Source: Tricholoma matsutake
Lineage: Eukaryota; Basidiomycota; Agaricomycetes; Agaricales; Tricholomataceae
Reading direction: 5' to 3'
Assembly (NCBI GenBank): GCA_026075535.2
Contig: AP026542.1
Coordinates: 8,804,001 to 8,868,000, forward strand
DNA length: 64,000 nucleotides
The position numbers were made by a program, and so were the translations under genes. The notes under the pieces were generated by a model. That model saw only the letters and a list, made by a program, of their open reading frames with translations. It had not been told where the DNA came from and made no database searches. Positions 1 to 64,000 of the stretch are shown in pieces (the first letter of the stretch is position 1; every line of letters begins with the position of its first letter).

Positions 1-52
1 CGTTCCATATGTCGATGCCCACCACTCATGTAAAACATAGCTGCGACGAGGA

Positions 53-2858
53 TCATAGTTTAGCTCGTGCAAATTCCAAGTCGCGATACTTGTAGTATAG
101 GCAAAGTGATTCCGGGTTTGCAACAGTTGCACTAGGTTGGACATTGATACCAGAAACAATCTGCTTGACGGCGATCTCAATCTTCTTTCCGTTGACAGTA
201 TACTGATCATTAGCAAAAAATCAACGAAAAGATGGTTACAAAGTAGAGAGTTTCACACGAACCGGGATCTCTTGGACCTCAAAAATATACGAGGGAACAT
301 GTCTGGCACTCAGTCTAGTGCGAATCGAGCTCCTGATTTCATCCTCCAATGCGCGAGTAAAATGATGGCCCGCACGCATCTTGACGAACAAAAGCACGTG
401 TTCATCTATATCTTGTGGTCGACGTTGGCCGACGCAGATCGAATCCTCTAGAATTCCCGAAAATTTCTCAAGGACCGAGTATATCTCTGCTGAACCGAAT
501 CGAACGCCACTAGGATTCAAAACGCCGTCACTGAAAATGTAAAATCAGACTGAGCCACTCATTCTATGCAGAGGATATTCCACAATAATGTTTAGAACAC
601 TAACCTACGACCCAGGATCATTAAACCTTTTGTGGCAGGATTTGCTACAATAAAGTCGCCCTGGCGCCAGACACCTGATGTGCGCATTTTAAGTGTCAAT
701 TCAATGAAGTCAGTGGAATGGAAGATACCAGGATACATGCTAAAGTATGCGTCACGGAATTTCTCTCCGGTGGGGTCACCCCAAAAGCACACCGGCAACG
801 AAGGATGGGGTCGAGTGCATACTAGCTCTCCGGGTTGACCTGTGTGTTCAATATTATTCCCAGCTGGATCGAAGACTTCCGTTTTCATTCCAAGTGCTTT
901 CCCCTGGATTTCTGAAGCGCAAAATCAAAACGTCAGATAGTTCTCACAATTGATATACCAATGTTAATACACCTCCCGCATAGACTGGTAGGGAAGGTGT
1001 GCCCGTGACAACTGACCTCAGCGCTGTGTGAGCTGTGCTGAACAAGTACAACAGTGATGATACGAACAAGATGTACATATATCAGTGCCTCCACTGGTGG
1101 AGTCTATATGTATATGTTCGCCGAACGCTTGCTGGGCCCATTCAAACATGGGCGGTGTAAGAACAGCCCCAGTGACCATCAGGGTACGAAGATCTTCAAA
1201 CTTTCCAATATCCACCACTAATTTGCGTGAGTATTATTAGTTTGACACAACTCAGGGCAGATGGAATTTTACATGGTTTAATTCCTTGACCTAGGACTTC
1301 AGCCAAAAACCGAGGGCTCGTTCCAAGAACTGTAATGCTGCAAAGAATGAATGGCAAGATGTCATCAGAAAGGATAGGTTCATACCCTTGGTCATTGACA
1401 AGTCTTAAATATGTTGACAGGTCAGGATAAAAAGGAGATCCGTCGTATAAAATAATGCGTGCCCCACAGGCAAGACCCACGAGCTGAAAATTCCACATCA
1501 TCCAAGCAGTCTGTAAAATAAAATAGAACTAATATCTCAGAGCAACAAAAGACAACTTACGGTCGTAAATTGCAAATAGGTATCGCTCGGAGAGGAGTCG
1601 AATCCAAGTCTGGCTTCTTTCTTAGTTTGCAGTAGCACACCCTAAAACGGTGTCAACAACATCTATCTAGCAATAAAGGTGAACAGTTGGCCTACACCTC
1701 CGGAATGGACTATACACTTCGGCTTCCCCGTAGTCCCCGAACTGTAGAGGATGAAAACGGGATGATCAAAGGGAAGTTGCTCAAATCTAAGTTCACGATT
1801 ATCTCCTGTGTCTAAGAAAGCCGATAAGTTGATGCTAGAACAACATACCTCATAAGAATCCATAAGATGTTTCAAGTAGATAACGAACCTCTGGGGGATA
1901 TTGTGACCAGTGTCTTGGCCTGTCTTGGCACTTGGAAGAAGAACGGCTTGTTGCAGGCCCTTATCAAGGAGGTCTCGAATAACCTCTGAGACCTTCCCAA
2001 GTAGGTTGATTGTCTTGCCAGAATAGACGACTTCTGTTTCTGCAAAAACAAATTTCGGCCGAATCTGACGATACCTATCAAGGATTCCCTAAAGTATGGC
2101 TCAGACTGTATTTTGGTTTGCGAAATAATCAAATCGCAACCTGCGTTCCCATGTCCGTAGCAGTGCTCGAAAATATTGCGCCTATGCTGATGGTAGCAAG
2201 TGCAATGACGATGGCATTTGTTGAGTTGGTCACAATTGCTGAACGACCATGAAGAACATAATTATTCTACTGAAAGAAAATGACGTAAAAACCAACCTGC
2301 AACCCTGTCCCCCGATTGTAATCCGTTAACTCGCAGTGCGGCAGCCATCCTCCTGACGAGATGTTGAAGTTTTCTGAAAGAGTAGTTGGTGACAATGCCA
2401 GACTCTCCTGTTGCAGTGATTGCTATGGCATCATCATTCCGATACAGCAGATTTTCTGCGTAATTGAGCCGCGCGCCAGGAAACCATACGGGCACCTCTT
2501 TCGCTTGGCCTTCCATGATAATCTAAGCCCACCATGTCGCGTCAGATAAGGGAGACGACGAGATAAACAAGAATACTCGTTTCGAATTCGGGGGTACAGA
2601 GGAGATGATACCAAGGAATTCCCAGAGGTCCAGCCAGAATGTGTAATCTTCCACGGAGTATTTGTGAAGGTCGTGATAATCCGCTGCCGCCGCACCAACA
2701 CGCCAATTTAGAGGATGAATGCAAGCAATATTCAATCCCCACTTACACAAGTCCAGCCCATGTTTTCGGTTAATTATTCGTCGCAAGATCTCAACCTGAG
2801 TATGAGCTGGACGGTCATGCTTCCAGATGAGACGGGAATGAGAGAAATGAGAAGTCAT
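53..2858 (-). CDS. Acetoacetyl-CoA synthetase (acetoacetate-CoA ligase)
   Basis: Activates acetoacetate with ATP and CoA to acetoacetyl-CoA in the cytosol (family knowledge). Thirteen exons join in phase with GT-AG introns: 2747-2858, 2577-2683, 2297-2522, 2141-2238, 1696-2088, 1561-1641, 1386-1510, 1273-1337, 1068-1217, 973-1011, 605-911, 257-530 and 53-202, giving 708 residues. Visible motifs are WFPGARLNYAENLL near residue 86, the AMP-binding loop YSSGTTGKPK near 296, GGTDI near 445, GEIQG across the exon 10/11 junction, DGVLNPSG near 566 and the C-terminal YTVNGKKIE near 660, which marks the catalytic-lysine lobe. Length and the N-terminal motif favour acetoacetyl-CoA over acetyl-CoA synthetase. 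The start is the first in-frame ATG before LIWKHDRP, and the TGA stop lies at 53-55. Nothing is broken. A transposon lies about 170 bases upstream of the start codon. Confidence 0.93.
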
Positions 2859-3040
2859 CGCAGCGACGATGTGAAGATGGTCAGGAAGATATCTAGGGAC
2901 TCAGAATTATTCGGCCCGGGTGCCGAATCTGAATTTGTCTTAGTAAATAGTATGCACGAGCGGTTCATACGTTCTAAGCATCACAACATTTACTTACATA
3001 AGTACTCTGCTTCTGCTAAAGTCGAACAACGGCCTCAAAC

Positions 3041-3261
3041 CAGGCTCCTAAAACCAGGCTCCTAAAACCAGCTCTCTCGTGTCGTTAGAAGTGGGCGTAA
3101 TCCAAGTACAATATTTTATGAGATGAGAAAAAAAATCCTATTTGAGACATCCGAACACCGAACCGCAACCCACAACTATCGACAGAGAGGCTGGCAAATA
3201 TCAGCAAGAGGAAACCCAATTCTAGGGTCAGGAATACTCGAACCTTCATCAATATAATCTG
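3041..3261 (+). repeat. Left terminal inverted repeat of the DUF6589/helicase element
   Basis: Pairs in inverted orientation with 14812-15006. The motif CAGGCTCCTAAAAC is tandemly doubled at the outer tip. Inside, a 10-bp and a 2-bp insertion distinguish it from the right copy. All CpG sites I compared between the two copies are unchanged. Confidence 0.88.
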
Positions 3262-3719
3262 CGACTTTACTGAGTCTGCTGTATTTATTTCTGTTTGGTA
3301 AAAATATTGATGGCCATGAATAAGAACTTGGAGATAACGATCCTCGAGTCCAAGTCGTGAATTTAAGCTCAAGAATCCATCTTCGTATGTGTCTGTCAAC
3401 AGTCCAATTGGCAGAAAACTCAATTCATATGGCTCCACTTTGGCAGACTTGATTATAGGTTTGTTGGAAGGTGTAGTAGATCACATAGACTATTGTGACA
3501 ATATCCTGCAGAATACCGACAAGATTCTTGGGAGTCTCGCACGTAATCCAACAATTTCTGTAGATGCCATTCACTGGGCACATGAAACTACAATGAGAAC
3601 ATATGCAGATCAGATGCGTGCTCTTGTCCAGGTTAAAACGGGCTTATGGTTCACCACCAAACACTGTACAGCACAGAGCTTGAAAGACTTTGACATAATG
3701 TGGGTAGCAGAACAGATAG

Positions 3720-4145
3720 TATAAGGGCAACCTAAGCCTCTAGCAAAGGGAAATCCGAAGTTAAAATTATACTACATAATACAGGCATTGGGGGCGCACC
3801 TAGCAAAGGGAAATCCGAAGAGAAAACTCTAAGGATCCCCTTGCTGATGCCCAGTATATGTGAAGACGACAAAAATCAAATATAACCTAAAAATAGAAAA
3901 AGGCGGAGATAGGCGGATCAAGGCCGCCGAATGACATCATACCAAGGGGTATGTGTCGGAAGGGGTACTCCGCCTCTAAATATAAAAGTGTCAACATATA
4001 CAAACATGATAGCAAGGGAAAATTAGTAATAAAATCCAGAAAAATCATAGAAAATGAAGAATAGAAGGAAATGAGGTGGGGAAAAATATGGGACGAACAT
4101 AAAAAATAGGAAAAACACACAGGGCACCCCCTTAGTCCCCTTACA
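3720..4145 (-). repeat. 3' LTR of marY1-like copy 1
   Basis: 426 bp. On minus it begins TGTAAGGG and ends CCCTTATA. Contains two direct copies of CTAGCAAAGGGAAATCCGAAG (as read on plus). Differs from the 5' LTR by an A in place of G in the run AAAATCCRGAAAAATC. Confidence 0.96.
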
Positions 4146-4156
4146 TCACCCCCTCT

Positions 4157-7100
4157 CTAAGATGCATCGCCCCGATGCATTCGAAATCGTATACGACCAA
4201 AGTCCGTGACTTGAATGCGACGCGGTGCAGCAGTGTGCCGTCGGTGGAATTCCTTGATTAACCGAGGGGCATTTACGTCAGACTCTTCGACCCATGAGTT
4301 CTCCTCATACCCATAACCCTTCCAATGTACCAAATACTGGAGTTTTCCTCGACGCAAACGGCTGTCCAAGATTGACTCGACTTCATATTGGGGTTCTCCC
4401 TCGATCACTGTAGGTGGTGGTGGTGGGTGTGAATGGCGTCCCGGGAACGGATCTGGGGGAGCTGGAAGCAATTTGACGACATGGAAGACGGGATGGAGTC
4501 TGGACATGGAGGCTGGGAGGCGTAGACGATAGGCATGTGTTCCAACGCACTTGACAATGGGGAAAGGTCCCAAGAAGCGATGAGCGAGTTTCTTGGATGG
4601 ACGTGTAGTGGAGATGTCACTGGAGTCAAGATAAACTCGATCACCAACCTTGTACTGAGGGGTTGGGGAGTGGCGCTGGTTGTAAAATTGCGCCATGTCG
4701 TCCTTCACCTTTGCTAAGGCTGCCCTTGCCTCCTCCAAGCTATCCCTCATGCGTTCTGTGAACTCATTCACTGTCTCGATGTGTGAGGGAGTTTGGCGAG
4801 GTTCAAATCCCATGCGTGGATGTCGTCCAGTGTCTAAGAGGAAAGGGGTCTGTTGAGTGGAAGCATGGACATGGTTGTTGTATCCGAACTCGGCCAAAGG
4901 AAGGAGATCATCCCAATCGTCCTGGCGTTCATTGACAAAGAGGCGGATGTACTGCTCCAGTTCCTGGTTGACTCGCTCTGTCTGGCCATCAGTTTGTGGG
5001 TGATAAGTGGTTGAAGCAAGGAGTTTGATCTCCAGGAGTCGGTACAGCTCACGAGTGAACTCTGCCATGAACTGAGGGCCATGATCTGAGAGGAAGGCAC
5101 CAGGAAGTCCATGTAATTTCCACACGTGGTGGAGGTAGAGTCGAGCGGCACCTAGGGCACTGACAGTGGTGTGAGTGGGAATGAAGTGAGCGCGTTTTCC
5201 CACTGAGTCAACTGTGCACATCACCGCATCAAACCCATTTGACTCTGGCAATTCCACCACAAAGTCGACGCTGACGACATCCCAACGACTCTCTGGAACA
5301 GGAAGAGGGTGTAGCTCACCAATAGGCTTGCAACGAGGGACCTTGGTGCATAAGCAAAGGTCACAAGTGCGACAATACTGACCAATGAGCCGTGACATTT
5401 GTGGCCACCAATAGTTCCGTGAGGTGAGCTCCAAGGTCTTCCAGCGTCCGGGGTGGCCAGCAATCTGTGAGTCATGGTGTTGGGATATGATGCGCCGGCG
5501 AAGGTCTGGGTCATTGGGAACATAGATGCGATCCCTGAAATACAACAAGTCCTCCTTTTCAGCCCACTCTGCCGCACGTAAGGAAAGGGTCGATCCCTTC
5601 CTCAGTTCTTTAACAGCTCGGGCGACAACATCCTCATGTAAACCGCTATGGTTTGCGCGACGAATGTCACGTAGAATGTCCCACTCCTCGCCCTGGGGTA
5701 CGATGCCTTCCAGTGCCCAAATGGTGAACAGGTCTGGCTGCAACAGCACAATGTTTTGGTTGTCACCGCTGCCATTCCCATGGTCTGCACGTCGGGATAG
5801 GGCATCGGTCTTCCCCATGCTGCGACCCGGACGGTGGTGCAAGGAGAAGTCGAATCTAGATAGATACAGGGACCAACGAGCTTGATGACGGTTCAATTTC
5901 TTGGCCGTCATGAAGTACTCGAGGTTCTTGTGATCCGTCCAAATTTCCACCTTGTGTTGGGCACCCTCGAGGAAGTGTCGCCACTCCTCAAGCGCACGCA
6001 TTATCGCCAACATCTCCTTGTCATGGATCTCGTAGTTTCTCTCTACAGCACTAAGGCTTTTGGAGTAGAACGCAACAGGATGCCACTTCTGGTCCTCCGG
6101 AGACTGCTGAGACAACACAGCGCCCGTTGCAAAGTCAGAACTGTCGGCTTCTACACGAAAAGGACGCGAATCGTCAGCAAAGGTAAGGATCGGAGCGGAA
6201 GTGACCATCTCCTTAAGCTTTTCGAACGCCTCCTGTTGTGCATTATCCCACCTCCATGCCTCCTTTCCTGTCAAGTCGAACAGCAGTCGTGCATGATGTG
6301 AGAAATCCTTGATAAAACGCCGATAAAAATTGATGAAGCCCAGGAAAGACTGCACCTCCTTCTTGTTCGTGGGCGTAGGCCAAGCTGTGACCCCATTTAC
6401 CTTGATAGGATCCATCTCCACTTGACCCTCCGAGATAATCAGGCCGAGGTACTCGATCTTGGTCCTTTCGAACTCGCATTTGTCCTGACGAAGGTAGAGT
6501 TTGTACCGTCGAAGTCGCTCTAGGATGAGGCGCGTGATGCGACGGTGCTCTTCAACCGTGCGAGTGAAGATGAGGATGTCGTCGAGATAGATGCAGACAA
6601 TGCCTTCGAGGATGAGGTCATGGAAGATGTCGTTCATCATGGTCTGAAAGGTGGCAGGGCTATTAGTAAGGCCAAAGAACATGACAAGCGGTTCAAAAAG
6701 ACCACGGTTGGTACGAAAGGCTGCCTTCCACTCATCTCCCTCCTTTATCCTCACATTATTATAGCCCCAATGGACATCGAGCTTGGTGAAGTATCGGGCT
6801 CCACGGAGCTGGTTTACGAGTTCGGAGATGAGGGGTAGTGGGTAGCGATTTTTGACCGTGATGTTGTTGAGTCTTCTGTAGTCTTGAACCGGTCGAAGTG
6901 AGCCATCCTTCTTCTTGACAAAGAAAAAGGGAGAGGCCATGGGTGACTTCGATGGTCGAATACGTCCAGAGGCCAGGTGCTCGTTGATGAACTGGTCAAG
7001 CTGCCGTTGTTCCTCCGGAGAGAGAGGATAGACCTTGCAGGATGAAGGGGTTGCGCCGGGGGTGAGTTCGATCGCGTGATCCCATGGCTTACGCGCAGGA

Positions 7101-8066
7101 AGAGAGTCGAATGACTCCTTGGAGAACACGTCTTCAAACTCATGGAGATGAGGGAGTAAGGAGTTAGTAGAGGATTTAGCAGCGTTGTTTCTGTGGAAGG
7201 CCTCGGCGAGGCGTTGGGATATGTTCGATGTGGCACACACCTCATGCGATGAGCGAATCGCAGTGTAGAAGATCCGATCACCCTCCTCCACTTCCTCTGG
7301 GTCCTCATCATCATCATCCGAGTCCGGCATTAGATCAGGAACCCCTTCCAATTCCACTTCAGGTATAGGCAGGGGTCCAGCACGACACTTCTGAGTTCGT
7401 CGTATTGCCGCCTTCTGTCCACGACGTTCTTGCCTGGCTTCTGTGAAACACGTCCGACAGCGGGATGGACATCGGCTCATGGACCTCCCCGGTGCGCCAG
7501 TCGACCTCTGGGTTATGGTCTCGAAGCCATGGATATCCCAAAATCGCCTTTTGCTTTCCTAATTGAGTGACAGCAAAAAGGGCACGCTCACTATGATCTT
7601 TGTAACGGAGAACCAGGTCTGCAACCTCTCGGATGGCACCAGCTTCATTTGGGGATCCATCCACATTATATACAGGTATCGGACGTGAGAGTGAGCGAGT
7701 ATTTAGACGATGTTGTTGTACCAGATGGGAATCAATGAAGAGACCAGTCGCACCAGAGTCCAGGAGCGCAGAAACACCGAGTATCTGTCCAGTGTCGGTC
7801 GTCTGCAGTTCGATGGCTAGGTTTAAGGAATGTGCAGAGGGAGTGGATGCCACAATATACTTGCGTGGTAGTTTACGCTCCCATGATTTAATTTTGGGAC
7901 GTGGAGTAGAAGGAGAGATGGGGAGAGCAGGTACGTCTTTAGCCAACTTCGAAGGGTCAGAGAGGGGAGCAGTCACAGAAATGGATTCATTCTCCAGGGA
8001 TTCAACTGACAAGACTTCAAAGCGGTTATGGACAGGCAGTGAGGGCGTACGATTCACTCGCTGCAA
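4157..8066 (-). pseudogene. pol: Gypsy Pol (protease-RT-RNase H-integrase-chromodomain), frameshifted
   Basis: Two reading frames hold one former Pol. The upstream frame (to 7359) carries the aspartic protease motif LLDSGATGLFID. The downstream frame (7480-4157) has reverse transcriptase with IYLDDILIF, RNase H with VEADSSDFATGAVLSQQ, an integrase zinc finger ending CRTCDLC, the integrase core and a C-terminal chromodomain (YLVHWKGYGYEENSW). The break is a 2-bp deletion near 7482 relative to copy 2 (CATGGACC against CATGGTAACC). Apart from that frameshift and scattered transitions the frames are open, so inactivation is recent. Confidence 0.95.
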
Positions 8067-9172
8067 ATAGGAAAATCCTGCTCCTCTACAACTTCCAGCT
8101 TAACCTCCTCTGCAACTTGATCCTTCGCTTCCTCAACATCTACAAGTGCCAACAGATCTTGCAGGAGTTCGTCTCGTCCCTCGGGGGTGAGCATGCGGAT
8201 ATCCTGACGATGGGGACACGCTCCAGCCCTGTGTCCAGGTTCCCCACAACGGTAGCAGAGATCCAACTTACGTGCACGGCTGCGGGCTGCATCAACATCC
8301 ATTGGTACTGGGATATTGACGGCTGGTGTGGGAGTTTGACGAGCAGGAATGGGGTTAGGGCGGGGGAGGCTTCAATTGAAGGTGTAGGGTGTATGAGTGG
8401 TAGTTGGAGCACGGAATGCAGCATTAAACGCCGCATTTGTGAGTCGGTTCTCGTCACAGAGTGAAGCAGCTTCATACCAAGCAAGGATATCATCGTCCGC
8501 TGGGCGCCCTTCCAACATCTGTGCAATCTGGTCCTGAATTTCTCGGTTGAGCCCCCGTCGGAACTTCACCACCACTGGTAACCCACTCCCATACCCTGCC
8601 ATGTCCACCAAATCCTTGAACTCATCGATATAGTCGTCCATGGATCGACGTCCCTGGTGGTAAGTGGATGACTCAAGTCGTGTCACTGCTCGGTGGCGTT
8701 CATTGAGGGGGCAGAAGTGGCGTACGAACTCAGCTCGAAAGTCACCCCAAGTGGAGAAAGGTAGAGAACCGAGTTCTTTAGTTTGACGTAGGATACGGTC
8801 CACATAGAGATAGGCGCGTTCAGATTTCATGTATGTGAAGGCCCAATAAATTTTTGCAGCCTCATCGACGAATTGATGCGACTGGAGACTAATGTATAAC
8901 TCACAGGAATTAAGGAATGCACGTCCCTGCGCACGTGCACCATTAAATTCGGCGGGGGGGGACGGTTTGATCTGGGCACGTTCCTTAGTGGACGCGTTTG
9001 GCAAAACATCGTTGTTGGGTGCGCTTGGAGTCGTGAAGGGGGAACTATTAGTCGTAGGGTTAGCCTGGAGGGTCCTAACGAAGTTCTCAATCGTAGATTT
9101 AAGCGAGTCGATTTGCGCGCGCATTCCGGAAACGTCGCTTTCAAGTGCGTCGAAGCGTTCTGATGCGTCCAT
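8054..9172 (-). pseudogene. gag: Gypsy Gag with nonsense codon
   Basis: Gag begins MDASERFDALESDVSG and would encode 372 residues, as in copy 2. Here codon 268 is TGA (8372-8374) where copy 2 has CGA, a C-to-T change at a CpG. The separated C-terminal part keeps the CCHC zinc knuckle CYRCGEPGHRAGAC. Residues before the stop match the capsid-like retrotransposon gag fold seen in fungal Gypsy elements (family knowledge). Confidence 0.93.
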
Positions 9173-9338
9173 GTCGCTAGGGAGCGCGTTTGGCGAAAAT
9201 GGCGGCGCAATAAAGGCGAGAGTATCTGGAACGGTGTGTAGGGACTCTGTGGAGCTTTGGGAAGCGTCGTCCAGTCCGTACCTGCCTATTTTGGGCAGCG
9301 CGTTCGCGATTTTCGGGCCTTAGGGGAGAGTTTTCTAC

Positions 9339-9764
9339 TATAAGGGCAACCTAAGCCTCTAGCAAAGGGAAATCCGAAGTTAAAATTATACTACATAATA
9401 CAGGCATTGGGGGCGCACCTAGCAAAGGGAAATCCGAAGAGAAAACTCTAAGGATCCCCTTGCTGATGCCCAGTATATGTGAAGACGACAAAAATCAAAT
9501 ATAACCTAAAAATAGAAAAAGGCGGAGATAGGCGGATCAAGGCCGCCGAATGACATCATACCAAGGGGTATGTGTCGGAAGGGGTACTCCGCCTCTAAAT
9601 ATAAAAGTGTCAACATATACAAACATGATAGCAAGGGAAAATTAGTAATAAAATCCGGAAAAATCATAGAAAATGAAGAATAGAAGGAAATGAGGTGGGG
9701 AAAAATATGGGACGAACATAAAAAATAGGAAAAACACACAGGGCACCCCCTTAGTCCCCTTACA
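9339..9764 (-). repeat. 5' LTR of marY1-like copy 1
   Basis: 426 bp and carries the promoter for the minus-strand transcript. A TATACTGG box lies about 28 bases before AGAGTTTTCT (complement of 9440-9449), the likely RNA start. That 10-mer is complementary to the presumed primer site at 9327-9336, 2 bases past the LTR. Confidence 0.95.
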
Positions 9765-9769
9765 GATAG

Positions 9770-10065
9770 AGGTGAAGGCACCACACCTTTGGGAGCTTCT
9801 TGGTGTTCTTCTAGCAGCAGACTCAAGTGCAAATGCATTCTGAGAGTCTAGAGGAAAGCAACATTGAGAGAACATGAAGGCGACAAGCAAAACTATGGAT
9901 GGAGATATTGTGATAGGTGAAGATGATGATAGCAAGGTGGAGTACTGGCAAGACCAAGACAATCCATTTCTCGAGGATGAACATGATGAGGATGAGGCAA
10001 TGAAGCAACAGGAGGCACTGATAACATAACAATTGTTGGTGGAAACATTACACTCATAGATAGAA
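9770..10065. other. Interior of DUF6589 gene after the Gypsy target duplication
   Basis: The coding trace on plus resumes directly at 9770. It includes an acidic run DGDIVIGEDDDSKVEYW and EDEHDEDEAMKQQ near 9900-10000, with stops that need an intron or damage to bridge. It is included in the pseudogene span and holds no separate gene. Confidence 0.5.
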
Positions 10066-12196
10066 TTGAGCTCACCTTTGGCAGAAAAAGGTTGTCTGCA
10101 TGAGTATAATGATGCAGAGCTCAAATCAATGCTGCAACACTTTGCAAAGTGCTGTGGGGATATTCTTGGAATCCTGCAACACACCAGAAACTGTTCAAGA
10201 ACTTCTCACACATATAGGATTGTCTATCTCGACCACAACAACCAACAAGATGATCGACAGTCTATCAGAGGAGTCACACCAAGATCCAAGCCCTTGGCCA
10301 GACTCTCCTGGCATCATATGCATATGACAACCTTGATATTGACCTTAAGCATGCCATTCCAACAATTGAGAAAGATCCTACGACATTGATTCATCTTACC
10401 TTGGCCACCATGCTTCCAATGGATGACACTGTTGTGCTTGAGGACTTGAACTGTTCTGAGGCACTGTGGAAACAATCATGTTTAGATATCAAAGCTCACC
10501 GCAGTGATCTAGCACATCTACCAGATATAAATAACCTTCTAGATATACACCCCGAGATGGACCACTCTTCAGGTTTATTATGACATGATCAATTTAATGC
10601 ATGGGTGTTCTTATGTGACCTGGTTAAACATGGTCCTGACTATTTTTGAGCCTTCTCAGAACAGCTGGATGCACCAGAAGTCATTGAGCAGCTACCCATA
10701 AAAAAAACATGACAAGTACCTTTGAAAATGATGGATATAAATCCAGCAACCCCAGCAGCTAATGGGGATGTGCAGGATGGGATATTTGGGCAAACTGTTG
10801 TTGGAGATCTGAAGGATACAGCAACATATGTGAAAGACATCAGTAACCATGTTGTTTTGGAACATGGCAATCTTGTTGTTGTTGGGCAGCATATTGAGAG
10901 TCTCCAAGAGTCCCGATCACCCAAAGTGACACCATGGCGCTGCCAGCAATTTATTGTGTATGTCATGGGCCTGTTTCACCTCAAGATGGCATCATGCCAT
11001 TGGCATATGCAGATGCAATTTGGCGAATATTTATAAAGCCAAGTGATGACCCAAACTGTTTGATAAAGCACATAAGTGAGCTGCGCCCAAAGAAAACAGG
11101 AAAGATCACAAGCAATCCTGGCTTTCATCGCATGCATGAGGTCATTCAGCATGTTGGGATTGTGTCACAGCTGGATTGTTGGCATGATGAGGCAGTCAAA
11201 ACCTATTCAGCTGCAGGTGTTCAGTCACTCAAAGACTTTTGCTGCAACAAAACCCACTTGGATCCAGCTTGAGGCTATGGCAAATCAGATGTGCATTGGG
11301 TGCATGGCACAGGCTGACTTTTCACAACGCGATATGCCACAGTGTGTTTGGGATGCTGAGCATGAAAACATGATGATATGACAGCAATATTTCCTCCGTT
11401 ATGAAGAAATGTCCTATGCCTTGGACTGTGGGGACATTGGTCATGTGGAGGACTGTTTCTTGCCATGGGCATTCATTTTTTGAGGCTGTGGTAAGCACAA
11501 GTATGCAAAACACATGGTAAAGCATCTTTACAATGTGCATTTTGTATATCCTGACCATTTGAAGTGAGTGCAAGTTCATCTTCATTGACAATAGCACTTA
11601 CAATTACTATAGGAGAGCTGTCCAGTTGAGTATGTTGTGCAATCCGAGTGGCAAAGCTGGTAAGTTTCGAGCAATTGATTGGCTGGTTGAGCATAACAAC
11701 CTGTATCTGAAGGTGATTAAACATTTATTATGTGCATCAGCAGGCCCTGATAAGTATGTTCACAGAGAATCTACGGAGGGAGATTCTCTAATCACACAAA
11801 AGCGAGAATTTTGAAGCATTCTCCCTTGATTGAAGTCTTCAAAAACACTCATATTCAATTCGAGAGGATGTTTGCGCTTGAACATAGAACCATATGACAC
11901 TCTCCACCTCACCTTGAGAGAACCTTCAAATGGCTAGGTGACTACATGGTAAGAAACAATACAAGCACCCATGTAGATGGGTGGAAAGCCTCCCATAGCA
12001 TTGCAGATGTGATGGGAAAAGGTATGCAAGTATTTTTGATGGCGGTAGGGCCACAGGGTAGTGGAGATGACAAAGATGAGCATTGGGAGGATGTTGAAGA
12101 GGAAGTAGAAGATGGTGGGGATCTCAACATGTGAGGTACTAGCATAACACTTGTATATATATCAATTCACAAGTGATAGTTTACGCTGTGGATACA

Positions 12197-14751
12197 TCAA
12201 GCATAGAAATGATGGAGGTGAACAGTATCTTGGAATTGGACTGGTAGTTGGTATTGGGATGCAACAGGTTCATGATAGTGACTAGGCATCTGAAATTGGA
12301 CAATATTTGGTGGAGATGATATGAACAGCTCCAACTGGGGTAGATTTGATCCAGATGTGAGGGCATGGGGAGAAATGGAGATACCAGTGACTTGTGAGCA
12401 GGGAGTGTTCTCATCATGCAAGAGAGTAAGAGTTGGCCCCTGCTGCAATTGTGCCATCATGATATTGACAGGGCAGAGACCATTCATTCCTAACCAATCA
12501 ACATGTCAGTGAGATGATGACAAACCATAAAATGTAACATACCGATATGTCCTTCTTGTTTGCATTTCCCACACTGCTGCTTCTTCTGCATGGGAAGGCC
12601 TGATGAGTTCTTTTGCAAACCACTAGTGAGTGCTGTCAGGAGCGGCAGACTGAATGGCATATGCAGGCCAATGAGTTCCAGTAGTGATGGACCATGCTTA
12701 TTTGCACCTGTCCAGTGCATCTCTCTCTCCAAACTTTCCACTGACATAAGCTTTGACGCATGGACACAATCCACAATCCATTGAAAGATATCATCAGGGA
12801 GAAGATACTTTGCACCATATTTTCATGTCAGGATAAGCCCAAAGTTTGCGATCATTTGCTGTTTCCACCAGTCCAGTATTGCTTGTTTCAGTTTGCAATC
12901 TCTGTTGAGCATTTCGTATAGCTTTATGTTTGACTTTGCTGGTGCTCGAGCTGGTTTAAGGATTGTAGCAGCCATTAAATCTTCAAAGTTGGCTGGATTG
13001 CAAAGATTGCAGCAAAGATGAGTAGGTTTGGGTTGACAGTGGGTGGTTCCAATCGGTGTGGTGTTATCGCAGAGCAGATGGAATGGGATTGCTTAAGGAA
13101 GATCATGAGAACAAATTAAACATCATAGGTGATTGCACTCACCAGGACTAATCTTGTCATTGCCAAAGTATACCATCACAGGCTCTCATCGACATGGAAG
13201 GCCTTGGCTTGTAGCATTCACAAAGTCATCAATTGTGCTACCCCTTGCAAGACTATGGTGTTTTCCCTTCTTTTTTGGCTTCTCTGTTCTTGTGGTATCA
13301 TGATACCGGCCTCGCCGAACATCCACATCCTCTGCTGCTATACAGGGCAGTGCATCTCTGATTGGACCTTCTGCCTGGCCATCCTCTTCATTAACATCAT
13401 CCTTGCTCTCATCCTCATTTGCTTCGCTGCTGTTCTCTCGCTGAACATTGACATTCCTATCAACAAGGGCAGGACGTTTGGCTGCCTGACCTATCTGTGC
13501 CCCCACCTTTCACTTTCTTCCTGCTTGTCTCTTCTCTTTGGCAGTTTGTTTCTTATGATGTTGATCATCAAAGTTGGCCTTCTCAACAAAAACAATTGCA
13601 ACCCCTTCCTCTCCCTCGCCTTGTGCTGCTCAGCCAATCCATTGCCAAAGTGTGCACATGGTACACCTCAACTTCCACTGGACAACAATCTTTACATCAG
13701 GGAGGTCCAGACCCTGTGAAGTGTGAGTCACTTGCATAGCCCGTATCAATAGAACACTTACCATTCCAAATGCATTGGTTACACACAGTCCCCAAAGATT
13801 GTCTTTCTTCAAAGCTTCAAATTCTTCCCAAGGCATCATCGTCAAGTGGAACCATTTGATCTTCTCCCACAATGATGGTGTAAGTCGAGTGTGTAGGTGT
13901 TTTATGGCTGCCTCTGCTTCTTTTGTGTTGTCAAAGAAGACTAGAAACTTGTTGGGTGGATCATTGCCTTCTTTGAAGTTATCGGGTATGAGAAAGGTGA
14001 GGTCAGCATATGAACTAACTGTGTACTTGATTTCTCGAATGGCAAGGTGGATATTCGGTCAATCATTAGAGCAGGTGATGTGCTCAGTTTCCCACCATAG
14101 GTGTAGTATTCTTGTGACATCAAGTAAGACATCAAGTGGCAAAGTGGCAGAGGCTACATAGAAGGGGATATCCTCTGGGATGAGATACTGGAGGTTTCCC
14201 AACAGCAGGTACTCATTCCGGAAGGCTCCCCATTGACTAATGCAGTGGCCTTCATCAAAGATGTAGCACAGGAGCCACAATGTCTTTCGCCACAATCCCT
14301 CAACAGTTGGGTTTCCCATTAAGATCTCTGGATCAATAACCATGACCTGATATATCCCATTCTCAATATCCTAGAAGTCATTAAGTTTAAATCACATTTC
14401 AGTGAAATGCTGTTGTACCTGAAATGTTTGTTCATTTGCATTCTCTTTGCTCACTGCAATGGCATTTACATCAGCAGCTCCCAAGTCTCAAATTGTTTGC
14501 TTTCCCAAGATGTTAAGAGGTGTTACTATAACTTCCATCTTGTCCTCGCCATCCTCCAATACCATCAGTAGAGCAATCCAGAAAGACAGAGTTTTCCCTG
14601 AGCCAGTAGCAGCAGTCCCGATGACATCCTTCTTCTCATATATGGCAAGTGCAATTTTTATCTGGAACCAGCAAGGTCGTCTCCTCAGTTTTCTTTCCAC
14701 AAGATCACATATCTCTTTGATAGTCCAAGTTTGTTGAGCCTGGGATACCAT
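12197..14751 (-). pseudogene. RecQ-like DNA helicase with nonsense codons, inside the TIR element
   Basis: Superfamily 2 helicase of RecQ type. Seen: motif I ATGSGKTLSFW near 14610, the DEGH box YIFDEGHCISQWG near 14240, motif III-like YVASATLP near 14150, VTNAFGM and GLDLPDVKIVVQW (motif V region, split by an intron near 13730), then motif VI as QWIG*AAQG at about 13625. Motif VI should read QxxGRxxR. Its first arginine is TGA (13630-13632) and the second is CAA. Other in-frame TGA codons lie at 14488-14490, 14059-14061 and 13186-13188. The C-terminus has a Cys-rich run CGKCKQEGH near 12570 and a Q-rich tail. Start taken at MVSQAQQTW (14751), and an upstream ATG at 14802 is possible. Such helicases recur in agaricomycete repeats. 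Its association with DUF6589 here is by shared TIRs. Confidence 0.82.
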
Positions 14752-14811
14752 TTTTGGCAAGTGTGAAAAATATCGGATATGGCAGCTGTCAAAAAAATAC
14801 AATCAAAACCC

Positions 14812-15006
14812 CAGATTATATTGATGAAGGTTCGAGTATTCCTGACCCTAGAATTGGGTTTCCTCTTGCTGATTTGCCAGCCTAGTTGTGGGTTGCGGTT
14901 CGGTGTTCGGATGTCTCAAATAGGATTTTTTTTCTCATCTCATAAAATATTGTACTTGGATTACGCCCACTTCTAACGACACGAGAGAGCTGGTTTTAGG
15001 AGCCTG
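14812..15006 (-). repeat. Right terminal inverted repeat of the DUF6589/helicase element
   Basis: Reverse complement of 3041-3261 apart from indels. It ends GGAGCCTG and is followed by the target duplication GCCTCAAAC (15007-15015). It probably contains the helicase promoter, since the helicase reading frame starts just beside it. Confidence 0.88.
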
Positions 15007-15015
15007 GCCTCAAAC

Positions 15016-15413
15016 TACATACCGAACAACTACAAACATAATCTAAGTATGCCATGCACATCACATGTGTAGATTTGGTTAATATATCAAGCCGTGACGG
15101 TGAGAAGGATCATTTTGCTATGGCGGCAAACCTCGCATACCCTGTTCTTGGCTCTTCGGTTCGAAGAGCCGAAGTATTGACGAACAAGTCGGGGTAACAG
15201 TAGTGATAATTGCAAATTAGAGAGGCATGTGTGAATGTGGGTGGCGGTAAGTGAAGCTTCGCAGGACGGCCATGACGTATGCATGCATCTCTCTTTGAAA
15301 GCCAATTTCCTATAGAAACGAAATTGAAGTATCAATCAAGGTAGATACAATAAATATGCTTACGAGACCGTAAGTCCTCCGGTCCAACGTCGGGCACCAT
15401 GTTTCGTCGTCTT
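15016..15413. other. Spacer between the TIR element and the TFIIF beta gene
   Basis: 398 bases. No gene seen. The right part is probably the 3' untranslated region of the TFIIF beta gene. Confidence 0.5.
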
Positions 15414-16659
15414 TTACGAAACCTCCTCCATGTCGTCGTCGTCGTCATCCTCCTCCTCCTCATCGGCCTCATCCATCTTGATATCTCCCAAACCGACACC
15501 GCTCGGGCCAGCGACATCCTCTCCCTTCATCTAGATAATGAGCATAAGTTCATTCCCTCGAAAATGCGAGAGAGGGATGATATTTACCCCTTCTCCCTTG
15601 AAGTTGTCTTTCAACTCCCACAAACCATTATATTCACCGCTACGGTGCAGGAACGCGACCTCCGACAACACCTCCTTCAGATAAACCTCAGGCTGCTGTG
15701 TGCGTTCACGTAACGCCCGTATGCCCCACCGAGGCGGATCGCGGAACAACGAAAATATTTGATCAAGCAGTTGGTTGCGGGGCATACGAGCCATGCGCTC
15801 GAATTGACCCTTTGCGTGTTTTGGTTTCGTTTTCTGTTAGGCAATTTCCTCAATGCATTCCAGAAGAATAACGCCAGACAACGTACAATGAGGTCACCAA
15901 ATGCGCCAGTAGCACCCACGCCCACGCCGCTGCTAAGTCTGTTGACACCGCCTCGGCCACCAGGGATACCCGCATCATCAATCATCCTAATCTGCCTCAG
16001 AGGCGTGTTGTACTTCCTATGTCGCTCCCTCATCTGCTTGCGGTAGCTCTCGCTGAACGCTGGTCGCAGGTTACACTCATGTTTGATCCGACCAGTCAGA
16101 ATCGTTGTTCGCGCGCGTGTGTTAGTTGTCGCCGCAGCTGCAGTCATTGAAATACTGAGCGATGGATCCTTTGGACGCTCGGCGACCACTATCTGGTTTT
16201 CCACAGAATCATTGACCATCTCAAGCTCGTATGCATCTGGTTCCGAGCTAGACGTGGGATATACTGTTGTGTTCAAGAACACTGGACGGTTGGGTTGCTG
16301 AGGCGGTGGTGGGCCATCCGGCTCTGCTGGGTCTCGATTGGGGGGTAGGAATAGCACAATGCGCGGCTTCTTGCTAACGGGGTTCAAAGCATTGCTGTAA
16401 ACGCGAATAGTGGCAAGGTGTACATCTTCTGCGTCGATAGAGGCCCAGCGCTCCATGAGAAATTTTGGGACCTAGTTGAGCAACATAGTGGGTTTTAGAG
16501 GAGCATATTTAGGGATTAGGTGTAGCATACTTTGACCAACCACACACGACCATTGCCTTGGTCCAACATTAAATGCTCATCAGGATCTGGCTGCGAATCC
16601 TCCTCCTCCGGGTTTTCCGCATCGAAAGGCTTCTTCTCGTCGTCGATGGGGCCGTCCAT
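15414..16659 (-). CDS. TFG2: Transcription initiation factor IIF subunit beta (RAP30/Tfg2)
   Basis: Small subunit of TFIIF, which escorts RNA polymerase II to promoters in the nucleus. Four exons join in phase (16531-16659, 15887-16471, 15588-15797, 15414-15530), giving 346 residues. An acidic N-terminus leads to the dimerisation domain (GNGRVWLVKVPKFLMERW at about 36-53) and the GRIKHECNLRP motif that is a signature of RAP30. The C-terminal winged helix starts near residue 240: RNQLLDQIFSLF, RERTQQPEVYLKEVL and LHRSGEYNGLWELK. The tail is strongly acidic (EADEEEEDDDDDDMEE). The start is the ATG opening MDGPIDDEKKP, and all splice sites are canonical. It looks intact. A TIR element begins 114 bases upstream of the start codon. 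Confidence 0.95.
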
Positions 16660-16772
16660 TTCTCTACCACAAGATCAAGCAAGGTCAGGATGTCACAGAC
16701 AGTATTACAAAGCTCAGAGAAATTGTTAGAGGCGTAGCAAGTACAGGTTGTTACGTAAGTCCCGATGCACTA

Positions 16773-17647
16773 AAGTAGAAGACATCCATAACCCGCCAAC
16801 GTCACGTGTCATTACTTTTGTGTAATAACACGCCAAAAAAGGCGAAAATTCTTCGAAACAGCTCTAGAACATGTTGAGACAAGATTCTTCCAGTTTTGTT
16901 CAATACGAACCCTTTGGATACATGTAGAGGCCTTGTATTCCAAACCGCATCATGTAAGAATAAGTATTGAGTGAGGAATTCAACAATAAATGATTATAAC
17001 TATGTACTGATTGATCAACTGTCAATACACCTACGACGATCGTCTAAACTATGTACTATAATGTGTGAAATTTGATAGCTGTGCTAAGCTGCCTTTGCGC
17101 TTTGTCCCCATGCGGCCGGTGCATGCAGGAGGTGTCGCACAGGCGGAATTGCCAAATATGACATGTTATCTATAAACTTTTGAATTCCAATTTGGGTACA
17201 TCATTTTACATAAAATTGACCTTCTGGGAACCTTCTAGTACATATTTAGACCAATTCCTATTGACTATATTTTGTATAAACTGCATATGTGAAGTTCTGA
17301 GGAGCATTTTCCCCGTTTTGGTGCGAAATTTACCTTTTTTTTTTTGGTGGAACGCTTGAGCCCGAAGCTCCGGTCTACTCCGACAACTGACAAGGTCAGC
17401 ATGGGAGGACGCGCTGAGTTAGGGAAATCATTGCTGAAGACCCGAAAATATCACCTAGGGGAAATACCTTTACGTACGTTACCATGTGCCAGCAGTGTTG
17501 GACTCGCCATCTCAAAGATTATAGGATAGGGCCGTGGCCCTAAACTATTATCTATTCCGCCCCGGAGGGCGGTGGTGCGAAATTTACCAATTTGGCAGTT
17601 GTCACACTGTCCACGTGATGTTGGCGGGTTATGGATGTCTTCTACCT
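16773..17647. mobile_element. 875-bp TIR element with TA duplication, no coding capacity seen
   Basis: The ends carry inverted repeats of about 37 bp. The left begins AAGTAGAAGACATCCATAAC and the right is its complement with two mismatches (AGGTAGAAG..., CAACATCACGTG against CAACGTCACGTG). Both ends abut TA (16771-16772 and 17648-17649). A TA target and short TIRs fit a Tc1/mariner-type non-autonomous element. The interior has a poly-T run and a GC palindrome (CCGCCCCGGAGGGCGG) but no convincing reading frame. Confidence 0.7.
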
Positions 17648-17649
17648 TA

Positions 17650-17942
17650 GACAGAAATAAAAGGACTCTTAGATACCCATCTTATTGTTCGCTGGGTCTT
17701 AGCATCCTCCATATCGTATAAAATGAGTGGGGATAATGATATGATATCTATAAGTCTATTGCATGAGTGGGACGTGTATTGTATGTGGACCGACGTAAAG
17801 ATTGGTCGTCCACGTCATACGTCAATGATGGACCATTGACCCAGTGAAGGAAGCAAACTATCTCGACGACTGGACGAGGAAATAAGAATGATTATGTAGG
17901 GGAATATGGTTTATGGATCCGTCTATACAACGGGGAATCCTT
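17650..17942. other. 3' flank of the cytochrome c gene
   Basis: Non-coding sequence between the TIR element and the cytochrome c stop codon, probably holding its 3' untranslated region. No other signal seen. Confidence 0.5.
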
Positions 17943-18501
17943 TTATGCCGTCTAAACGAAAAGAACAACATAAGTAACCAGAAGAATTTGAAAGCCTATA
18001 GGCAGCAAGAGAGGCCACCGTACCGATTGCTTGAGCCAGGTGATGAGGTCATTCCGGTCCTTTTCCTTCTTCAGACCAGCGAATGCCATCTTGGTGCCGG
18101 GGATGTACTGCACGGTGTTATAGCTCTGGGACACATGGAGAACAGTAAAACAGTCGCACCTTTTTGGGGTTCTCGAGATATTCGAAGAGAGTATTCTCTT
18201 CCCATACAATACCCTTGTTAACGTTGGCGGCTGTGTACGAGAAGCCCTCACCCTGGCCAGTTTTTCGTCCAAACAGGCTGTAACCAAGGAAATGACAGCA
18301 TTAGGGCAGTGCAACAAGTGAAGAGCTGAAACACACCCATGCAAGTTGGGGCCTACTTTATGAGGCCCTCCAGCTTCTACGGTGTGGCATTGGGCACAGC
18401 GAGTTTTGAAAAGGGACGCGCCCTTAGCAGAGTCACCTGTAGCATATTCGACATCAGTCACACTCGTGCATGACTGATCACATACCAGCAGAGAAGCCCA
18501 T
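17943..18501 (-). CDS. CYC1: Cytochrome c
   Basis: Soluble haem protein that carries electrons from complex III to complex IV in the mitochondrial intermembrane space. Five exons join in phase (18486-18501, 18337-18436, 18160-18277, 18024-18107, 17943-17951), giving 108 residues. The haem-binding CAQCH is at residues 19-23, GPNLHG and [10 protein letters not shown] follow, and the axial ligand is Met85 in IPGTKMAF. The C-terminus is [10 protein letters not shown]. The first exon is only 16 bases and the last only 9 bases including the stop, so automatic gene callers could miss both. The TAA stop is the complement of 17943-17945. All introns are GT-AG and 49-72 bases long. Confidence 0.96.
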
Positions 18502-18985
18502 TATCTTAGTCTAAAGGTCGTGAATGGGAAATTATTCGAAAGACGGTGCTATGGGTATGTGATGTGGAAGAGAAGAGTTTACCAACTTTTTCAGTAGAGA
18601 GTCAGGTGATTCCCCGGTTTTCCCCGCCGGCCCCCGAATTACGCCTAAATCGACTTACTCCGAGTTACTGCGACCAAAGATCCAGTTGACTCGGAGACGA
18701 GACTTCCATTTTGTTCCTTTGGGTTTCTGTGTAATCTTGTAAGCAACTCTTGCATCATGAGGATTGCCGGTGCGACAGAGCATCGCGCACGTAGGGAAGG
18801 CAATGGGGAGGACGCGACTCTTGTCTTCGAAGGGAAGTATATATGCATCAAGCGATTTAGTCAGTCTCGAGAAACTCAAAAGAGAGACACGCATGAAACC
18901 ATTATTTTCCAATGACGCGAGAACATACGAGAACATCGATGAGTAACACGTACAATGACCCAAGTAATTTGTAGATGTTTAAATA
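18502..18985. other. Intergenic: cytochrome c promoter and 3' flank of the next gene
   Basis: No gene recognised on either strand. Short open frames on minus (18645-18963) have no recognisable motif and overlap in different frames, so I treat them as chance. Confidence 0.5.
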
Positions 18986-20398
18986 TCAAAGGTATAACCC
19001 AGTCCAGCCCCTTGACTGGATATATATCGTATCCAGACCAGCTTTATCTCCAGCCCAGTGGGTCCATTTCGACTTTCCATCGTCGCCTGAACCAGTATCT
19101 TCACTGGGTCCAGATGGCGGGAACGATTGAACTCCGGTGGCTGTAAACGAGGCAGAATTCAACTCAATGCGACCACTGAATTCAGCTTCGCGATACGTGA
19201 GATACATGTCTGCATTCCTCGACGATAGATGAGCATTGTCGATTGGTCGTTTGAAGGCTTTCGGAGAAATATAGAAGATATCCGTCCGGCCAGCACCGGT
19301 TGTTGTTCTAAGAGAAGCAGGTTCTGGGAAAGCTGGATTCACAGGCGCCGTAGGGTACACCCTGATATTAGCGACGCCGTCACCACGTTGAGTTGTAATC
19401 GAAGTTTCGTTAACAAGTGCAACTTCTCCCACTATCCAGCCCCGGAATACCTCAAGTGCGAGTCGATGAGCACGGACGCTTTGGTGGGGGAGAATCATGC
19501 TCAAGCTATTGTCCATAGCAAACATGGTGACGAACAGGTCATCAACTTTGATATCGGTGTCGGGGTCGAATTGAAGGTGCATGGGGGTATGTGAAGCGAT
19601 TTGAAGTTGTTTCAAAGACGGTGGCACAAACATCTTGATTTCGTAGCGCATGCATGATGACGATGAGGCGCCTATGCGAGGCGTAGAGATCCGGAGACGA
19701 CTGTTTAAAATGGCGCCATCATCGTCCGTATCAGGATAGCTGACAGATACATCCTGAAGTAAGGCCGCATCGTTCGAGCGAAGGGTCATCTCATACTTGA
19801 TTTCCTCAGATCCTGGAGTTCCTTGAGTAATGAGAAAGGTTCCAACCGCGCTTCCATGGATATCAAATGAATGATCAGACTTCTGAGGGCCCATGGGTGC
19901 GGAAAAGACAGTCGTGGAGGAGTTGTAAATATACGGGGCATCAAGGCATCCGAGGGAACTGCTGAATGCAGGCATAGACTCAAGTCCTGTTGGCGCATCC
20001 TGAGGCATTCATTTCAACAAGGAAGAAACGAAATGGCCTCAAGGGACGCACCGATACGGCCCAAAGGACGAATTTGTATGTATACCATATCGTCATACCA
20101 CACAGGACGATAGCAAGAGCCTTACAGAAGAGCGAACAACTGGTGACAACTATTACTGGACTGTCAATCCTCGAAATGTAGGCACTTACTTCATCCCACA
20201 GCACACGCAGCAGGTTCTACGTTTCCTCTTGAACCTTCCTGCTGGTTCTGGTAGCTGCGTATCCAAGAGGCTGATTCTCGATTCTTCATCTGAACCAGCG
20301 TCTCGATAAGCCGGGGGATCTGCGAGCTCATTTCCCTCGCTTCCTGTAGAAACCGGTTTATCTAGGTTACTGCCAATGAACTTAGCTTCATCAACCAA
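18986..20398 (-). CDS. Single-pass membrane protein with large non-cytoplasmic domain, unrecognised family
   Basis: Three exons join in phase (20190-20398, 20052-20139, 18986-19999), giving 436 residues from the ATG at 20398. The N-terminal 65 residues are hydrophilic and end in a basic cluster GRFKRKRRTCCVCC. A hydrophobic segment (ALAIVLCGMTIWYTYKFVLW, about residues 77-96) should span the membrane. The remaining 340 residues look like a beta-rich ectodomain with no motif I can name. They hold possible N-glycosylation sites (NSST, NETS). This architecture, with an acidic cytoplasmic head and a long ectodomain, is common in agaricomycete proteins of unknown function. The start is uncertain. 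Another ATG at 20471 opens MSLVGLVKTALKLNPNSGG but needs an implausibly short 28-base intron to reach this frame. Confidence 0.72.
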
Positions 20399-20789
20399 GC
20401 CAGCACAACTTACAGCCGCCCGAATTTGGGTTCAACTTGAGGGCAGTCTTTACAAGACCGACCAATGACATGGTTTACGATTGAAGGTACGGGATGGCGG
20501 CGAGAGGCAGGCCTGGGGAAGGCAGTCCACATCAGTGTTTTGGCAATTTATGTAAGTAGAAGTCTGATTCCGGAATAGGATATAATATTCAAAATAGACA
20601 TATGTGATACAAGTGCTGGCGGCTGCGAGCGGCTGCGCCGCGTTTCTCAGGAGAAGACTGATGTGATTATTGAAAGTTATTTACAGCAGAAGATCGTTGT
20701 AGACTACGTTTGTCGTCATGAAATCACTTTTGTTATCTTCAAATTCCCGCTACGTTAGTAGTGGGTTTGGGGGCACGAAGCCACAGAGA
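20399..20789. other. Intergenic upstream of the membrane protein gene
   Basis: Holds the probable promoter and the alternative short first exon at 20453-20471. No other feature seen. Confidence 0.45.
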
Positions 20790-21276
20790 TCTGTCACTCG
20801 GACGAAGAAATCTTCCATGCGGTGATGGATGCACGGAATGCACAGGAAGATAGACCAATCAATGATGGGGATGACGATATCAATGATGATGCATCCATTG
20901 AAGCCTGTCCTACACGTCGCGAAGTGCTTCAGGCTGCAACTGTCATCACCAGGTATGTCGACACTGTGGATGGTGCTCTTGCACGCAAGCTCGAGACGGT
21001 CTTAGCCTCGTTTGGACGTCAGATGCGGTTGGAGGAGTCTCGTTCTATGGTTTCTACCCGTCTCACTGACTTCTTTAGTCATAAATAATTCGTACCTACT
21101 CTAAACCCCCACAGAACACTCTATAGCTAATTCAATCCTACCGTATATAATTTTTTTAGAATTTTAATCAATTTTTCGGACCCATTTTAAGCAACATCCT
21201 TGTAGTCCATACTCTCCCATAACCCATAGCCTGCGGAGTCCACCGAGGGGTATGGGATAAGAGGGCTTCGACTGTA
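20790..21276 (+). pseudogene. 3' remnant of a pogo/Tigger-like DDE transposon
   Basis: The frame from about 20790 to 21088 reads SDEEIFHAVMDARNAQED, then PTRREVLQAATVITRYVD, LARKLETVLASFGRQMRLEE and a C-terminus LTDFFSHK. I recognise this as the tail of pogo-like transposases common in agaricomycetes, whose last residues are typically of the form TDYFTRK. The catalytic DDE core is absent. About 110-185 bases downstream, 21198-21276 contains CCCATAACCCATAGCC and GGGGTATGGGATAAGAGGG, which resemble the terminal inverted repeat of such elements. The 5' part is lost. Confidence 0.6.
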
Positions 21277-21872
21277 TGACATTCTCAAGGCAGCATCAAC
21301 CATCAGACTCAGATTTATCACTGCCCATAAACTCGAAGCACTTCCAGAGGGCTCATTCAATAAATTTGATATAATTATATTTGGAATAGATCAGTCCTAA
21401 CGCATAGACAAAACTTCAAAACTTCATGGTATACTTTGGGGTAAGAAAGCGGGCATGAACGAGGCGTATCAAAATGCATGAATAAATATGGGGTAATGTG
21501 ATCAGTTATAGATGTACAGTAAGCAGTATTGTTTGACGCAGATATAGGAATAGAAGACAGCAACATGCCGAATTTGAGGCAAGTGTTATATATAAATGAT
21601 CGTGCAACACATACCACATGGGTCTCTTGATGATGCAACTATGAACAAAAGGAAACGAGGGAAGAATTGTGCAGATCTAAGTCGGCCGAGCTCGGTAGGC
21701 GTAGCACCAGCGCGACAGGCGGACAAGGATAGACCCATCTAGAATTTGTGAGGTCAAGGAATGACGAAGGAAACTAGCCATAAACACAGACATATGGTCA
21801 CGGATGCGAGAGCAAGAGAGTAAGCCAGCATGACATCACGTCTTCTCTCCGCTTTCATCCCTCAACCATTCT
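21277..21872. other. Intergenic, 3' flank of the Hsp20-domain gene
   Basis: AT-rich. No gene seen. The right part is probably 3' untranslated sequence of the gene ending at 21873. Confidence 0.5.
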
Positions 21873-24594
21873 TCACTGAGACCGCCCGATCGGTGCAGGC
21901 CTCGCCGATTGCCAGAAATTCATAGGCGGCAGTCGTCTGGGAATGCTGACTCTTAGCATCTCCCCATCGAATTCAGCGCGAACTTGGACCAAATCTGCGT
22001 CATATCCGAATGAGATGCGGCGCTCGAAGTGACCTGAAGGTAATATAAAAAGTTCAATAAAGAAGCTTAGAAAGAAAATCAGGCACGAAGGGAGAAGGCA
22101 GGGACAGTAGATGGGTCCCACTCCTCCCATCACTCGCTACATCCCTCTGCACTTGATATACTTGCCGAATGCCGGCTTCTACGCCACATAAACGCTCCAG
22201 GAGACTCGAATAGAAAAACTTACCACCTCCGTTCTCCCAGCTATCAGCAACAACATGCAATATTCTTCTCCTCTTCGTAGCAAGCGTAATGCCATCTCGT
22301 CTAAAACCAGGTAACCTCACGTTCAGCCTATATTCGCCCGTCGTCGTCTCCACCTCAATCCAGCTATCCGCAGGCGGCGGCGCATGGCTGAGAAATGGCT
22401 CGTATGCCCTGTGTGGTGCATCATTAGTGGGTCCCAAGATGACAGGCGGTTCGGGGTCAGGGTACGATCCCGAACCTGAATAGGCCACCGACACAGCGCT
22501 AGAAGACTGTGAGGCAGGTTCCGGACGCAGTTGTGGAGCACGGAAGGGTGATATAGGGCGGCATTGCGGTACAGGTGGAGGATGATGCAGGTGAGTTTGT
22601 GAGGGCTGGGGCGGGGGCGGGGGCGGGGGCTGGGACTGGTTTTGTGGGTGAGAATGCGAGGACGGCTGTGGTTTGGTGGGCGCTTGGAAATCATCTGTGC
22701 TAACAGTAGAGTCATCGTGCCCAGGCTCGGTTAACAAACCGGAAACAGGGCGCGAAGCTACCCTTTCGTCATCATTTTCATTGCTCTCCGCCGAGTGCAG
22801 GCTGCTGCTTCCTGGGGATGACGATATGCTCGACTGTGGATGGTTGTGTTGGTATGGGTTATTTTGCTGATTTTGGTTGGAGTGGTGACGGGTTTCGGCC
22901 CAAGACGAACCCGCATTACTTTCACCTAAATATGAAAAATTTCCAGGAGCTTGCGCGTCATCCGAAGGGTTCGAAAATCCGACTGCCATCGCATGTTCCA
23001 CTGTGGAGAGGATATGGAAAGGTATCTGAGAGGGCAGCGGTAAACTCGCAGATGAGCTCCGGTCCGGCCAGGAAGATGCCACTGCACTGGCTATCATAGA
23101 AGTGCCAGCACCAGGCTGGGCTGAGTCAGACATGCCCGAGTCACCTGTGGCTTGTCTAGATGCCGTGTCAGGAGGATTTGCGGTATTGCACGACTTGGAA
23201 GAATGCAAAGGTCCGTCTGGTACGGAATATGGGCGGGCAAAAGGAAATATAGGTGGAGGAAGAGCATTTACACACGACCCTGTTCCATCAGTAGTCGTTG
23301 TATCATTCTCCTCTAGCGTGTTCAAAGGCCGCGGTGATGGCGTCATCGTGCTTGATCCCAAAGCAGAAGTAGCGTGTGTGGTCTGAAAAAAGGATCGGTG
23401 CTTCAGATCCGAGCTTGCGAGGGATAGAGTAAATTGCTGGTCTGGGAGTTGCTTCCGTTCCTCAGTGGTATCCCACATGACCGGTGGCGATGGTGAGGTT
23501 TGGCTAGTCCAATCGGATAAGTCTGAAGGCTCACGACCATAGTCGTGTCCTTGGTATTCTTCGTCTTCAGAGACGCCACTCGAGAAAGCGCGGCTTTTGA
23601 GAAACGAGACACGACTGGATGACTGGAACGATGAGCTAGAAGAGGATGAAGAATCGGTTTTCGGCTGAGAGAACGGCGTCGGAAAGTAATCCGTAGGTTC
23701 TTGTATTCTCGACGAGGACGCGATTTTATTATGGGAAGCCGTATTCGGAGAAGGGGTCGCTCCTGAAGAGGTAAACGGACTCGAAGAGACAGGCCAGATT
23801 CCAGGTGAGGACAGGGAGAGCGATGGTGAAGGCAATGGAACCTCTCGCGGGGAGTCAAAGGAAGCGTGGCGTTTCGTATGAGACGAAGGACGATGAGAGG
23901 GGCTACCTGTAGATGATGGGAAAACAGGCGAGGAAGAGTAAAAAGGCAATTAGCAAATCTGATACTGGCATGGATATTGTGGACCCATATACATAGGTCC
24001 AATAAAAAAATTAAAATAATCGTAAAATCGAAAATGTGAGCCTCGTGCTACAATTACGGCCCTTTGCATCCGATAAGAACTTGGGAGAGAAACTGTTGAA
24101 GATAAAATCTCCTCCCAACAGCATCATTTCAGATACGGCAGGAAAAGACATTAGACGTTGTCTATACGACCAACAGTGGAGTAACTCGGACAGATGTCTC
24201 AGTATAAACAACGAAGAGGATAGACATGGGACCTGACACAACCCTGAACTGGAAACGATGGCACAAAAATTGGATAGAAAGCAACAGATCGCTGTGGCCT
24301 TCAAGGTAGCACCCATTGATAAAACTTACCGTGCGGATTTTCCCTTGCCGACCAACGGTTCAACAGCTCCTTGTCCATAGAAAGGTCGGATGAAGTAGGG
24401 GCAGGAGGCATTGCGAGAGGAGCGAAATCGAGTTTTTGTTGTTGCTGTTGAGCCTGGTGTTGTTGTGAATTGCGCTTTACGAGACGACGGCGGTGGGGAG
24501 AAGAGGGAGGAGGAGAGAGGAATTTACTGGGATCATCTGGAGAGGACAATGAGCGTTTGTGAAGCTTTTCGATGCGGTGGGGAGGTATGTCCAT
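21873..24594 (-). CDS. Large disordered protein with C-terminal Hsp20/alpha-crystallin domain
   Basis: Three exons join in phase (24330-24594, 22224-23906, 21873-22033), giving 702 residues. The first 580 residues are low-complexity: Ser/Pro-rich, a Gln run (QQHQAQQQQQK near residue 45), Ser stretches and a Pro run (QPPPPPPPQP). The last 110 residues form an alpha-crystallin-like fold: EYRLNVRLPGFRRDGITLAT, ILHVVADSW, then HFERRISFGYDADLVQVRAE and GEMLRVSIPRR near the C-terminus. GFRRDGI resembles the strand pattern of small heat-shock proteins, whose usual length is only 150-200 residues. I infer a regulatory or scaffold protein with an Hsp20-like interaction domain rather than a stress chaperone. 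Exon 1 and exon 3 are short and joined by canonical introns. The start is the ATG of MDIPPHRIEK. Confidence 0.82.
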
Positions 24595-27465
24595 GGCGGG
24601 ACTCCAAAGTGATGATGATGATAATTGTGGCGCTCGGATTTACTTAGTAAACAAAATAAAAACATACCATATTCCGACGTGACGTCATCGTCTAAACCAA
24701 ACTGTCCTCGTGGCACCTTCCTTACGTTATACACCAGTCTACATTAAACTCGATGCGACCTCCCGGGTTTTTTTCCCAAGTACGAGAAACCAGCGCTTGT
24801 GTCCATTATTATCACCCAAACTTCGCAGAGTATTTATTATCTGCTCATGTTTCCGTGTTCTACGGCCATTCATCCACACCTCGCCGTGCTCTTATACCAT
24901 TATTGGAAGCCCCCTACGGCCCCTACGGACATCATTCTCACAACTCGCAATCCCCTAGGTCGCGTTGCTGCATTAGTAAATTTTTTTCACATGTATCTGG
25001 TGACCAAGCTTCCGCGTATACGGCACACAACCGAATATTTCCGTCTGGATCCGACTCCACCAGGTGAACTTCCTTCAGTGGTTGCTCAACACTTTGGAAC
25101 ACTCCTCCCAGGCGACTTACTAAAGTCACGCGGCAGTCACCGACAACGGATGTTCTCCTTATTTCAAATCGTGAGCAGTCGTGAGCCCGCGCAATTTCCT
25201 CTCGCGCCGTTACATATTTAACCGGGAACACAAACTGGTACGCACAGCCAGTAGTAACCCCGGAATACGTCATCATAAGTAACCCCGCGATGGATCAAAC
25301 TGTCAACGTCATTAATCGATCAACAGGCCTTATAACTCTTTAACTATATGTAATCATGAACACGCGTCGAGGTATATATAGGGACTGGTGGGTGTCCTTT
25401 GAATTGCCATGGTCAAACGACGTGATCGAGAGAAGCCGAGTCACTGTTTCCTTTGGGAACTGCCAAAATGGGAATCAGAGGCATTGCATCGCCGTCAACG
25501 CGTTTGGTTCATGGCGGTGGTATGTATCCCTGTGCTCAATGGATGCAAGTCCCACGTGAACTTCAGCTCAGGGTCTGCTTACTATGTACTTGGCGACGTA
25601 TCACAACCGTGACTTCCTCGGACAGCAGTGGGAAGACTGCTGATTTCCTTGAATCTTACTAGCAACCTTTAACAATACCTCCCCTCATGCGTCTGACAAG
25701 TGTCTTTAAATTACGATGTGTGCACTTTATCTTGTTTCGTTTGCGTTCAAGTTGAATTCAAACCCAGAGAATTGACTTTCATTCACGGCGGAATCCTACG
25801 GAATCCCAATGATTGATGAAACGTTCAATGAACCCTTACATGTTGATGCCGCACTGTTGGCCGGTTTGGGTTCGGCTGCATGTGACTGAAAAGTGGACGT
25901 GGTCATGTCCGATGACTTAGTTTCCTTCTTTTCTTTCCCCTCGAACCCGTCTTTAAGCAAAGCGCTGATTAGGAACATCTGCGTTCAAGGGTTCGTTTTT
26001 AATTCCCTGGAGCATAAACAATACCTGAGAGGTGGGCTAAGTATTTCGAGATTCAGATAACACACGACGCGACGCGTCCCAAAATACTATTTCCCGTTTT
26101 GGCAGTTCCCGAAAGAGGTGATTCTCGATGACTCAGCTTCTCCCGATCACAATTCAATTCAAACCCTTCGGACGCGTATACTTACTTATGATCGGACCGG
26201 TCTACAACAAACCTGTCAATGCAGTTGCTTATCAGAATGACTACCAACTTGCACTCGTGGTATACCGTTTTCAGGCGAAAGAGCGATGATGTGGTGATGC
26301 GTCGTGACATACTTAAAGGGGAATGTTTCCCAGCGCGCCGTGTGTTTCGACAGGGGTTGGCAGAAGCCGTGTACCCATCAGGCAGAAACTTGTAACGACC
26401 TACTGTGTATTCAGGTCCAAGCTGGAGGTCGAGGCATTGCAGCCACATGACATTTTTGCTAGCTCAAGGTTGCATCGCCGCAAGATTACCATACCCCTTT
26501 CATTTCCCAACATGCTCCACCACCGGGTGGACTGACTCGAAGTACGAGCTTGTTTATCAGCTCAATACATAGCCCTCGGCATGCTGTTACATGCTGTATG
26601 ACAAGACCTGTGTCGTGAGGCCCGGTAGACATACTTATGATAAATTAAAAGGTCCATGGTAACAAGTAGGAGGGCGCAACCTGGCACTGATGGCAACTGT
26701 CCTGACCACTCTCGCAACTTGGAGATGATAGGCATGGCTGATTATTTTTGTGCAAACCATGGTTCTTGGAAATATGATACAGAAATACATTTATAATCGT
26801 ACTTGGCGGCGGTGGCTGAGGTGGTAGATACTGGCAGCGACAAAGGCAAACAAGCAAACGGCCAAGGCAAGTGAGTACATGATATCCCTGGGTTTTTTGT
26901 GGCTTTGAAACTTCGAAACATAGCGGTTTTTTAACATGGACCACGATGCCGTATCGTGAAATTCGCATAGCGTGATTGCGCACCCTATCTAAATCGGAGT
27001 TCAATCGCTACGTAGTGTTCGACCATTCGTGGTATCCTTGCAGAAGCCAACGAGCTAGTGAAATCATACATTCAAAGGAGATCGTGAACGATGGTATCAT
27101 ACGACTGTATTGCATGTAGTGATCAATATGCTGAGTGCGTGTAAATGGTACATCACAAACGTTGAAAGCCGTACATGGTTATATGATCTTATATGATTTA
27201 AGGCGCGAGCGGGTTGTGATTACAACAGGCACCTTCCGCGGCTGACCCATCCGTCGTTGTGATGATTGGGCACACTGCATTTACGCGGCAAGCGCAATAT
27301 ATCCAAAAATGTGCAACGAGGTGGGAAACGCTGTGTAATATCGCAAACGCCCCCCGCAATGCGACTTGGAGATGATTGAAGGTTCGGGTATCATGACGTG
27401 CAGGATCCGGTATTATGGACATCGGTGAATTGTTGTTGTGTGACGTCTGGTGCTGTCGAACAGTA
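24595..27465. other. 2.9-kb intergenic region with no supported gene
   Basis: Holds the promoter of the Hsp20-domain gene and the 3' flank of the kinase gene. Several short open frames occur (for example plus 24799-25221 and minus 26645-27004) without recognisable motifs. A possible two-exon frame on minus starts at 26880 with a hydrophobic segment MYSLALAVCLFAFVAASIY and a GT-AG intron near 26720-26802. I list it only as a finding. No repeats shared with the rest of the window were seen. Confidence 0.5.
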
Positions 27466-28593
27466 TCACCTATCAATGAGTGGATGCGTCCGACCAGGCG
27501 ACATGGCTCCCTCCAGATCCGATTCAATCATGTCCTTTTTCCACAACCTTCTTCTCCCTTCGTTCCATTTCTTCAGATACTCCCTTGCCCGTGCTTCGAA
27601 CAGTCCACACCCATTGAACAGATCCTCCGGGACGATATCCTTCCTTTGCTCCGAAGGTTTGATATCGACAGACTCACACCGATCCAGACACACCAAGATC
27701 ATCCCGAAGCTATAAGCATCGGCCAAACGCGGGTCCTGACATTCCCCACGCAGAATCTCAGGTGCAGAAAACGGCCGCGTGCCGGGATGTATTTGTTCAA
27801 ACTTTGGTGATAGCCATTTATTGTGCAGAGACGGGGATGGCTTCGCGTCGAATGGGTCAGAGGGCTCACATTCTGGTGACGTGTAGACGGAGTCTGCAGA
27901 GACAGATCGTCCAAAGTCGAGCAGCTTGATGGTGTCGCTGCTAGTAGTCACATGAACATTGAGCAACGACAAATCCCCATGACTCAGTCCATATGAATGT
28001 AGGTGGGTAAGTCCATCGAGGAGTTGGTTGTGGTAATCGATCTTTTGCATCGTTGACAATTCTGGTCTGGCAATAACAACATCGTAGAGAGTACGTCCCT
28101 CGAGATACTCGAGAACCATTCCCACATTCTCCAACGAGCCTAAGAAGGCGCAAATGTTTCTGTGCCGCGCCAGAGTAGTATACACTCGAAGCTCGGCCAG
28201 AAATTGGACCGTGACATCAGAGGCATTCGAGTGCATCTCACCGTTTATCTCTAGCTGCACAACATCCGGCTTCTTCACGACACATTTGAACAGCTCAGAT
28301 GCAGAACCACGCGCACAAGGCGAGATACTCGCTGTCGGATTCGGAGGAGCAGAGTAGGCAGTGGGAGTTGGGAACGAGAATATCGACGTTGGATGGCGTG
28401 GAGGGTTATATATGGGGGATGGGGGCGGAGATGGGGACTCTTGACGTTTGATATCAGGATGATGCTGGCCGTCCACACCGTGGTTGTAGTGATATGATGA
28501 ATCCACAGCGGTCTCGGAGGACGAGGAGTTGACTGAGTTACTTTGATCCTCCTGATCCATCTCCACTGCACAGGTTGAGCAAAAACTTGACAT
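27466..28593 (-). CDS. Atypical protein-kinase-fold protein
   Basis: Single exon of 375 residues. A Ser/Pro-rich N-terminus of about 95 residues is followed by a kinase domain. Seen: a likely VAIK-type lysine in CVVKKPD (about 105-110), the glutamate in FLAELRVYTTL, the catalytic-loop motif SHGDLSLLNVHV (HGD at 205-207, Asn 212), DFGRS at 226-230 and SAPEIL at about 276-281. HRD is replaced by HGD, the usual lysine two residues after the catalytic Asp is Ser, and no glycine-rich loop is visible. The proton acceptor, metal-binding Asn and DFG are kept, so it may still bind or use ATP. The substrate is unknown. The start used is the first ATG. A further open frame overlapping upstream (28538-28918) might be an upstream exon or ORF. 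Confidence 0.78.
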   Translation of the reverse strand: MSSFCSTCAVEMDQEDQSNSVNSSSSETAVDSSYHYNHGVDGQHHPDIKRQESPSPPPSPIYNPPRHPTSIFSFPTPTAYSAPPNPTASISPCARGSASELFKCVVKKPDVVQLEINGEMHSNASDVTVQFLAELRVYTTLARHRNICAFLGSLENVGMVLEYLEGRTLYDVVIARPELSTMQKIDYHNQLLDGLTHLHSYGLSHGDLSLLNVHVTTSSDTIKLLDFGRSVSADSVYTSPECEPSDPFDAKPSPSLHNKWLSPKFEQIHPGTRPFSAPEILRGECQDPRLADAYSFGMILVCLDRCESVDIKPSEQRKDIVPEDLFNGCGLFEARAREYLKKWNEGRRRLWKKDMIESDLEGAMSPGRTHPLIDR

Positions 28594-29145
28594 CTAGATC
28601 GACAATTTGCTCACCCATCCACCAGTTCTTCTTCGATGTCAACGTTATACGCTTTACATGCATTGGTACTCGTGGTGTAGGAATCCCTATAGCTATAGGT
28701 GGTGGTTCGGACATGGGGTTCGTCACTCCATTTGAGAAGGTCCTATTGAAGGCTGGGTGCCCTATATTAGTTTGGGTGTGCTGCATCGAGACCGATGGAT
28801 AGGACGACGGTCGATCTAGTGACTGTTGTAAGAATGAACAGCTGATGCACGTTGCCTCGGGAAATCGACAAATAGGGTATCTCACCTGATCGGTGTTTTG
28901 ACAATTCATTGAATTCAAGTTATGGCATTTGCATAGCCATTAATTACTATGTACGCCAATTCGGTAACGACATTAGCTATGTGCACTGTGAAGTCCACGA
29001 ACAATGTAGGTGTACAGTATGTAGTTAGGTTAAAGTCCATGCATAAGAGTCCATAGGAGGGTAATAAGCATAGTTCCAGAGAGGTATACATACAACCTGA
29101 ACAAACGTCCTACAAACGTCCCAAGAAAAATTATTTAGTTAAGTG
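28594..29145. other. Intergenic between kinase and copper radical oxidase genes
   Basis: Contains a 126-codon open frame on minus (28538-28918) rich in Cys at its start and overlapping the kinase N-terminus in another frame. No motif recognised, so I do not call it a gene. Confidence 0.4.
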
Positions 29146-31649
29146 TCACCATCTACCAAGAACAACCGTTGTAAATGTAACAGTCCATGCGCTGAAAAGT
29201 GTCCAATGCTGAGAAATGCGAGAGCCTGTGTTCGATTGATGTGCTTGACTAGATGCCGGTCCACCGCTGCTTGGCGTGATTTGAGAAGCTGGTAAGTCAC
29301 CAATCGCCAAGATATTTTGCATGCCAAGCACCCCCGAGCCGATCATCACTTGACGGCCGACGGAAGGGACGCCGTTAACGACCACGAAGATGAAAGCAGG
29401 GCCCGGTACCAAGATGGCAGGGTTTGGGGGGACTTGACTGACATGTAACACTGCTGTGTTGTTGCTAAAACCCATGTAGGTGTTCTCCAGTTGAACGTAG
29501 CGCTGGCCCATATTCTAAAAACTTTTGTCAGTGATATGGAGGGCAAACCATGCGAAGGAAAAGTAGCACCATGGAATGCGTAGAGAACCCGGTACGCATC
29601 AGGATAACGGTGGTGTTCTTCACATTGTCCACGTTGTTAAACAGATCATTCGAGTCGAGAGTGATATTGAACGAAGGACCACCATACGCCAGCTGCCCGG
29701 GAAGACCTACAGGTTGAGGTCGCCTCTCGTTGTAGTATGATGGGTAGAACTTCTCGGTACGGTATTCGGTCTTATACTTCACGTCAGGCGCAACGTTATA
29801 GTCCGAGTTAGGGTTGGATCCAGAAACGAAGACCGAACCTTTGGGAGCAAGGGAACATGTAGCGTTTCTTGTAGTACAGGGAATACGAAATACATACCAT
29901 CTGGGAGCAGGGTTGCGGAGGAGTGATACATTCTGGGTACGGTGCTGGGAGAGAACCCAGTTCGAGACCACCTGCTTCCAGCAGGTGCGTTGGGATCATA
30001 GAGCACAGGTGTCAATGCGGGGTTGTCCGCGTATGATTGTCCAATAGCCCAAGAGTCATTGCCATAGCCCGCCGTTCCTAATAAAATGGCTGAGGACACC
30101 TGGCTGAGAGCGAGAATAACTTGTCATGATACCTGATTGGGCGCCATTCAGGCAGAGGATCTTGCCATTCGGAAGGAAGATGAAGTTAGCCATTGATCGG
30201 GCTTCAGGGAGCGGATCATCGTGAACATAGGACGACGACTGGTCGGGGGTGATCTTGACACAAGAAGTTGATGCAGCATACGTAGGAATGTCGAAATCGG
30301 AGGACTGCCATCTACGATCATAGTAAGGACGACGAGAACGACAACAAACGAAACAAACGCTTACTGCTGTGGTTGCACGTTAGAGCCGCCGCAGAACATG
30401 ATGGTGGCGGTCCAGTTGTTCGCGGGCGTAAGAGGCATCATTATAGTTCCCGCACTGGCTGGATACGTCCGTACTGCATCTGGGATGTTATCCAGCGGTG
30501 TTTCCTGGTGCGTGTGATAATTTAAAAGCACTGTCTCCCAATTAGATTGCATCAAAAGCAGGCCAGAAGGGAGAAGCCATGTGAGCGGATAAAGGTTCGC
30601 TGGCAAGGTCCGCCCCAAGAGAGGAGATGGAATTGTGGGACCGATTGGCGGGAAAAACTCATAAGTCGGCTCGTCCTGGTTGGGATCGTTAACATAGCCA
30701 CCAAACCTACATCCGCCAATCTCAAACAAAGTTAGTTTCCCAAATTAAAGAAAAACGAAGGAATAATGACAATGATGAGTGTTCCGTCTTCTAGGGTTTC
30801 ACTGTGGAACAAAATCAGATTGGACTTACACCAAACCTCACGTCAAAAACATGCTTACACCGTAGGGTACCATCGTTGCACAGTCTGGGCAGGGGACAGG
30901 GACCAATCACAGGTGTTGTCTTCACAAGGGTTTAGCAGACTGTAACCCAGGTTGAGGACAATATTTAGATTGAAAAGAACGATCTATTGAAGGAACGGAC
31001 CGGATGCTTTACGGAGCTGGATCAGTATCAACTCGATGCACAGAAAAGCGCGACTCACGACTGCCTGCCGTCAGGATCCTGGTAAGGTCCTCCACCATTC
31101 TGACTTGCCGCTGGAGCCCCTCCATAGGTGACACCTTGATTACCACCGATATTTACCCAAGTACCATTACCCATCACATTACCTCCCTGTAAACGCGTGA
31201 ACAAACAGGCTTTGAGGGTATTGAGACGCCATTACCGCACAGAACGTATTCGTCAGAGCGTCCATGGGCCGCTGAGAATTGTTGCCAAGAGTATACTCTG
31301 TAACCGAAATAAACGTGTTTAATTTTGATCTGCACGTGGTAGGACACACCAGAAGCCCATGCTGGATGCCCATTGATTCTTGTGGGATTATTCTCGACCT
31401 TGTCAATAAAGTAGACAGTGTTCTCAGTGCCTAGAAATAACTGGGAAAGATATATTGTCGACAACGGGATAGGAGGACGGAACGAACTTGGCTCACCTGC
31501 TGAGCGCTGACTAGACTGTTCCCGATAATATTAAATGTTCCAATAGCACCAGTCTGCATAGGTTGATCTGGCTGGGGTATCGTCGGCATGGATTGAACAA
31601 AAGTGAGTAGGGCCGTCATATAGATCGCGAAAAAGAGTGGAAGCGACAT
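29146..31649 (-). CDS. Copper radical oxidase, glyoxal-oxidase type (AA5_1)
   Basis: Secreted enzyme that oxidises aldehydes such as glyoxal and reduces O2 to H2O2, the co-substrate of fungal peroxidases (family knowledge). The ATG at 31649 opens a signal peptide MSLPLFFAIYMTALLTFVQS. At least nine exons. The first four are 31497-31649, 31350-31440, 31236-31297 and 31059-31186, in phase. Active-site residues by family motif: Cys in TNTFCAGG (the cross-linked thioether Cys), Tyr in GGCRFGGYVND, the Tyr-His pair in RMYHSSATLLPDG and His in GFSTHSMNMGQRYV. The C-terminus after a Ser/Gly-rich linker is hydrophobic (SAWTVTFTTVVLGRW), suggesting a GPI signal. No break seen. It fits a litter- or wood-modifying function kept in an ectomycorrhizal lineage. 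Confidence 0.92.
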
Positions 31650-33158
31650 GGCAGGGTGCAGTGGAGAGGGGATTAGGAAAGTATAAAATCTAGGAGAATA
31701 GAAGTGGGTATGATATAGAATCTAAAGCGAAGATCCGGAACCGTTCTCGTAGGAAAGGAATGAGTTCGGTCTGTCGTCCCCGTTCTAAATATGTAAAGAG
31801 CACTAACCCTTACAAGTTACATGCAGGACCTACAGGTATGTAAGTTACGATGAACGCTCAGAACACGTGTGATTGGGGTGATCATGACAGTATGTCCAGG
31901 TATCTCGGCCATTCTTGATAATGATCGATGCGGAAACAAAATCGCGCGGTGCCGAATGATTGAACAGAGTTTACTTTCCCGCAATGGTTTATCACCAAAC
32001 GTCCTTGTCATGCAGAATGGTCTCTATATCTAAATAGGTCTAGCATCTACACCTTGTCCTTACTATATTTGTCCACTATCTTTGGATCGATGTTGTAGTT
32101 CTTGAAACTTCCGCCGCTCAGACTCACAACGATTCCTCCGTGTCGACCCGTATTGAATCCTGATGCCTGTCTTCCGTCTGTCCGCTTCGACAGCAGAAAT
32201 TTTTTGTTCAGATTTTTTTCCAGTAAAAAATCCCAAGACTTAATATACATATATTCTGGATACTCTGATCGTGGAGACTCCGGAACTGCCGTGAACTATG
32301 AATTAATTGGGACGCCAAGCTCGGGCACATCGTGATAGCACGTGATATGCGTGTCGACGCGACGCGATCGATGGATCTCGATACCCATGGTTATATGCTA
32401 GATGCCGCCGCCGCATAAGCCAGATATGAGCAGTTTTATTATACAAGAGGAGGATACTCGAGCTGCTCCAGTGTAGTGCGATAAGCAGCTTGAAGCATAC
32501 CAGGCTGGAAGGGTGTGTTTTAACCCTTTGTCGAGCTTCTTCTGTCACAAAATTATGTAATGCAGTATAACCTAATATGACCCACGTGACCCACGTAACC
32601 GCCATAACCCATTAAAATCGACACTCAGAACTGATGTTAAGCTAGCTACCAAGTCTCGGGTTCAGTTCAATAATGTAGTTTACATATGTAGGTAATAGAT
32701 TTTCCACATTAGGGCCCAGTATACTAGCTGAGAGGGAGTGATAATCCACATATAATCTAGGTGAGGTTATAATGCCATCCGGAAATTTCCGACATCATGC
32801 TTACTATTTGAAGTATGGCTGGTGGTTTGTATCGTGTTAACACTGCTTTCCCACCAACTTCCCATCAACTTTCCTATACATAGTAACACCAGCACCAGCA
32901 CCAGTTTAAAGCTTGTATACGGTATCCTGCCAATTCATATGTTAATCTAGCTTTGAGATGGGACCAGGAATCCAGCAATGGCATTTTCTGAAAGTCATGT
33001 GTTGCGAAGAATCTACTGGGTAGGGTTGCGTAAAATATTCTGGCCTGGTAAATTACTAGGTAATTTACAAGGTCCATTTGCTGGGCAGTAATTTACTAGT
33101 AAATTACTGGTAAAATATTGCATGTGATCAGTTTATGTGACTTTAGGGAGGGTTTTTT
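31650..33158. other. Intergenic with AT-rich short repeats
   Basis: 31650-33000 holds the oxidase promoter and no recognisable gene. From about 33015 to 33130 the sequence has AGGGTTGCGTAAAATATT and repeated, partly palindromic GGTAAATTACTGGTAAAAT units. Related units occur near 47360-47440, suggesting a degraded short element. Confidence 0.5.
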
Positions 33159-33445
33159 CAGGACCCCGGAAGCTCTTGCAAAGGTTTGTCCAGAAAAATC
33201 GCCAAAAACACCCCTCAAACATGCAAAGTTTCGGCCTCAAGCATGCTAAGTCAGACAAGGATGTAACAGGTCACAGGTGTGACAGAGCCATACAGTGTGA
33301 CAGGTTTAAAAAAATGTGTTCAAGACATAGGGAACAGGTATAAGTTACATGCGAGCATGACAAAATTAAGCAGTGAAAGTGGGGCCATCTACTACCCATT
33401 TTCCCTGTAGGAATTTTCAATTTTGGTAGTTTGCCTACCTCCTGC

Positions 33446-33706
33446 TGTTGAAATTAATTACCAATATTGTTGCATGTGCATATTCTCCCACATTAATTAC
33501 CAATATTGATACATGTTTCATATGCATATTCCTCTGGAGTCATGTGATATCCTTACTATTATGTATATAAGGAGAACCTGTACTATAGTAGGAATATAGT
33601 GTTCTTACCTCTGCTAACCCTAGCTGTAAGTCTAAGTAAACCCCAGGTAGGTTGTAAGGAACGTGTTGTCTCTTCCACTGTGCAGCGTATATAGTCTGCT
33701 CCAACA
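33446..33706 (+). repeat. Copia 5' LTR
   Basis: 261 bp, TGTTGAAATT...GCTCCAACA. Contains ATGTATATAAGGAG, a likely TATA box, near 33560. Followed directly by the primer-binding site. Confidence 0.93.
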
Positions 33707-33720
33707 GGTTATGGGCCCTG
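33707..33720 (+). promoter_or_regulatory. Copia primer-binding site complementary to an internal tRNA-iMet segment
   Basis: GGTTATGGGCCCTG follows the LTR without a gap. It matches the complement of the initiator-Met anticodon arm (one G:U), as in Drosophila copia, which uses a half-tRNA primer. It does not match the usual 3'-end site TGGTATCAGAGC. Confidence 0.75.
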
Positions 33721-33955
33721 CTGGGCACGTCGCGAACGCGCCTTAATTGGCTGCGAACGACGTTGACTTCATCATCTCCAAATTATAACCTTGCGCTCTT
33801 CGTGAGCTGCATTGCGCTCCCTGCGAGCTGCACATAAAACCTAGGTTGACTAGGGTTAACCACTCTGAAGGAGTGTTTTCTCCTGAGAACGTTAAACATG
33901 TTTTATTGAGTAAAAAGACTGATTGAGCGCTTTTAACAGCTGCCACCACAAAATC

Positions 33956-34735
33956 ATGTCTTCAACTCTTGAGAAACTTGTTCAAACTTTTGACGGATCA
34001 AATTACATTCAATGGGCTGACTCAATGAAGGTGTGGCTCAGGTCTCAGGGCCTCTGGCAAATAACTAGCGGGGCGGAGCAAAAACCGCCCCCGGCACCTC
34101 CCTTGATGGCGACGAACGCTACTTTGGTAGCGGATGCTAATGCCAAGCTCCAGACCTGGAGCAACAAAAATGACCAGGCCATTGGTAGCCTAGTGCTCCA
34201 CCTGGCCCCCTCCATTCAGCAGCATGCCAACTCAAAGGACACTGCTGAGGAGGTGTGGGATCTCATCCGCACCGATTATGGTGTGGACAGCCCCTCCCAA
34301 GTCTTTGCGGACTTTAGGTCTGCAATAGCGATCAAGATCCCGGCTGCGAACCCCGCACCGGAGATTGCTAGAATGGCAGACAAATTTGAGCGCCTTACGG
34401 CTGCTAATGTCACCATCCCCGAGCTAGTGCAAGCAATGATTCTACTTGCTGCGATGCCACGCGAGTACGATTCCTTGTCCGCAACGGTCCTTAACACGAC
34501 CACTACTAGCGCCTTGACATTTAAACATGTCAAGGACTCCATTGTCGCTGAAGCCTCAAGGCACACAGCAGTAGGAAAGCCCGCTGGCCAGCCTCAGGCC
34601 AACAAACTTTCCACTGTTAAACGCAAAGGGGGAAACCCCAAATGGCAGCCCAAAGAAGGGCAAAACAGCAACGGAGACTCGTCCCGAAAGTGTGGACAAC
34701 ATGGGGACAGAAAGACTAAGGAGGAGAAGCTGAAG
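33956..34735 (+). pseudogene. gag-pol: Copia Gag-Pol, N-terminal part (Gag)
   Basis: Starts MSSTLEKLVQTFDGSNYIQW and runs open for 260 codons to the Gypsy insertion. The pattern (YIQWADSMKVWLRSQGLW, AEEVWDLIRTDYG, and a later AMPREYDSL) is the Copia Gag (UBN2-like) domain. The C-terminal part is Lys/Gln-rich and lacks an obvious CCHC knuckle. Past the inserted Gypsy and its duplicated TGAAG the same frame continues at 40788 without loss. Confidence 0.9.
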
Positions 34736-35161
34736 TATAAGGGCAACCTAAGCCTCTAGCAAAGGGAAATCCGAAGTTAAAATTATACTACATAATACAG
34801 GCATTGGGGGCGCACCTAGCAAAGGGAAATCCGAAGAGAAAACTCTAAGGATCCCCTTGCTGATGCCCAGTATATGTGAAGACGACAAAAATCAAATATA
34901 ACCTAAAAATAGAAAAAGGCAGAGATAGGCGGATCAAGGCCGCCGAATGACATCATACCAAGGGGTATGTGTCGGAAGGGGTACTCCGCCTCTAAATATA
35001 AAAGTGTCAACATATACAAACATGATAGCAAGGGAAAATTAGTAATAAAATCCGGAAAAATCATAGAAAATGAAGAATAGAAGGAAATGAGGTGGGGAAA
35101 AATATGGGACCAACATAAAAAATAGGAAAAACACACAGGGCACCCCCTTAGTCCCCTTACA
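34736..35161 (-). repeat. 3' LTR of marY1-like copy 2
   Basis: 426 bp. Differs from the 5' copy by GCAGAG against GCGGAG and TCCGGA against TCTGGA, both transitions. Confidence 0.95.
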
Positions 35162-35174
35162 TCACCCCCTCTCT
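35162..35174 (-). promoter_or_regulatory. Polypurine tract of marY1-like copy 2
   Basis: On minus AGAGAGGGGGTGA directly precedes the TG of the 3' LTR, where plus-strand DNA synthesis is primed in this family. The same tract occurs at 4146-4158 in copy 1. Confidence 0.75.
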
Positions 35175-38100
35175 AAGATGCATCGCCCCGATGCATTCGA
35201 AATCGTATACGACCAAAGTCCGTGACTTGAATGCGACGCGGTGCAGCAGTGTGCCGTCGGTGGAATTCCTTGATTAACCGAGGGGCATTTACGTCAGACT
35301 CTTCGACCCATGAGTTCTCCTCATACCCATAACCCTTCCAATGTACCAAATACTGGAGTTTTCCTCGACGCAAACAGCTGTCCAAGATTGACTCGACTTC
35401 ATATTGGGGTTCTCCCTCGATCACTGTAGGTGGTGGTGGTGGGTGTGAATGGCGTCCCGGGAACAGATCTGGGGGAGCTGGAAGCAATTTGACGACATGG
35501 AAGACGGGATGGAGTCTGGACATGGAGGCTGGGAGGCGTAGACGATAGGCATGTGTTCCAACGCACTTGACAATGGGGAAAGGTCCCAAGAAGCGATGAG
35601 CGAGTTTCTTGGATGGACGTGTAGTAGAGATGTCACTGGAGTCAAGATAAACTCGATCACCAACCTTGTACTGAGGGGTTGGGGAGTGGCGCTGGTTGTA
35701 AAATCGCGCCATGTCGTCCTTCGCCTTTGCTAAGGCTGCCCTTGCCTCCTCCAAGCTATCCCTCATGCGTTCTGTGAACTCATTCACTGTCTCGATGTGT
35801 GAGGGAGTTTGGCGAGGTTCAAATCCCATGCGTGGATGTCGTCCAGTGTCTAAGAGGAAAGGGGTCTGTTGAGTGGAAGCATGGACATGGTTGTTGTATC
35901 CGAACTCGGCCAAAGGAAGGAGATCATCCCAATCGTCCTGGTGTTCATTGACAAAGAGGCGGATGTACTGCTCCAGTTCCTGGTTGACTCGCTCCGTCTG
36001 GCCATCAGTTTGTGGGTGATAAGCAGTTGAAGCGAGGAGTTTGATCCCCAGGAGTCGGTACAGCTCACGAGTGAACTCTGCCATGAACTGAGGGCCACGA
36101 TCCGAGAGGAAGGCACCAGGAAGTCCATGTAACTTCCACACGTGGTGGAGGTAGAGTCGAGCGGCACCTAGGGCACTGACAGTGGTGTGAGTGGGAATGA
36201 AGTGAGCGCGTTTTCCCACTGAGTCAACTGTGCACATCACTGCATCAAACCCGTTTGACTCTGGCAATTCCACCACAAAGTCGACGCTGACAACATCCCA
36301 ACGACTCTCTGGAACAGGAAGAGGGTGTAGCTCACCAATAGGCTTGCGACGAGGGACCTTGGTGCGTAAGCAAAGGTCACAAGTGCGACAATACTGACCA
36401 ATGAGCCGTGACATTTGTGGCCACCAATAGTTCCGTGAGGTGAGCTCCAAGGTCTTCCAGCGTCCGGGGTGGCCAGCAATCTGTGAGTCATGGTGTTGGG
36501 ATATGATGCGCCGGCGAAGGTCTGGGTCATTGGGAACATAGATGCGATCCCTGAAATACAACAAGTCCTCCTTTTCAGCCCACTCTGCCGCACGTAAGGA
36601 AAGGGTCGATCCCTTCCTCAGTTCTTTAACAGCTCGGGCGACAACATCCTCATGTAAACCGCTACGGTTTGCGCGACGAATGTCACGTAGAATGTCCCGC
36701 TCCTCGCCCTGGGGTACGATGCCTTCCAGTGCCCGAATGGTGAACAGGTCTGGCTGCAACAGCACAATGTTTTGGTTGTCACCGCTGCCATCCCCATGGT
36801 CTGCACGTCGGGATAGGGCATCGGTCTTCCCCATGCTGCGACCCGGATGGTGGTGCAAGGAGAAGTCGAATCTAGATAGATACAGGGACCAACGAGCTTG
36901 ACGACGGTTCAATTTCTTGGCCGTCATGAAGTACTCGAGGTTCTTGTGATCCGTCCAAATTTCCACCTTGTGTTGGGCACCCTCGAGGAAGTGTCGCCAC
37001 TCCTTAAGCGCACGCATTATCGCCAACATCTCCTTGTCATGGATCTCGTAGTTTCTCTCTACAGCACTAAGGCTTTTGGAGTAGAACGCAACAGGATGCC
37101 ACTTCTGGTCCTCCGGAGACTGCTGAGACAACACAGCGCCCGTCGCAAAGTCAGAACTGTCGGCTTCTACACGAAAAGGACATGAATTGTCAGCAAAGGT
37201 AAGGATCGGAGCGGAAGTGACCATCTCCTTAAGCTTTTCGAACGCCTCCTGTTGTGCATTATCCCACCTCCATGCCTCCTTTCCTGTCAAGTCGAACAGC
37301 GGTCGTGCATGATGTGAGAAATCCTTGATAAAACGCCGATAAAAATTGATGAAGCCCAGGAAAGACTGCACCTCCTTCTTGTTCGTGGGCGTCGGCCAAG
37401 CTGTGACCCCATTTACCTTGATAGGATCCATCTCCACTTGACCCTCCGAGATAATCAGGCCGAGGTACTCGATCTTGGTCCTTTCGAACTCGCATTTGTC
37501 CTGACGAAGGTAGAGTTTGTACCGTCGAAGTCGCTCTAGGACAAGGCGCGTGATGCGACGGTGCTCTTCAACCGTGCGAGTGAAGATGAGGATGTCGTCG
37601 AGATAGATGCAGACAACGCCTTCGAGGATGAGGTCATGGAAGATGTCGTTCATCATGGTCTGAAAGGTGGCAGGGCTATTAGTAAGGCCAAAGAACATGA
37701 CAAGCGGTTCAAAAAGACCATGGTTGGTACGAAAGGCTGCCTTCCACTCATCTCCCTCCTTTATCCTCACATTATTATAGCCCCAACGGACATCGAGCTT
37801 GGTGAAGTATCGGGCTCCACGGAGCTGGTTTACGAGTTCGGAGATGAGGGGTAGTGGGTAGCGATTTTTGACCGTGATGTTGTTGAGTCTTCTGTAGTCT
37901 TGAACCGGTCGAAGTGAGCCATCCTTCTTCTTGACAAAGAAAAAGGGAGAGGCCATGGGTGACTTCGATGGTCGAATACGTCCTGAGGCCAGGTGCTCGT
38001 CGATGAACTGGTCAAGCTGCCGTTGTTCCTCCGGAGAGAGAGGATAGACCTTGCAGGATGAAGGGGTTGCACCGGGGGTGAGTTCGATCGCGTGATCCCA

Positions 38101-39075
38101 TGGCTTACGCGCAGGAAGAGAGTCGAATGACTCCTTGGAGAACACGTCTTCAAACTCATGGAGATGAGGGAGTAAGGAGTTAGTAGAGGATTTAGCAGCG
38201 TTGTTTTTGTGGAAGGCCTCGGCGAGGCGTTGGGATATGTTCGATGTGGCACACACCTCATGCGATGAGCGAATCGCAGTGTAGAAGATCCGATCACCCT
38301 CCTCCACTTCCTCTGGGTCCTCATCATCATCATCCGAGTCCGGCATTAGATCAGGAACCCCTTCCAATTCCACTTCAGGTATAGGCAGGGGTCCAGCACG
38401 ACACTTCTGAGTTCGTCGTATTGCCGCCTTCTGTCCACGACGTTCTTGCCTGGCTTCTGTGAAACACGTCCGACAGCGGGATGGACATCGGCTCATGGTA
38501 ACCTCCCCGGCGCGCCAGTCGACCTCTGGGTTATGGTCTCGAAGCCATGGATATCCCAAAATCGCCTTTTGCTTTCCTAATTGAGTGACAGCAAAAAGGG
38601 CACGCTCACTATGATCTTTGTAATGGAGAACCAGGTCTGCAACCTCTCGGATGGCACCAGCTTCATTTGGGGATCCATCCACATTATATACAGGTATCGG
38701 ACGTGAGAGTGAGCGAGTATTTAGACGATGTTGTTGTACCAGATGGGAATCGATGAAGAGACCAGTCGCACCAGAGTCCAGGAGCGCAGAAACACCGAGT
38801 ATCTGTCCAGTGTCGGTCGTCTGCAGTTCGATGGCTAGGTTTAAGGAATGTGCAGAGGGAGTGGATGCCACAATATACTTGCGTGGTAGTTTACGCTCCC
38901 ATGATTTAATTTTGGGACGTGGAGTAGAAGGAGAGATGGGGAGAGCAGGTACGTCTTTAGCCAACTTCGAAGGGTCAGAGAGGGGAGCAGTCATAGAAAT
39001 GGATTCATTCTCCAGGGATTCAACTGACAAGACTTCAAAGCGGTTATGGACAGGCAGTGAGGGCGTACGATTCAC
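35173..39075 (-). CDS. pol: Gypsy Pol polyprotein (protease, RT, RNase H, integrase, chromodomain)
   Basis: One open frame of about 1,300 codons. In order: protease LLDSGATGLFID (about residue 105), reverse transcriptase with [12 protein letters not shown] and IYLDDILIF (about 440-530), RNase H VEADSSDFATGAVLSQQ (about 660), an integrase HHCC finger ending CRTCDLC (about 915), the DDE core (VDSVGKRAHFIPT; FLSDRGPQF; YHPQTDGQTERVNQEL), a GPF/Y-like stretch and a C-terminal chromodomain YLVHWKGYGYEENSWVEE, which defines a chromovirus. There is no ATG at the beginning. The frame enters as GTG overlapping the Gag stop TGA in -1 phase, so expression must use frameshifting or re-initiation. No internal stop. 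Confidence 0.95.
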   Translation of the reverse strand: MNRTPSLPVHNRFEVLSVESLENESISMTAPLSDPSKLAKDVPALPISPSTPRPKIKSWERKLPRKYIVASTPSAHSLNLAIELQTTDTGQILGVSALLDSGATGLFIDSHLVQQHRLNTRSLSRPIPVYNVDGSPNEAGAIREVADLVLHYKDHSERALFAVTQLGKQKAILGYPWLRDHNPEVDWRAGEVTMSRCPSRCRTCFTEARQERRGQKAAIRRTQKCRAGPLPIPEVELEGVPDLMPDSDDDDEDPEEVEEGDRIFYTAIRSSHEVCATSNISQRLAEAFHKNNAAKSSTNSLLPHLHEFEDVFSKESFDSLPARKPWDHAIELTPGATPSSCKVYPLSPEEQRQLDQFIDEHLASGRIRPSKSPMASPFFFVKKKDGSLRPVQDYRRLNNITVKNRYPLPLISELVNQLRGARYFTKLDVRWGYNNVRIKEGDEWKAAFRTNHGLFEPLVMFFGLTNSPATFQTMMNDIFHDLILEGVVCIYLDDILIFTRTVEEHRRITRLVLERLRRYKLYLRQDKCEFERTKIEYLGLIISEGQVEMDPIKVNGVTAWPTPTNKKEVQSFLGFINFYRRFIKDFSHHARPLFDLTGKEAWRWDNAQQEAFEKLKEMVTSAPILTFADNSCPFRVEADSSDFATGAVLSQQSPEDQKWHPVAFYSKSLSAVERNYEIHDKEMLAIMRALKEWRHFLEGAQHKVEIWTDHKNLEYFMTAKKLNRRQARWSLYLSRFDFSLHHHPGRSMGKTDALSRRADHGDGSGDNQNIVLLQPDLFTIRALEGIVPQGEERDILRDIRRANRSGLHEDVVARAVKELRKGSTLSLRAAEWAEKEDLLYFRDRIYVPNDPDLRRRIISQHHDSQIAGHPGRWKTLELTSRNYWWPQMSRLIGQYCRTCDLCLRTKVPRRKPIGELHPLPVPESRWDVVSVDFVVELPESNGFDAVMCTVDSVGKRAHFIPTHTTVSALGAARLYLHHVWKLHGLPGAFLSDRGPQFMAEFTRELYRLLGIKLLASTAYHPQTDGQTERVNQELEQYIRLFVNEHQDDWDDLLPLAEFGYNNHVHASTQQTPFLLDTGRHPRMGFEPRQTPSHIETVNEFTERMRDSLEEARAALAKAKDDMARFYNQRHSPTPQYKVGDRVYLDSSDISTTRPSKKLAHRFLGPFPIVKCVGTHAYRLRLPASMSRLHPVFHVVKLLPAPPDLFPGRHSHPPPPPTVIEGEPQYEVESILDSCLRRGKLQYLVHWKGYGYEENSWVEESDVNAPRLIKEFHRRHTAAPRRIQVTDFGRIRFRMHRGDAS

Positions 39076-40190
39076 TCGCTGCGAATAGGAAAATCCTGCT
39101 CCTCTACAACTTCCAGCTTAACCTCCTCTGCAACTTGATCCTTCGCTTCCTCAACATCTACAAGTGCCAACAGATCTTGCAGGAGTTCGTCTCGTCCCTC
39201 GGGGGTGAGCATGCGGATATCCTGACGATGGGGACACGCTCCAGCCCTGTGTCCAGGTTCCCCACAACGGTAGCAGAGATCCAACTTACGTGCACGGCTG
39301 CGGGCTGCATCAACATCCATTGGTACTGGGATATTGACAGCTGGTGTGGGAGTTTGACGAGCAGGAATGGGGTTAGGGCGGGGGAGGCTTCGATTGAAGG
39401 TGTAGGGTGTATGAGTGGTAGTTGGAGCACGGAATGCAGCATTAAACGCCGCATTTGTGAGTCGGTTCTCATCACAGAGTGAAGCAGCTTCATACCAAGC
39501 AAGGATATCATCGTCCGCTGGGCGCCCTTCCAACATCTGTGCAATCTGGTCCTGAATTTCTCGGTTGAGCCCCCGTCGGAACTTCACCACCACTGGTAAC
39601 CCACTCCCATACCCTGCCATGTCCACCAAATCCTTGAACTCATCGATATAGTCGTCCACGGATCGACGTCCCTGGTGGTAAGTGGATGACTCAAGTCGTG
39701 TCACTGCTCGGTGGCGTTCATTGAGGGGGCAGAAGTGGCGTACGAACTCAGCTCGAAAGTCACCCCAAGTGGAGAAAGGTAGAGAACCGAGTTCTTTAGT
39801 TTGATGTAGGATACGGTCCACATAGAGATAGGCGCGTTCAGATTTCATGTATGTGAAGGCCCAATAAATTTTTGCAGCCTCATCGACGAATTGATGCGAC
39901 TGGAGACTAATGTATAACTCACAGGAATTAAGGAATGCACGTCCCTGCGCACGTGCACCATTAAATTCGGCGGGGGGGGACGGTTTGATCTGGGCATGTT
40001 CCTTAGTGGACGCGTTTGGCAAAACATCGTTGTTGGGTGCGCTTGGAGTCGTGAAGGGGGAACTATTAGTCGTAGGGTTAGCCTGGAGGGTCCTAACGAA
40101 GTTTTCAATCGTAGATTTAAGCGAGTCGATTTGCGCGCGCATTCCGGAAACGTCGCTTTCAAGCGCGTCGAAGCGTTCTGATGCGTCCAT
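39072..40190 (-). CDS. gag: Gypsy Gag
   Basis: 372 residues from MDASERFDALESDV. A capsid-like region (GARAQGRAFLNSCELYISLQ; FRAEFVRHFCP; YIDEFKDLVDMAGYGSGLP) is followed by a CCHC nucleocapsid knuckle CYRCGEPGHRAGAC near residue 310 and an acidic tail ending at GAG-TGA. The stop TGA overlaps the Pol frame. Intact, unlike copy 1. Confidence 0.95.
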   Translation of the reverse strand: MDASERFDALESDVSGMRAQIDSLKSTIENFVRTLQANPTTNSSPFTTPSAPNNDVLPNASTKEHAQIKPSPPAEFNGARAQGRAFLNSCELYISLQSHQFVDEAAKIYWAFTYMKSERAYLYVDRILHQTKELGSLPFSTWGDFRAEFVRHFCPLNERHRAVTRLESSTYHQGRRSVDDYIDEFKDLVDMAGYGSGLPVVVKFRRGLNREIQDQIAQMLEGRPADDDILAWYEAASLCDENRLTNAAFNAAFRAPTTTHTPYTFNRSLPRPNPIPARQTPTPAVNIPVPMDVDAARSRARKLDLCYRCGEPGHRAGACPHRQDIRMLTPEGRDELLQDLLALVDVEEAKDQVAEEVKLEVVEEQDFPIRSE

Positions 40191-40344
40191 GTCGCTAGGG
40201 AGCGCGTTTGGCGAAAATGGCGGCGCAATAAAGGCGAGAGTATCTGGAACGGTGTGTAGGGACTCTGTGGAGCTTTGGGAAGCGTCGTCCAGTCCGTACC
40301 TGCCTATTTTGGGCAGCGCGTTCGCGATTTTCGGGCCTTAGGGG

Positions 40345-40354
40345 AGAGTTTTCT
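40345..40354 (-). promoter_or_regulatory. Candidate self-priming site of marY1-like copy 2
   Basis: On minus AGAAAACTCT starts two bases after the 5' LTR. It is perfectly complementary to AGAGTTTTCT inside the LTR (complement of 40458-40467), which sits about 28 bases after a TATACT box. No tRNA-like TGG primer site is present here. The Tf1/sushi group primes from the folded 5' end of its own RNA, and this arrangement fits. Confidence 0.65.
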
Positions 40355-40356
40355 AC

Positions 40357-40782
40357 TATAAGGGCAACCTAAGCCTCTAGCAAAGGGAAATCCGAAGTTA
40401 AAATTATACTACATAATACAGGCATTGGGGGCGCACCTAGCAAAGGGAAATCCGAAGAGAAAACTCTAAGGATCCCCTTGCTGATGCCCAGTATATGTGA
40501 AGACGACAAAAATCAAATATAACCTAAAAATAGAAAAAGGCGGAGATAGGCGGATCAAGGCCGCCGAATGACATCATACCAAGGGGTATGTGTCGGAAGG
40601 GGTACTCCGCCTCTAAATATAAAAGTGTCAACATATACAAACATGATAGCAAGGGAAAATTAGTAATAAAATCTGGAAAAATCATAGAAAATGAAGAATA
40701 GAAGGAAATGAGGTGGGGAAAAATATGGGACCAACATAAAAAATAGGAAAAACACACAGGGCACCCCCTTAGTCCCCTTACA
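40357..40782 (-). repeat. 5' LTR of marY1-like copy 2
   Basis: 426 bp promoter-bearing LTR. The TATA motif is the complement of about 40491-40497. Two direct 21-bp repeats lie downstream of the inferred RNA start. Confidence 0.95.
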
Positions 40783-40787
40783 TGAAG

Positions 40788-42209
40788 GATAAACATACCC
40801 ACCTCGCCTCCAAAGCCTATACCACCATAAATGGTAATGGCACCATCATACTGCTGATGCCGCTTATACAGCACATCGAAAGACATGAACACACTCCCAC
40901 AAGGGATCCTCGCCGCCGACCGCCTGCACAGGCATATATGGGCGCGGCCTCTACCTCTCGTTCGGTTTATGCCGAATATCAGCAAGCTCGAGACACCCTC
41001 GAGCAAATGCAACTTCCGCGCAGCGCGAAAAATCTGCGACCACTGGAAGAGCACCTGACGGTGCGAGAAGGAAAGAGAAGAAGGATAGAACCAGAACCTG
41101 AGTCTAGGATCGAGGAGGTAGAAGACGATACTGTCTCCCTTGGATCTGAACCTCCAGTGTCTGATGAGGAAGTGTGGAAAGCCGTCGACAAAATGCTCGT
41201 CGATGAACCCCTTGATACAGGGGCATATGATGACAGGTCAGTCCTTTTCCCTGCCACAAGCACTAAGATTAATATTCCTATGAATACAGCGAACTTTTCA
41301 TGTGAAATTTTACCGCTATTAAATGTATCATGGAATTATTTAGATCTTAATATATGTGCTATGTGTGCAAAGGGAGATTGTAAGAAAGGTGCCGACTGGA
41401 TCATGGATTCAGGCGCATCAAAACACTTCACTGGTGAAATAAAAGATTTCGCTTCTTACGAGCCTTTACTGAGAAAGGACTCTACCTTGGTCCAAACGGC
41501 CACTGGTACTACTCATATAGTAGGAAAAGGAGCAGTCTTCATTAAACACCAGGTAGTATGTCATGGGAAGTCAGAGACGTGTGAAACACGGTTATACCCC
41601 ATCTACTACATACCCAACATTAATACTCGATTGATGTCAATGGGGGTCTTTTTACAAGATGGAAGTGATGTGCGTGGTTCCTCCACACACATTTCATTTA
41701 TCGAGCATGGAAACCCAATCATGCATTGTGTCCCTCTAAGGAGGAATGACACAATCTATTGGGCTCGGACTCATATATTGAGCACCAAAAAGGTTAATGT
41801 TGCGACCATTTATGTCGCTGACTACTTGACTTGGCATAGGTGACTTGGACACCCATCCAAAGAGGCGCTAGGGAAAATGCCTAAAAGCACCATAAAATTC
41901 CCAAGGAATTTAATTATTCCTAAAGACAAAATTATATGTCCAGGGTGTGCAGAAGGGAAAATGACCTCAAAATCTTTTCCCGAGTCAGACTCACGAGCTG
42001 ACAAATCCTTTGAATTAATACATTCCGACCTAAAGGAACTCCCGGTACTATTGTACCACAAACATAAATACTTCATTGTATTTCTTGATGACAAAATGTC
42101 ACATATTTGGGTCCAATGTCTCAGAAAGAAATCTGATGCTGCTGCAGCGATTAGACAATTTCAAGCGATGGCTAAAACCCAATATGGCGCTACAATCAAG
42201 CGCTGGCGT
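40788..42209 (+). pseudogene. gag-pol: Copia Gag-Pol, middle part (protease and integrase start)
   Basis: Continues the Gag frame from 34735. Seen: an acidic stretch near 41090-41200, the aspartic protease motif WIMDSGASKHFTG near 41400, the GAG-pre-integrase pattern TWHR*LGHPSKEAL with an in-frame TGA at 41841-41843 (expected Arg, CGA), CPGCAEGKM and the integrase core start HSDLKELP. It stops at IKRWR at 42209, where a Gypsy LTR begins. The next residues (VDPGGEFKDREL) are found on the other strand from 45686 downward. Confidence 0.9.
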
Positions 42210-42635
42210 TGTAAGGGGACTAGGGGGGTGCCCTGTGTGTTTTTCCTATTTTTTATGTTGGTCCCATATTTTTCCCCACCTCATTTCCTTCTATTCTTCA
42301 TTTTCTATGATTTTTCCGGATTTTATTACTAATTTTCCCTTGCTATCATGTTTGTATATGTTGACACTTTTATATTTAGAGGCGGAGTACCCCTTCCGAC
42401 ACATACCCCTTGGTATGATGTCATTTGGCGGCCTTGATCCGCCTATCTCTGCCTTTTTCTATTTTTAGGTTATATTTGATTTTTGTCGTCTTCACATATA
42501 CTGGGCATCAGCAAGGGGATCCTTAGAGTTTTCTCTTCGGATTTCCCTTTGCTAGGTGTGCCCCCAATGCCTGTATTATGTAGTATAATTTTAACTTTGG
42601 ATTTCCCTTTGCTAGAGGCTTAGGTTGCCCTTATA
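42210..42635 (+). repeat. Solo marY1-like LTR (hybrid, left inversion breakpoint)
   Basis: 426 bp, plus orientation (opposite to copies 1 and 2). Left flank is GGCGT (42205-42209) and right flank CCCAC (42636-42640). They do not match each other but match the flanks of the LTR at 45692-46117, the sign of recombination between two LTRs. Confidence 0.95.
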
Positions 42636-42726
42636 CCCACCCCAATGACCCTTGGGCACTTTACTCTCACCGAAGTGGCAACCAAGAGCTGGCATACCTT
42701 TACTCATGCTGGTCAGGTATGGCAGG

Positions 42727-42987
42727 TGTTGGAGCAGACTATATACGCTGCACAGTGGAAGAGACAACATGTTCCTTACAACCTACCTGGGGTTTACTTA
42801 GACTTACAGCTAGGGTTAGCAGAGGTAAGAACACTATATTCCTACTATAGTACAGGTTCTCCTTATATACATAATAGTAAGGATATCACATGACTCCAGA
42901 GGAATATGCATATGAAACATGTATCAATATTGGTAATTAATGTGGGAGAATATGCACATGCAACAATATTGGTAATTAATTTCAACA
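42727..42987 (-). repeat. Copia 3' LTR (inverted segment)
   Basis: 261 bp, reverse complement of 33446-33706 with one difference (A against G). Beyond its outer end lies GCAGG, the complement of the CCTGC duplication. A purine-rich tract (complement of about 42988-42999) borders it internally. Confidence 0.93.
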
Positions 42988-43019
42988 CCCCCCCTCAAAC
43001 TGTAAAGCGCTCTAAGCAG

Positions 43020-45691
43020 CTAAGTTTGAACCTCAAAAGTAATTCCGAGAGAGTCTCTAAATTTCCTGAATAGGACGGCGCCAAGGTTCTTTGTGAACAT
43101 GTCAGCCGGATTATCACTTCCAGGAATGAAAACGACTGTGACTTTGTCATTTTCTATGCATTCACGGGTGTAGTGGTAGCGAATGTCTATATGTTTGGTC
43201 CTTCTTTCCTGAACTGGATTTGATCCAATAAAGACGGATCCCTGATTATCAGCGCAGATTGGTACACGCTTCAGTGTATATCCAAGTTCCTGGAATAAGG
43301 ACTCTATCCACACTATCTGCCGACAAGTGTCGGAGAGAGCCATATATTTGGCTTCTGTGGATGACAGTGCTACAGTTTTTTGTAAACGGGACTGCCAGCA
43401 CACAATGCCACTCGCCAGAGTAGCAAAGTAACCCATTGTAGATCGGCGCTGGACAGTGTCAGCTGCCCAATCAGAATCTGTGAAGGCCTGCAGCCCCTCG
43501 GATTTCTCTCCATCATAGACTATACTGTACTTCTGGGTTCCCACCAGATAGCGCATTATGTACATTGCTTTGTCTAGATGTTCTTGGCTAGGATTAGCCG
43601 AGAATTGTGACATCTTGATTACCGCATAAGCGATATCAGGTCGCGTTCCGAGCATCAGATACAATAAAGATCCGATCACAGACTGATATTTTGATCTAAG
43701 CGCCGCGTTTGGCGTCGCTGTGTTCTCCGACGGTTTGTAGCCAGTCGGGAGTGGAGTGGGGGCAACTTTGGCATTTGTCATCTCGAACCTCTCGAGCACT
43801 TTGGCAAGATATTCTGTTTGATTGAGTTTGACTTTTGTAGCGGTCTGGGTGATGCGCATGCCTAAGAATTCCATGACTTTTTCAGTACTATGGCACTCCC
43901 AATGCTTCAGGCAAGCATTCTTTTTTTCATCCACAAGTTTCTTGTTCTTGCCCATGAACAAGCCATCGTCAACATAGACTAGCGCAATAATGATGCTGCC
44001 TGTCTTAGGATCCTTGTGTATGAAGATGCCGGCATCGGAGCTGGCGCACACAAACCCAATGGTGCACATAAATGCCTCTAGCTCTTTCCACCATGCTAGT
44101 GAAGCCTGTTTAAGGCCATCCAATGCTCGGCGTAAGCGCATTACTTTGCGCTCTTTACCCTCAAGTCTGAAACCCTCGGGTTGATCCATATAGATCTCCT
44201 CATCAAGTTTGCCATATAAAAATGCGGTTTTTACATCTAGACCAGTCATATACATGCCTTCTAGATACGCAAGGGCAAACATGAGGTGTACGGTCTCGTA
44301 GCGGACTACTGGTGAGAAAATCTCATCAAAGTCAACGCCTTCGACTTGTGAAAAGCCTTTGGCCACGAGTCTGGCTTGTTTTCTTCCGTCTGATTTCACG
44401 GAGAAAACCCATCTATTTTTGATCGTTTTCCGATCATGTGGAAGATTGACGATATCATAGACTTGTCGCTTGCGAAGAGCCTCTAACTCTTCACGACAAG
44501 CCTGTTTCCACTCAAGTTGCTGCTGCCAGGGTAGGCGCGCAATATCGTGAAATTGGTTTGGAACTAGGCTTTTTCCACTTGATGGTGTGACTGCTTTTGA
44601 TAACAGCCAGCGGATAAGCTCATCTCCACCTTCCTTGGTTATCTTTTTAATATAACCTGCTTTGTCCGGTTCCCCCATTGGGTAATCATGTTCTTGATTA
44701 TTGGAATCGGGCACACTCTCGTGGGGTGCCGAACTCGGTCCAGCAACCGGTTCTTGCTGTTGAGGTCGTGGTCATGTTCGGTTATGATCTGAATCTTGAC
44801 CCACAGACTTCTTCCAATATCGATCACGCGCAATGTCTCTCTCTATGTCAGAGGGGAGTCGCTGTTCTCCATAGGTATTGCCGGGACGGTTTGGGATTTT
44901 CCTCTGCCTGCCTGATCGATGAGGCAATTGCTGCCATTCCTGTTGATCTTCACGTCTTGGACGAAAGTCCTCAGTGTTAACTGGAGGCGGCGGAGGAGGA
45001 GCATTAGTCGCATCATCATGCACCTTTTGCTTGCTTGGTAAATCATCATCATCATCTTCTAATGATGGAGGAAGGGGCGGATTTTGTGGCGGTATAGGGT
45101 CATCGCCATCCGTTCCAGATGAGTGGTCATCATCGTCTGGTTCTGGAGGTGGAAAATCACCAAGGTCTGTCTTGGCAGGAGTTTTAGCTCCGGGACAGCA
45201 TGGGAACATCATTTCATCAAATAGTGCCGTGGCACCAATGAATATTGCGCCATTTTGTCGCATGAAACGATATGCTTTAATGCCATCTTCTACTCCAAGG
45301 TACATCATTAACTCCAATCGAGGAGATAATGTTGTTGGACGTTTTTCCTTTGGTAGATAGACATAAGCACCGCAACCGAAGACCTTCAGATTGTTTAGAT
45401 CTGGGCGGACCTTTGTCAGGTCCTCAAAAGGTGTCAGCCATTTCAGGCACCTTATTGGGGTTCGGTTGTATAAATGTGTTGCATGTTCTATGCAAAATTC
45501 CCACCATGATTGTGGTAGACAAGCGGTGAATCGCAAGGTTTGCAACTTTTCCATTATTGTCCTTATGGCGCGCTCTGCATGCCCGTTCTGTTGATGAATG
45601 TGGGGTGCAGACATCTCTATTTTGATGCCTAAGTCCTTGAGCTGTTTTTGTAGCTCACGATCCTTGAACTCCCCCCCTGGATCGACATGCC
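43020..45691 (-). pseudogene. gag-pol: Copia Pol, C-terminal part (integrase end, RT, RNase H), inverted
   Basis: The frame begins with VDPGGEFKDREL at 45686 and includes the integrase HQQNGHAERAIRTIMEK, a Pro/Asp-rich linker, then an in-frame TGA at 44772-44774 (expected Arg). The next open part holds reverse transcriptase (KNRWVFSVKSDGRKQARLVA; DVKTAFLYGKLDEEIYM; ALVYVDDGLF) and RNase H (AFTDSDWAADT; SSTEAKYMALSD; ADNQGSVFI; KHIDIRYHYTRE). The order integrase before RT defines Copia. It is the direct continuation of the plus-strand part that ends at 42209. Confidence 0.93.
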
Positions 45692-46117
45692 TATAAGGGC
45701 AACCTAAGCCTCTAGCAAAGGGAAATCCGAAGTTAAAATTATGCTACATAATACAGGGATTGGGGGCGCACCTAGCAAAGGGAAATCCGAAGAGAAAACT
45801 CTAAGGATCCCCTTGCTGATGCCCAGTATATGTGAAGACGACAAAAATCAAATATAACCTAAAAATAGAAAAAGGCGGAGATAGGTGGATCAAGGCCGCC
45901 AAATGACATCATACCAAGGGGTATGTGTCGGAAGGGGTACTCCGCCTCTAAATATAAAAGTGTCAACATATACAAACATGATAGCAAGGGAAAATTAGTA
46001 ATAAAATCCGGAAAAATCATAGAAAATGAAGAATAGAAGGAAATGAGGTGGGGAAAAATATGGGACCAACATAAAAAATAGGAAAAACACACAGGGCACC
46101 CCCCTAGTCCCCTTACA
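45692..46117 (-). repeat. Solo marY1-like LTR (hybrid, right inversion breakpoint)
   Basis: 426 bp, minus orientation. Left flank ATGCC (45687-45691) is the complement of GGCAT, the partner of GGCGT at 42205-42209. Right flank GTGGG (46118-46122) partners CCCAC at 42636-42640. Confidence 0.95.
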
Positions 46118-46309
46118 GTGGGAACATATTCTTCACAGGCACATTTCAAAATTTTCATCGATCTCGACCTCTCAAACATGCTAAATCTGGACAAACCTAC
46201 AGTGAAAGTTGCCTGAAACATGCTAAGTCCAGACATGTATATGTCAAAATTTTGCTGCTCAAACATGCTAAATCCCAGACAAACCTTTGCAGGAGCTTCC
46301 GGGGTCCTG

Positions 46310-46612
46310 TTTTTTCATTGTCAAAAATTTCAGGCACTGGCACATCCAACAGATTCAGGATTTATCTAGTCATTGAACTGTTACATAAATGGTATGGCCA
46401 GTAATATCAATGATAGCTGTGGGCACATGACACATAGTTAACAGCAGTGATCTCATAAGTTTTTGAAGGCATTACATATGTAAACTTGTTTGATTTGGGG
46501 TTTGAGCTGCGGTGTCGCACATGTGTTATCACTATCATTCACAATGATGACCCAAACTGGTAACCAATTGATGTGTACATTACTTTGTAACAACTTTGGG
46601 TGAACAAGCCTA
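46310..46612. other. Non-coding repeat-derived spacer
   Basis: Lies between the split short TIR element and the next TIR element. No gene or motif seen. Confidence 0.4.
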
Positions 46613-47274
46613 CAGTGTTCAACGGGTCAAAGAAACAGGCGGGTCAAAGAAACAAAACACTTTCATCATGTTAATCTTAACTCTTCAGTTTCAATTCTTC
46701 AACAGATACTTAGGACTCCTCTTGTAAGTCTGTAGGATGGCTGTCAAATTATCAAGTGCACGAGGCCCATCCTATGTTAGATCTTTTGCAACATTGACAG
46801 CTTTTTTCAGCTTTCACTTGATCATTCCAAAACAGGAAGTCAATCTTAGTCATCCACCCGAAAATGTTCTAGTCACAGTAATAGGAGCCATTCTAATTTC
46901 TAGAGTCATGTTCATATGAACAGAATTTTCTCTGTAGGATCTTTTTGTCCCAGTTATGTTCATCAAGTACAGTCAGAATTTGGCCATAGAATGCTTAATA
47001 CAGGATCTAACATGTTGATGGTTTGGGCATGACATGATTGTTTGTGTCACAAATTGCCTGATCGAGTCTTTTGTTTCTTTGAGTTGCCCAGAGCACATTT
47101 TGAGTCTTTGGTGTGCCGCTTCCACACATTGACATAAAATATTCAACTGAACCTGTAGAACTCATGTTTTATCCTAAATACATCTTCATGTGTACTCACA
47201 ATTTCAAACAGGTTGTAGTGGGAGTGAATGGAAAAGAGACTATTATTTTTGTTTCATTGGCCCGTTGAACACTG
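46613..47274. mobile_element. 662-bp TIR element with TA duplication
   Basis: Left end CAGTGTTCAACGGGTCAAAG and right end its complement with two mismatches (CAGTGTTCAACGGGCCAATG). Both are bordered by TA (46611-46612 and 47275-47276). GGGTCAAAGAAAC is repeated in tandem at the left end. No coding capacity seen. Size and TA target fit a mariner-type MITE. Confidence 0.65.
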
Positions 47275-47511
47275 TATTAAGTAACTCCTACCTCCAGCTT
47301 GTCAACGTCCCAAACTAGAGCTGTCAGAGTTGTCATGTGATAGGTACCTATCACATCACTTGGTAAATTACTGGTAAAAAATAGGTAAAAAATGGGTCAG
47401 TAAAAAATATGAATTTTTTATGCAACCCTATTGCTGGGTCAATAGTGTTCTATAGCATTCATCATGACCCGGTGACCCAGGTGACCCAAGTCACCACCTG
47501 GCTTTCCCACA
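47275..47511. other. AT-rich spacer with GGTAAATTACTGGTAA unit
   Basis: Contains GGTAAATTACTGGTAAAAAA and TTATGCAACCCTATTGC, related to the units at 33015-33130. No gene seen. Confidence 0.4.
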
Positions 47512-47516
47512 AACCC

Positions 47517-48123
47517 TGTAAGGGCAACCTTATGATCAGAGTCCTAAGAACTCGATACTTGCAAGGGAAAACCAAAGTTTAGATTCAATAACTATTGAAC
47601 AAGGAAAGACCCATACCTTGCAAGGGAAAACCAAAGAGAAAACTCTAAGGAGTCCAGTGCAAGGGTGAAGTATATATATGGTATATATATGGAAGGCATG
47701 TGACGTTCTAAAATACTTGGAGCCCCTTCCATCCTAGCACTAGTTCAGATCCAGGGTCATGTTCCCATTTGGGGAGATGGCCATCAATCAGTGATAGTGT
47801 CCACATCAGGCCATACTCAGTAAGTGGTGTCCGCATCAGGCCATGATTGGTAATGGGCATGCGAAGACATCCTTGATCATTTCCACAGGCACAACAATTG
47901 TGCAACTGGTTTGTGCAAAGGCACAAACTGCGACAATGGTTTGTGCAGGGTATTGACTGTGAGAATGGTGAGAGTACAATAGGGGCTGATGGATTGACAT
48001 ATCGGAATGTTTGTAGATGGTTGGCCCAAAAGGCGCTCTGTTGCATGAACATTTGCATGTGTGCGGAAATGTTCGCAAATGTGTGCCAACCATTGTAGGG
48101 GCTCGTAAGGTGCTCCCCTTACA
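47517..48123 (-). repeat. 3' LTR of the second Gypsy family
   Basis: 607 bp. Contains the doubled motif CTTGCAAGGGAAAACCAAAG (as read on plus) and a doubled TATATATGG stretch. Confidence 0.92.
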
Positions 48124-48180
48124 TCACCCCCCCCTTAAGGCACAGCGTCCCAATGCACAAAGTTCCATTGGATATTGTGG

Positions 48181-51100
48181 TCAGAATCCCATCTGTCTAA
48201 AGGTAAGTGCATTAACACATTTTGGGGCACTTGGATGAGCCCTGTAGAAGTTCGTGATTAGTTTTGCGGCATCGAGATCCTCCTCTGGAATCCATGAATT
48301 CTCTTCATGCCCATAACCTTTCCATCTGACCAGATACTGCAACTTCCTACCCTTCATCCTGCTGTCCAGCACCTCATCCACCTCATACCTCTCCTCTCCT
48401 CCTATGATCTTGGGGGGCAGTGGTGGTTTTGCATGGTGACCTTTGATCGGGTCTGTTGGTGTGGGCATGAGGTTGATGACGTGGAACACCGGATGTATTT
48501 GAGCCATCGATGGTGGCAGTTGGAGGCAATATGCATGCGAGCCGACAGGACGAATGACTGGGTATGGCCCCAGGAAGCGGTGCGCAAATTTCTTCATGGG
48601 TCTAGTTGTGCTGATATCCGAAGACCTTTTCACTGATTGCGAAAATTGGTGCGGGGATTTGCTGTTGGTTATAGTACCTTGCCATATCATCCTTTGATTT
48701 GGCAAGGGCAGCATGAGCCTCCTCCAACATCGACTTCATCTGATCCACAAACTCATTGACTGCCTCGAGCCTCAAGGGTCATTGGTTGGGCTCAAAACCC
48801 ATCCGTGGATGTCTGCCAGTGTCAACAAAGAAGGGGGAGTGCTGGGTGGATGAGTGGACATGGTTATTGTATGCAAATTTGCCCAGAGGGAGCAGAGTGT
48901 CCCAATCATTTTGGTGCTCATTCACAAAAATGCGAATGTACTGCTTGAGCTCCTGATTGACTCATTCGGTCTGCCCATCGGACTGTGGGTGATACGCTGT
49001 GGATGCCGAAATGGTGATCCCCAACAAGCGATACAATTCACGCATGAATTGTGCTATGAACTGCAGTCCCCAATCTGAGAGCATCGATTTTGGGAGGCCA
49101 TGAAGCTTCCACACATTCTGCAAGTACAATCGTGCTGATCCCAGCGCCGTAACGGTGGTGTGAGTGGGTATGAAATGGCTGCGCTTGCTCACTGAGTCTA
49201 CCACCACCATCATCACATCGAAGCCATGGGAGTCCAGAAGTTCAGTGATGAAATCAACACTTACCACATCCCAGCAATTTTTGGGGATTGGGAGGGGGTG
49301 TAGTTCACCGAAAGGTCGGTGCTTCTGTGCCTTTGTGTGAAGACATAGATCACAGGCCTTACAGTACTGACCGACAAAGCATGACATGTTTGGCCACCAG
49401 TAATTGTGTGAGATGAGTTCAAGTGTTTTCCAGCATCCTGCATGTCCACCAATCTTGGAGTCATGATGCTGTTCAGCGATTCTGCGTTGTAAGTCTGGTA
49501 TGAGTGGAACATAAATGCGATCATGAAACCTCCATAATCCATCCTCCTCTGTCCACTCTGAGCTTCACAATGTCTTGCCTTTGGCCCTATCCAACTCCTT
49601 CATCACTAGTACCACCGCATCTTCACTCTTTCCATCCCAAACCCCCTTTCACACTTCACACAAGATATTTTGCTCCACTCCTTCGATTGTCACCCCTTTG
49701 AGTGTGCAAATTGCGAAGAATTTGGGGTGGAGCAGGGTAGTGTCATGATTATCATCCACGCCATTTGCATGATTGGCTCATCGCACTTACCCATACTCTT
49801 TCCAGGATGGTGGTGCATGACAAAGTCGAACTGTGAAAGATAGAGCGACCAGCGAGCTTGTCTGCAATTTAGCTTTTTTGCGGTCATGAAGTACTCCAGA
49901 TTTTTGTGGTCAGTCCAGATCTCTACCTTGTGCTGTGCACCTTCAAGGAAATGCCTCCATTTCTCTAATGATCTCATCACTGCTAGCATCTCCTTGTCGT
50001 GGATCTCGTAATTTTGTTCGACCACATTGAGCAATTTTGAGTAGAACACGATAGGGTGCCATTTGAGATCGTCAGCCAATTGCTGCAACAGCACTGAGCT
50101 GGTCGAATAGTCTGAGCTGTCCACCTTGATGTGAAATGCTTTGGTGTCATCAGCAAAACGGAGAATAGGGGAGGATGTGACCCAATTCTTGATTTTGTCA
50201 AAGGCACCTTGTTCTGAAGGTCCCCATTCCCATTTGCACTCCTTCTTTGTTAGCTCAAAGAGGGGTTTTGCATGATGTGAAAAGTCTTCAATGAAGCGTC
50301 AATAGAAATTCATGAACCCCAGGAATGACTGTACCTCCTTGCGCATTTTGGGGGTGGGCCATTCAGTGACTCCCGCTACCTTGACGGGATCCATACGAAT
50401 TTCACCCTTGGATATGATGAGTCCAAGGTACTCAATCGTTGTTTGCTCAAACTCGCACTTGTCATGTCACAGAAACAACTTGTGCGCATGAAGGTGCTCC
50501 AGGACAAGGCACGTAATGTGCTGATGTTCATCAATCGATTTTGTAAAGATGAGGATGTCATCCAGGTAGACACAGACCACTCCTTCCATAATGAGATCCT
50601 GAAAAATGTCATTCATCATCATTTGGAATGTGGAAGGGGAGTTTGTGAGTCCGAAAAACATCACCAAGGGTTCAAAAAGCCCGTGATTCGTGCGAAAAGT
50701 GGCTTTCCATTCGTTGCCCCTTTTCATGTGCACATTGTTGTACCCCCATCGCACATCGAGTTTTGTAAAGTATTTCGTGCCTCATAGTTGATTTACCAGT
50801 TCCGAAATCAGTGGTAGCAGATATCGGTTTTTGATCGTGAGGGCATTGAGAGCATGATAATCTTGTACAAGCTGGAGGGATCCATCCTTCTTCTTGATAA
50901 AGAAGATGGGGGATGCCATCAGCGACTTTGAGGGGCAAATGCAGCCAGTGGCTAGGTTCTCCTGGATGAATTCGTCCATCTCGGCCTGCTCGTTGGGCAC
51001 GAGGGGGTAGACCTTGCAGCTAGTGGCTTTTGCACCAGGGATGAGTTCAATCACATGATCCCATACCTTTTGGTCAGGCAAGCGGTTGAATGAAGACTTT

Positions 51101-52061
51101 GCGAATAGGTCCTTGAACTCATAGAAGTGCACAGGGACAGATTCGTGAAAGGACTTTGGTTGCACATTCTTATGGAAGGCCTCTGCTAGCCATTGTGAAA
51201 TGTTGGATGTGGTGTGAATGAATTCTGCTTTGCAGGGAATGGTAGCAACAAAGATGTGATCTCCCTCTTTGACTGAGCTTTTGCTTGAAAGGGGCAGCTC
51301 ATCATGGTCTTTGTCATTGTTATCATCGTTCACCAGTTGCAGAAGGTCTGGGATGTCCTCCATCTCGACATCAGGGGTAGGCACGGGACCCGCATGACAG
51401 GTATGAATGCTAGCAATTTCCTGAAAAGTGCTTTTGTGCTCTTCATTCGTCTTGTTCTGACAGGTGTGGCAGTGATTCAGGCATCGACTCATTTTGACCT
51501 CATTAGTCTGCCAGTCCACCTCAGGATTATGCTCGCAGAGCCAGGTGAGGCCGAGAATAACATCTTGCTTGCCGAGGCCAGTCACTGCGAATGTCGCACA
51601 TTCAGAGTGGTCATGAAATCATAGTAGGACCTCTACAACTTCCGAGATATTGCCTGCTTTGTTCACTGAGCCATCGACATTGAACACAGGGATGGGTCGG
51701 CTGAGCACTTTTGTTGTGAGGTGATTTTGCGCAACAAAATTGGAACTGACAAAAAGGCCAGTGGTGCACAATCAAGTAGTGCCTTGGTCATGTGTACAGC
51801 GCTGGTATCGGTGGTTTGCAGCAATACTTTGAGCTTGAATGAGTGGGGGCTTGGGGTCGCTGCTATGACATAGTGGTTGGGGAGTTGTTTCTCCCATTTA
51901 GGGCGCTTATGAAAACGTGAACGAGGATAGGGAGGGGTTAGTATGGCTTGCGCATTGTTCACAGAGAGATCAGTCGATGAAATAGAATTTGATTCATACA
52001 CTTCATCTACTGACAACACTGCGAAATGATTTTTCACGGACAATGGTGGCGTACTGCTCAC
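48181..52061 (-). pseudogene. pol: Degenerate Gypsy Pol
   Basis: Fragments in order on minus: a protease region beginning VSSTPPLSVKNHFAVLSV (52061), a linker with RT start (51585-50782), RT core [16 protein letters not shown] and VYLDDILIF (50754-50467), RNase H DSSDYSTSSVLLQQ (50124-49690), an integrase finger and core with SDGQTE at 49387-48962, and chromodomain LQYLVRWKGYGHEENSWIPEE (48714-48181). At least six stops or frameshifts separate them, so no protein can be made. The frame starts with GTG overlapping the Gag TGA, as in the marY1-like elements. Confidence 0.9.
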
Positions 52062-52067
52062 TCGTTG

Positions 52068-53191
52068 TCACTGCAAAAATCCTCCTTTACTTCTACAACG
52101 GGCTCCTCATTCCTCTCGTTTGTGTCATTCACATCCAGCACTGCAAATTCCTCCTGCACAAAATTGTGTCGCTCTTTGCCATCCATGTACCAAATGTCAA
52201 ACTGTCTTGGGCATTCAGGTCGTGTATGATGGGATTCTCTGCAGTGAAAGCAGACGAGCGCAGATCTGTCCTTTGGTTTAGTGGGTGTGGAGACACTTTG
52301 CGCTGAAGGTGTGTATCACGATGGGGCAGTTGTGTGCGAAATCGGGGGGAGGGGCTGTGCCATGGTGGGAATGAGCTTGTGGAACATGTTCCCCAGCTGC
52401 AAACTGGTTTCGGATCGTGAGGCCATTTGCAAAGATGTGTGAAAAGCCTCATTCACAATGCAATTTTTGTCGCAGACGATAGCGGCATTGTACCACTGCT
52501 TGGGGGTGTTATCCAAAGGTTGTCCAGTGGTGAGACAGGTGACATGGTCTTGGATCTTCACATTTAGACCTTGTCAGAATTTGAGGATGATATGCAAGCC
52601 CTCAAAGTACTGCGCTCGCTCTACCAGTTTGCAAAAGTTGTCGACATACTCGTCAATGGTTTGTGTACCTTGGAAGTACTTCACAGTCTCAAGCTCAGTC
52701 TGCAAAGATTGGATCTTGTTCTTTGGACAGAACTCATTCGTGAATTCATCCACAAAATTGGAGTAGGAGGTGTAGGGGAGTCTTCCACTTAGTTGGTAGT
52801 TGCGCATGAGATGATCCACAAACCGTGCAGCTTGTCCGCCCTTCATGAATGAGAGAGCCCACATAGTCTGCACATGATTGTCCACAAACTGATGAGGAGC
52901 AAGGGCAAAATAGATTGCGCATGAATTCAGGAACACTTGTCCCTGTGAATGATCACCTGAAAAATCTGTGGAGTTTGCAGGCTTGGGGTGGTAATCTTGC
53001 GACGATGTTTCGCGATGGATTTCGTGAACTACTGGGCCAGGAGACCCTAGGTCTGTGGGGTTGGAGATGCTCGGAAGCACCTGTGGCTCTTCATGGTCCA
53101 CCTCTTGTTGCACAAATACCGCCATAGTCTGTACAAGGCCTGCAATGCTCGCTTCAATGTGCTGGAGGCAGTCCTCATTGTCTGTCTCCAT
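52068..53191 (-). pseudogene. gag: Degenerate Gypsy Gag
   Basis: Begins METDNEDCLQHIEASI and keeps the capsid-like pattern (HSQGQVFLNSCAIYFAL; FVDEFTNEFCPKN; YVDNFCKLVERAQ). Stops and frame changes occur near 52570 and 52316. The tail ends in the same GAG-TGA junction with Pol as the other Gypsy family. Confidence 0.85.
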
Positions 53192-53359
53192 GGGAAGGTT
53201 GGTAATTGTGTAAAAGGGGCAGAAGAGTCAAGTGGAGGGATGATAGTGAAGCTTTCCATAGTCACAAAGCAGGTGCGAAAATGTGTGAAATTTTCATAAA
53301 CTAAGTCGCTGGCTGTGGTAACCTACTACCTTCAGTCCACTAAAGAGAGAGTTTTCTTC

Positions 53360-53974
53360 TGTAAGGGCAACCTTACGATCAGAGTCCTAAGAACTTGATA
53401 CTTGCAAGGGAAAACCAAAGTTTAGATTCAATAACTATTGAACAAGGAAAGACCCATACCTTGCAAGGGAAAACCAAAGAGAAAACTCTAAGGAGTCCAG
53501 TGCAAGGCTGAAGTATATATATGGAAGGCATGCAACATTCTAAAATACTTGGAGCCCCTTCCATCCTAGCACTAATTCAGATCCAGGGTCATGTTCCCAT
53601 TTGGGGAGACAGCCATCAATCAGTGATAGTGTCCGCATCAGGCCATACTCAGTAAGTGGTGTCCGCATCAGGCCATGATTGGTAATGGGCATGCAAAGCC
53701 ATCCTTGATCATTTCTGCAGGCGCAATGATTGTGCAACTGGTTTGCACAAAGGTGCAAACTGCGACAATGGTTTGCACAGGGTATTGACTGTGAGAATGG
53801 TGAGAGTACAATAGGGCTGATGGATTGACATATCAGAATGTTTGTAGATGGTTGGTGCAAAAGGCGCCTCATTGCACAAAAAGGCACTCTGTTGCGCAAA
53901 CATTTGCGCGTGTGCAGAAATGTTTGCAAATGTGTGCCAACCATTGTAGGGGCTTGTAAGGTGTTCCCCTTACA
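53360..53974 (-). repeat. 5' LTR of the second Gypsy family
   Basis: 615 bp. TATATATACTTC lies about 32 bases before AGAGTTTTCT, which is complementary to the site two bases past the LTR (53348-53357). Confidence 0.92.
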
Positions 53975-53979
53975 AACCC

Positions 53980-54779
53980 AGCCTAATAATAGTGGGTGAT
54001 CCTGTCCCTGACTCACTATAACTATACTCATTTCTGTCAAAACCTGACACCAGTAGCTCATTCCCCAGCTCACAGCTAAACACCACCAAGGTAGGTGTAT
54101 GCTTACTGTTGCTGACCAGGGTCAGGCCTATTTTGACTTCATCTAAGGCTGCTTTTGGTATTTGATTGGCATTTTTAGGGCTGTACTTGGGGTCCTGGCA
54201 CTCCTCTCTGTGATATTCTACATTGATCTACAAGGTGTGACAAAACTATCGGAGCCATGCAAATAACAAGTCCATCGGCAGTGAGACTATTGATTATTAC
54301 ATGCCATTGTTGTTTAGTGCTGCTCTCTTGCTCTCTGCCTTCCTTGCAGCTTGATGAATAATTCCTTCCACACTTGATCCATGTATGCTGTTTATCCACT
54401 GCCGCATATTCTGACCGCTGCTAATCATCTTACTGCTTTGCTTTCTTAACAGTACATTCATGGAAAAACAGGCTCAGACAATTCTGCATCACATGACAGG
54501 TTTCCAGGTGGCAGGCACAGGATGAGGCTCTGTGATCTGCAATAGCACACTTCAACATATATCAAGAGTGGAGGTGCCAGTTGATTGCAGGTGGAAGAGG
54601 CTCGATGGACTTTGGTCACAGAGATCGGGTTGGGGATGCAGGAGGATGATCAACACATTTTGCCAACATTGGCAGCAGGGAGCGTTTATGAGGTAGCTAT
54701 GCATCCACACCATCACTAGCACAATAACCTTACTCACCAGGTCCAACAGCATATCACGGAGGTGGTGGTGGTGGCTTGG
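53980..54779. other. Unassigned sequence at the left end of the Helitron remnant
   Basis: Several short open frames on minus (54175-54399 and 54552-54818) without recognisable domains. This is where a Helitron PIF1-type helicase would be expected to start, but no helicase motif is visible. Confidence 0.35.
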
Positions 54780-56248
54780 AACTATTGTGTCGACATCCAT
54801 TTGATTGCTGGCATCCAATGCATTATGCCGTGTTCTTTTAAGAATGTTCTATTGTTCACTAATTTCAGTCTTCCACAACTTCATTTGTTGTGGTGTAAGT
54901 TTAGGCAAATTAGCAAACATGAATTCAGAAGATAACTTCTTATGAGTTTCTGTTTTATTCAGCCATTTTGATTCAATTAATTACAGCAACTCACAGTTGA
55001 CTTGAAAGTCCTTTTTAGCATGATTTATGTCATGAAGATTAAGTTCAGTCAAATCATCATCAAAGTTAGCAGTTATAGACTTAGTAAGTGCTTGTGATTC
55101 ACAAGTTAAAGCTTCTCATTTTCTTAGTCTTTCTGCATCATGCTCATCCTCACATTCATTGATAGCTTCCCAGTGTTTCATGACTTGAAGTGCAAAATTG
55201 GAAAAATGATAAGATAAGTACAGGTTCTCTATAGTCTCAGTTGATGCAAGCAATGGTATGTCATTATGGAAAGGTTTGAAGTGACTTAATACAAACAGTT
55301 TATATATATGATTAGTTGGACATGGTATAGACATGCCAATTACTCTAGGGACTAAAGTTTGTCTAGTTATATGGTGTTGGTGATCTGTATGCTGTACAAT
55401 TTGATGAGTGTCATGTAGTGGATGAGGAAATAGAAGTCTGTATCTGTGATAAGTTCCTAATCTTTTGGGTAATTGATCAGGATGTTGTTTGCCTTGTTTT
55501 TCAATATTAAAACAGCACACAAATACATAAAAGGAAATATGGTCCAGATTGTGATCTCTATAAATATAGTTATCAATTTGTGTGTGCTTCAACAGTTTAC
55601 CTTCCTTGTCAACATGTATGCGAAGAGTCATAGGTTCTACTTCATCATTATCATTATCACTAGTATCAGTGTCTTTGTCAGCAAAAGTAAGTTGGTTATG
55701 CACATTGACATTATTAGTCTTTTGTTTTACATACATCAATAGCATATTAGAAAGCATTGGAGCTGTACTATGAGATTCTTTTCCATCAGCAAGACCACGT
55801 ATATATCGTGCAGCTTGCTGAGCATGGATTTGCTGCTGTTTGTTAAATTGAGATAAGCATTTATGCAGCAGGTTTTTTGCTTGCTCTTTAATAGATTTTC
55901 CTTGACTGGACTCAGCAGCACGCAATACTGCTTTTGACAAAATAGATAAAACCTCATAAGTTTTCAAATCTTTTTTTGTGATATAATCTGTAATATAGAA
56001 CATTGCAGCCTTAGCAGCTTTGCCAGATAATATGCATTTTAGATCATGATTATGGCAGCAGTATACTAAGATGAAAGGATTGTGGTAATTTACATTAGGA
56101 TCTAAACACTTTAAGTATATTGAGTTAGTTTCAGAATCAAACCAAGATTCTTGTACAATTTCATGTGGAAACTGAAATCGGCAAGTCCCAGTGTTCCCAT
56201 ACTTATGGCATACATCATGACATGTATGTCTTTGCAATGCTTCACCAC
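54780..56248 (-). pseudogene. Helitron replication protein, C-terminal part with catalytic tyrosines
   Basis: On minus the frame reads ALQRHTCHDVCHKYGNTGTC, CRFQFPHEIVQES and CILSGKAAKAAMFYITDYIT, a pattern I recognise from Helitron Rep regions. The two tyrosines in YITDYITK (near 55970-56010) are the likely Y2 catalytic pair. It continues through LRAAESSQGKSIKEQAKN to about 55116, then with stops to about 54780. The N-terminal half with the HUH motif lies at 61946 and beyond, displaced by the Gypsy at 56249-61940. Confidence 0.8.
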
Positions 56249-56430
56249 TGGAAGGAAGCCGAAGCTTCCAACACTCAGGGACCGAGAAACTATAAGGAAC
56301 TTAATATATTTCAAGGGGGGAATCTAGAATACAGTACAAGTACTCGAAGTGTAGACTATATACTACTGGAATAACATGTGATAATGGTGGGGCATGTGAT
56401 AACAGTGATGATGTAAGAGGCACTCTTACA
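56249..56430 (+). repeat. 5' LTR of the third Gypsy family
   Basis: 182 bp beginning TGGAAGGAAGCCGAAGC and ending CACTCTTACA. Confidence 0.85.
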
Positions 56431-57190
56431 CTCTCTCATACTCCAAAAAAATGACTGGGGGGGGGGGTAGCGAGGTCACTGGGAGTGGTGTTGACGAGGA
56501 CAAGGATCAGTGTTGACAAGGGTAGGTAATTGACAAGGATGACGGTGGGTTCACATTGATGAAGGCAGGCTGGGCATTGATGACAACAGGTATTGATGAG
56601 GATGTGGACCCAAGGGTGACTTTACGTGCTCCAAAGAACACTGAGTCACAATTGTTGACAAACATGTCGATGGCAGGGGTTCATGAGGGTTGGCAAGGAC
56701 AAGGACAGGCGTTGACAAGGACAGTGGTGACGGTGCATGGGTGATGTGGTGCTGGGGACAGGGACATGGACAGTGACATGGTGGGGGGTGGCGAAACGAT
56801 GTGTTTACATGGCACCCAGGGTGAGCTGGGGCAGATTGGCAGTGAGAGGGGGATGGGGGGTGAACAGGGAGCTTCCATGGGTGTGGACGGTGTCATCAGT
56901 GACATGGCATGGGCGCGAGACATGGGGGTTGGCAAAATGGCGCCATTCCGGGGGATTCGGGGCAAGCTGAGTGGATGGGGCAGGTCCTGGGGGTGCTCTC
57001 GTGGGTTTAGGTGCGTGCTCCATCATTTCCCAACTGCAGCTCATGGTCCAGAGTGGGCCAGAGCAGGGGATATGGCTGTTGTTGATGATGTGGCAGGTCT
57101 GGTGGGCTCACGGTAGATAACGGGGGCAAGCAGGGGGGAACAGGGTGTGGTGGGAGGTGGTTTTGGTTGTCGTTGTAGATGTTGGGGCTG

Positions 57191-57196
57191 GCTATA
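57191..57196 (+). promoter_or_regulatory. Possible internal TATA box before the Gypsy Gag
   Basis: GGCTATAAAATCACC lies about 70 bases before the first Gag ATG (57262) and about 760 bases after the LTR. It looks like a core promoter, but only by motif and spacing. Confidence 0.35.
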
Positions 57197-57261
57197 AAAT
57201 CACCGATATTCGTTGGAAAATCACATCGTAAAACCTCCCCACCACTCGACTCTTGTACACC

Positions 57262-58306
57262 ATGAACAACAACGTCCTAGACACCGTAAATCTTAACACC
57301 GACCATCAAACTGTCTCGAAAACCTTCACGAGCCATGTCATTGACAACGTGAAACCAGTCATGACAACTTCTTCGACAACCTCGAAACACTGTTCAATCT
57401 TCCTTATCCAGCGTCTCAACATTGACACCATCTCCTACACCCAGCCTGCCACCCCTGACAACCACACCGACACCCATTGTTCATCATAATGTGCATACAG
57501 CGACCATGAGTGAAGACTCAGACAACGAGGTTTACACACCATCACAAACAATGGCTCCCCTCATCAAACCACTATATGCATCTGCCAAAGTCAGACAAGG
57601 GTCAGCAAATGCAGCCCCATTGTTAACAGCAGGATCGCTGAGCATTCAGCTGACAATTCATAAGGGATGTTACAAATGCAGGGTATTTTACACAGGCCAC
57701 ATGTCACGCGAATGCCCAGTCAGCAGGGTGACCTTGGAAGCGTGCAAAGCAGTGACAACCGAGAATGCGGCAAAAGCAAAGACCACGTATGAGCGCAGCG
57801 CTAGCTTCTCCAATACAAATGCGCAACAAGTCACCCACATGGCAGCAGTATTTGGGGAGAGTGACAATGAGGATTATTTCCAGGACGTTTTGTCTGATAA
57901 CGAAGGAAACGAGTGTGTATCCTCTGTTTTGGGTCTGCTGCATCATCTCAAATGGACCTGCTGCATTGATGCACCGATGACCTGTGCACTGACTCCCATT
58001 GATGCCCTTATTGACCACGGTTGTCCCCCAGTGTTGATTTCAACTGAACTGGTGGAAATTCTGGGATTGGTACCAAGGAAACTTTTCAAAGCAATGAGTG
58101 TATCGGGCGCGTTTACGAAAGAGCAAAGAAGACCGGACTCTAGGTTATTATTATCACACTACTGTAAACTACACATCCAATTGCCAGACGCCATATGGAA
58201 ATCACGCGTCGTGAACGCAATGATTTGTCCTCAACTTCACACCGACCTCATACTCAGACTGGATTTCTTGGTGAGGAATCATATTGTTGTGGACGCAAAA
58301 GAATGA
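57262..58306 (+). pseudogene. gag: Gypsy Gag and protease, third family
   Basis: A first short frame opens MNNNVLDTVNLNTDHQ at 57262 and ends at 57489. The next overlapping frame (57422-58306) carries a zinc-knuckle-like CYKCRVFYTGHMSRECP near 57670 and a protease-like ALIDHGCPPVLIS near 58010, where the catalytic DSG/DTG is DHG and thus altered. A frameshift joins the two. Likely non-functional. Confidence 0.75.
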
Positions 58307-58435
58307 ACGGCAATTGCTAAGGAATCAAACTATGATTTACTAAACCCCCCGGACCCTGTCACGCAGAGAAAGTGAACACCAGAAAATCTGTGGAAGCAAC
58401 GGAAACAGCAGGCTAAAGAAATAAAATTAGGACGA

Positions 58436-61400
58436 ATGCAAGCACAAGAGAAACGACGGGTGGTGCATACCGAACTAGAAGGCTTGTTTGAAGAAAACCC
58501 TGAGAGATTTAATTTCTCCAAGGAAACGTCCTGTGGACCTGACATCATAGGATTGATACAATCACATATCGAAGAACTAGCAACACTGGCTGAGCTGCAG
58601 CACCTGGACACAGAGTACAAACAGAAATACCAAAACCTTTTCCCAACGGATATACCGCACATAAAAGATCTACCACACGGAGTTTATCATAACATTGAAT
58701 TGCTACCTGGTGCACCAGTTTCAGTGGCACGAGCGTATGGGTGTCCATGGAAATACTGGCCAGGATGGAAAACCCTAATTGAACAGCACTTAGCAGCAGG
58801 GAGGATTCGACCATCATCGTCTCCCTATGCATCACCTTCCTTCATTATCCCGAAGGCAGACCCCACAGTCCTACCACATTGGGTCAACGACTACTGACAC
58901 TTGAATCGTTTGACAATACCTGATAATTACCCACTTCCTTGAATAGACAACATCCTAGTGGACTGCGCGAAAGGGAAAATTTGGGGGAAAATAGACATGA
59001 CTAACTCATTCTTCCAAATGTTGGTAAACCCCGAGCATGTGAAGTACACTGCAACATTGACACCATTCAGGTTGTGGGAATGGGTAGTCATGCCAATGGG
59101 CCTGAGGAATTCCCTGGCGATGCATCAGCGATGGGTGACACTGGCGTTAAGGGAACTGATAGGCAAAATCTGCCATGTGTACCTTGATGATATTATCATC
59201 TGGTCGATGTCGGTATCAGAACACAGGAAAAATGTGGCTAGAGTATTGGAAGCACTGGGCAAAGCACACCTTTACTGCTCAATGAAAAAGTCCTCACTGT
59301 TTGCAATGGAAATGGACTTTCTGGGTCACCATATTTCCGCAAAAGTGACACGCATATTGAATTGGCTGGCACCAACATCTGCAAAACATGTCTGTCAATT
59401 TTTGGGCCTGGTGCAATACATAGTGCAATTCCTGCCATCACTGGCAGAACATACCATAGTGCTTACACCACTGACAAGAAAAGAATGCAACTGAAACTTC
59501 CCAGAATGGACCAACCTACACCAATATGCGTTCGAGGCAATAAAACAATTGGTTGTAAGCAGAGACTGCCTCACGACAGTGGATCATGAAAACCCTGGTG
59601 AAAACAAGATCTTCGTAACCTGTGATGTGAGCAAATGGCGTACAGGAGCAGTCTTGGCATTTGGACGAACTTGGGAGACTTCACGACCGGTAGCATTCGA
59701 AAGCCAGCAACTGAATAATGCAGAAAGAAATTATCCTGTACATAAACAAGAAATGCTGTCAATCATGAGAGCTATGTGAAAATGGAGAGTGGACTTACTC
59801 GGATCGCACGTCAACATTTACACAGATCATAAAATGTTACAAAACTTTGATTACCAATGGGACTTATTGCAACAACAAGCACGATGGATGGAGTACCTTT
59901 CACAATATGAATACACAATCAACTACATCCAAGGAGATAGAAACATGGTCGCGGACACGCTTTCCAGACTACCGGACACAGTGGACGAGAAGAAACCGAA
60001 CGTAGTGGTGGCTGCTATGTTTGCAATTGAGAGCGACCCAAAATTGATTCGAAGAATTAAAAAGGGATACCGGGTTGACAGTTGGTGCAAAGGCATTTTG
60101 GCAGACTGGAAAAGGGGGGTACTGGACAAGAAACTGGAGATCACTGTACAAAATGGTTTACTGTTCACGGGGATGCGATTGATCATTCCAAAATACAAGC
60201 ACTTACAAGAACAATTTTTCCAACTGGCACACGACAATCTTGGACATTTCGGAGTGAGCAAATCCTATGCAAGCTTGTGGGATGAATACTACTGACCAAA
60301 CATGAGGAAAAACTTGATGGAAGGATATGTACCTTCATGCCCAGAGTGCCAAAGAAACAAATTGTGGACATCATGACCAGTGGGACCATTACACCCCCTA
60401 TCAGTACCCAATAAGTGCTTTCAGTCAGTGGCGTTGGATTTTGTGGGACCATTGCTGACAGATGATGGCTATGACATGATCATCACCATGACAGACCGCA
60501 TGGGAGCAGACCTACAAATGGAGCCTTGCATGAGTACAATAACAGCAGAGGAGTTTGCCATAATATTTTTCAACAAATGGTTCTGTGAAAATGGATGCCC
60601 GGAGGAAATCATCAGTGACAGAGACAAAATCTTTGTGTCAAAATTCTGGCGTGCACTAATGAAAATCATGGGGATAAAACACAGGATGTCAATGGCTTAC
60701 CATCCACAGACAGACAGATCATCGGAACATATGAACAAAACCATGATTCAGGCACTGTGCTTCCACGTCGAATGTAATCAATCAGGTTGGGTGAAGGCAC
60801 TGCCAAAAGTACGATTTGATATTATGAACACGCTAAATGCGTCAACGGGTTTCTCTCCATTTGTTCTGAAAACGGGAAAGTCACCACAGTTGATACCACC
60901 TATAATAAGAGATGACAGCCCAGAAGAACAATTAGAGATGGAAACAGAAGCGGCACACACGCTGGTGGAGAGCCTAGAACTCATAACGGACCAAGCTAGA
61001 GACACACTTTTGGCAGCAAAAATATCACAGGCACACCATGCAAACACGGAAAGGGTGGCGGACCCAGAGTATAAAGTGGGAGATAAGGGGATGTTAGCAA
61101 CGGGGCATTGGAGGCGAGAATACTTACAAGCAAAAAGTGGGCGAGTCGCGAAGTTCATGCCTCGATTTGACAGACCTTATGAGGTCACAAAAACTCACCC
61201 AGAAACATCGGACTACACGCTAGCACTGCCAGGATTGTCAAAAGTTTTTCCAACATTGCATGCTTCCCACCTGCGACTGTTTATTGAAAATGAGGATGAG
61301 AAATATCCCAGCAGGAAGCAATCGAAACCAGGACCAATTGTGATGGAAAAAGGGAGCACAGAGTATTTCATCAAGTGGATTATAGACTCCTGGCCACGAG

Positions 61401-61518
61401 GACAAGGAAAACAATATCTTGTGTGATGGCTCGGATATGGACAGGAGCACAATCTTTGGTTGCCATGGAGCAAACTTCTGGAGACAGAAGCTTTGGTGAA
61501 ATATGAGGAAGAAAGTTG
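58436..61518 (+). pseudogene. pol: Gypsy Pol, third family (RT, RNase H, integrase, chromodomain) with many TGA
   Basis: In order: RT start (GRIRPSSSPYASPSFIIPK), RT core KIDMTNSFFQM and VYLDDIIIWSM (59180), RNase H VTCDVSKWRTGAVLAFG (59610) and YTDHKMLQNFDYQ, integrase with HDNLGHFGVSKSYASL, CPECQRNK, VALDFVGPLLTDDGY and SMAYHPQTDRSSEH, and a C-terminal chromodomain-like YLV*WLGYGQEHNLWLPW. Single TGA codons break an otherwise continuous frame at 58895, 59492, 59777, 60293, 60374 and 61424, at sites where Arg (CGA) or Trp (TGG) is expected. Few frameshifts are seen, so damage is mostly by transitions. Confidence 0.9.
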
Positions 61519-61760
61519 AGAAGATGTTTTTGTTTGGAGGCACGGCAAGTGTAAGAGATCCTATCTCTTACCATCTTACTTACTAGCGACACCAACCATG
61601 AATGCGATCAGCATACGCTCAATCGATCACACTTACATCATGGACATGGTCACATGACAAATCATGCGTATGATAGTTCTTATTGTAGACGAGATTGTAT
61701 TGTGTACTTTACTTTTCTAAACCATACTATTTTCCAGTTAGCTCGTTCGAACTGCCTGAG

Positions 61761-61940
61761 TGTTTGAACCGAAGCTTCCAACACTCAGGGACCGAGAAAC
61801 TATAAGGAACTTAATATATTTCGAGGAGGGAATCTAGAATACAGTACAAGTACTCGAAGTGTAGACTATATACTACTGGAATAACATGTGATAATGGTGG
61901 GGCATGTGATAACAGTGATGATGTAAGAGGCACTCTTACA
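61761..61940 (+). repeat. 3' LTR of the third Gypsy family
   Basis: 180 bp, TGTTTGAACCGAAGC...CACTCTTACA. No clear purine tract precedes it. Confidence 0.85.
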
Positions 61941-61945
61941 ACCAC

Positions 61946-64000
61946 ACATTTTTACCTCATTCAGAAACAACATCTTCCAGTTATCAAAGTCAAAGTCAGA
62001 TTTTAAATCTTGTGGTGGAGGTGCATGTGGTGGACATTGAATTCTTGGTTCAAAATCTTTGTCTACAACTATGTCAATATCAGGCAAATCATGTTTAATA
62101 ATACCTTCTAAATATACAAATAGTTTCTTTTCAAATGCAGGATAAGATCTAAGTTGGGCATGTAAATCAGTAGGATTTAATGCTCCTACAAGCCAAATAA
62201 TAAAATGACCATGTAGACCACCTTGTTCAGTGCATTCTGTTGTTCGATAAAAAGCCTGCATATGACCAAGTATTCCACCACGATCATTAGATCAACGTAC
62301 AGCAAAGTTCCAACCAAATAAATGTTCAAACAATGAGTTTATTGAGAATTCAAAAAAATCTGCAGCTGCAACTGGATCTCTAGCTAAATGCAAAGCACGT
62401 TTAGTACTAGATACAAGAACAGGAAATCTTTCATCTAGGTTGACTGTAGTATCACCACACATAACTTGAAATATAGGACTATTTGCAGCATTTGGATTTG
62501 CAGTAAAATATAAAGTTGGAATAGCAAAAAAACTTGTGTAACTTCATATAGTATTTCTGCAAGAAAATTTAGAAGCCTGTGATCCTGGGATTTTTGCAGC
62601 AATTGTATTTACTTGTTTCAGAAGATTCATTACAGTTTTATGGTCATCACTCAATTGTGCAATGCTTCCTTCATGTTCTAAATGGTTTGCCACAGCTGAT
62701 ACTCTTTTTTCAGCTATAGAATCAAAATGGGAACTTTTTACTGTAAAATGAGTCTGTAGATGAGCCATTCTATGTTCAATAATGTTCCATACAACAGAAA
62801 TAAATGAATGATGGTATCTAAAAGAAAAGTCAGATAAAGATATACTGTAATTGGCTTGTTGTTGAAATGATATAGGTACAGGCCAAGTTGGATCTTCAAA
62901 TCCACCAATTCCAAAAGGAAATAGTGTTGGATACATTCCCATCAAAAGACTAGGGTTGTTATATTCTGATATAGCAGAAGCTCCATGATGAATAACAAGA
63001 TCAGGGTGATCAGAAGGATTTTGTACAAGATTACACAATGCAGAAGAAGTAAAAGTACGGCCTTGTAGTTTCACACTTTCAGGATCAGCAACACCCATTT
63101 TTTCTAAAAATATTATAGACTCATCACTTGCAACATCTTTTGCACTTAAATTCAAAGCAGGATGATCATCAATACCAGCTGTTTCCTGATCAAAAGTAGA
63201 TTTTACATCTGATTCTGTGTCATGAACAACAAGTTGGTCTAATCCAGGCAAAGTATCATCATCTGGATACAAATCAGCATTGTGTGGATCAAGAATGATG
63301 CTAGTATACAAAGGATTTTTAGCAACATCCTTCAGCCATACCAAGAAATCCCATACCTTTTTTTTTCTAATATGAAACATATTTTTGAGACATTCTTTTT
63401 TATACTTTCCTGGACCAATAAACACAACAGATAACATTTTATTAACATGATCAGGAGTTCAAGGTAGCACTGTTGCAGTTGACACAACATTCATATCATG
63501 AGCACATGTATTTCCATGAAACACACGTGGTTGACTAGGATCTGATGACTGATACAAACGTGATACATGGGCAGTACACCGATAAACAGCACAAGTCATT
63601 TCTTCAACCCATGTTAGATCTTGAAATTGTTCAGGTAATTATCCTCAAAATAAATTGTTAGCAAGAGCAAAATGTGGCATTTTATTTTTCTGCAACTGAG
63701 TACAACAGTCCTTACAAAGATGCAGTATTGACTTATGGAATTCATCACACTCATTTGTAATACCACTTGGATGAGCATAAGATGTTTCAATGGTTCAGGT
63801 AATGATGTAAATGAAACTATAAGTAGAGGATTTTTGCACTGAAGAAGATGCAAATTGAGTTTATCATATATGTTATCAAAGTTCTGAAGAGAAATATTTT
63901 CAATACCATCATGATTTACTCTACTGCAACAAGCACATGTTTGAAATGTTGACACATTTGTAGCACTGCACTATGCATGCAAGCAGTCATATATATTACT
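61946..64000 (-). pseudogene. Helitron replication protein, N-terminal part with HUH motif (runs off the window)
   Basis: On minus, from the window edge: a Cys-rich start CACCSRVNHDGIENIS (near 63930), the conserved block MLSVVFIGPGKYKKECLKNM (63437), GMYPTLFPFGIGGFEDP (62940), SLFEHLFGWNFAVR*SNDRG (62300) and the HUH nickase motif GGLHGHFIIWL (about 62196-62230), ending LNEVKMCG at the Gypsy insertion. The frame then continues as EALQRHTCHD at 56243. TGA codons where Arg is expected occur near 63460 (ATVLP*TPDH) and 62293. This is the Helitron_like_N plus Rep arrangement known from fungal Helitrons. Orientation is leftward and the 5' end lies outside the window. Confidence 0.85.

Follow-up and report, generated by a model that had tools for sequence, protein, structure and literature searches.

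The window, the whole stretch of DNA analysed here, comprises 64,000 nucleotides of Tricholoma matsutake (C5:8804001-8868000, in a genome of 161 Mb and 13 contigs) and contains a unit bounded by terminal inverted repeats (TIRs). The TIRs consist of outer arms at 3054-3178/14883-15007 (125 nt, 100% identity) and inner arms at 3200-3268/14805-14873 (69 nt, 96%), and when aligned end to end they are identical except for indels of 10 and 2 bp and a ragged inner edge. The 9 bp GCCTCAAAC are perfectly duplicated at 3032-3040 and 15007-15015, so the TIRs of about 200 bp and the target duplication reported by an earlier sequence-only reading of this DNA are real. At its left end only, the outermost 14 bases, CAGGCTCCTAAAAC, stand twice in tandem (window 3041-3068), with the 9-bp duplication outside the outer copy; such an additional copy is absent from the other 10 TIR pairs that were read. 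The parts of the unit are:

3032..3040, no strand: left target-site duplication GCCTCAAAC, from flank comparison
3041..3266, plus strand: left TIR; 3041-3054 is the extra 14-bp tandem copy CAGGCTCCTAAAAC, and the sequence from 3055 onward pairs with the right TIR
3419..3718, plus strand: 5' portion of the transposase gene (DUF6589); it precedes the nested retrotransposon and matches residues 15-113 of the homologue P0136
3720..9764, minus strand: nested gypsy-type LTR retrotransposon, interrupting the transposase gene and not part of the element proper
9763..12023, plus strand: remainder of the transposase gene (DUF6589), disrupted by stops and changes of frame
10326..10328, plus strand: first predicted catalytic Asp (YDNLD), from homologue alignment
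10869..10871, plus strand: position of the second predicted catalytic Asp, which reads Asn (HGNL), from homologue alignment
11689..11691, plus strand: predicted catalytic Glu (DWLVE), from homologue alignment
12200..14802, minus strand: RecQ-like SF2 helicase gene, convergent and spread over several frames, from domain matches
14805..15006, minus strand: right TIR, from inverted-repeat comparison
15007..15015, no strand: right target-site duplication GCCTCAAAC, from flank comparison

On the plus strand, PF20231 (DUF6589) is matched in two stretches (E 7.2e-9 and 3e-9, within 10713-11033 and 10898-11269), and on the minus strand Pfam recognises a DEAD-type helicase, RecQ-like, with DEAD and Helicase_C matches. 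Among NCBIfam models, recQ_fam fits its DEAH segment best (1.1e-11), in agreement with the convergent RecQ-type helicase already proposed; the Walker A segment gives weak matches to other SF2 helicases and a third segment matches none of the NCBIfam models. The GSGKT at 14590-14604 and the DEGHCIS at 14236-14256 are helicase motifs I and II. The description of these two as the only genes of the unit overlooked a gypsy-type retrotransposon of about 6 kb nested in the DUF6589 gene, with reverse transcriptase, RNase H, integrase zinc-binding and chromo domains, LTRs of 429 bp that are 99.5% identical (3717-4145/9336-9764) and GATAG on both sides (3715-3719 and 9765-9769). Homology to P0136 accordingly runs to 3718 and again from 9763. 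Since this retrotransposon fills some 6 kb between the arms, the element proper measures about 6 kb, a size comparable to that of a divergent element on contig C8 (6165 bp, see below). DNA that matches the retrotransposon of the window is present in two longer relatives (~38 and ~20 kb), and in a third (~18 kb) the frames look by eye to be of retroviral type.

The window has further features besides this unit. Next to it lies the host's TFIIF beta subunit gene (PF17683 at 15680-16471, minus strand; C-terminal part by eye at 15531-15836). Farther on, a second gypsy-type retrotransposon with similar frames lies at ~35176-40337 on the minus strand (within 33923-45743), flanked by a copia-type gag frame (33923-34756, plus) and a copia-type reverse transcriptase frame (43023-44771, minus). 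A frame at 55119-56300 is by eye Helitron-related in appearance, with no Pfam match, and DUF6570 is matched at 62547-63458.

The window copy is dead, because its DUF6589 gene, whose damage the sequence-only reading had overlooked, has stops and frame changes relative to homologues and an Asn at the second invariant Asp position. The near identity of its TIRs beside a broken transposase gene suggests that this copy last moved in trans, with enzymes that would have been supplied by another copy; the same pattern could also have arisen through gene conversion of the TIRs, or if the gene decayed after insertion. Across the genome, stops within DUF6589 matches, some of which may fall in introns, are mostly TGA (25/29), as C-to-T decay of CGA codons would lead one to expect.

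A query made of the 159 outermost bases of the left TIR gave at least 28 matches in the 161-Mb genome. Twenty of these 28 form 10 inverted pairs, the window included, spaced by 1.2 to 38 kb and readable at both ends; the eight without a partner were dropped before counting, and the C8 element was added to give 11 pairs. At exactly 9 bp the flanks match at >=8/9 in all 11 pairs (8 perfect, 3 at 8/9), whereas none of 110 crossed flank pairs does so over 9 bp, and therefore the duplications are not due to chance. No such matching was seen in the 11 pairs at the other lengths within 5 to 13. The duplications prefer G at position 1 (7.5/11, counting halves where the copies differ) and C at position 9 (9/11). 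The sequence-only reading had pointed to empty sites as a check, and a search with joined flanks, done for three of the 11 insertions, found paralogous ones for two; for the window element itself the assembly holds no own-flank empty site. In the case of C13:3173777-3181608, whose target is an abundant repeat, all 40 scored matches (of 890 candidates) cross the junction at 87-91% identity, and for C7:3470101-3471278 the junction is crossed at 94% by C4:8860715-8860826 and at 79-91% by further places, one of them adjoining the element. These matches are paralogous, not allelic. Copies of 1.2-1.3 kb share the TIRs and the 9-bp duplication and are read as non-autonomous derivatives. We read in the same way, as a non-autonomous copy filled by nested elements, the 20-kb TIR pair at C3:7760726-7780509, which has a perfect 9-bp duplication, gypsy-type DNA and, by eye, copia-like frames, and within which no DUF6589 or helicase match was found.

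A search of the genome for DUF6589 returned 38 rows, corresponding to 36 distinct loci since two rows shared a locus with another. Two further copies of the window family keep the same order between their TIRs, with DUF6589 on the plus and the helicase on the minus strand. Outside this family, a single locus was read out, the C8 element (L071), which has its own TIRs (216 nt, 96%), a perfect 9-bp duplication and a convergent DUF6589/helicase pair. Its sequences are divergent: transposase matches are 34-49% identical and helicase matches 23-43%, save one piece of 14 residues at 79%, and the termini read CAGCCTCC..GGAGGCTG in this sister family and 5'-CAGGCTCC..GGAGCCTG-3' in that of the window. 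Just inside its left TIR, at L071:2030-2409, there is a long foldback (arms of 147 nt, 88%) that is possibly a nested MITE. The L071 TIR as query revealed three additional DUF6589 loci enclosed by inverted pairs, and single ends in the vicinity of another two. With both TIR queries, at least 7 of the 36 loci lie between TIR pairs, and for 4 of them we read the 9-bp duplication; DUF6589 loci are hence not consistently devoid of TIRs, and TIRs enclosing a standard MULE, hAT or KDZ transposase, which the sequence-only reading had named as contrary evidence, were not seen. Moreover, a convergent RecQ-like helicase match occurs within 6 kb of 26 of the 36 loci, with one locus in another arrangement and nine without a match, while random placement (contigs C4, C10 and C12 each taken as 12 Mb) gave a mean of 0.07 such loci and a maximum of 2. 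Of 30 loci that were fetched, 18 have the 3' part of the helicase within 1.5 kb, and the listed matches show it convergent; because L042, L063, L065 and L068, among the nine, show this piece, 30 of the 36 have some helicase evidence.

A protein search with the 580-aa DUF6589 frame as query yielded 536 matches at E <= 0.001, 120 of them listed, and the named relatives among those listed are fungal (for instance Mycena, Suillus and Athelia, which are Agaricomycetes). From the 120, rows were chosen by length and coverage for two alignments, 68 for A1 and 71 for A2. A D/D/E triad is invariant in A2; the strict motif around the last Glu is found in 41 of the 120 listed proteins, and among the 32 that extend past the NPTG motif, 19 fit this strict pattern and 13 show D-W-x-x-E by eye. 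Spacings in P0053 are 185 residues between the two Asp and 255 between the second Asp and the Glu. This protein was folded in place of P0043, a first model with lower fold scores whose gene model skips the last-Glu segment. DDE/D transposases have an RNase H-like core with acids on the first beta strand, after the fourth and on a following helix. The predicted P0053 model has such a core and its three acids, at a modest Z, with D280 in the strand 275-282, D466 after the strand 461-465 and E722 on the helix 717-733, and, ahead of the last Glu, a large inserted helical region. In this way the DDE core for which the sequence-only reading had proposed to look is predicted. The fold resembles those of the P element and Hermes transposases, and transposases occupy rows 1-11 of the fold matches with modest scores; that no MULE, KDZ or Academ chain is among the fold matches listed excludes nothing. 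At the level of sequence, PF20231 matches 68/68 of the members scanned and, among 25 of 28 families listed, none other matches more than 3 members (best E 0.013). The DUF6589 profile has no match to the PDB at E <= 1, no C/DxxH or CxxC is conserved between the second D and the last E at a 70% threshold (A2, 71 rows), and no relative was found in the viral contigs searched. A literature search of limited coverage found no publication on DUF6589, nor one linking it to a transposase.

The TIRs with their 9-bp duplications, the empty sites, the gene pairing, the D/D/E triad and the predicted fold together argue that DUF6589 is very probably the transposase. This gives support to the earlier suggestion that a TIR transposon has DUF6589 as its recombinase and that the helicase travels with it, the combination of TIRs, 9-bp duplication and gene pair being repeated in independent copies and extended to more loci. 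The other possibility raised was a non-autonomous Mutator-like or KDZ-type element that had taken up both genes. On this view DUF6589 would be a host gene acquired together with a helicase gene, and a foreign transposase would move the element. MULEs have long TIRs and duplications of 8-11 bp, in line with what is seen here, and short TIR-bearing copies of 1.2-1.3 kb do exist. Such a capture is nevertheless very improbable, as the two genes are found together again in divergent families whose TIRs differ, DUF6589 itself has the invariant triad in a predicted DDE-like core and lacks the MuDR C/DxxH signature, and in none of the frames compared with Pfam was another transposase recognised. With DUF6589 as the transposase, a multimer of the protein would bind the ~200-bp TIRs, cut the element out and insert it at a target site cleaved with a stagger of 9 bp, gap repair after insertion then producing the duplication; the convergent helicase, its regular partner, may help to open or process the ends or to repair the donor gap. 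These results suggest a function for the large Pfam family "DUF6589, function unknown", whose protein matches would be renamed transposase. Such a renaming would clean gene counts in Agaricomycetes and supply a profile for finding such elements, and the regular pairing with a RecQ-like helicase makes a helicase role in DDE transposition testable.

As for its kind, AcademH elements bear terminal inverted repeats, and these are found in the window, in the C8 element and at further loci, with a convergent helicase beside the transposase at most DUF6589 loci. The 11 TIR pairs agree with the 9 or 10 bp given for AcademH duplications in the consulted part of PMC10045372. Because 9-bp duplication and helicase fit published AcademH, the unit is a probable member, an assignment based on the duplication length and helicase described for that lineage. 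Terming the unit undescribed, or DUF6589 the recombinase of a new superfamily, was probably wrong, given the helicase-encoding AcademH elements with 9-10 bp duplications in the available text of PMC10045372 and PMC10799480. Altogether, we consider with considerable confidence that the unit represents a DNA transposon of ~6 kb with two genes, which has decayed and was later split by a gypsy-type element; it is most likely of the AcademH type, with DUF6589 as its DDE transposase. It is unlikely that DUF6589 elements form a separate, unnamed DDE superfamily that gained its RecQ helicase independently of AcademH and shares the 9-bp duplication by coincidence. The PF20231 matches in all members scanned, the failure to match the PDB, the missing C/DxxH and CxxC motifs and the lack of a DUF6589 publication in our limited search are consistent with it; AcademH, however, is known from Basidiomycota with the same duplication length and a helicase (PMC10045372 and PMC10799480, in the parts consulted), and identity is simpler. 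We give similarly little credence to the broader formulation of a DUF6589 superfamily of its own across Agaricomycetes, separate from Academ and needing the convergent RecQ helicase for transposition. The target of Kolobok elements is TTAA, whereas nine variable bases are duplicated here, and this is one reason why a KolobokH-like element, from the other fungal transposon lineage reported with a RecQ helicase, is highly doubtful. In the available text of PMC9587614, KolobokH encodes such a helicase and is known only from fungi, and since a red-algal Kolobok carries it on the complementary strand, opposite orientation alone is no argument against Kolobok; in fungal KolobokH, however, the helicase lies downstream of the transposase domain, whereas in the present units it is convergent on the opposite strand, and the Kolobok C/DxxH motif is absent from DUF6589.

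Compared with known systems, KolobokH is thus alike as a fungal DDE transposon with a RecQ helicase (PMC9587614, in part) and different in motif and target, and Kolobok membership was rejected on the lack of C/DxxH conserved at 70% (A2, 71 rows) and on the variable 9-bp duplication. Mutator-like elements (MuDR) share long TIRs and a duplication of ~9 bp, and differ in that no MULE transposase model is among the matches listed (25 of 28 families, 68 members) and in the C/DxxH between the second D and the last E, whose absence in A2 led us to reject them. We know of no helicase in hAT or P elements. The hAT (Hermes) and P element transposases resemble DUF6589 in the predicted RNase H-like core, into which a helical segment is inserted ahead of the last Glu; membership was rejected in view of the missing C/DxxH signature and the 9-bp duplication, that of hAT being usually of 8 bp in the consulted part of PMC12730594. 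The same source, as far as consulted, gives the CMCT clade (EnSpm, Transib, Plavaka) a C(2)C motif between the second D and the last E and duplications of 2-5 bp, and Zisupton (KDZ) duplications of 8 bp; the former was rejected for the lack of a conserved CxxC and the 9 bp found here, and the latter since 0/11 pairs match at 8 bp and 11/11 at 9 bp with at most one mismatch. We also dropped subtelomeric RecQ helicase repeats (PMC4522978, in part), because the present units have TIRs and target duplications. For another mushroom, Marasmius oreades, the available text of PMC8290104 reports that insertions of MULE and Academ elements, putatively non-autonomous, are widespread. AcademH (Academ superfamily; Kojima 2020, Mob DNA 11:15), low in copy number and present in Basidiomycota among others according to the consulted parts of PMC10045372 and PMC10799480, is alike as a DNA transposon encoding a helicase with DEAD/Helicase_C type domains and making 9-10 bp duplications, and the unit in the window is probably a new family of this already known kind.
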